DNA of 32,288 nucleotides, taken from the NCBI GenBank assembly GCA_017857825.1, contig JAFMCK010000006.1, positions 1-32,288 of the forward strand. Direction: 5' to 3'. The notes beneath the pieces are model-generated. The model was not told where the DNA came from, did not search any database, and worked only from the letters and a program-made list of their open reading frames with translations. This document shows, one piece after another, positions 1 through 32,288 of the stretch. Both the position numbers and the translations under genes were made by a program. This DNA is from Rhodospirillales bacterium. Its GTDB lineage: Bacteria; Pseudomonadota; Alphaproteobacteria; Rhodospirillales; Casp-alpha2. Within the stretch, counting starts at the first letter, position 1. The number at the start of each line of letters is the position of its first letter.

Positions 1-432
1 GCCAGCCCGCAGCAGGACGACCCGGCCGTCCAAACGAAAGTGGTCGAGGCGAAGCCCGCACCTGTCGCCGAGCCCGCACCTGTTGCCGAGCCGGTGCGCA
101 CCGTTGCGGCTGAGCCTGCAACTCAACCTCAAGCCGCGCCGGTCGCGCCGAAGGCGACTAAACAACTGCCACCGATCACTCAGGCGCGCGAGGTTCCGGT
201 GGCCCGGGTCACGCAACCGCCGCAGTCCGGTGGTGAACGCCTTATCGGCGAACGCATCGTCGGTGAAGATCGCACTTCTGACATGGTTGCGGATGCAACC
301 CGGCAAATGGCCGACATGACGGCCGACGACGCACCTGCACCGCAATATATGAGTGCCTCCGAGCGGGCCGGAGAACTTGTTCGCTTGGTCGATGACATGG
401 AGCTGTTCGCAGCTCGCATGTTGGCGAAATGA
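1..432 (+). CDS. C-terminal part of a Pro/Ala-rich hypothetical protein (5' end outside window)
   Basis: The reading frame is open from base 1 with no stop before it, so the GTG at 40 used by the ORF track is probably internal and the gene starts upstream. The visible part begins with a low-complexity Pro/Ala/Val/Glu segment containing an 18-bp tandem duplication (PAPVAE twice, bases 55-90), as in periplasmic spacers. It ends in a more ordered, charged tail (about the last 70 residues, ending ELFAARMLAK). Its stop overlaps the next gene's ATG (ATGA), which points to one operon and coupled translation. I recognise no family. Pro-rich spacers are typical of proteins crossing the periplasm, but the N-terminus needed to prove this is missing. 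Confidence 0.7.
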   Translation, partial: ASPQQDDPAVQTKVVEAKPAPVAEPAPVAEPVRTVAAEPATQPQAAPVAPKATKQLPPITQAREVPVARVTQPPQSGGERLIGERIVGEDRTSDMVADATRQMADMTADDAPAPQYMSASERAGELVRLVDDMELFAARMLAK

Positions 433-1601
433 CGATGAGCGGCGTATCTGGTTTGCGGTCGCTAATTCGGCCTGGAAACGCGTCCGTCGCGCTCAGCATG
501 GTGGTCGTGATCTGGCTGGCGCAGCTTATGTGGCCGCAAACCGATATGCCGCAGCCGCCTCAAAAGCAGGAAGCCCAGGCGCTACCGAAGCAGGAAAAGG
601 CGGCGCCCGTTAAGGTGGTGGCCGAGCAAACGGCGCCTGTGGCACCGGTACCGGCACCGGCATCGGTTCGCCTGCCTGCACCGCCGCCCCTCAGCGCCGA
701 AAACGTCGCACCGGAGCAGGCCGCGATCCCGGCACCTGAGATGCCCGCACCCATTGAGCCCGCACCCATTGAGCTTGCGCCCGAAAAATCTGTTGAGGTC
801 GAGGTGCCGGCGCCGTTGCAGCCACGGAAAATCGAAAAGGCCGAGCCGGCCATCGCCTATCCGCCGTTACAGCCGACCGTGACGCCGGAGCGCGTTGTGC
901 CAAAGTCACCGACGCCGCCGACACCGCCGAAGCCGCAAATATTGCAGGTATCGGCAACACCTTCGCGACCGGACGTAATCCGTCGCCAGCCTGCTCAAGC
1001 AGGCGCCATTCAACCGGTCTCCATCGAACAAGCGTCGGCGGTGTCCGAGGTGGTGCGGGTTTCGGACGAAGACGTTAAATCCGGTCGCACCCGATTGCGG
1101 ATATTGGAACACGGCCAAGGTCCCGCCATCGAAATTGCATGGCCGACCGGCGCCAAGGGGGCGCGTTTGTTCTCGACGATGGCGCGGTGCTACGGCTTGA
1201 CGATTGCGATGCATACGAACGATGGCCGCCTGTATGCCGATGTCGGTCGGCAAGGCGAGGCTTGGGACCTCAATCTCGATAAGTATTCCGGCTTTATGCG
1301 TCAGGTCGGCAGTTGGCACGCGCCCGCAGAGCGCCAAGCCATTCAGAAAATACATGCGCGCCATCGTGGTTTGCGCGGCACGCCGGTCCGCTTGTTCCCG
1401 CGCCGCGTCGATGCCCGCCTTCTTGCCGGTCTCGGTCAGATGATCGGTGAAGGGTATGCCGATGTCGGATCAATCCGTGCATCCTACGTTTTGCGGGGTG
1501 AGCGGTTATTTGTCGAAAATGTATCTGTGGACGGTGCGGCTGTTTTGGGGAAAGTCGATTTGTCGCCGTCTGCAAAATGTAATTCCGGAGGAGGGATATA
1601 A
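429..1601 (+). CDS. Single-pass membrane protein with long Pro-rich periplasmic spacer (TonB-like topology), unknown function
   Basis: The 390-residue product has a short basic N-terminus, one hydrophobic helix at about residues 18-36 (SVALSMVVVIWLAQLMW), a Pro/Ala/Glu-rich spacer at about 40-200, and a folded C-terminal domain at about 210-385. That is the layout of TonB, TolA and GspB-type proteins: inner-membrane anchor, extended periplasmic arm, small terminal domain. I do not recognise the terminal domain as TonB_C. The spacer includes a perfect 15-bp tandem duplication (PAPIE twice, bases 744-773). It starts inside the preceding stop (ATGA) and its TAA overlaps the next ATG (TAATG), so it belongs to an operon with the lipoprotein and secreted genes that follow. 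The energy-transduction role is inferred from topology and the nearby ExbD-like gene only. Confidence 0.75.
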   Translation: MTMSGVSGLRSLIRPGNASVALSMVVVIWLAQLMWPQTDMPQPPQKQEAQALPKQEKAAPVKVVAEQTAPVAPVPAPASVRLPAPPPLSAENVAPEQAAIPAPEMPAPIEPAPIELAPEKSVEVEVPAPLQPRKIEKAEPAIAYPPLQPTVTPERVVPKSPTPPTPPKPQILQVSATPSRPDVIRRQPAQAGAIQPVSIEQASAVSEVVRVSDEDVKSGRTRLRILEHGQGPAIEIAWPTGAKGARLFSTMARCYGLTIAMHTNDGRLYADVGRQGEAWDLNLDKYSGFMRQVGSWHAPAERQAIQKIHARHRGLRGTPVRLFPRRVDARLLAGLGQMIGEGYADVGSIRASYVLRGERLFVENVSVDGAAVLGKVDLSPSAKCNSGGGI

Positions 1602-2362
1602 TGGACAGCCGCAGTTTTTCTTACGTGCGACGCAACCTTTGTCTCGCGATTTTAGCGATGCTGGCCGTGACGGGGTGTGCGCAGACCGAGTATCTGAACC
1701 AAGGCGAGCAATCCGCGAACCCAATGGCGCGGACCGTGCGGGCCGATCTGAAAGATGAGTTCTTCCGCGTCGCGCCGGCGTGTGTCGCGGTGTTGCCGGC
1801 GGTCTCCGTCGGCCCGTCTTCGCCGCAAATGGCAACGTTTATCGAGCGTGCCGTCGCGCGCCATCTGTCGCAAAGGGTGCCGACGGTGATCGGGCCCGAT
1901 CAGCGGCGTGACTTGGCGCGTCGATTGACGCTCGACGTTTCCAATCCCGATGACAGACATAGGTTTCTGAAAGGTGCCCGCTGCGATGCATTTATCGAGC
2001 CCCAGTTGATGGCGTCGTCCGACGACTATTTTGTCATCTGGTCGAGCCGCAGCATCGATCTGCGCTTGCGGATGTTTCAGCCGAGCCACGCGGGCGACGG
2101 CGATGAAGGAAAACTGTTGTGGATCGCCCGCCATGCGACGTCCCGCGGCGATGGCGGATTTCCGCTCGACATCGCATCGCTGAGCATCGGCGCCATCAAG
2201 GCCAGCAGCCACCAAATGGATCAGGAGATGAATTACTCGATCGTCGAAGATGCCGTCCGTCGCATGATGGTGACATTGCCCGACACGCGCGGCGGCATCG
2301 CTTACGGCGAAACGCCGACATCGACCGCATTGCAGGTCGATGCACGTGCAACCGTCAAATAA
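1601..2362 (+). CDS. Outer-membrane-type lipoprotein, possibly TolB-N/CsgG-like fold
   Basis: The 253-residue protein opens with a basic n-region and hydrophobic core ending in a lipobox (LAVTGC, Cys26), so it should be lipidated. The residue after Cys is Ala, compatible with outer-membrane sorting. The mature part has the pattern 'acidic helix, then VAVLPAVSVGP, then a long helix with RAVARHLSQRVPTVI', resembling the alternating beta/alpha start of DUF799/GNA1162 and CsgG-like lipoproteins. That assignment is tentative. A strong Shine-Dalgarno (GGAGGAGGG) sits just before the ATG, and the upstream TAA overlaps the start by one base. Two Cys in the mature domain (in APACVAV and GARCDAF) could form a disulphide. 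It likely works with the neighbouring secreted proteins. Confidence 0.75.
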   Translation: MDSRSFSYVRRNLCLAILAMLAVTGCAQTEYLNQGEQSANPMARTVRADLKDEFFRVAPACVAVLPAVSVGPSSPQMATFIERAVARHLSQRVPTVIGPDQRRDLARRLTLDVSNPDDRHRFLKGARCDAFIEPQLMASSDDYFVIWSSRSIDLRLRMFQPSHAGDGDEGKLLWIARHATSRGDGGFPLDIASLSIGAIKASSHQMDQEMNYSIVEDAVRRMMVTLPDTRGGIAYGETPTSTALQVDARATVK

Positions 2363-2389
2363 TCCAGCTACCTTGTCGAATATTTTTGA

Positions 2390-3346
2390 ATGGTGATGAA
2401 GATGTTGAAAAAATTTATCGTTGTTTTGTGCGCGGCAATCGCAGGTTTCGGCGGCGTGGCTATGGATGCGTCGGCGGGGCAGCGGGTATTGGTCGTCGGC
2501 CTCGACGGTCACGGGCACGCGGTGCCGTCTTCATCTCCGCTTTTTGACAAAGTACAAGAAAACCTTGTCCGCCGTTTGGCTGAAACCGGCGTTACGCCGT
2601 TGTTGCCGGCGGATATGGGATTGGGTCGCGCGTCGTTGCAAACGCAAGCCGGGAGCGATGCAAATCTGTTGAGCGAGATCGCTTCCGGGGGCCAAGCTTC
2701 GCCCGATGCGGTCGTCACGTATTCTATGTTCGTGCGCACATACGGGCCGGTTTTGTCGCGGCAGATCGAAAGCAGCATGCAAGGCAATGTGCTTGATGTG
2801 GTGTCGGGGGACCGTTTGGGATCCTTCGATGTCAGCTTCCCGTTCGACCGTGTCGTGCCGAAGAACTGCGGCCGCGACTGCATGCTCGAAGAAGCCGCCT
2901 CGCAAGCCGACGAAATGGCGCGCGTGTTGGGCCGTGACATTATATCGCTGCTGAAGAACGGCGGCGCTGAGCTGTCCGATGCGAAACCGGTTGCCGAGCC
3001 GCCGGTCGCCGAGCCGAAACTTGCCGAGCGGCCGGTCCCCGAGCAGACGATTAAAGAGCCAGGGTCTTCATTGGCCGCCGTGCCCACAGGCCCTTGGGTG
3101 ACATTGACTTTCGATGGCTTCACGTCCGATGAACTGGCGCTGATTTATGAATTTGTGCCGGCCTTCGAAGGGCATGTCGATCTCGGCACGCCCCGGATTG
3201 AGGGCGCGGAGACCATTCTGACGCTGTATAGCGAAAGTGAACTTGCGGCGTTGGAGACGAACTTCGTGCGCCTGCTGGAACACCTTGATCTGCCGGGTGA
3301 GGTTGTCTCTCAGGCGGGTGGCATTCGCCTGGTGCGTGCCGAATAG
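2390..3346 (+). CDS. Secreted periplasmic protein, two domains joined by a Pro/Glu-rich linker, unknown function
   Basis: The 318-residue product has a signal peptide (MLKKFIVVLCAAIAGFGG, likely cleaved near ASA-GQ). A domain at about 30-195 follows, with a CysGlyArgAspCys motif (NCGRDCM) that may be disulphide bonded. Next is a linker of repeated VAEP/LAERP units at about 200-225, then an 80-residue C-terminal domain. The C-terminal pattern (VTLTFDGFTSDELALIYEF ... IRLVRAE) fits a small beta-alpha-beta-beta-alpha-beta fold and resembles the lipoprotein at 9220-9612. The start is uncertain: ATG 2390, ATG 2396 and ATG 2402 are all in frame, and 2402 gives the most typical signal peptide. The gap to the preceding gene is only 27 bases. 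Confidence 0.7.
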   Translation: MVMKMLKKFIVVLCAAIAGFGGVAMDASAGQRVLVVGLDGHGHAVPSSSPLFDKVQENLVRRLAETGVTPLLPADMGLGRASLQTQAGSDANLLSEIASGGQASPDAVVTYSMFVRTYGPVLSRQIESSMQGNVLDVVSGDRLGSFDVSFPFDRVVPKNCGRDCMLEEAASQADEMARVLGRDIISLLKNGGAELSDAKPVAEPPVAEPKLAERPVPEQTIKEPGSSLAAVPTGPWVTLTFDGFTSDELALIYEFVPAFEGHVDLGTPRIEGAETILTLYSESELAALETNFVRLLEHLDLPGEVVSQAGGIRLVRAE

Positions 3347-3357
3347 CCGGCACGCAC
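3332..3357 (+). terminator. Stem-loop spanning the stop codon of the preceding gene
   Basis: There is a perfect 10-bp inverted repeat, GTGCGTGCCG and CGGCACGCAC, with a 6-nt loop holding the TAG stop. No T-run follows, so it is not a textbook intrinsic terminator. It could be a transcription attenuator or protect the 3' end of the upstream message. The next gene lies about 100 bases further on, the longest gap in this first gene run. Confidence 0.45.
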
Positions 3358-3454
3358 GTGGGTACGGATGCAAGTAAAATAAAAAACTTCAAAACAGTTC
3401 GGAAAAACGGCTCTAGCGCCTCCATTACCTAGGTGAACACGATGGAGAGCGCAG

Positions 3455-3913
3455 ATGTCCGAGATCAGCCAAAGCAGCACGCAGCCCGATAACGCGATGA
3501 CCGAGATCGCCTTGGCGTTGGCGATGGGCTTCTTTTCAATCATGGTTTTGACCATGGTTTCGATGGGCGCCGGTCAGGTCGCATCCGCTTCCAAAGACAT
3601 ATCCACCCCCACTCAAATCGAGGCCGAAAAAATCGAAATGGCCAACGTCGAGCCGGACACGGCAAAAACATCGACCGCGCCGACGGCACCCAGTGACGTG
3701 ATCGTTCATTATAACGGTGCATTTTTCGATGCGGAGCTCAATGCCATCGACCCATCGGCGTTCGCGCCCACCGGCAACGCGGTGCTCGCCCTGGATCCGT
3801 CGCTCAGCATGAGCGATGCGATGGCGGTGCGCGCGCGCGTCGGCGTGCCGAACCTGACCGTAACGACTTTAACCGAAAATTGGATCACCAGATTGAAAGA
3901 GGTAAAGCCATGA
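3455..3913 (+). CDS. ExbD/TolR-like single-pass membrane protein
   Basis: The 152-residue protein has one membrane helix at about 17-38 (EIALALAMGFFSIMVLTMVS), with an acidic residue, Glu17, at its cytoplasmic end. A flexible stretch follows to about 80, then a small periplasmic domain (DVIVHYNGAFFDAEL ... NAVLALDPSLSMSDAMAV ... VPNLTVTTL). Family knowledge: ExbD/TolR proteins have one helix with a critical acidic residue near its start, and a periplasmic domain with a similar strand-helix-strand ending. Here Asp would be replaced by Glu. The match is by pattern, not alignment. A good Shine-Dalgarno (GGAGAG) precedes the ATG, and the stop overlaps the transglycosylase start (ATGA). An ExbB/TolQ partner is not in the window and could lie upstream. 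Confidence 0.5.
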   Translation: MSEISQSSTQPDNAMTEIALALAMGFFSIMVLTMVSMGAGQVASASKDISTPTQIEAEKIEMANVEPDTAKTSTAPTAPSDVIVHYNGAFFDAELNAIDPSAFAPTGNAVLALDPSLSMSDAMAVRARVGVPNLTVTTLTENWITRLKEVKP

Positions 3914-4692
3914 CTGCGTTCATGCCCCGTATTGTCAGTGCAACGTTTGTATTCGCATTTGCGCTGCTCAGTCTCGACATTGCACCTGCGCAGGCGAGCA
4001 ACCGCAACGCGATCAAGGAAATGATCGTTTATGAAGCGCAGCAGATCGGCCTGAAGCCGTCGCTGGCGTTGGCCGTCGCCAAAGTGGAATCCGATTTTCA
4101 GGCGCGTGCGCTCAGCAGTGCCGGTGCGCGCGGCGTCATGCAGATCATGCCTGCGACCGCGTGGGGTGAATACCGCGTGCGGGCGAACCATCTTTGGGAT
4201 GCGCGCACCAACATCCGCATGGGCATAGACTTTCTGTCGAAGCTGATCGACCGCTATAACGGTCGCTGGGATCTGGCGTTATCGCATTATAACGGCGGCA
4301 CCATCAAAAACGGTCGACCGCACAGCTATACGCGGGGCTATGTCAGTAAGGTGCTGAAGTGGGAAAAGCGTTATGCGAACCAGCACGATGTTTGGACGGT
4401 AACCGCCGATGCGACGCCAACGCGCAAAGCGCCGCCGTCCTCCGACCTGGACGCGTTCAGCGAATACCTGGGCGGCGACTTCTATAAAAACTTCAAACGT
4501 GCGCGTGATCAGCAGATCGCTGCGGCCAAGCTGAAAGACGAGCTGCTGCGCCGTCAGGCTGGGATTAAGACCGGCATCCATGCGCGGCACAGAGCTTTTC
4601 AGCAATATGCGATGGCGCAGGCTCGGGTGGCAGTGCCGGTCACGCCTCGTCCGCTGCCGAAGCTTGGCCCCATCGTGCGGTGGAGCCGTTAA
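3910..4692 (+). CDS. Secreted SLT-family lytic transglycosylase
   Basis: This enzyme cleaves the MurNAc-GlcNAc bond of peptidoglycan in the periplasm. The 260-residue protein has a signal peptide (to about Ala29) and a compact SLT domain at about 35-150. The catalytic Glu60 sits in AKVESDF, followed by the hallmark GARGVMQIMPATA and the ALSHYNGG motif. A basic, helical C-terminal extension of about 95 residues is not part of the standard fold. I chose ATG 3910 rather than the track's 3880 because it overlaps the previous stop (ATGA), has a Shine-Dalgarno (AGAGG), and restores a clean signal peptide. Specialised transglycosylases beside envelope-machine genes usually open the cell wall for assembly, which fits this neighbourhood. 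Confidence 0.9.
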   Translation: MTAFMPRIVSATFVFAFALLSLDIAPAQASNRNAIKEMIVYEAQQIGLKPSLALAVAKVESDFQARALSSAGARGVMQIMPATAWGEYRVRANHLWDARTNIRMGIDFLSKLIDRYNGRWDLALSHYNGGTIKNGRPHSYTRGYVSKVLKWEKRYANQHDVWTVTADATPTRKAPPSSDLDAFSEYLGGDFYKNFKRARDQQIAAAKLKDELLRRQAGIKTGIHARHRAFQQYAMAQARVAVPVTPRPLPKLGPIVRWSR

Positions 4693-4728
4693 TGGCTCTG
4701 TCGCGACAATCTGTGCGCGAAAGGCGTG

Positions 4729-4773
4729 CATCTGCCGTGAGACCGTCGGGAAAACGGGTTTTCACGGCAGATG
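4729..4773 (+). terminator. Strong stem-loop after the transglycosylase gene
   Basis: A perfect 12-bp inverted repeat (CATCTGCCGTGA and TCACGGCAGATG) encloses 21 nt that can pair further (ACCGT with ACGGGT, one bulge). It lies 36 bases past the transglycosylase stop. No clear T-run follows, so it may be a Rho-assisted or processing hairpin. It also argues that this stretch is intergenic and not the beginning of the next gene. Confidence 0.5.
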
Positions 4774-4865
4774 TTGCCTGGGGTATTTTAGGTGGCTTAC
4801 GTCTTGTGCGTGTTTCCTCTAGAACTACAGTGCACAGATATTTGAATAGGGGGCGTCTTCAGCAG

Positions 4866-6461
4866 ATGAAAGATCCGATCCGCACACTTGCGCGAGGCGG
4901 CGCCGATGGTGAGGCGCTGGCGGACTTTCGCTGCCTGGCGGATGCGACGTCGGCAAGCGGCGGCCCGCGGTATCGGAATAAGGCGCATCTTTCGTGGTTG
5001 TCGGCGGTGATTGCGGGCGAACACATGTCGGCGCAAAACCGCGACGAGCCGCTTTATGCGGTGTGTCATCTCGTCTTGATGATCGATGCCGCCTGGCCGG
5101 GCGCAGAGGGAAGGTGGATGGCGTTGCTGGCCGCCGACCAACCGAGTCCCCAGCAATTCAAAGCATGGTTCGACGAGAACGTCGGGGCTGCCGGTTGGAA
5201 GAAGCCGGGCTTTGCGGTCACGCCGAAGGGAGTTTCCGGCACGGCCGGCGAAGCGCCCTGGCACATTTACTTCGGGCGCATGGTTTCCTTGGCGGCGTTG
5301 TTCGAATTTTTAATCGGCATGGAAGCGGGCGCCCACCACGCCGAGATCGAGAGCACCTTTGAGGCGCTTTGCGCGGGCGATTCTGGTGAGGCCGAAATCC
5401 GCGGCGCCAGCAATGCATTGGCAAAAATTCTCAGGTCCTATCGCCGCCGCCATTTTTCCCGCGCCGTGCATGAAGAGCGCTTCAATACGCTCTATCGGTT
5501 TTTAAGCGACAGAAGTCCGGACGGGCGTATTGTCATCGACGATCAGGCGATCTTAGCGTTTTGGCTCGAGAGCACCGGCGATGCATTCGTCAGTTATGCC
5601 GGCGCCGCCGAAGCGATGATCAAATTGTATCGCTTGTTCGCGGCCAGTGAAATCGGCGTGGCGATAGACGATGCCGCGCCGTTCGGTGCCGAGCGCGATG
5701 AATGGGATGCCAGCGAGGACGCACTCGGCGATATGCCGGGCGGCCCGTGGCGTTCGCCTTTCGAGGTGATCGATGCACCGCCCGCATCGGCGATCAAATT
5801 TTTCAAAAAAGAGGGAGAGCGCAAGCCGCTTGCAAACGTCGCGGCTTTTGGGCCCGAAGTCGAAGCGCTGCCGCTGACCGTTCTTCGGCTGGATTCCTTC
5901 GGTGCGGTGCAGTCCGCGATCAGCAACGACCTGCGGCTCTCGCGGGGCACGCTGGCCGCGCGGCTGTCTTGCGAAGGGGCGCATTCATATCAAACGCTTT
6001 ACGACACGCTGCACGGGTTGAAGCCGCATCTGGAGGCCCTGCAAAAAGCGACATTGTGGGCAATTTATTCGCATGGTCGTGTTGATGGGCATTCCGGTCG
6101 GGACGGTCGGACGGCGACCGCTGCCGGGGCCGATAACGTGATTGCGTTTCCGGGCAATGCGGCGCCGCAATTGGCCGTGCCGGACGAAGATGTTCCGTCT
6201 GAAAAGCATGCGCAGATCCTATTGGACGCCGAGCGTGCTTTTAAGGCGATGACCCGCAAAGGGTTCGATGCGGCGTCGTTGCGCGACGACGAACATGTTG
6301 CGGGGTTCTATGTCGGCGCCGGCGCGGTGCTGCAGATCGCCGATGTTCTGGAGCGCTACCTGCGGACTTTAACGCGTTACCAGCAACGTCTGGATGATAT
6401 GTTTGAACGTGATCGCGCCTTGTTCGCACAACGATTTGAGATTTTGTACGGTGAAAAATGA
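4866..6461 (+). CDS. Large soluble hypothetical protein
   Basis: The product has 531 residues from ATG 4866, with no signal peptide or membrane helix, so it is probably cytosolic. The track's start at 4680 would add 62 basic residues of low-quality sequence running through a strong hairpin and overlapping the previous gene, so I prefer ATG 4866 (MKDPIRTLARGG). The N-terminal half is mostly helical with many Trp and aromatic residues. The middle (about residues 265-330) is an acidic Gly/Pro-rich linker. The C-terminal half contains another linker before a final helical, Arg-rich segment. I recognise no family. The TGA overlaps the next ATG, so it is translationally coupled to the small protein downstream and probably partners it or the Lon-like protein. 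Confidence 0.75.
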   Translation: MKDPIRTLARGGADGEALADFRCLADATSASGGPRYRNKAHLSWLSAVIAGEHMSAQNRDEPLYAVCHLVLMIDAAWPGAEGRWMALLAADQPSPQQFKAWFDENVGAAGWKKPGFAVTPKGVSGTAGEAPWHIYFGRMVSLAALFEFLIGMEAGAHHAEIESTFEALCAGDSGEAEIRGASNALAKILRSYRRRHFSRAVHEERFNTLYRFLSDRSPDGRIVIDDQAILAFWLESTGDAFVSYAGAAEAMIKLYRLFAASEIGVAIDDAAPFGAERDEWDASEDALGDMPGGPWRSPFEVIDAPPASAIKFFKKEGERKPLANVAAFGPEVEALPLTVLRLDSFGAVQSAISNDLRLSRGTLAARLSCEGAHSYQTLYDTLHGLKPHLEALQKATLWAIYSHGRVDGHSGRDGRTATAAGADNVIAFPGNAAPQLAVPDEDVPSEKHAQILLDAERAFKAMTRKGFDAASLRDDEHVAGFYVGAGAVLQIADVLERYLRTLTRYQQRLDDMFERDRALFAQRFEILYGEK

Positions 6462-7000
6462 TGAGTGATTTTTTGAAACCCGACGACATGCAGTTGCAGG
6501 CGCTACGCGGGCAATTCGTTGACCAGGCGCTTGGCGAGGAGCTTTTTGACGATGCGCATGACGCGGCGGCGCCCCGAATTTCGCCGAGCGAGCTTTATGA
6601 CTATGCCTGCGCGCGGCGCTTGCCTGACGAACGGTTCGCCGTATCCCTGAAGGCGCATCCGCACTTGCGTAAGCTGTATCATCGGATGCTGGCCGCCAAC
6701 AGTAGCTTTGCCTTCGACGAGGCGCGCGCCGCGAGTGCGGGCGATATCGTTCGCAATGCACCGGGCTGTCGCATCCGCATGGAGAAAAGTCAGGCGGAAG
6801 ATGCACAGGTTTATGTCGTGATCGAATTTGAAGCGGACGATCCGGGTGTCTCCAGTTTGGTGATCGTGGATTCTGCCGAGCAGCCGTTCTCGTTCGATCT
6901 GCCGCCAACGCGGCGACGGATTTGCCAGCTTATCGCCGAAGAAGGGGATAAGCTTCTGCAGCTTTTGTATGACCCGAAATCCAGGCTTTATATGCGATGA
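6458..7000 (+). CDS. Small soluble protein with anti-sigma-like N-terminal helices, zinc ligands absent
   Basis: The 180-residue protein contains, at about 42-80, the pattern SPSELYDYACARRLPDERFAV followed by KAHPHLRKLYHRML. This resembles the 'eLadYalgrLp... HLaaCpeC' helices of zinc-binding anti-sigma and receptor-tail domains, but the CxxC ligands are missing. The C-terminal half is predicted beta-rich (VYVVIEFEADDPGVSSLVIVD) and ends with a helix. No signal or membrane segment is seen. The ATG overlaps the previous TGA, and its own TGA overlaps the next ATG. It may be a regulatory or adaptor subunit for the Lon-like protein. The anti-sigma resemblance is weak and inferred by eye. Confidence 0.65.
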   Translation: MMSDFLKPDDMQLQALRGQFVDQALGEELFDDAHDAAAPRISPSELYDYACARRLPDERFAVSLKAHPHLRKLYHRMLAANSSFAFDEARAASAGDIVRNAPGCRIRMEKSQAEDAQVYVVIEFEADDPGVSSLVIVDSAEQPFSFDLPPTRRRICQLIAEEGDKLLQLLYDPKSRLYMR

Positions 7001-8214
7001 AAATTGTTCGGATATTGATCGCAACGACGGGTGGTGTCGTCGCGATTGATCGAATAACCGCCGAGCGCGCGCCGCAATCCATGGTGTGCCTGAAGCGCAC
7101 CTCGCAGGTGCTGCCGATCAGCGGTGCCTACGACGATTTTGTCCGTCCGGGAAGCGGTGTCATTGCGCGCGAATTCGGTGGGCAAAGTTATCGATTGGAT
7201 CTCTCGGGCGTGGTCGGCTCGGGCGAGAGCTGGCAGCTTGCCGTGTTTCTCGCACATGCCGTTTCTGAATCCAACACGCACGAACTCGCAGGGCCAGACG
7301 TTGATGCCGCGCACACGTACTTGGTCACGGGGCGGGTAAATTACGATCTCGAGGTCGAACCGGTCGAGCATATCGACGAGAAAATAGCGGCGGCTGCGCA
7401 GATATTTTCAAGTGCCGGCGACGGTGTGAGCGTGATCGTGCCGCACGGCGATAATGCGGACCGCGCGATATCGCTGCTGCGCGAAGGCGGAACGCAGGTC
7501 TATCCATGTGCGCGGATCGCCGATGCGCTGGCCGTGATCGGTTTGCTGGCAGGCACGCCGCCGGCGAAAGTTTCTCAAGCAATGATGCCGGTCGTGCGGG
7601 GCGGGCATGGCCGAACGCCTTACGGGGCATTGTTGGCCGGGGCCGCCGTTATCGGCATTTTCTGGGGCGCGCTCTCGTGGCATCAGCGTGACAACGATAT
7701 GGCGGCAGACGCCGCGGTTCCCGAACCGAGCGCCGTGGCCAAGGCCGCACCGCCGCCACCGCAATCACTCGGGCGCGTCGAGGTGTTCGGCAAATATCCG
7801 CCGTCGGGACAGCGATGTGCCAGCCTTCTGTTTTCCAAAATGGAACCGGTGATGCGTCCGTATGATCCGGCAGGCGAGCGGCCGTGTGGTTTTCGGCTTC
7901 GTATCACGCCCGAGACGCCGGCGCGGTTTGCGGGTGTCGTCGTTGCGCGAAAGTCCGGGCGGCTTATTGAAGCGGCGTCGCGTGTCGAGGGCCTGAGCGG
8001 CGATCAGCCTGTGCGCGGCGCGCTGGACCTCGACTTGGATGTACCGCTGAGACAGCGCGAAGCGATTGATTTCAGCATCTATACGATCTTTGGAGAGCAG
8101 CCGGTTGCGGCAATTGTATCGCAGTTTCGGTCGTCGGACGCCGCGACAATAAATAACCGCGATGAAAGTGCGAATATTGTCGAGACACATATCACTTTAG
8201 CGACACCTCAATAG
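6997..8214 (+). CDS. Membrane-anchored protein with Lon (S16)-like peptidase domain and C-terminal periplasmic domain
   Basis: The 405-residue protein begins with about 185 residues resembling the Lon proteolytic fold (ribosomal S5 domain 2-like). GSGESWQLAVFLAHAV lines up with Lon's GPSAGxxxxxAL around the catalytic serine (here Ser78). VEHIDEKIAAA lines up with Lon's GGLKEKLLAA around the catalytic lysine (here Lys129), followed by VSVIVPHGDN and VYPCARIADAL as in Lon's viiP..N and pV..i.eaL. No AAA+ ATPase domain is present. A membrane helix (about 209-227), a short Pro/Ala linker and a beta-rich C-terminal domain of about 150 residues follow. The N-terminal domain would then be cytosolic. 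Peptidase activity is inferred from motif conservation only. It overlaps the upstream gene by 4 bases. Confidence 0.6.
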   Translation: MKIVRILIATTGGVVAIDRITAERAPQSMVCLKRTSQVLPISGAYDDFVRPGSGVIAREFGGQSYRLDLSGVVGSGESWQLAVFLAHAVSESNTHELAGPDVDAAHTYLVTGRVNYDLEVEPVEHIDEKIAAAAQIFSSAGDGVSVIVPHGDNADRAISLLREGGTQVYPCARIADALAVIGLLAGTPPAKVSQAMMPVVRGGHGRTPYGALLAGAAVIGIFWGALSWHQRDNDMAADAAVPEPSAVAKAAPPPPQSLGRVEVFGKYPPSGQRCASLLFSKMEPVMRPYDPAGERPCGFRLRITPETPARFAGVVVARKSGRLIEAASRVEGLSGDQPVRGALDLDLDVPLRQREAIDFSIYTIFGEQPVAAIVSQFRSSDAATINNRDESANIVETHITLATPQ

Positions 8215-8227
8215 GAAAGGCGTGTTT

Positions 8228-8356
8228 ATGGATACCGGGAAAACAGCGCGCTGTTCGATGAAAACAACAGATATTCAGCGAAATCTGGATCGCGGACGCA
8301 GGGAAACAAGTAAAGATAGTTTTGTTAAAACTAAATCTCGCATCGGTTTTTATTAA
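8228..8356 (+). CDS. Possible 42-residue basic small protein
   Basis: A short ORF, not in the track, begins 13 bases after the Lon-like gene. A purine-rich GGAAAGG lies 8 bases before its ATG. The product (MDTGKTARCSMKTTDIQRNL...) is Lys/Arg-rich with no hydrophobic segment. Spacing and Shine-Dalgarno favour translation, but composition is becoming AT-rich and no family is recognised, so it could be chance. Confidence 0.25.
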   Translation: MDTGKTARCSMKTTDIQRNLDRGRRETSKDSFVKTKSRIGFY

Positions 8357-8395
8357 TGTAAAAGCAAGATGAAAAAAGCTCTGGGTTGTGGATAA

Positions 8396-8403
8396 TTAGC
8401 TGG
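8396..8403. repeat. Left copy of 8-bp target-site duplication (TTAGCTGG)
   Basis: The 8 bases directly left of the IS inverted repeat are identical to those directly right of it at 9122-9129. Eight bases is the duplication length known for the IS1595 family. Confidence 0.95.
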
Positions 8404-9121
8404 GGGGCTGTCCCAGGTAATTAGCCCATATTCTGCTTAACCCATTGTCTCAATTAATATAATTGAATTGATGGGTCACTGTTATTAAAACGCCATTCAC
8501 ATTCCTTCAAAAATAGTCCAAAATTGACCTTTGGAACACCGTTGAATTTGCGCATCTGGCGCTTTGCCTGGTTCCAAAAAGTCTCAATACCATTGATGTG
8601 ATTTTGCTTGTCTGCGAAGAGTTCAGAATGGTTGATCCGAAAATGATGAAAATCTGAAATATCCAACACATTGTACGCTCGCCAGCTGTCTGAATAGACG
8701 ATGCTATCAGGAATGACCTTACGATTGATAATAGGGATTAAAGTTTCTGATGAGGCGTCAGGGATGATCTTCGTATAGACCTTGCCTCCGCGCTTTAACA
8801 AGCCAAATACAGGGATTTTTCCCGCAGCACCACGTCCACGCCTGCCCTTCCTCTTGCCACCGAAGTAACTTTCATCCACCTCAATCTCACCGCCAAACAT
8901 GGCCTCACTTTCAGCCTCTAGTTCCAGGGCGATGATCTCGCGCAAACGGAGAAAGTAAAAAGCCGCCGTCTTGCGATTAACACCACATAGGCTCGCCGCA
9001 GTTCGAGCCGTCGTGCCAGCAACGAAATGCTCAATCAAACGATTTTGTTTATACCTACTCAGCCTACTCTTGCGCATAGATCCCATGATAACCCAAATCC
9101 TTGGTTATCTGGGACAGCCCC
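8404..9121 (-). mobile_element. Complete IS1595-family insertion sequence (718 bp)
   Basis: The element is bounded by 13-bp perfect terminal inverted repeats (GGGGCTGTCCCAG at 8404-8416, complement at 9109-9121; pairing resumes at TAA after one mismatch). It is flanked by identical 8-bp duplications TTAGCTGG. It carries one intact transposase on the minus strand. GGGGCTG ends and 8-bp duplications are typical of IS1595 elements. The perfect duplication and intact ORF indicate recent insertion. It landed between the Lon-like gene and the downstream lipoprotein operon, where a promoter for that operon would be expected. Confidence 0.95.
8454..9086 (-). CDS. IS1595-family transposase (ISXO2-like DDE domain)
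   Basis: The 210-residue enzyme cuts and joins the ends of the surrounding insertion sequence. A helix-turn-helix-like N-terminus (TTARTAASLCGVNRKTA) is followed by the DDE catalytic core: Asp71 in EVDESYFGG, Asp133 in VYSDSWRAY, and Glu168 in HINGIETFWNQAK. A basic stretch (GGKRKGRRGRG) follows the first Asp, a hallmark of this family. Length matches complete members of the short subgroup and I see no frameshift or internal stop, so it is probably active. Codon usage is visibly more AT-rich than the neighbours, as expected for a mobile gene. Confidence 0.95.
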   Translation of the reverse strand: MGSMRKSRLSRYKQNRLIEHFVAGTTARTAASLCGVNRKTAAFYFLRLREIIALELEAESEAMFGGEIEVDESYFGGKRKGRRGRGAAGKIPVFGLLKRGGKVYTKIIPDASSETLIPIINRKVIPDSIVYSDSWRAYNVLDISDFHHFRINHSELFADKQNHINGIETFWNQAKRQMRKFNGVPKVNFGLFLKECEWRFNNSDPSIQLY

Positions 9122-9129
9122 TTAGCTGG
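9122..9129. repeat. Right copy of 8-bp target-site duplication (TTAGCTGG)
   Basis: Identical to 8396-8403. Deleting the element plus one copy would restore an uninterrupted intergenic region. Confidence 0.95.
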
Positions 9130-9219
9130 TACTTTTTACTAGTTGTATGCAACGAAGGCATAGTTACTTATTGGGACGTCTGTCTGGAGTTCGGGCATTT
9201 AACAGGGGGAGTTAGATTA

Positions 9220-9612
9220 TTGAGAGCCCTGATCACGATTTCTATGAAGTCTCCGCTAATTATTTGTGTCGTGCTGGGCTTGGCCGGTTGTGCCGCGCAG
9301 GCGAACACCGGCGGGAACACTGCCGCACCTATCACGTCGCCGGCGTATGGGCCGCAATCAAAAGTATCGGTGTTTATTCGCGGCCTTGATGACACGGCCG
9401 CGTCGTCGCTCGTTCAAGAATTGATTCAGGATCAATCCTGCCGACCGCTCCGCGTCGTCGAACGCTCTTTCGGCTATTTGGAGGTGGCGTGTAATTCGGT
9501 GGACGGCGCCGGGCGCGTCGCGAATGCGTTCCAGTCCGTTGCCAAGCAGATGGGGATCGACCTCTCTGCTTCTCACTCGGGCGATCAAGTATTGATGAGG
9601 AAGATAGACTGA
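9220..9612 (+). CDS. Small lipoprotein with ferredoxin-like-fold domain, unknown function
   Basis: A hydrophobic leader ends in a lipobox (GLAGC), so the mature protein of about 107 residues is lipidated. The track's longer ORF (from 8971) runs backwards into the IS and is not real. TTG 9220 has a good Shine-Dalgarno (AGGGGGAG) and gives 130 residues. ATG 9244 is the alternative, with a weaker site but a normal 15-residue leader. The mature domain (KVSVFIRGLDDTAASSLVQEL ... QVLMRKID) has a strand-helix-strand-strand-helix-strand pattern similar to the C-terminus of the secreted protein at 2390-3346. Two Cys (SCRPL, VACNS) may pair. Its TGA overlaps the next ATG (TGATG). It is the first gene after the insertion sequence. 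Confidence 0.75.
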   Translation: MRALITISMKSPLIICVVLGLAGCAAQANTGGNTAAPITSPAYGPQSKVSVFIRGLDDTAASSLVQELIQDQSCRPLRVVERSFGYLEVACNSVDGAGRVANAFQSVAKQMGIDLSASHSGDQVLMRKID

Positions 9613-10781
9613 TGCGTGTGATTTTCGCCAAGCTGGGATTTTCGCTGGCAATGTTGATCGTGGCAGCTGCGCCTGTAAGCGCGGCCCCGATCGAGAAGGC
9701 ATATTTCGCCGGTTTTGCGTTCATTTCCGACAATGTGGACGTCGGCGTCCGTTTTCCCTTTTCATATCAGATTTCTGAGAGCACGCCTGACAACGAACAA
9801 GATGTCCTTCAGGCGGAATTGATGAAGCGCTTGCGTGCGAATATGCCGGAAGGTTTTGAACTCGACTTCAACCAGTCTAATGACCCGGGTGCCATAACAC
9901 TCGCGTTCGCTCTTGATTGGGAAAACGTCTCGATCGTTCAGTATGGTGATGACTACAAAGTTTCGATCGATCTACACGCTCAAATATTAGCCTTCGACTT
10001 TGCTGAGAAAAAAATTATCGCTGCGCATCCGATTAGTATTCAGTTACGTGACGGTTCGAAAGAAAAGCCGACGGAGGAATATTTGGAGCGACGCGTTCGT
10101 GAGATGTACCTGACGAACATTCATGGCATAAATATTTTCGACGAGTTTGTTGCAAGGCTCAAAAATCTTGTCATCAAAGAGAAATACAGGAATTACATTC
10201 AGTTGGTGAACGTCGACCTAACGGATCGGGCGGCGAAAAAAGTGACCGAAATTTCACCCCTACGCGAAAGCGCGTTCAAGGGCTTTGTTGGTCAGCATTT
10301 CACGAAATTCCTTTCGGTAAACCAAGATGTCGCCGTGCTCCCTTTCTCCAAGGGGCAGGCGATTGGTGGTGCTATGGCCGCGAGATTTGCCGATGGATCC
10401 GTTTTTAGTTTTCAGTTGCCAGAGCCCGACTACCAGATGGAAATCGAATACACGGGTTTTGCAAGTAAGCAACTTGGTAAAAACGAAGTCAAAGAGAAGT
10501 GGCTGTATGTAACTGGCTATAGTCTCGAAGTGTCAGAGCCTCTGTCAGGCCGGAAGTATCTAAGTGGCTCGTTTCGTAACAGTACTATTGTGACAAAGAT
10601 CGCGAACGATACGAAGGGTGATCCCTGGTCATATTACCAGCAGGTGTTTTTTGAGTTATCGAACGGCTTAACAAAACAGATTTCCGAACGTTCGTCAGAC
10701 TGGTTTTCCAAACGGACGAAGACCGAGAATATTTTGGAACAACTAAAAGCTTTTGAAGGGATATTGGAGCGGTGCAGATGA
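9612..10781 (+). CDS. Secreted periplasmic hypothetical protein
   Basis: The 389-residue product has a clear signal peptide (MRVIFAKLGFSLAMLIVAAAPVSA, cleavage after SAA or ASA). The mature part is a mixed alpha/beta protein with charged, long helices and no membrane segment. A mid-region pattern (FTKFLSVNQDVAVLPFSKGQAIGGAMAARFADG) recalls the 'vAVLPF... a...' start of TolB-N/CsgG-like domains, but only loosely. Codon use is slightly more AT-rich than in the preceding gene run. The start overlaps the previous stop by one base and its 3' end overlaps the next gene by 4 bases (ATGA), so it is coupled within the CsgG/FlgT-type operon. Function is unknown. Confidence 0.7.
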   Translation: MRVIFAKLGFSLAMLIVAAAPVSAAPIEKAYFAGFAFISDNVDVGVRFPFSYQISESTPDNEQDVLQAELMKRLRANMPEGFELDFNQSNDPGAITLAFALDWENVSIVQYGDDYKVSIDLHAQILAFDFAEKKIIAAHPISIQLRDGSKEKPTEEYLERRVREMYLTNIHGINIFDEFVARLKNLVIKEKYRNYIQLVNVDLTDRAAKKVTEISPLRESAFKGFVGQHFTKFLSVNQDVAVLPFSKGQAIGGAMAARFADGSVFSFQLPEPDYQMEIEYTGFASKQLGKNEVKEKWLYVTGYSLEVSEPLSGRKYLSGSFRNSTIVTKIANDTKGDPWSYYQQVFFELSNGLTKQISERSSDWFSKRTKTENILEQLKAFEGILERCR

Positions 10782-11872
10782 TACGAATTTTGACGATAAG
10801 CCTGTGTTTGATGATTTTGGCGGTTTCCGGCGTTTCCGCGCAGGAAGTGAAAGTTAAGGGCAAAGCCACCACGAAATACGAAGGCGGCTTGTTTTCGAGC
10901 AGCCCAAGCGCCGAAATGAAGGCAAAAACCATCGAAGCCGCGAAGGCTGCGGCATGGAAGCGCTATACGGCCTCATTCAACGCCGCAAAGAAGCGCTCCT
11001 ACGAGGCAATGGAGCCCCAGTTCCTGGGTTCGTTGGACGATTACATCGTGGATTACAGCATAATCGATGAGATGTCCGACGAGTCTAGCAGCTCCTACAA
11101 CGTCGTTATTCGTATGAGTGTTGACGGTGGGGCGGTGGATTCCATGCTCAATTCGAATTCCGCTGCCGGTGCGCAGATGGGCGAAGGGAGTTACTTTGCG
11201 TTCGTCTTCGTTGCGCGTGAGGCCGCGGCTCGCACGTCGTTCAAGGCGAAAGAAACCAACATCAGCATGGCGGAAGCACAAGCGAAGTCGAAAGAGTCGA
11301 TCGCCAGCAGTGGCGGGACCACGGTCTCTGGCGCATCGGGCAAGTCGATGGCTAAAACCGTCACCGGGGGTAGCACGGTTCGTAAAGCCGATAAGGTTCA
11401 GTACCGCGCCTCGAGCTCGTCCGATATCAACGCCAAGATAAGCGAACAACTGACGGTCGCCGGCTTTGAGGTTGTCGATTATGGGGACGTCGTGAGCGAA
11501 TGCGGCGGCGCCGAACCGGCCGTTATCGCCGATGAGTTTTCGGTCGCCGACTCGGTGACGCGTCAAACCCGCAAACTGGCGATCGATGGTGCGCGCGATT
11601 GCGAGGTAAATTTCTTCGCGCTCGGGACCATGGACGTTGGCGTGAATGACATCGACCCGGTGAGCGGGCTGCAGCGTGTTTACGTTTCTGTGCGGGGTGA
11701 AGTTTGGAACATCGCCAAACGCCTGCCGAAAAAGGTCGCATCCGTCGGGCCGGTCCAATTTTCCGGATTGGGTCCCGACGCCGATGTGGCGCGTCGAAAT
11801 GCTCTTTCCCTCGCGGGGGAGCAGGCTGGATCGATTATCGTCGATCAAATGAACATGAAGAATCTACGTTAA
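10778..11872 (+). CDS. Secreted LPP20/FlgT-N-like periplasmic protein
   Basis: The 364-residue product has a signal peptide ending SVSA-QEV. The next segment (SAEMKAKTIEAAKAAAWKRYTASF ... YNVVIRMSVDGGAV) fits the LPP20/FlgT N-terminal theme: a helix of repeated 'A..eA...A' after a first strand, then an exposed strand pair. A Ser/Gly/Ala-rich insert (about 160-200) precedes a second domain with a probable TolB-N-like pattern (ISEQLTVAGFEVVDYGD). ATG 10778 is preferred to the track's GTG 10772 because GGAG then sits at normal distance and the start overlaps the upstream TGA (ATGA). Family knowledge links such proteins to outer-membrane rings or pores. The exact role is unknown. Confidence 0.65.
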   Translation: MIRILTISLCLMILAVSGVSAQEVKVKGKATTKYEGGLFSSSPSAEMKAKTIEAAKAAAWKRYTASFNAAKKRSYEAMEPQFLGSLDDYIVDYSIIDEMSDESSSSYNVVIRMSVDGGAVDSMLNSNSAAGAQMGEGSYFAFVFVAREAAARTSFKAKETNISMAEAQAKSKESIASSGGTTVSGASGKSMAKTVTGGSTVRKADKVQYRASSSSDINAKISEQLTVAGFEVVDYGDVVSECGGAEPAVIADEFSVADSVTRQTRKLAIDGARDCEVNFFALGTMDVGVNDIDPVSGLQRVYVSVRGEVWNIAKRLPKKVASVGPVQFSGLGPDADVARRNALSLAGEQAGSIIVDQMNMKNLR

Positions 11873-11916
11873 GCACTAACCATTAATCACGAATCATGAT
11901 GAGGAGATCTAAAAGA

Positions 11917-12588
11917 ATGAGAAGACTTAGGAAAATAGTGTCGACGGCTTTCGTGGCGGTGTTTTTGTCGGCAACGGCCGGCTGCGTCACGGTCCCGGGT
12001 ATGAAATCCGGCGGCGCCGTGGATGTCGATGGTCTGGTCGGCCAGGGGAACGGCATCGTTGAGCGTTATCAGTCCGCGTTGACGAACCTTTTGCAAGCGC
12101 AGGAGCTTCTGTCTGTTGCCCTCGGCATCAAAAACGCCGGTGATCGCTCTGCTGAGACGGCCAAGCTTTTGGCCGGTGGAATTGTCGATGACGAAACTCT
12201 CGAAAAGGCGACCGCAGTTACCGAAGAAAACAACAAGCTGATCGCCGCCAAAATTGCTGAGGGCAGCAACTTGGATGCTGAAAGTAAACAGAAGTATGGC
12301 GAGGCCGTCCCTTATTACTCTAAGGGCACGCTCGATGGTGCACTTTTGGTGAAAGATGCCGCTGACTATGTCACCAGCATTTCCTCGTCGAGCAGTCAGC
12401 TCGTGTCGGATCCGGCAATGTTGGGCAAGCTGAAAGAAGGTGCAGCGGCCGGTGTCTTCGTCGGCACGAAACTGCCGGGGCTGATCAACGAATGGTACGA
12501 CAACACGAAAACCCTGATCACGTTCGGTCAGGAAAACGACATCGACGTCAGCAAAGCGACTGACGTCATGGAGCAGATCGAATTGTAA
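11917..12588 (+). CDS. Lipoprotein, first of a tandem paralogous pair (WYDNTxTLITFGQEN family)
   Basis: The 223-residue product has a strongly basic n-region, a hydrophobic core and a lipobox (ATAGC, Cys23). The mature protein is largely helical, Ala/Leu/Glu-rich, and ends WYDNTKTLITFGQENDIDVS...MEQIEL. The whole mature part aligns without gaps over long stretches to the C-terminal two thirds of the next gene (shared LLAGGI, ATAxTxEN, GTL and WYDNT blocks), so the two arose by duplication. ATG 11917 is chosen over the track's 11896 because GAGGAG (11901-11906) lies 10 bases upstream and within the longer version. I know no function. Genes of this operon suggest an accessory outer-membrane lipoprotein of a CsgG/FlgT-like assembly. 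Confidence 0.75.
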   Translation: MRRLRKIVSTAFVAVFLSATAGCVTVPGMKSGGAVDVDGLVGQGNGIVERYQSALTNLLQAQELLSVALGIKNAGDRSAETAKLLAGGIVDDETLEKATAVTEENNKLIAAKIAEGSNLDAESKQKYGEAVPYYSKGTLDGALLVKDAADYVTSISSSSSQLVSDPAMLGKLKEGAAAGVFVGTKLPGLINEWYDNTKTLITFGQENDIDVSKATDVMEQIEL

Positions 12589-12595
12589 TAACGCG

Positions 12596-12636
12596 TGCCG
12601 GCAGCGTCATTGGGCGCTGTCGGCATCTCTTTTTTG
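12596..12636 (+). terminator. Intrinsic terminator or attenuator between paralogous lipoprotein genes
   Basis: TGCCGGCAGCG pairs with CGCTGTCGGCA (11 bp, one G-U) around an 8-nt loop and is followed by TCTCTTTTTTG, the classic hairpin plus T-run. Since the operon continues in the same direction after only 59 bases, it may be a partial terminator that lowers expression of the downstream genes. Confidence 0.8.
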
Positions 12637-12695
12637 CGCGCTTTTATAATTTTATTTATTTTTTTGGAAAATTCACGATGAGGGGAACCGGGGCT

Positions 12696-13583
12696 ATGAA
12701 GAAAGAAACAGCAGTGAATAAAAAGACCAACACCACTCTTGGAAGGTTGGGGCGAGGGGCAGCACTGTCCGCTCTTGTTGTGTCTTTGAGCGCCTGCCAA
12801 ACGATGGAGAATTTGGACAAGCAACTCACCAGTGTGGGCAACTCCATGCAAAGTGGCATGAAGGGGGTCATTTCGAGTGACGAAACCTCAAGCACATCGG
12901 CGCGCAAAACGTCGGTGAATGACTCATTGAACAGTTCTCAAACGCAAGAGACGGCCTCGATCTCGGGCGCTGCGCGCGCATCGGAACCTCCGAAGGAAGG
13001 CGCCGGTGAAATTACGGCCGATGTAGACACCAATAACCGGATCGTCCGGCGCTATCAGGCGGCATTGGTGTTGATGCTGCAGGCACAAACGATTTTGCAG
13101 GAAGCGCTCAAGATCGATGTTGATCGGCAAAAAGTAGAGGCTACAGCAGAGTTACTGGCGGGTGGTATCGCGGATAAAAGCGAGTTGGAGAGCGCGACGG
13201 CCCTGACCGCGGAAAACGATGCGCTGATCCGTGAAAAGCTCGATGCCGGCGTAAAGCTCGATGAACAAGGCCGTGAAAAGTATGCCGAGGCTTTGCCGGT
13301 CTATGCCTTGGGCACGCTGAACTCATCGTTGATCGTGCCCGAGGTGCTGGCATATGCAAACGAGGTGCAATCGACGATCAGCCAGATCAGCAGCAATCCG
13401 CTGATGGCATTCCGTGCCGTGTCTTTGGCGCAGGGTGCGGTGTCCGGTTTGTACGTTGCGTCCGAGCTGCCGACGTTGGTCAGCAAATGGTATGACAACA
13501 CCTCGACATTGATCACGTTCGGCCAAGAAAACGAGGTTGACGTGTCGGACGCCGAAGACGCGATGGAACAAGTTGAACTGTAA
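12696..13583 (+). CDS. Lipoprotein, second of a tandem paralogous pair, with extra N-terminal linker
   Basis: The 295-residue product has a long basic n-region, a hydrophobic core and a lipobox (SLSAC, Cys34). A Ser/Thr-rich, low-complexity linker of about 70 residues follows, probably spanning periplasm or surface space. The final 185 residues are homologous to the gene just upstream, ending WYDNTSTLITFGQENEVDVS...MEQVEL. ATG 12696 has AGGGGA 9 bases upstream. The track's ATG 12678 is an alternative with a weaker site. It is preceded by a terminator-like hairpin, so it may be expressed at a different level from its paralogue or have its own promoter in the AT-rich stretch at 12637-12677. Function is unknown. 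Confidence 0.75.
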   Translation: MKKETAVNKKTNTTLGRLGRGAALSALVVSLSACQTMENLDKQLTSVGNSMQSGMKGVISSDETSSTSARKTSVNDSLNSSQTQETASISGAARASEPPKEGAGEITADVDTNNRIVRRYQAALVLMLQAQTILQEALKIDVDRQKVEATAELLAGGIADKSELESATALTAENDALIREKLDAGVKLDEQGREKYAEALPVYALGTLNSSLIVPEVLAYANEVQSTISQISSNPLMAFRAVSLAQGAVSGLYVASELPTLVSKWYDNTSTLITFGQENEVDVSDAEDAMEQVEL

Positions 13584-13591
13584 ATCGGTCT

Positions 13592-13613
13592 CCTCTGTGC
13601 CATGGCGCAGAGG
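13592..13613 (+). terminator. Short stem-loop downstream of second paralogue
   Basis: CCTCTGTGC pairs with GCGCAGAGG (9 bp, one G-U) around a CATG tetraloop, 8 bases after the stop. There is no T-run, so it is more likely an mRNA-processing or stability hairpin than a full terminator. Confidence 0.4.
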
Positions 13614-13646
13614 CATCTTACTGAACGTGGGCGTTGGAGATTGAAA

Positions 13647-14924
13647 ATGCGGTTGTTCGTTGGCGTAGTTGCTTATGTGTTGTGCGGTTTTTTATGGACC
13701 GCACCGGCGCAGGCCCAAATCGAATATGTCACTGTCAGCTCGCAAGGGAGCGGGCCAACGCTTAGTGATGCCATTTACGACGGGATCAGAATGGCGATTG
13801 AGCAGGTGAACGGCGCGCAGGTTGCCGCACAGACCTCACTTGCGACATCGCAGGTAAGCACGTCGAGTGAGAGCGGCGATTCCTATGCGGCATCCGAAGC
13901 TTTCGCACAGGCGGTGACGTCGCAGACAAAGGGCACGGTCAGGGAATATCGGATCGTCAGCAGCGGTGTCGACCCCGCGCTCGGCAATCTGACAACCGTG
14001 GACCTTGAAGTCGTGGTGGCAAAGTTCAAACGCTCGGCACAGTTAAACCGCAAGCGTCTTGCCGTCATGCCGTTCCGTATCGATCCCAGCATCTCGGCTA
14101 GAAACGGCGATATCATCGGCGAGGCATTCGGCCAGAGCCTGATTACGTTCCTCACACAGACCCGTAAATTTGCGTTGCTGGATCGCGATTATCTGGCCGA
14201 ACAGCAAGCCGAACTCGGCATCGTGACATCCGGCCAAACGCCGATTGAGGAATTGGCCAAACTCGGTCAGATGGTCAGCGCCGATATGGTGCTTGTCGGA
14301 ACCATCACAAAAGCTGCAACGCGTAAAAATACCATTTCATCGTCGATTACCGGTGTTTCGCGCACCACCTATATCGGCAATATAGGTGTATCGTATCGCG
14401 TCATCGACGCCGCGACAGGTCAGATCAAGTGGGCTGACACCTATGCGTCCAGTACCGAATCCGGCGCCGCCGGTGGTGTGCTGACCAAATTATCGCAGCG
14501 CGCTGCCGGTGAAATTGGCGAGAAAGTTCTGAACGCGATCTATCCGGTCACGGTCGCCGCTGCATCGGGTAACGAGTTGGTGCTTGGTCAGGGCGGTCGC
14601 ACGATCGAGGTTGGACAGCGTTTTAAGCTGATCATGCTTGGGCAAACCATCCAAGATAAGCATACCGGCGAATCGCTGGGCGCCGAAGAAATCATCGTTG
14701 GCGAAATTGAAATCGTTTCGGTAACCCCGAAGCAATCACGCGCGCGCGTGGTCAAGGCCGACAGCGATCCCTTTGCATTGATCGCAACCAACGAATTCAT
14801 TGTGCGGCCGATGGATAAAGTGAAGGCACGTGCGCAAGCAAAGGCTAAACAAGCCAAACAGGTCGAAAAAGAAATCGATGCTGGTTTCGAATCCTTCGAA
14901 AAAGAAAATTCTGAGCAGTGGTAA
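13647..14924 (+). CDS. CsgG/FlgT-like secreted protein (LPP20-like N-domain, CsgG-like middle, SH3-like C-domain)
   Basis: The 425-residue product has a signal peptide (APAQA-Q). The N-terminal domain (about 25-130: VTVSSQGSGPTLSDAIYDGIRMAIEQVNG...) matches the FlgT/LPP20 N-terminal pattern. The middle (about 135-290: LNRKRLAVMPFRI ... FALLDRDYLAEQQAELGI ... LGQMVSADMVLVGTIT) carries the recognisable CsgG/TolB-N signature. A C-terminal beta domain (ELVLGQGGRTIEVGQRFKLI...) resembles FlgT_C, followed by a Lys/Ala/Gln-rich tail. Family knowledge: FlgT builds the flagellar H ring of Vibrio, and CsgG forms the curli secretion pore. Here the protein lacks a lipobox. ATG 13647 is preferred to the track's 13602 because TGGAGA sits 6 bases upstream and a clean signal peptide results. 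Confidence 0.8.
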   Translation: MRLFVGVVAYVLCGFLWTAPAQAQIEYVTVSSQGSGPTLSDAIYDGIRMAIEQVNGAQVAAQTSLATSQVSTSSESGDSYAASEAFAQAVTSQTKGTVREYRIVSSGVDPALGNLTTVDLEVVVAKFKRSAQLNRKRLAVMPFRIDPSISARNGDIIGEAFGQSLITFLTQTRKFALLDRDYLAEQQAELGIVTSGQTPIEELAKLGQMVSADMVLVGTITKAATRKNTISSSITGVSRTTYIGNIGVSYRVIDAATGQIKWADTYASSTESGAAGGVLTKLSQRAAGEIGEKVLNAIYPVTVAAASGNELVLGQGGRTIEVGQRFKLIMLGQTIQDKHTGESLGAEEIIVGEIEIVSVTPKQSRARVVKADSDPFALIATNEFIVRPMDKVKARAQAKAKQAKQVEKEIDAGFESFEKENSEQW

Positions 14925-14933
14925 GGTGATGAC

Positions 14934-16358
14934 ATGAACATTTACAAAAACCTTTTGAAGACATCTTCGGCGCTTTTTGTTGGCGTGACGATGGTCGGTA
15001 TATCGTCTTTTGCGCATGCGGATTTGCTTGCCGATGCGGCGAAGGATGAGACTATTCGTCAAGAGGCCGGCAATATAGAAGTCATTGAGTCTTTGGAAAT
15101 GGCTGGTTCCGCTTGTGAAGATTGGGCGAGCAGCAAAGGGTGGACGCTTGGTAACAACCAAAAAAGCGATGGTACGCCTTTCTTCATCTCGACGGGGACA
15201 GGCACGATCAGCGCACCGCTGGGGCATCAGAACTATATCAATGATCGCCAGAACGCGTATGAAAAAGCAGTGCTGAACGCAAAGGCAGAGTTGGTCAAAT
15301 ATATGAACAACTCCATTCAACAGGATCTGACGCTTGCGACGTCCCAAGGCACCTTCTCTGCAGAGCCGATCCGGACCTCGCAAAACACGCCGGCAAAGCC
15401 CGACGAGCCCGCCGAACACGGCTGGGAAACTGCCTATAATAAAACGTTGCGCCTGCTACACGCGGAACTCGACAAACAGTTGGGCGATCGCGGAGTCGAC
15501 CTAAATCCAGAGCCTACAGAAGAAGAAAAACGCGCAGCCGAAGAGGCAGCGCGGGAAATTTTTGCTACTGAAGAATTTCGTCAACTGATCACGGCTACGG
15601 CAAAATCGCAGCTGAAGGGCGTCCGTCGGATGTTCGTTCAGGAAGAAGTTTCGCCGAACGAAAAGCAGGGATCGATCTGTGTCGTGATACTTGGCTCGCC
15701 GAAAACGATGGCGATGGCAGATGCGATTATGACGGGGAACCCTAATATCGCTCCCACGGGTTATTTCGGAAAGCCGATCAGCGAGCAGATTCCGGACAAG
15801 AAAACCCCAGAGGGCCTCAAGGAACTGATGACGTCTTATGGTGTTCAAATGGTTCGCGACGAAGTCGGGGAATTCCATTTAATTACCTACGCTCAAGCCG
15901 GTTCTCCATCGACCAACAAAATGCTGATGGCCAATGCCAAGAAAATAGCGACGTCCCGTGCGCAGGGGACTTTGGCAAGTTTTGCAAAGGAGCATACAGC
16001 TGTTACGTCACGCACCGAAAATGCTTCGTCGGCTAAGACATACGCCGACTCGATGGAGGAAATCGACTACGAGGGCGGAGCTGCGCTCGAAGAAGTCATT
16101 AAGTCGACCACACCTATGGTTGACATTCAGGGTGCACGCGTCCGTTCAAGCTGGGCTGCAAAGCACCCGGTCACCAAACAAATTGTTGTCGGTGTGATCT
16201 ATCAGTGGTCGCCGGGGTCTGCCGTTGCCGCAAGGCAATTGCAGAACAATATCAATCAGACGGCGCGACCGGCGGGCGGTGCTCCGGCGAGCGCCGTCAA
16301 CACGGGGCAAGGCTTCCAGGGGTCTGCCTCGCGCGGCTCCAGCGAGTCGGATTTTTGA
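14934..16358 (+). CDS. Secreted protein associated with the CsgG/FlgT-like gene, unknown function
   Basis: The 474-residue product has a signal peptide (VTMVGISSFAHA-D). The N-terminal domain contains an LPP20-like helix (NDRQNAYEKAVLNAKAELVKYM). An acidic Pro/Glu-rich linker and helix follow at about 180-205, then two more mixed alpha/beta blocks (CVVILGSPKTMAMADAI; VRSSWAAKHPVTKQIVVGVIYQWSP). A Gly/Ser-rich disordered tail ends in SDF. The IVVGVIYQWSP strand pair near the end looks like the final strands of an LPP20-type domain. It starts 9 bases after the CsgG-like gene with AAGGTGA as Shine-Dalgarno, so the two are almost certainly co-expressed. I cannot assign a biochemical role. Confidence 0.7.
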   Translation: MNIYKNLLKTSSALFVGVTMVGISSFAHADLLADAAKDETIRQEAGNIEVIESLEMAGSACEDWASSKGWTLGNNQKSDGTPFFISTGTGTISAPLGHQNYINDRQNAYEKAVLNAKAELVKYMNNSIQQDLTLATSQGTFSAEPIRTSQNTPAKPDEPAEHGWETAYNKTLRLLHAELDKQLGDRGVDLNPEPTEEEKRAAEEAAREIFATEEFRQLITATAKSQLKGVRRMFVQEEVSPNEKQGSICVVILGSPKTMAMADAIMTGNPNIAPTGYFGKPISEQIPDKKTPEGLKELMTSYGVQMVRDEVGEFHLITYAQAGSPSTNKMLMANAKKIATSRAQGTLASFAKEHTAVTSRTENASSAKTYADSMEEIDYEGGAALEEVIKSTTPMVDIQGARVRSSWAAKHPVTKQIVVGVIYQWSPGSAVAARQLQNNINQTARPAGGAPASAVNTGQGFQGSASRGSSESDF

Positions 16359-16391
16359 TTGATCGGTCACGTCGTTAAGAGCGTTCGGCCT

Positions 16392-17573
16392 ATGCGTCTC
16401 ATTTGCTGTATGGCACTGTTGTTGCTTTTTGTGCCATCGGCAAATGCAGGCGAGGCTGACGTTCGCGAACTCTCGGATGCCTATGAGGTCTCGGTAACGG
16501 TCCGTCAGACGGCGCACGGCGCGAGCAGAACCAGACGCCTTGCGCTTGATCTTGCGCAAGACAAGTTGATGACTTGGCTGCAAACCAAAAACTTGGCGTG
16601 GCCGGATGACATTCGCCAAGAAGACCGCTCGTTTTTCTTGGATTTATATCGTCGCGGCGTCGCCACCCGCGGCGCGTTTGGGCAGTCCGATTTATTGCGG
16701 TCCGAACAAGACGGTGCGGCATCGCGCTTCACGTTTCGCATATCGAAAAACGGTATCCGCATTCCGCAACCGCAATGGCCCGAGGTTTTTTCTGGCGTCG
16801 TCAACTTGACCCGGCAGCCCGGCAAAGTATCGGTGCTGACACACCTCGAACTTGCCGAGCGATATCCGAGAGAAATTCCTCACCAGCCCGTCGTTCAGCG
16901 CATCAAATCTGAAATCGGCGTTCGGTTTCTCCAGTTTATAACCGGCGCGGATGTGGCGTACGCCGGCAATGCGGGTGCGCTCGAAAGCATTCCGGGCAAC
17001 ACGTTGCAACTCGCAAAGGCCTTGGCCGACCAGCCCTACAACACCGATCTTTCCTTCCTTTTGATCGGAAAGCTGCGGGGTACGGCATTGCGCGCTGTGC
17101 TGTGTCGGATCACGAACCAAGCACAGCGCGGGAGTAAATTATCACCTGCATATCCTCCAATTCGGGATTTCGGCGTGGACGCTTGCGGTTCGTCGGCATC
17201 GATATTTGAAAACGGCGTCAGTGACGGTCAAATTGAAGATATGCGCGAAGACATCGAAGATGCGAAATTACCGATGCGCGGGTTCGCATATGATGTCGCT
17301 GCGAGTTTCGGCGAACTGCCGGTGATTTTGCAGGCGCGTACTGCCACCGATCCTGAGAAAGCATGCAGACCGCTCGGCCTGGAAGTCTGTTTTCAGGCAT
17401 TTAACACTCGTCCATCTGTCGCCTTGGCAAGTCAGTTGGCAGAGATGTCGGCCGAGGCTGGCTATGGTTTCCTTGCGACGGCTTTTACTTGGCAGGTTTG
17501 GCTATGGAATGGCCGGCGCGACGAGATGCCTAAAGCATTTAGTTGGTCATACCCGGACCCGAATGCCGGGTGA
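16392..17573 (+). CDS. Secreted hypothetical protein, last gene of the CsgG/FlgT-like operon
   Basis: The 393-residue product has a signal peptide (MRLICCMALLLLFVPSANA-GE). The mature N-terminus (YEVSVTVRQTAHGASRTRRLALDLAQDKLMTWL) has the 'strand, then A..xA..LA' layout of LPP20-like domains. The rest is mixed alpha/beta with several Cys (AVLCRIT, VDACGSS, KACRPLGLEVC) that may form disulphides in the periplasm. The track starts at TTG 16359, directly after the previous stop, but ATG 16392 gives a standard signal peptide. The operon appears to end here: no gene follows for nearly 400 bases. No family recognised. Confidence 0.65.
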   Translation: MRLICCMALLLLFVPSANAGEADVRELSDAYEVSVTVRQTAHGASRTRRLALDLAQDKLMTWLQTKNLAWPDDIRQEDRSFFLDLYRRGVATRGAFGQSDLLRSEQDGAASRFTFRISKNGIRIPQPQWPEVFSGVVNLTRQPGKVSVLTHLELAERYPREIPHQPVVQRIKSEIGVRFLQFITGADVAYAGNAGALESIPGNTLQLAKALADQPYNTDLSFLLIGKLRGTALRAVLCRITNQAQRGSKLSPAYPPIRDFGVDACGSSASIFENGVSDGQIEDMREDIEDAKLPMRGFAYDVAASFGELPVILQARTATDPEKACRPLGLEVCFQAFNTRPSVALASQLAEMSAEAGYGFLATAFTWQVWLWNGRRDEMPKAFSWSYPDPNAG

Positions 17574-17957
17574 TGCTGTTGGGGGGGGATTGAAGGTAAA
17601 TGGAGGCGCCTTGTAAGGAACGTCAGTTGCTTTGGTTGACATCCACTTGTGGCTGAAAGGCTACTTCAAACAGAAAGTCTTGGTATCCTTGCTTATCGAT
17701 GAGCAAGTAACGTCTACCTTGCCTTTTCGTAGAGCCTTATATTAGACGACGCAATGTAGGGGCTTGAATAAATCCTATCCCCACAACCAGCCAAAAAAAT
17801 CCTTAAACTAATGGCTTAGAGGGGTTTTTGATGTGCGGGGTGTGCGTCGTCAACATGAAACACCTTCGTATAACGAAGACTGAATCAAAGTGGGCGGCTA
17901 TTTCTGCTAGCCCAAAAGATGCGGAACGCAGACCGCCAGAATTAAGGGATACCGCGC
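17574..17957. other. Gene-poor spacer at the boundary between the envelope operon and the mosaic segment
   Basis: This 384-bp stretch contains a run of eight G (17581-17588), one copy of the 42-bp repeat, an imperfect AT-flanked stem (AAAAATCC ... GGGGTTTTT, about 17794-17827), and no convincing gene. A 42-codon open stretch (about 17617-17745) reads GTSVALVDIHLWLKGYFKQK... without a start and may be a gene remnant. It is too short to identify. Confidence 0.5.
17748..17789 (+). repeat. 42-bp imperfect direct repeat, copy 1
   Basis: This is the same length as 25059-25100 and identical at 34 of 42 positions, same orientation. It begins GACGCAA.GTAGGG and ends CAACCA. Its last third (AAATCCTATCCCCACAACCA) resembles the 3' end of an alphaproteobacterial tRNA with encoded CCA, as att sites left by integrative elements often do. 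No complete tRNA is present. Confidence 0.6.
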
Positions 17958-18248
17958 ATGAGCAGACTATCGCATGCCGAAATTCATATGGTGAGCCGGA
18001 TTGGCTGGCTCCGTGCGGCGGTGCTTGGGGCAAATGACGGTCTCGTCTCGACGGCGATCCTTGTTGTCGGTGTTGCCGCTGCGGGTTCGGGGCGTCCGGA
18101 GATCCTGATTGCCGGCCTTGCCGGTCTCGTTGCCGGCGCCATGTCGATGGCGGCGGGAGAGTATGTCTCCGTCAGTTCGCAAACGGATGCAGAGCAAGCC
18201 GATGTTGCGCGCGAGACAAGGGAACTTCGGGAAACGCCCGAGGCGTAG
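17958..18248 (+). pseudogene. Truncated VIT/CCC1-family iron/manganese transporter (N-terminal fragment)
   Basis: The 96-residue product matches the N-terminal part of VIT-family transporters (normally about 230 residues): [20 protein letters not shown], then [34 protein letters not shown]. The frame meets TAG where the family usually continues PEAELEEL. The next codons read CTT GAA GAA CTG (LEEL), so VIT similarity survives the stop for about four codons before switching to TRAP permease sequence. Only the first two membrane helices remain and the five-helix transporter cannot form. An A-rich GGGAT precedes the ATG, so it might still be translated. The call is a decaying remnant. Confidence 0.8.
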
Positions 18249-18554
18249 CTTGAAGAACTGCTGATCCTGGCACCGATCTTAGCGCCGATTGCTGCGGGTA
18301 TAGGCGTCGATCCTATTCATTTCGCCGTGATATTCCTGGTCGGTGATGCCATCGGCTTTATCACACCGCCTTATGGCCTCAATCTCTATGTTGCCAGTGG
18401 TATAACCGGCATTCCGTATTTCCGGTTATTGCGCTACACCTTGCCGTATCTTTTTGCGCTACTTGCGGTTTGGTTCCTCGTCATTATGATCCCGGACTTC
18501 TCGACGATTTTACTTACTCAAGAGGGCGCGGGGGTCTATCAACATGTTAAGTGA
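18249..18554 (+). pseudogene. dctM: C-terminal remnant of a TRAP transporter large permease (DctM)
   Basis: In the same frame as the VIT fragment, after the TAG, the translation reads LILAPILAPIAAGIGVDPIHF, then AIGFITPPYGLNLYVASGI and two hydrophobic helices ending at TGA 18554. These are the conserved last 100 residues or so of DctM (normally about 430), including the DPIHF and ITPPxGLNL motifs. The rest of the permease is missing, so it cannot transport. The following IclR gene and aminotransferase-like gene could be survivors of a TRAP-linked catabolic locus that lost its transporter. Confidence 0.85.
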
Positions 18555-18573
18555 GCAACTCAGACAGTGAATA

Positions 18574-19335
18574 ATGGATGACGTTAAGTTAGAGAGGCCG
18601 ACCCGGTCACTGCGCGTCTTCGCTATCGTAGAGGCGATTGCTGGGTCGGACCTACCGATGACTGTTGTCGATTTGGTGGAGTCGACGGGGCTTCCGAAGG
18701 CGACGTTGCACCGGCAGTGCAATGTTCTCGAGCGGGAGGGGTATATTCGCCAAGATATCAACGGCCGGGGCTATGTGATTGGGCACAGCATGCGCCGGTT
18801 GGCGAACCTGACGCTCGCGGCGACGGCGGACCAAACCTTTCGGCACGGTATCCTGACCGCCGTATCCCAAGATATTGGCGAGACCTGTAATATCGTTCTG
18901 CCGCTCGGTGTGGAGATGTTCTATTCGGACCGTGTCGAGACGAAATGGCCGTTGCGCCACCAACTTCCAATCGGCACCAACGTGCCGGTGCACTGCACGG
19001 CGAGTGGCAAGCTATATCTTAGTTCGTTGCCCGAGGAGCAGTGCGAGAAACTGGTTTCCGTTCTGAAGCTTGAGAAATATACCGACAACACGCTCCGTGA
19101 TCCCGATGCTCTGTTGGCAGCCGTCGCGAAAATTCGGAAAGATAAAGTCGGCGTTGATGATGAGGAATTCGTCGACGGGATGGTCGCAGTGGCTGTCCCG
19201 ATCAATGACAGCAAAGGGCGTATGGTCGCAGCCTTGGCGTTTCATGCCCCGTCTGTTCGTATGAACTTGCAAAAGGCCCGGACATACCTGCCAATCCTGC
19301 GAAAAGCCACCGAGGCCCTGTCGATCGCCGACTAG
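18574..19335 (+). CDS. IclR-family transcriptional regulator
   Basis: The 253-residue protein has a winged helix-turn-helix at about 10-70 (TVVDLVESTGLPKATLHRQCNVLEREGYI) and the IclR effector-binding domain at about 80-250. The latter shows the expected GETCNIVLPLG, LPIGTNVPVHCTASGKLYL and GVAVPI-like (VAVAVPINDSKGRMVAAL) motifs. Members act as ligand-responsive repressors or activators of catabolic operons. It lies between the DctM remnant and the dialkylglycine-decarboxylase-like gene, all on the same strand, so the PLP enzyme is the most likely target. No clear operator was found in the 100 bases between them. Confidence 0.92.
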   Translation: MDDVKLERPTRSLRVFAIVEAIAGSDLPMTVVDLVESTGLPKATLHRQCNVLEREGYIRQDINGRGYVIGHSMRRLANLTLAATADQTFRHGILTAVSQDIGETCNIVLPLGVEMFYSDRVETKWPLRHQLPIGTNVPVHCTASGKLYLSSLPEEQCEKLVSVLKLEKYTDNTLRDPDALLAAVAKIRKDKVGVDDEEFVDGMVAVAVPINDSKGRMVAALAFHAPSVRMNLQKARTYLPILRKATEALSIAD

Positions 19336-19435
19336 GCTTGTGGTGCCGTCGACGCTCGGCTGTTAACGTGGCAATACCATTGTAAGACCAATAACGTTAC
19401 ACCTTAAAAATCGCATCTCAGCGGGAAAGCTAATC

Positions 19436-20749
19436 ATGAACGAGGAACTCCGACAAGCGGCACGTGAGCATCTGATCCGCTATGGTGGAGACACATTTCC
19501 AAACCTTTTTAACGAGGCTAAGGGTTGTATCCTGCGCGATGACACCGGGCGTGAAATACTGGATTTCACATCAGGTCAGATGTGCGCAACCATCGGACAC
19601 AACCACCCCAATATCGTGAAGGCCGTCGAACGCGCAGGCCAAACTGCATATCATATGTTCAGCGGCATGATCCCCGAAGCGGTCGCGGAACTAGCACTTC
19701 GGATCGCGCGCGATTGGATGCCGGCAGGGCTAAATAAATCACTCTGGATCAACACCGGTTCGGAAAGCAACGAAGCGGCGCTTCGCATGGCGAAGATGTA
19801 CACCGGCGGATTTGAAGTAATCGCCATCGGCGGGTCTTGGCACGGCGTAACAGGCGCCGCATCATCGGCATCGTTTGCTAGCGACCGTCGCGGTTACGGA
19901 GTCCCCACGCCGGGTGTTTTTGCGATCCCGGAACCCAACGCATACCGTCCCCACATCGATGCTGGCAGCGAGGAAGCCTCGGCGATGGCGTGCTTGGAAT
20001 TGGGCCTGAAGATGTTCGACATGACATCTGCCGGACAACCCGCCGCCATCATTGTAGAGCCGATCATCAGTGCAGGTGGCGTCCTGGTGCCGCCGAAGTG
20101 CTATATCGAAGGATTGCGTAAAGCCGCCGATGAACGCGGTATGCTGTTGATCTTTGACGAGGCGCAGACCGCGTTTGGACGGATCGGCACGCGAACCGGC
20201 GCTGAGTATTTCGGCGTGACGCCCGATATCATGAGTGTGTCCAAAACCCTTGGTGGCGGATTGCCGTTGGCGGGGGTCATCACAACGGACAAAATCGAAG
20301 AAACCATCCACGCGCGGGGGTTCAATTACTACACAAGTCACGTATCCGATCCGCTGCTGGCGATGGTGGGGCTTGCCGTGTTGGATACGCTGGAGGACGA
20401 AGATCTGTTGGCTCGTTCACGCACCATGGGCGCATACTTGCGCGGTCACATGGAAAATCTACAGCAAAAATATGAAGCCATTGGCGACATTCGCGGCGCC
20501 GGGATGCTGATGGGGATTGAGTTGGTGACCAATCGCGAAACCCGTACGCCGCATCACGAACTCGGCGAGATTACGACTAAGAAATGTTATGAATACGGTC
20601 TTAGTATGAACATCAAACGCCGTAAAGAGCGAGGTTCGGTCTGGCGGATTGCCCCACCATTGACGATTTCCGAAGCCGAGATAGACCGTGGGATTGAAAT
20701 TCTTGACCGTTCATTGCGAGAATCGCTTGATGAACTCGCAAATCGATGA
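19436..20749 (+). CDS. Class-III PLP aminotransferase, 2,2-dialkylglycine decarboxylase-like
   Basis: The 437-residue enzyme follows the Burkholderia dialkylglycine decarboxylase (DgdA) pattern closely: LDFTSGQM...GHNHP, the SGQM glutamine (Gln48), SWHG with Trp135, FDEAQT (Asp241/Gln244), SVSKTLGGGLPL with Schiff-base Lys270, and LSMNIKRR...RIAPPLTISEAEID. Family knowledge: DgdA decarboxylates 2,2-dialkylglycines such as 2-aminoisobutyrate and transfers the amino group to pyruvate. The conserved Gln/Trp pair supports that activity over plain omega-transamination, but substrate is not proven. A GGGAAAG Shine-Dalgarno precedes the ATG. It ends convergent with the efflux operon. The IclR gene upstream probably controls it. 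Confidence 0.85.
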   Translation: MNEELRQAAREHLIRYGGDTFPNLFNEAKGCILRDDTGREILDFTSGQMCATIGHNHPNIVKAVERAGQTAYHMFSGMIPEAVAELALRIARDWMPAGLNKSLWINTGSESNEAALRMAKMYTGGFEVIAIGGSWHGVTGAASSASFASDRRGYGVPTPGVFAIPEPNAYRPHIDAGSEEASAMACLELGLKMFDMTSAGQPAAIIVEPIISAGGVLVPPKCYIEGLRKAADERGMLLIFDEAQTAFGRIGTRTGAEYFGVTPDIMSVSKTLGGGLPLAGVITTDKIEETIHARGFNYYTSHVSDPLLAMVGLAVLDTLEDEDLLARSRTMGAYLRGHMENLQQKYEAIGDIRGAGMLMGIELVTNRETRTPHHELGEITTKKCYEYGLSMNIKRRKERGSVWRIAPPLTISEAEIDRGIEILDRSLRESLDELANR

Positions 20750-20811
20750 CGTCGAAGCACCTTATTTAATCATGTAGAATTCGGCTTTCCGGTGTATCGA
20801 GGCGCGGTCTA

Positions 20812-21933
20812 TTAATCCCCAGATGCTGCCAATGCCGTAAAGTTATCGAACAAGTCCGATAATGACCGCCTGCGGCCGGTATCAATCGTTGCAGTTGCCG
20901 TCGTGCCGGCGCGAAATGTTGGTGCGTCGGGGCTATTGATGAGCCTGAGGCGCACCGGTAGGCGCTGCACGACTTTCACCCAGTTCCCGGAGGCGTTCTG
21001 CGGGGGTAAAATCGCGAATTCAGCGCCGGTGGCCGGCGAGATGCTTTGCACCTCCGCATCCCACGTGTAATCCGGATAGATATCGAGAACGACCTTCGCC
21101 TTTTGACCGACGCGCACGTGTGTGAGCTCGGTTTCTTTGAAGTTGGCGTCGACCCAGGGAGGGGTGTCGGTAACGATCGCAAATAGCGGCGTCGCGGCTG
21201 TGATCTGTTCGCCCGGTAAAACCGGCACGCTGACCACGGTGCCGTCTGCGGGGGCGCGAACGTTTGTGTGTTCGAGATCCAGCTGGGCTTGCGCCAGCGC
21301 CGCCATCTTTGCCCGCACCAACGGATGCTGATCAATGCCGCGGTCACCATCGCCGCCGAGTGAGGCGATCACACGCTGAATTTTTTGACGCACCATGGTG
21401 ACACGATCATCGGCCGCATTGGCATCGTTTTCCAATTCGTCGCGACGGGTCGCCGCTGTGATGCCCTGCCGCGCCAATTCGATCTGACGCTCGAAACGTT
21501 TGCGAAAATAGCTGGCGCGGTCCTGCGCTTCCGCAAGTTCGGACCTGGCTTCTTTGAGGGTCGCACTAAGGGTTTCGATTTCACAGCGCGCGGCATCCAA
21601 CTCCGCACTGGCATGCTCGACGGCTATCTCGAACGGTCTTGGGTCAATGGCTACCAGAATATCGCCTTGTTTAACCTTGAGGTGGGCATGGGCATTGACG
21701 GCGATGGCGCGCCCGGAAACCTCTGCGGCGAGTTTGGCTATATTGGTTTTAACATAGGCATTTTCAGTGCTGACATAGCGCGCGCTGTGCAGCCAGTACG
21801 TGACGGCGATGGTGACGGCGATGATCGGCACGGCGACCAGCAAGCCCATGCGCAACAGTGCCCTCCGAGAAGAACGCGGCGCTGTCCGTCCGTCCGTGAC
21901 CTCGGTGTCGGGAATGGCCATATCGTCAGGCAT
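20812..21933 (-). CDS. emrA: EmrA-type HlyD-family membrane fusion protein of an efflux pump
   Basis: This periplasmic adaptor links an inner-membrane exporter to an outer-membrane channel. Numbering from the track's start, a basic cytoplasmic N-terminus is followed by one membrane helix (about 36-57). Next are a first half-lipoyl segment (SGRAIAVNAHAHLKVKQGDILVAIDPRPFE), a long coiled-coil hairpin, a second lipoyl half (LDLEHTNVRAPADGTVVSVPVLPGEQI) and a beta-barrel domain. These are EmrA/HlyD hallmarks. ATG 21933 overlaps the MarR stop by 8 bases. The track's 21960 start would extend deeper into marR. It sits downstream of marR and opposite the EmrB-like exporter. Confidence 0.92.
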   Translation of the reverse strand: MPDDMAIPDTEVTDGRTAPRSSRRALLRMGLLVAVPIIAVTIAVTYWLHSARYVSTENAYVKTNIAKLAAEVSGRAIAVNAHAHLKVKQGDILVAIDPRPFEIAVEHASAELDAARCEIETLSATLKEARSELAEAQDRASYFRKRFERQIELARQGITAATRRDELENDANAADDRVTMVRQKIQRVIASLGGDGDRGIDQHPLVRAKMAALAQAQLDLEHTNVRAPADGTVVSVPVLPGEQITAATPLFAIVTDTPPWVDANFKETELTHVRVGQKAKVVLDIYPDYTWDAEVQSISPATGAEFAILPPQNASGNWVKVVQRLPVRLRLINSPDAPTFRAGTTATATIDTGRRRSLSDLFDNFTALAASGD

Positions 21934-22426
21934 TATCTTTTTCGAGCTCCTGTGACTCAATCAGTTCATTTTCTACGGCCATGTCCTGAAGCCGTTGCTT
22001 CACGTTCAGCAGCAGATCGGTCAGGGTTTCGCGTTCTTTCGCGCTCAGCCCGGCAAGTTCTTCCTCGACCATCGCCTCGGCAATCGGTGTTATTTCGCTA
22101 TGAATCCGCCTGCCCAGTTCCGTCAGATAGACGCGTTTGACGCGACGATCAGCATCATCTTGGCGTCTTTCAAGCCAGCCGAAATTTTCCAGCTTGTCGA
22201 TGACCCGCCCGGCGGTGGCTTTTTCGACCTCAAGTAATTCTGCCAGCTCCGATTGATTGACGCCGGGCTGATCGCCGACGCGGCGCAACGCCATCCACTG
22301 GGTGCGGGTAAAGCCGATTTTGCGCACCCGGCGATCAAACACGGTGCGCTGCAGGCGCGCCGCCTCCATGATCAAGAACGCCAGATATCGCGCCTCCGTC
22401 ACCGGGATCAGATCGGCTTTTGTCAC
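21926..22426 (-). CDS. MarR-family transcriptional regulator
   Basis: The 166-residue protein (from GTG 22426) has the MarR winged helix: FTRTQWMALRRVGDQPGVNQSELAELLEVEKATAGRVIDKLENFGWLERR with the basic wing (QDDADRRVKRVYLTELG) and flanking dimerisation helices. The track's ATG 22510 would add 28 residues that run through the promoter and operator. GTG 22426 has GAGGG about 9 bases upstream and starts MTKADLIPV. Such regulators repress efflux genes until a phenolic or lipophilic ligand binds. Its gene precedes the EmrA-like gene, and a perfect-armed palindrome lies in its own promoter, so autorepression of marR-emrA and control of the divergent exporter are likely. Confidence 0.92.
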   Translation of the reverse strand: MTKADLIPVTEARYLAFLIMEAARLQRTVFDRRVRKIGFTRTQWMALRRVGDQPGVNQSELAELLEVEKATAGRVIDKLENFGWLERRQDDADRRVKRVYLTELGRRIHSEITPIAEAMVEEELAGLSAKERETLTDLLLNVKQRLQDMAVENELIESQELEKDNA

Positions 22427-22447
22427 GATTGAAAACCCTCGCCAATA

Positions 22448-22467
22448 ATAGTAAGCATTGTTACTAT
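22448..22467. promoter_or_regulatory. Probable MarR operator: ATAGTAA-N6-TTACTAT
   Basis: A 20-bp palindrome with 7-bp perfect arms lies in the divergent spacer between the regulator and exporter genes and covers the predicted -10 of the marR promoter. Its size and AT-rich arms are typical for MarR dimer sites. Confidence 0.7.
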
Positions 22468-22485
22468 TGCATGACTTACTGTCAA
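22457..22485 (-). promoter_or_regulatory. Predicted sigma-70 promoter of the marR-emrA operon
   Basis: On the minus strand, a perfect -35 TTGACA (22485-22480) is followed after 17 bases by AACAAT (22462-22457) as a weak -10. The operator palindrome overlaps the -10, so a bound regulator would block polymerase. Confidence 0.5.
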
Positions 22486-22501
22486 CTGGGTTACTTTTTG
22501 C

Positions 22502-24037
22502 ATGGCGCACGACGTCACATTTGAATCCGCCGTACCACGACCGGATATCTCCCCGGCGCGCCGTTATGTGATCTTGGCGATGGTGGTTCTCAGCGTCACA
22601 CTTTATAGCACATCGATCTTGATTGTGGCGGCGGTACTTCCGCAGTTGCAGGGTGCCATGTCAGCCACACCCGATGAGATCTCCTGGACGATGACCTTCA
22701 ATATTTTGGCAACGGCCATGATGACGCCGTTAACCGGTTGGCTGGCGGGACGATTTGGACGGCGTAACTTGCTTGCGGGCAGTGTCGCGGTGTTTGCCGT
22801 ATCTACCTATTTTTGCGGCGCAGCGATGTCCCTAGAGTCGCTCATTTTCTGGCGCATCGTGCAAGGCGCCGCCGGTGCGCCGCTGCCGCCGATCGGGCAA
22901 GCGGTAACCCTGGATATCTTTCCGAAGCATCAGCACGGGATGGTCATTGGTATGTATGGGGTCGGGGTCGTCATGGGCGCGTTCGCCGGGCCGATGATCG
23001 GCGGCGTGATGGCTGAACTTTATACCTGGCGATACGCGTTCTATCTGATGTTCCCGATCGCGGTTATGTCATCGATTGGGGTGATGCTGGCATTGCCGCG
23101 CACCCATCGTACGTCCAACGTAAAGCTGGAATGGACCGGATTTCTGCTGCTGAGCATCTCAATTGCTTGTGTCCAACTCGCGCTTTCGCGGGGCCAGCGG
23201 TTGGACTGGTTTCAGTCGACGGAAATCTGTATCGAAGTTTTCGTTGGCGCGTTATCGTTTTATCTGTTCGTCGCGCACAGCCTGACACACGACAAGCCAT
23301 TCCTAAATCTCAAGCTCTTGCTCAATAGGAACTATGCCATCGGTCTCATTTTGGTGACGATCTACGGAATGTTGAATTTTACGCCGATGGTCATTTTGCC
23401 GGGCTTGCTTCGCGCACATGTTGGCCTGCCGGATTCTTTGATTGGGTATGTGGTGGGGTCGCGCGGTATTGGTGCGATGGCAGCATTTTTTATTGCCGGG
23501 TTCGTCGGTCAAAAATACCCGCGGCAATCCATCGCGGTAGGTTTTTCGCTGCAAGTCATCGCCGGGCTGTGGTTGATGACAGTTAATCTCAACACAACAC
23601 CGTTCGAGTTCGTGTTGAATGGTATTGTCCAGGGGTTGGCGGTCGGGACGATCTGGGTGCCATTGACGGTGGTTACGTTCTCGACACTCGATCCAAAATA
23701 TCTAAACGAGACCAGTTCGGTTTATCACTTGTTGCGGAACATTGGATCCAGCTTCTTTATATCGTTGAGCGTGACCGAGTTGGTGCGCTCTGCCGCCACC
23801 AATTATGAATTTATGACAGAGCACATCTCGCGCTTTAATCCGCTTCTGCAACTGCCATGGGTGATGGGCGAACGCAGCATCGATACGGTTGAAGGATTGT
23901 CGCGTCTATCCAATGAAATTTTTCATCAGGCATCGCTGCTCAGTTATCTGAATGCGTTCGGTTTGTACACCATGGCGTCAGCCCTCGCTATTCCGCTGAT
24001 CATGTTTGTCAGCAGCCCGAAAAAGAAAGCCGCTTAA
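22502..24037 (+). CDS. emrB: EmrB/QacA (DHA2) family 14-helix drug efflux transporter
   Basis: The 511-residue proton antiporter has about 14 hydrophobic helices. MFS motif A (GWLAGRFGRRNL) is at 79-90 and antiporter motif C (GVGVVMGAFAGPMIGG) at about 153-168, with DHA2-type TWRYAFYLMFPI after it. Together with the EmrA-type adaptor it would export hydrophobic compounds across both membranes through a TolC-like channel. The gene starts only 17 bases from the -35 of the divergent promoter and has no visible Shine-Dalgarno, so its translation start or promoter arrangement is unusual. The stop overlaps the stop of the convergent reductase gene through a shared TTAA. Confidence 0.93.
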   Translation: MAHDVTFESAVPRPDISPARRYVILAMVVLSVTLYSTSILIVAAVLPQLQGAMSATPDEISWTMTFNILATAMMTPLTGWLAGRFGRRNLLAGSVAVFAVSTYFCGAAMSLESLIFWRIVQGAAGAPLPPIGQAVTLDIFPKHQHGMVIGMYGVGVVMGAFAGPMIGGVMAELYTWRYAFYLMFPIAVMSSIGVMLALPRTHRTSNVKLEWTGFLLLSISIACVQLALSRGQRLDWFQSTEICIEVFVGALSFYLFVAHSLTHDKPFLNLKLLLNRNYAIGLILVTIYGMLNFTPMVILPGLLRAHVGLPDSLIGYVVGSRGIGAMAAFFIAGFVGQKYPRQSIAVGFSLQVIAGLWLMTVNLNTTPFEFVLNGIVQGLAVGTIWVPLTVVTFSTLDPKYLNETSSVYHLLRNIGSSFFISLSVTELVRSAATNYEFMTEHISRFNPLLQLPWVMGERSIDTVEGLSRLSNEIFHQASLLSYLNAFGLYTMASALAIPLIMFVSSPKKKAA

Positions 24038-24927
24038 GCCGGCTGATTTCTCTCGGTGCTTTTGACCAATAACGTCAATGTACGATTGACCGGAACGGCG
24101 AGCCCAAGTTTATCTGCCCGTCTCACAATTTCGCCGTTGAGAAAATCAATCTCGGTCGGCTTGCCCTGCATGAGGTCCTGAGCCGTCGATGAGTACTGTC
24201 CAGGCATGGAGACCGGAATTTGCCGAATTACCTCGAAAATAGTGTCCGGTATAAAAATGCCCTCCGCGTGCGCGACGCTGAGCGCTTCGCGGACGATGTC
24301 GTCTATCAGTTCCGGCATCCCATCTTTCGACACCATCTCGCCATAGGTTAAGCCCGTGATTGCCGAGATTGGGTTCATGGCACAATTTACGATAAGTTTC
24401 GTCCACAGAGAGCCAATGACATCATCGGACACCCGTGTTTCGATGCCGGCCCCGTTAAGAAGGTCCGCAACATCACTTGCACATTGCGCAGACACTTCAA
24501 GATCGCCCCGACCCTCGTGACGTACGATGCCGGGGCTGGGAACGCGGCTTGCAACATAAACTACGACCGGTTCAACTGGCCGGCCAAGAATATCCGCCAA
24601 CGTTTCCGCGTTGGAAACACCGTTTTGCAGACTGAGCACCTGACAAGATGGCGCGAGAAAGGGATTAATCTCGCGTGCAGCCTGTTCGGTGTCCCCAGAT
24701 TTCACGCAAATTAATATCATCTCAGCGCCCGCAATCGCAGCCGGGTCGCTGCTTGCTTGCACATGTGCCACCAAGCGCTGTCTGTTCTTTTCCAGGATCA
24801 GCCCATTCTGCGAGATCGCTTCCACAAGCGTGGCTCGCCCGATCAGCAAAACCTGATGACCCGCAAGCGCGAGCATTGCGCCGTAGTAACAGCCGACTGC
24901 GCCTGCCCCCATCACAGCTATTTTCAC
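24034..24927 (-). CDS. PanE/ApbA-family ketopantoate reductase-like protein
   Basis: The 297-residue NADPH-dependent reductase has the N-terminal Rossmann motif (KIAVMGAGAVGCYYGAML), the ICVKSGDT strand-turn, QNGV, and the C-terminal catalytic lysine block SLWTKLIVNCAMNPISAITG. The family reduces 2-dehydropantoate to pantoate, but many genomes carry several paralogues acting on other 2-oxoacids, so panE identity is not assured. GTG 24927 is preferred to the track's ATG 24933, because GAAGGGG then has normal spacing and the protein starts MKIAVMGAGAVG like its family. It is a single gene, converging on the exporter, with the second copy of the 42-bp repeat just upstream. Confidence 0.88.
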   Translation of the reverse strand: MKIAVMGAGAVGCYYGAMLALAGHQVLLIGRATLVEAISQNGLILEKNRQRLVAHVQASSDPAAIAGAEMILICVKSGDTEQAAREINPFLAPSCQVLSLQNGVSNAETLADILGRPVEPVVVYVASRVPSPGIVRHEGRGDLEVSAQCASDVADLLNGAGIETRVSDDVIGSLWTKLIVNCAMNPISAITGLTYGEMVSKDGMPELIDDIVREALSVAHAEGIFIPDTIFEVIRQIPVSMPGQYSSTAQDLMQGKPTEIDFLNGEIVRRADKLGLAVPVNRTLTLLVKSTERNQPA

Positions 24928-25058
24928 AGGCATGCCCCTTCAATGTTATGCGACCATAGCCTAGAGGCATGAGCCTAGCAGGTTGGTTGACGACAGTTTA
25001 GCCTTGTTGCGTTGTACGTAACGCCAGTTAAGTGTCCGTTCAGCGAATTTGACCCGGT

Positions 25059-25100
25059 GACGCAAAGTAGGGTCTTGAACAAATCTAGTCCTCGCAACCA
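25059..25100 (+). repeat. 42-bp imperfect direct repeat, copy 2
   Basis: Matches 17748-17789 at 34 of 42 positions with no gaps. It lies between the PanE-like gene and the end of the minus-strand catabolic operon, 10 bases past the final stop of that operon. Together the copies bracket a 7.3-kb mosaic segment. Confidence 0.6.
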
Positions 25101-25110
25101 TTAACACGCT

Positions 25111-25476
25111 TCACGCTCGATATCGTGAGCCGATTGGAATGCAATCGACGGGCACATCGACGGTCAATTCACCGAGTAGCAGGAATGACAGTGTTTTGCC
25201 GTGCAAATCCTGATTGAGCGCACTGTTGACGCCGCCTTCGAGCGCATCGTCGATGACCAAATTGATGGCGGGTAGATTTTGCAAAACATATCGCTCCACT
25301 GCGCTCGCGCCTTTATGCCGAAATAGATTGAGGACGCGTTTTTCGGTTACCTGATCGACGAGAAACGGGAACGTTTCCGGCAAATATGGCACTACGGAAA
25401 TATTCGACCGGTTGCCTTTGTCGCCGGCCCGTCCGTGGGCGACCGCGTGTAACGGGACGGTGACGGTTTCGCTCAT
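25111..25476 (-). CDS. AtuA-associated small protein (AtuA C-terminal-like domain)
   Basis: The 121-residue protein (start ATG 25476) carries the signature of the small domain that follows AtuA/DUF1446 proteins: VPLHAVAHGRAGDKGNRSNISVVPY, LVIDDALEGGVNSALNQDLHGKTLSFLLLGELTVDVP. In some bacteria this domain is fused to the C-terminus of AtuA. Here it is a separate gene whose ATG overlaps the AtuA stop (ATGA), consistent with a two-subunit complex. The track's start 24 bases earlier lies within the upstream gene and is less likely. It is the last gene of the operon. The biochemical reaction of the family is not established. Confidence 0.88.
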   Translation of the reverse strand: MSETVTVPLHAVAHGRAGDKGNRSNISVVPYLPETFPFLVDQVTEKRVLNLFRHKGASAVERYVLQNLPAINLVIDDALEGGVNSALNQDLHGKTLSFLLLGELTVDVPVDCIPIGSRYRA

Positions 25477-26846
25477 GGCTTCACCTCCGAGGCACCGCAA
25501 TGGGTCTCAACGGTCTCGCGCGGGACAAGCACGGACGCTGTATTTACTTGCCCCATCACATTGCAGCGATACCCGCCCCCACCCGCCGGGCCCGAACAAA
25601 ACAGACTCAACACCTCGTCGTTGACGTACTTGGCGTCTGCCTTGTTCATGGTGCGGATCGCCGTGCGCAGCCTGAATTCTCCGTCGAGCGGCCGATTGTC
25701 GCCGCGCCGCCGGTCGGATGCGTCATTGTCGAAGACCGCGCTCGTGCCGACGATATCGACGCGAATGTCATCTGTGATGCCGTTTTTGCGGCACCTTTTG
25801 GTGACGATATCTGCGGCGAGTTCAGCCCGGGCCAGCGCGTTCGGACCCGCGTAAATCATCTCCGCTTCGCCGAGCCAGCCGCCATCGGCGGACACCGTGA
25901 CCTTGAGTGTCTCGGGCGGGGCTTTGCCCTTTGCGCCTTCTAAGCGGATGCGGTTTTCACCGTCCTCCGCAAGCGTCACGCCGGTAATGTCGAGGGTGAC
26001 ATCCGGTGTCAGATAATTTGCTGGGTCGTGCACTTCGTACAGCATCTGCTCGATGACCGTTGCGCGGCTGACGAGCCCGCCTGTGTTGGCGGCTTTGGTG
26101 ATCACGATGCTGCCGTTTGCGGTGATTTCGCCGATCGGGAAACCGAGGTTATCCATGCCCGGCACATCTTTGAAACCAGGATCGCAAAAATATCCGCCGG
26201 TGACTTGTCCGCCGCATTCCAAAAGGTGGCCGCAAAGCGTGCCCTGCGCGAGCAGGTCGAGTTCATCTTCGCCCCAGCCGAATTCATGGATCAATGGGCC
26301 CAAAACTAATGCGGCATCGGTTGTGCGCCCGACCAGAACGACGTCGACATCCAGTGCAAGCGCGTCAGCAACTGGGCGGGCTCCGATATAGGCGTTGGCT
26401 GCGACGATTTCTTTGCCGGTGATTTCCAATCCTTCAATGGTTGGCAAAGCGCCGATTTCGTCCGCATCCATAAAGGTCAAAAGATCATCGCCATGAACGC
26501 AAGCGACGCGTAAATTTTCGATCCCGAGCTCTGCCGCCAATTCATGAACGCGTTTGGCACCGCCCAGCGGGTTTGCATTGCCGAGGTTGCTGACGATCCG
26601 AACGCTGTTTTCTTTACAGGCCTTCAACACGCCCCGCAGGTATTCATCAAGGTAGGGCGAATACCCTTTGTCCGGATTGCGCATTTTGATTCGCTGCGCG
26701 ATGGCGAGCGTGCGTTCCCCCATGACTTCAAAAATAAGATACCTGGGGCCATCGCATGTGCGCAGCGTTTCGACGACGGGGATCGCTGCATCCAGGCGGT
26801 CCCCGGCAAACCCGGCGCCGCTGCCGATATAGACGGTTTTTGTCAT
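25473..26846 (-). CDS. AtuA-family (DUF1446) protein, acyclic terpene utilisation-like
   Basis: The 457-residue protein has the family features: YIGSGAGFAGDRLDAA at the start, YLIFEVMGERTLA, a NLGNANPLGGA motif, DVVLVGRTTDAALVLGP, and C-terminal RRGDNRPLDGEFRLRTAIRTM. AtuA was named from the Pseudomonas acyclic terpene pathway, but most homologues sit in unrelated acid-catabolism operons, and no reaction is firmly known. Its start overlaps the aldolase stop and its stop overlaps the small AtuA-like gene, so it is tightly coupled to both. Terpene use is not implied here: no citronellyl- or geranyl-CoA carboxylase is visible. Confidence 0.9.
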   Translation of the reverse strand: MTKTVYIGSGAGFAGDRLDAAIPVVETLRTCDGPRYLIFEVMGERTLAIAQRIKMRNPDKGYSPYLDEYLRGVLKACKENSVRIVSNLGNANPLGGAKRVHELAAELGIENLRVACVHGDDLLTFMDADEIGALPTIEGLEITGKEIVAANAYIGARPVADALALDVDVVLVGRTTDAALVLGPLIHEFGWGEDELDLLAQGTLCGHLLECGGQVTGGYFCDPGFKDVPGMDNLGFPIGEITANGSIVITKAANTGGLVSRATVIEQMLYEVHDPANYLTPDVTLDITGVTLAEDGENRIRLEGAKGKAPPETLKVTVSADGGWLGEAEMIYAGPNALARAELAADIVTKRCRKNGITDDIRVDIVGTSAVFDNDASDRRRGDNRPLDGEFRLRTAIRTMNKADAKYVNDEVLSLFCSGPAGGGGYRCNVMGQVNTASVLVPRETVETHCGASEVKP

Positions 26847-27607
26847 TTGCCGCCCGATATATCACTGGCGATCTGATTGGCAGCGTTCAGAATAAATGTG
26901 TGTTCTGAGGCAACAAAGAACATGGTGACACCGAGCGCTTTTAGGTCGGGTACCCATGACGTGTTTGGGGCAAAGGTGACCAAGCATTTGCCATGTTTCT
27001 TGGCCGCCTCGCCGACCCGCCTGATGGCGTCGCGGACTTGGGGCGCCGCTGGATCGGTTAGCCCATAACAGACGGCAAGATCGGCTGGGCCAACGAAAAG
27101 AGCATCAATGCCGTCCACCGCAGCAATTGCGTCAATTGCCTCGACGGCTTCGGGTTCTTCGATCTGGGCGAGGATGACGGTCTCGTCTTTACTTTGCTGT
27201 AGTATGTCGGCCATTGGGCGTGTCGCATACCCAGCCCAGCGCGTCGAGCCGGCAAAGCCGCGCCCGCCATGGCCAAACCGAGCAGCTTTGGCGACTTCTA
27301 TGGCTTTCTCGACAGTGTTAACGTGCGGCACGACGAGGCCGGTCGCACCCGAATCAAGCATCGTCAGTATTTGTGCCGGCGAGCCGTCGGGGATACGGAC
27401 CAGGGCAGGAAAACCCAATGCCCGTGCCATGCCGAGGCAGGCATCGACTGTACCCCGATCAAACGGTGAGTGTTCGGCATCCAGCGCGATGAAATCCATG
27501 CCCGACTTAGCAAATATCTCGATTAGTTGAAGGGCCGGTGTTTTCAAAAACGTGCCAGATAGATTTTCACCGCCAAGCATGCGGGATTTGAACGTTGCCT
27601 CCGTCAT
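26843..27607 (-). CDS. HpcH/HpaI-family class II aldolase
   Basis: The 254-residue metal-dependent aldolase cleaves 4-hydroxy-2-oxoacids to pyruvate and an aldehyde. Residues equivalent to HpaI are present: His46 in DAEHSPFD, Arg71 in LVRIPDG, metal ligands Glu150 (AQIEEPEAV) and Asp176 (VGPADLAV), one residue off E. coli HpaI numbering. Length is typical. A strong GGAGG precedes the ATG, and its TGA overlaps the AtuA start. In this operon it would act after the dehydrogenases, on a 2-oxo acid. The natural substrate is unknown because family members are promiscuous. Confidence 0.92.
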   Translation of the reverse strand: MTEATFKSRMLGGENLSGTFLKTPALQLIEIFAKSGMDFIALDAEHSPFDRGTVDACLGMARALGFPALVRIPDGSPAQILTMLDSGATGLVVPHVNTVEKAIEVAKAARFGHGGRGFAGSTRWAGYATRPMADILQQSKDETVILAQIEEPEAVEAIDAIAAVDGIDALFVGPADLAVCYGLTDPAAPQVRDAIRRVGEAAKKHGKCLVTFAPNTSWVPDLKALGVTMFFVASEHTFILNAANQIASDISGGK

Positions 27608-27630
27608 GGAATTCCTCCGTCGTTGATTGT

Positions 27631-28731
27631 TTAATTTGTTGCCGTTTTCATCATGTCGTTTGGATTGAGACCGAGACCTTCGCCCGCAGTTAAAATGCTT
27701 TTCCAGACACCGGCTGGAACGTCGAAGCCGTGCGCCTCACGATCCGCGCGGGCGTTCCGCTCAGGGTCGCCTGGGATCATCACGGGATGATCCGGATCGC
27801 GTGGGCGAGCGGCACGGACGTAATCAATGTAATCATTTACTGCGTGACCGAAGGCGTCTGTATCGTCCATCAATTCGGGTTTAAGAAATACGGAAAACAT
27901 GCCGTTGTGCGTTGCTTTGCCTGGCCCCGTAGTCCCAGAACCGGTCAGGGCGCCGGCCAATAACTCACACGCGAGGGCGAGACCTGAGCCCTTATGTTCG
28001 CCGAAGGTCAGCAATGCCCCCGGGCCATTGCGAGGGTCGGCCACGTCGCCAGGTTTCAATTCGCCATAAAGTGCGGTCGGATCCGTGGTCGCTTTTCCGT
28101 CGCCGTCGATCAGTGCGCCGTCCGGCACCGCTTTGCCGCCTCTGAGCGCAACCATCACTTTGCCTTCTGCAATTTTTGAGGTTGAGAAGTCCAGGATGAA
28201 ATCATCGCCATGCGGATTGCCGATACCAATCGTGACGGGCGCCGTCGAGACGCGCCGATCTGCGGAGCCGAAAGGTGCCGTGAGCATACTTTGCGCGACA
28301 TTCACAAAATGGATCGAGACGAGCCCCGCCACACATGCGCGCTCGGCCCAAAAGCCGATCCGTCCCAAATGCCCTGCTTGCCGCAGCGCCAGAATGCAAA
28401 TGCCGGCTTGTTTTGCTTTTTTGATCCCGATATCGACAGCTTGCTGGCCGACGACCTGTCCAAAACCTTTGTTGCCATCGATGAGCGCGAAGTTGTCGCT
28501 GTCGATGAGCACGCTGGCTGACTGACCGAAACTCAGATTGCCGGATTTTTCCCACATCAGATAGCGTGGTATCCGCACGATGCCATGGCTGTCGTGACCG
28601 GAAAGGTTCGAATTTACGAGATTGGTGCTGATCGCCTCAGCCTCTTGATGCGTAGCGCCAGCACGGCAAAATATATTGATGCCGAGTTGGACCATGCCGT
28701 CTGCGGTCACGCGGGTTGGTATATCTGTCAC
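27631..28731 (-). CDS. Ldh/MDH2-family NAD(P)-dependent 2-hydroxyacid dehydrogenase (ComC/YlbC-like)
   Basis: The 366-residue enzyme belongs to the non-Rossmann malate/L-lactate dehydrogenase family: SGHDSHGIVRIPRYL near the start, the catalytic-histidine motif RQAGHLGRIGFWAERA (His121), DFSTSKIAEGKVMVA, and LTFGEHKGSGLALACELLAGAL. Members include (R)-sulfolactate dehydrogenase ComC and ureidoglycolate dehydrogenase. Translation starts at GTG 28731, overlapping the upstream TGA (GTGA). It lies next to a D-2-hydroxyacid dehydrogenase of a different fold, an arrangement known from sulfolactate inversion, where one enzyme oxidises and the other reduces a shared 2-oxoacid. No sulfo-lyase gene is in view. 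Confidence 0.92.
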   Translation of the reverse strand: MTDIPTRVTADGMVQLGINIFCRAGATHQEAEAISTNLVNSNLSGHDSHGIVRIPRYLMWEKSGNLSFGQSASVLIDSDNFALIDGNKGFGQVVGQQAVDIGIKKAKQAGICILALRQAGHLGRIGFWAERACVAGLVSIHFVNVAQSMLTAPFGSADRRVSTAPVTIGIGNPHGDDFILDFSTSKIAEGKVMVALRGGKAVPDGALIDGDGKATTDPTALYGELKPGDVADPRNGPGALLTFGEHKGSGLALACELLAGALTGSGTTGPGKATHNGMFSVFLKPELMDDTDAFGHAVNDYIDYVRAARPRDPDHPVMIPGDPERNARADREAHGFDVPAGVWKSILTAGEGLGLNPNDMMKTATN

Positions 28732-29708
28732 GGTTTCTGGAGTCCTTCGAGATTAAAGGTCATTTCATCTTTGAGTTCACCTGCGAAGAGGTCGATCACA
28801 TTTTGTGCGGCCACTTCGGCCATCGCAATTGCAGCAGACATGGCTGCGGCGCCGTTGTGAGGCGTCATCAGAACGTCTTTACGTGCGATCAGCGGATGGT
28901 CTGCGCGGGGTGGTTCTTCAGACATGACGTCAACGGCGGCAGCGCGGATATGGTCGCTTTCCAGCGCAGCCAGCAAAGCATCTTCGTCAACGATGCCACC
29001 GCGCGCACAGTTAATGACAATCGCGCCCGGCGTTAGCGCGGCCAGTTCACGCTTGGAAATCAGATGTCGTGTCGTTTCGTCGAGTGGCACATGCACTGTC
29101 AGAAAGTCGGTGCCCGCGAGCTCAGGCCGGAAATCCTCAACCGCGCGGCACCCCATGCTTTCTGCGAGGTCGCGCTCAAGGGCGATATCTGCGACCACGA
29201 CGTCCATGCCGAATGCTTTGCAAAGCGGTGCGACCAATCGACCGATGCGACCAAAGCCGACGATCAATACCTTGGCACCTTTGAGGTCTTTGGCGCGGTA
29301 ATCGTTTCGTTCCGCCCAGCGGCCTGCTTTTACGAGATCATCCAAAATACGGAATTCACGTGCAGCTGCAATCATGAAGCCAAGCGTATGTTCTGCGACC
29401 GAGCGCGCGTTTGCCCCGGCGGCGATGGCGACCGGGATACCGCGATCTGTCAGATGCGCGACATCAATGTTGTCACATCCGACGCCGTGCCGAGATACGA
29501 TTTGAAGCGAATTTGCGTGCTGAAGAATATCGATGTCGAGTTTCGCAGATCGTAAAACTATGCCGTGAACGTCTTTGATGGCGGCCTTGAGGGTCTCTCG
29601 TTCAATATCTGGGATCCGAACAATCTCGATATCCTTATGCGCGGCAAGGACATCATAGCCCGCTTCGTGCATATGTTCTGTGACAAGGACGCGTTTCATA
29701 TCAGTCAT
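28728..29708 (-). CDS. D-2-hydroxyacid dehydrogenase (SerA/SlcC-like)
   Basis: The 326-residue enzyme has a split catalytic domain and an NAD-binding Rossmann domain with VLIVGFGRIGRLVA (about 147-160). Catalytic residues are Arg236 (NCARGGIVDE), Glu265 (VMSEEPP) and His284 (TPHNGAAA). The motif RHGVGCDNID and the lack of the ACT regulatory domain separate it from true serine-pathway SerA. It resembles catabolic members such as (S)-sulfolactate dehydrogenase. AAGGAT lies upstream of ATG 29708. There is a 9-base gap from the PhyH gene and a 4-base overlap with the next dehydrogenase gene. Confidence 0.92.
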   Translation of the reverse strand: MTDMKRVLVTEHMHEAGYDVLAAHKDIEIVRIPDIERETLKAAIKDVHGIVLRSAKLDIDILQHANSLQIVSRHGVGCDNIDVAHLTDRGIPVAIAAGANARSVAEHTLGFMIAAAREFRILDDLVKAGRWAERNDYRAKDLKGAKVLIVGFGRIGRLVAPLCKAFGMDVVVADIALERDLAESMGCRAVEDFRPELAGTDFLTVHVPLDETTRHLISKRELAALTPGAIVINCARGGIVDEDALLAALESDHIRAAAVDVMSEEPPRADHPLIARKDVLMTPHNGAAAMSAAIAMAEVAAQNVIDLFAGELKDEMTFNLEGLQKP

Positions 29709-29717
29709 GTGGGATCC

Positions 29718-30629
29718 TTACGTCGATGCAGCGTGATCGTCGCCGAAATATTTTTTCTTGGCGAGCGATTGGCTTTCATAAATGGAGCCGGATTTCAGTG
29801 GACCTGGGTATGGCAGGCGGATTGGTGCTGCAACAAGCCGGGGCTCAACTGTCGGCTCTCCGGCGATAATGGTGTTGATGTAGTTTTCCCAAGATCCAAT
29901 GCGATCCATCCCGCGGATATCCCATGCGTCCGCAGCGGCGATTTGAAACAACAGCAACCTTCTGCTTTTGCCGGATGTATTTTTTCCCGAGCCGTGTACC
30001 ATTCGGACATGGTGAAAACTGCAAGATCCGGCGGTGCCGGTAATTTGCTCGGCACGTGAAAGATCAATGTCACATGCTTCGGGATTCATCGCCCCGATGA
30101 AGCGACCATCCTGATGGTGATCAAACGTCGGGCCTTTATGTGATCCGGGGATGCATAGCAGCGGGCCGTTGTTTTCCGTCATGTCATCAAGCATGACACC
30201 AACCGCCAGCACATCATCGTTGGTGTGCGGGTAAAACGCCCAATCTTGATGCCATTCAACGGCCGCCCCATAATCAGCAGACTTCAGATTGATCTTCGAG
30301 CCATGCATGCGCAGGTTCTTGCCGATCAGGGCCGTTAGTGCTGCGATCAAGCGTGGTCGTCTGGCCATCTTGTTAAATACTGAATGATGTAGGAAAGGTT
30401 CCTTAATGCGGCGCACGCGCGGCGTATCCGGCGTGTGGCTAGGTTCCAGATCAATAACATCGGTGTGATCACTGAGACCGTGGGCGCTTTCAATTAATTC
30501 GTCCAGGGCGTCCGTCATTTCTTTGATGTCGGCCGGCGAGAAAATATCATCAACGACAACAAAGCCTTTTTCTTTGTATTCGTCTATTTGCGCATCACAG
30601 ATGACGGGTTGTTTCAGGTTGGTATCCAT
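29718..30629 (-). CDS. PhyH-family Fe(II)/2-oxoglutarate dioxygenase
   Basis: The 303-residue protein has the phytanoyl-CoA dioxygenase fold: VDDIFSPADIKEMTDALDELI, the metal-binding HxD in VEWHQDWAFYPHTNDD (His127, Asp129), distal His212 in HHVRMVHGSGKN, and Arg223/224 for 2-oxoglutarate. The PGSHKGP turn is also family-typical. Members hydroxylate diverse small acids and side chains. As the first enzyme gene after the GntR regulator it probably generates the hydroxy acid used by the two dehydrogenases. The ATG has AAAGG about 9 bases upstream. Substrate is not predictable from sequence. Confidence 0.92.
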   Translation of the reverse strand: MDTNLKQPVICDAQIDEYKEKGFVVVDDIFSPADIKEMTDALDELIESAHGLSDHTDVIDLEPSHTPDTPRVRRIKEPFLHHSVFNKMARRPRLIAALTALIGKNLRMHGSKINLKSADYGAAVEWHQDWAFYPHTNDDVLAVGVMLDDMTENNGPLLCIPGSHKGPTFDHHQDGRFIGAMNPEACDIDLSRAEQITGTAGSCSFHHVRMVHGSGKNTSGKSRRLLLFQIAAADAWDIRGMDRIGSWENYINTIIAGEPTVEPRLVAAPIRLPYPGPLKSGSIYESQSLAKKKYFGDDHAAST

Positions 30630-30660
30630 CGAGGCGGCCTTTCTTTAGATGCGGGTCTGA

Positions 30661-31380
30661 TTAAATTGGTGAACTGAAGTGTTCAGGAAAGTGTGCCCGG
30701 ATTTCTTCGGTCGCAGAGACGGTTCCTTTGATATGTTCGCGGACGGCGAACTCAGCCGCGTCAGGATCACCTGATGTGATTGCGTCGATAATGGCGTTGT
30801 GATCTTTGATGATCGCAGATGCTTTGCCTTTTGTCGGCAAGTGCAAATGGCGGAGACGGTCAAGATGCGCCCGGCGCGCATGAATAATATCCCACAACCC
30901 CCCGACACTTGCCATTTCGTACATGCTGCGATGAAATTTACCGTCCGCCTCTGTAAAGGCGGCAAGATCATTTGCTTTCAAGTGTGCAGTTTGATGTTGG
31001 ACGATGCTGCGTAAATCGATCAATTGTGTTTCGGTAATTTTACCGCAGAGCGCCCGCGCGATTTCGACTTCGACACTGCGCCGCAGAAAGTGGGCCTCGC
31101 GCGCCCTTTGAACATCAATATAGGCAACTTCTGTTCGGGACTGCGGAAAGATATCGACCAGTCCTTCTTCCTCAAGCAGCATGAAGGCTTCGCGCACCGG
31201 AGTCTGGCTGACACCATACCTTGATGCGATTTCTTTTTTTGACAGCTGAGTGCCGGGCGGCAACGTCAGGTCGATCACCTGTTGCCGAAGCGCAGCATAG
31301 ATTTGTTGCGTGGCTGACACCCGTTGGCTTTTCGGTTGGGACGTATCGGGTCTCATACTTGTGGAAACTTCGGTTGGCAT
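30661..31380 (-). CDS. GntR/FadR-type (FCD) transcriptional regulator
   Basis: The 239-residue protein has a winged helix-turn-helix at about 24-90 (QQIYAALRQQVIDLTLPPGTQLSKKEIASRYGVSQTPVREAFMLLEEEGLVDI) and an all-helical FCD ligand domain at about 95-220 (FLRRSVEVEIAR, ADGKFHRSMYEMA, DHNAIIDAITSGDPDAAEFAVREHI). The FCD domain binds metal-coordinated carboxylates in relatives. It is transcribed with the catabolic operon and divergent from the TRAP gene. The palindrome in the divergent spacer is a likely binding site, allowing control of both uptake and catabolism. Confidence 0.93.
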   Translation of the reverse strand: MPTEVSTSMRPDTSQPKSQRVSATQQIYAALRQQVIDLTLPPGTQLSKKEIASRYGVSQTPVREAFMLLEEEGLVDIFPQSRTEVAYIDVQRAREAHFLRRSVEVEIARALCGKITETQLIDLRSIVQHQTAHLKANDLAAFTEADGKFHRSMYEMASVGGLWDIIHARRAHLDRLRHLHLPTKGKASAIIKDHNAIIDAITSGDPDAAEFAVREHIKGTVSATEEIRAHFPEHFSSPI

Positions 31381-31466
31381 TTTATGTCTCGTATAACGGG
31401 ATTTTTACGCTGCTTCACGGATTAATATCTTGACTCTGATACTGATAATTTGGAACATCAGATGTC

Positions 31467-31482
31467 AACTGATATATCAGTT
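31467..31482. promoter_or_regulatory. Probable GntR operator, 16-bp perfect palindrome AACTGATATATCAGTT
   Basis: TGATATATCA cores are common among FCD-type GntR sites. Extra half-sites lie nearby (ACTGATAA at 31441, TCAGTTG at 31485). A TTGACA-like -35 for the minus-strand operon (31468-31463) overlaps its left edge, and a weak plus-strand pair (TTGGAA at 31450, TATATC at 31473) puts the palindrome over the TRAP promoter, so one regulator could act on both. Confidence 0.7.
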
Positions 31483-31542
31483 TGTCAGTTGTAAAAACAA
31501 TAAAACAAAATAAACAAACGATCAGATTGGGAGGTCACTTAA

Positions 31543-32288
31543 ATGTTCAAGAAATCGCTTATTGCCCTGTCGCTTGGGGCGCTTGTGCTGTCGGCTGCAC
31601 CGGATAGTGCCGATGCCAAAACCTTGAAAGTTCAAGCCAGCTCCAAGGCTGGAGATTGGGCGCACCGATTTATGACCGACAAATGGGCGCCGAAACTTGA
31701 CGCCATGACCGGCGGTGAAATTAAAATTGATGTATTACCGACGAAAGCCGTCGTGCCGCACCGCGAAACAATCGACGCGGTCGCCAACGGTATTCTTGAT
31801 GGGGACTTGAACGCTGTTTCATATTTCTCTGGTCGCGATCCGGCATTTGCCATCATCGGCGACCTGATTGCCGGTTACGATACCGTCGACCAAGTTCGGA
31901 CGTTTTGTGAGTACGGCGGCGGTAAGGAAATACTGCAAAAGCTCTATGACAAATACACCAAAGGTCAGGTGCATGTTGTTGGTTGTGGCCCTTACGCCAA
32001 GGAAGCATTTGTCTCAACGGTCCCGATTAGAACCGTTGCCGATTTTGCCGGCGTGAAAGTGCGTTCGCCTGAAGGTCTTGCTGCTGAAGTCTTCAAGCGC
32101 GCGGGTGCGTCGCCGGTCTCCTTGCCGTTCTCCGAAGTTTATACAGCGCTTGAGAAGAAAGTTATCGACGCTGCCGATGCATCTGCGCACGTCAACAACA
32201 ATGCGAGCGGCATGTATAAGGTTGCCAAGTTCCCGATCTATCCCGGCATTCACTCCATGGCTGTTCTGCAGTTCATCGTGAACAAAAA
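31543..32288 (+). CDS. dctP: TRAP transporter periplasmic binding protein DctP (3' end outside window)
   Basis: The track omits this open frame because it has no stop before the window ends. It encodes at least 248 residues. A signal peptide (MFKKSLIALSLGALVLSAAPDSADA) precedes the DctP fold: TLKVQASSKAGDWAHRF, DKWAPKLDAMTGGEIKIDVLP, ETIDAVANGILDGDL, FAGVKVRSPEGLAAEVFKRAGASPVSLPFSEVYTALEKKVIDAAD. The last stretch includes the Arg that pairs with the substrate carboxylate in the family (KVRSPEG). GGGAGG lies 8 bases before the ATG. The permease subunits would be expected downstream. Divergent with the GntR operon, it should import that operon's substrate, likely a carboxylate. Confidence 0.93.
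   Translation, partial: MFKKSLIALSLGALVLSAAPDSADAKTLKVQASSKAGDWAHRFMTDKWAPKLDAMTGGEIKIDVLPTKAVVPHRETIDAVANGILDGDLNAVSYFSGRDPAFAIIGDLIAGYDTVDQVRTFCEYGGGKEILQKLYDKYTKGQVHVVGCGPYAKEAFVSTVPIRTVADFAGVKVRSPEGLAAEVFKRAGASPVSLPFSEVYTALEKKVIDAADASAHVNNNASGMYKVAKFPIYPGIHSMAVLQFIVNK

Follow-up and report, generated by a model that had tools for sequence, protein, structure and literature searches.

A conserved operon with two predicted FlgT-like proteins outside curli and flagellar loci, and a possible two-module envelope machine

Introduction

FlgT-type rings are usually regarded as flagellar accessories. What, then, is made by a set of alphaproteobacterial genes that appear to encode relatives of FlgT and CsgG, with no flagellar or curli gene in their company? 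The genes lie in a contig of a Rhodospirillales bacterium, of which we analysed one continuous stretch of 32,288 nucleotides (hereafter the window). An original prediction, made from the sequence itself, had described them as an eight-gene operon of exported products and proposed that they form a separate outer-membrane ring or secretion device.

Results

An operon of eight exported proteins

Eight open reading frames follow each other on the same strand at about 9220-17573, with intergenic gaps of -10 to +89 nt (Table 1). The tightly packed operon of the original prediction is thus present, with its first start shifted: initiation of A at 9244 (MKSPLIICVVLGLAGC...) is likelier than at 9220 and makes the product a lipoprotein. 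As had also been foreseen, all eight products begin with a signal peptide or, in the case of A, D and E, a lipobox, as judged by eye, and scans with Pfam and other profiles detect neither csg nor flagellar genes in the window. E is 43% identical to D. Within the operon Pfam recognises only F (CsgG) and G (DUF6844, near the cut-off), with no significant match to A, B, C, D, E or H; H is matched by no profile, and iterated profiles over the related loci find no relatives of A. H occupies the same position as a 418-residue gene that follows G in a related genome (G251), a placement that suggests orthology between the two.

Table 1. Features of the upstream half and of the operon (window coordinates)
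Feature	Position	Strand	Description
w0	40..429	+	C-terminal part of inner-membrane/proline-rich protein, cut by contig end
u1	429..1598	+	TonB/TolA-like, proline-rich; N-terminal membrane helix
u2	1601..2359	+	Lipoprotein, VTGC lipobox; homologues in G152, G311 and many M-module loci
u3	2390..3343	+	Secreted protein; homologue in G311; repeated family in L165
u4	3455..3910	+	One membrane helix, its Glu invariant (TEIALALAMGFF); MotB/ExbD/ZorB-type candidate
u5	3880..4689	+	Lytic transglycosylase (SLT); PF01464, 9e-22
u6	4680..6458	+	Cytoplasmic protein; position conserved in M-module
u7	6458..6997	+	Cytoplasmic protein; member of conserved M-module
u8	6997..8211	+	Central membrane helix; member of conserved M-module
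IS1595-type insertion	8404..9121	-	Transposase 8454-9086 (PF12762, 1.2e-29); inverted ends
A	9244..9609	+	Small lipoprotein; LAGC lipobox
B	9612..10778	+	Secreted protein; penultimate Cys conserved
C	10772..11869	+	Secreted protein; second predicted FlgT-like protein
D	11896..12585	+	Lipoprotein; TAGC lipobox
E	12678..13580	+	Lipoprotein; paralogue of D
F	13647..14921	+	Predicted FlgT-like, three-domain; CsgG-type middle domain; not lipidated in window
G	14934..16355	+	DUF6844/FTT_1539c family; ESDF tail
H	16392..17570	+	Secreted protein; signal peptide read from sequence

Models of F and C resemble FlgT

The CsgG domain of F scores above the Pfam cut-off (40.5 versus 20.8 bits, E = 2.4e-10) and is matched in 18 of 20 F proteins. 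LPP20 (12 versus 25.9 bits, E = 0.29) and LpoB (19 versus 22.3 bits) stay below their cut-offs on F of the window, the LpoB profile matching 16 of the 20; FlgT_M is found in seven of 20 F relatives and FlgT_C in one. The expected relationship to CsgG was therefore detected in F itself, that to the FlgT families in some relatives, and that to LPP20 at an insignificant level; at the sequence level, the LPP20- and TolB-N-type patterns previously read in several products find no more support than weak or partial matches among relatives.

With 20 relatives as its basis, the AlphaFold2 model of F (mean pLDDT 72) matches the FlgT structures 3w1e (Foldseek E = 2.6e-18) and 8z5n, from the LPHT ring (1.5e-18), over about 410 columns, which correspond to the full length of the protein; the next matches are CsgG (2e-7), GNA1162, CT253, TolB and PelC. 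The TM-scores of these FlgT matches, at 0.27-0.33, are low, which probably reflects different domain angles. As modelled, the three-part FlgT-like architecture earlier proposed for the reading frame at 13647-14924 is borne out, and we assign the FlgT fold to F with high confidence in the prediction. The C-terminal domain also matches TsaP (6ve2, 9e-7, sequence profile). F of the window has no lipobox, and its long strands (residues 214-254) bear several charged residues, which in our view speaks against a CsgG-type membrane hairpin; to judge from the sequence, they look soluble rather than membrane-spanning.

A second FlgT-like protein, overlooked in the original prediction, is probably encoded by C, whose AlphaFold2 model (mean pLDDT 78) has its best Foldseek matches in FlgT (8z5n, 1.6e-6; 3w1e, 1.5e-5), followed by CT253 and PelC. 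This relation rests on the structure model, because hhalign of C against F gave a weak match of 40 residues; on that basis a FlgT fold is predicted for C with good confidence, and the operon would accordingly encode two such proteins. The broad alignment of C is too divergent for a pattern search. The sequence profiles of B and C match nothing in the PDB or Pfam, D resembles none of the solved structures, and hhalign links neither B to C or F, nor G to F.

B-C-D-F is a conserved operon independent of curli and flagella

Relatives were gathered by tblastn on plasmids and by a genome scan with C, and iterated profiles place C in 65 loci, B in 63, and D/E and F in 61 each. The order B-C-D-F is nearly constant over about 60 loci, with G added in some, and conservation on this scale makes an operon far beyond chance; its existence, and hence the synteny of the four genes, is established with very high confidence. 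According to the scans, its hosts span several phyla and include Caballeronia, Cupriavidus metallidurans, Burkholderia, Pandoraea, Stenotrophomonas, Dyella, Lysobacter, Geobacter, Desulfobacteraceae, Chlorobiaceae, an Opitutales genome and alphaproteobacterial MAGs. A search of the literature on FlgT-like and CsgG-like proteins found nothing on this operon.

No gene family, whether flagellar or encoding a secreted substrate, recurs beside the operon across lineages. FliG_M is absent from five genomes with the operon (G798-G800, G802, G803): three of Chlorobiaceae, one alphaproteobacterial MAG and one Opitutales MAG. Some of these are drafts, which can miss genes, but Chlorobiaceae are generally held to be without flagella. 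CsgF is present in one of 15 genomes tested and absent from the other 14. Moreover, a BLASTP survey reported no FlgT candidate in Stenotrophomonas maltophilia R551-3 (PMC6375700), and strains of this species carry B-C-D-F. The lack of recurring neighbours, the hosts without FliG and the near-absence of CsgF indicate that B-C-D-F is neither a curli nor a flagellar operon, so that the independence suggested by the original prediction is supported by a free-standing conserved operon as well as by the FlgT/CsgG-type folds of its predicted products.

F was absent from all 36 further genomes of this family that were scanned, which makes acquisition of the locus probable. Genes resembling tyrosine recombinases, at the far end of another contig of the window's genome (C240), and gene scraps at 17958-18554 would fit such an event.

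Protein G and a second operon type

Taken alone, G of the window matches PDB entry 4qvr (Francisella FTT_1539c) at 1.2e-17 over residues 84-438, and its family profile does so at 1.2e-43. PF20891 (DUF6844) is reached with 27.8 against a cut-off of 27 bits, and with 25.5 bits in a single-protein scan; as sole query of the first genome scan, G retrieved no relatives. The comparison with Francisella consists of this alignment to the solved structure. FTT_1539c is an immunoreactive antigen (PMC4207810) whose neighbour FTT_1540c is annotated as LpoB (PMC8149597); for an insertion in FTT_1538c, within the four-gene operon FTT_1537c-1540c, attenuation has been reported, although the confidence limits overlapped and polar effects were possible (PMC4696196). 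Equating FTL_0645 with FTT_1539c was rejected, as FTL_0645 is Flpp3, another protein. No paper was found under the name DUF6844.

A second operon type, present in Gammaproteobacteria-like genomes and Azospirillum, comprises genes for a lipoprotein, YcfL, LpoB, G and F. The LpoB-DUF6844-F operons of two loci (L112, L113) adjoin apparent flagellin and flgB/flgC genes, and we therefore do not extend independence from the flagellum to the whole F superfamily.

The upstream half carries a conserved module with a putative motor

Associated genes reach upstream to the start of the window. The original prediction had not included this half, and so missed its putative motor along with the IS element that separates it from the operon.

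The upstream genes belong to what we call the M-module, whose order u3, u4, u5, u6, u7, u8, p205, p293, p137, motA-like, w0, u1, u2 is shared by about 15 alphaproteobacterial and six non-alphaproteobacterial genomes. The w0 family lies within this conserved locus, the C-terminal part of w0 matching L022:11721-12242 (BLASTP 0.001); homologues of u1, which has no significant Pfam match, occur in G152, G311, G251 and most M-module loci. Among the M-module families scanned, u5 alone is significantly matched by Pfam. By eye, u8 had looked like a Lon protease, a reading rejected because profiles gave it no support. Some M-module loci (L142, L144) have a CsgG/TolB-N-like protein of their own after u2, as read by eye.

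Two families are candidates for a motor. The glutamate at the start of the membrane helix of u4 is invariant in all 15 homologues, and MotB/ExbD-type subunits likewise have an acidic residue in their membrane helix; HMM and profile searches give no support for homology of u4 to MotB, ExbD or ZorB. The motA-like family of the relatives has four likely helices, and ZorA models match 11 of 17 of these proteins over the last two helices (best 3.7e-5, ZorA2); Pfam MotA_ExbB does not match the family, a PDB profile search with the 17 members came back empty, and a PADLOC scan detected neither ZorB nor ZorC/D/E in u4, u6, u7 and u8. The motA-like gene was not found in the assembly of the window's genome. 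In that genome p205 and p293 lie on contig C240, which breaks off within p137, and the first gene of the window is a truncated w0; an assembly gap thus falls where the gene is expected. Overall, we have moderate confidence that the M-module includes an ion-driven motor.

The two modules are linked

The IS1595 copy that stands between the upstream cluster and the operon is flanked by an 8-bp target duplication, TTAGCTGG, at 8396-8403 and 9122-9129. This repeat and the inverted ends mark the insertion as recent, which implies that u8 and A were previously direct neighbours. Relatives of the genes at 40-8211 lie in the operon neighbourhoods of G251, G152 and G311, where the R-module (B, C, D/E and F, plus G) adjoins the M-module as it does in the window, in varying orders and strands. 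A fifth adjacency occurs in a non-alphaproteobacterial genome, G666, in which B-C-D (7.6e-55, 3e-7 and 3.8e-30, respectively) lie 5' of M-genes in the absence of F. The M-module is present in three of four sampled genomes of the class with a strong F match versus 22 of 386 overall (hypergeometric p = 6e-4, uncorrected for phylogeny). Most R-modules, in Beta- and Gammaproteobacteria and Chlorobiaceae, have no adjoining M-module, and most M-modules have no R-module. We conclude with good confidence that the operon is linked to the M-module.

F and G end in acidic-aromatic tails

The last residue of F is Trp in 22 and Tyr in three of 31 less redundant homologues, usually preceded by acidic residues (DDNW, SEDEW, SEQW), and that of G is Phe in 13 of 14 (EDDF, ESDF), whereas in ORFs nearby, non-coding ones included, the background is about 3.6% W and 4.6% F. 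In the window these tails are SEQW (14910-14921) and ESDF (16344-16355), the former sitting beyond a low-confidence linker in the AlphaFold2 model of F. The G666 locus contains two secreted proteases that also end in Trp. Our guess is that the tails of F and G dock to a partner.

Discussion

The operon, with its spread over several phyla and partly in bacteria lacking flagella, probably encodes a separate, so far undescribed machine. More specifically, we propose that the locus makes a two-module, ion-driven machine that would span the envelope and have a FlgT-type part at the outer membrane, a reading that we favour over its rivals and whose chances we consider evenly balanced. Its R-module would supply exported and lipid-anchored proteins, among which C and F, with predicted LPP20/FlgT_N-like and CsgG/TolB-N-like domains and, in F, an additional FlgT_C/TsaP-like one, are most likely to build a ring or scaffold on the inner side of the outer membrane. 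In the M-module (w0 and u1-u8, together with p205, p293, p137 and the MotA/ZorA-like gene known from relatives), an ion-driven pair in the inner membrane would consist of the four-helix protein together with u4 and its membrane glutamate; u5 may open the cell wall, and the TonB/TolA-like u1 may span the periplasm as far as the ring and so provide the path of force. That a widespread machine combines all of these elements, namely a MotA/ZorA-like and Glu-helix motor, a TonB-like arm, a wall-cutting enzyme, a non-flagellar FlgT-type ring and acidic/aromatic C-terminal tags (DDxW, DDF) on its parts and perhaps its cargos, is a tentative extension that we advance with some doubt.

An alternative reading, which we regard as unlikely though worth weighing, makes the R-module a free-standing outer-membrane or periplasmic scaffold, for example one that stabilises another surface structure, with the M-module as an incidental or local partner and no motor involved. 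It fits the operon's occurrence alone in Stenotrophomonas, Burkholderia, Cupriavidus, Pandoraea and Chlorobiaceae, and the differing GC contents of the two halves of the window (about 60% versus 50-55%), but the modules have come to adjoin independently in five lineages, in differing arrangements and once outside the Alphaproteobacteria.

It is improbable that F, and perhaps C, is instead a CsgG-like outer-membrane channel for adhesins or proteases, the tails of F, G and some neighbours being docking signals. The frequency of the CsgG domain among F proteins, the Trp-ending proteases of G666 and a giant Ig-like protein that adjoins F in Azospirillum speak for such a pore, whereas the fold of F is nearer to FlgT than to CsgG, F of the window is unlipidated with charged long strands, and a secreted partner recurring beside the operon was not found. 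Of the two devices originally envisaged, the ring type thus agrees with the folds and the free-standing operon, and the pore or secretion type lacks support, given the soluble-looking strands and the missing substrate gene.

There is little to recommend a cell-wall synthesis regulator, in which F would be one of the LpoB-type activators and the locus would tune peptidoglycan synthases: the LpoB profile hits among F proteins (sub-threshold in the window), the LpoB-DUF6844-F operons, the naming of FTT_1540c as LpoB (PMC8149597) and the transglycosylase of the M-module are countered by B-C-D-F loci without a separate LpoB gene or a recurring synthase, and by the absence of a cell-wall enzyme from the Chlorobiaceae and betaproteobacterial loci. 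Least probable of all is a variant H-ring serving the flagellum of the host itself, which the FlgT fold, the FliG of the window's genome (G000, contig C82) and the flagellar-looking neighbours of L112 and L113 would favour, but which the FliG-less hosts, the want of a recurring flagellar family near B-C-D-F and the S. maltophilia survey (PMC6375700) oppose.

The doubling of the FlgT fold in a free-standing operon found in several phyla suggests an older envelope device from which the H-ring of flagella was borrowed or with which it has a common ancestry. Should the M-module truly be a motor, the two-module machine proposed here would represent a new class of ion-driven envelope machine, of about 20 gene families, most of them outside Pfam.

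Each known system shares a part of this design. The Francisella FTT_1537c-1540c operon is similar in that G belongs to the FTT_1539c family and F follows G in related operons, but operons of that type contain LpoB and no B-C-D. With MotAB, ExbBD, TolQR and ZorAB the M-module has in common a pair of predicted four-helix and one-helix proteins and an acidic residue in the membrane, the four-helix family also giving weak ZorA profile matches; unlike them, its pair has no Pfam match, no ZorC/D/E and a different set of partners, and no peptidoglycan-binding domain is recognised in u4. The C-terminal domain of F resembles TsaP, the secretin-associated protein of type IV pili, but there is no LysM domain and the window has no pilus genes. 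CsgG, the curli pore, shares with F the domain recognised by Pfam, but F has extra N- and C-terminal domains, is not lipidated in the window and is not accompanied by CsgE, CsgF or CsgA. Finally, F resembles Vibrio FlgT, an H-ring protein associated with FlgO and FlgP (neither of which has a match in the window), in its predicted three-domain fold, its export and its CsgG/TolB-N-type middle domain, but differs in belonging to an operon that lies outside flagellar loci, occurs in FliG-less hosts and encodes a second FlgT-like protein, C.

Insertion at the module junction and cluster edges

The junction between the two modules of the window, the upstream M-module and the envelope operon (R-module), is exactly the site of a recent IS1595-type insertion with an 8-bp target duplication (TTAGCTGG), which may uncouple their transcription. 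Within the M-module, the N-terminal domain of u8 resembles, as judged by eye, a degenerate Lon-type Ser-Lys domain, a reading without profile support. A scar marks the right edge of the cluster, where a VIT1-family gene truncated to 96 aa precedes an apparent C-terminal fragment of DctM. On another contig of the genome, the region left of the M-module-associated gene p205 contains two genes resembling those of tyrosine recombinases, as well as a histidine kinase/response regulator pair, and a kinase/regulator pair also flanks the locus of a relative in which both modules adjoin (G152); these neighbors suggest mobility and regulation.

Features and their coordinates
Feature	Location	Coordinates
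u8	window	6997-8211
IS1595-type insertion	window	8404-9121
B	window	9612-10778
VIT1-family/DctM-like remnants	window	17958-18554
Recombinase-like genes, kinase/regulator pair	contig C240 (L115)	70-6847
Trypsin-, subtilisin- and u3-like proteins	G666 locus interior (L165)	14212-17617 and 13204-14118
Giant Ig-like protein	Azospirillum (L016)	17041-29053
Second CsgG-domain protein	contig C309 (L001)	19108-19665

Lipid anchors, C-termini and relatives of F

The position of the lipid anchor shifts among proteins between the window and its relatives: the FlgT-like protein F is itself lipidated in Stenotrophomonas, Pandoraea, Cupriavidus basilensis and Chlorobiaceae, whereas in the window F lacks a lipobox and the lipoproteins are D and E. 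B proteins, except in Chlorobiaceae, conserve a penultimate C-terminal Cys (CR/CK/CM). In the non-alphaproteobacterial genome G666, the trypsin-, subtilisin- and u3-like proteins end in VKW, IQW and GGW, respectively; these Trp ends are possibly a common C-terminal tag, or mark cargo. A giant Ig-like protein is encoded near the G-F operon of Azospirillum.

The window's genome encodes a second, more strongly matching CsgG-domain protein elsewhere (3.8e-27). Flagellin-like genes lie close to the related LpoB-DUF6844-F operons of two loci (L112 and L113), accompanied in L112 by flgB/flgC-like genes, so that the F family possibly includes a flagellar branch.
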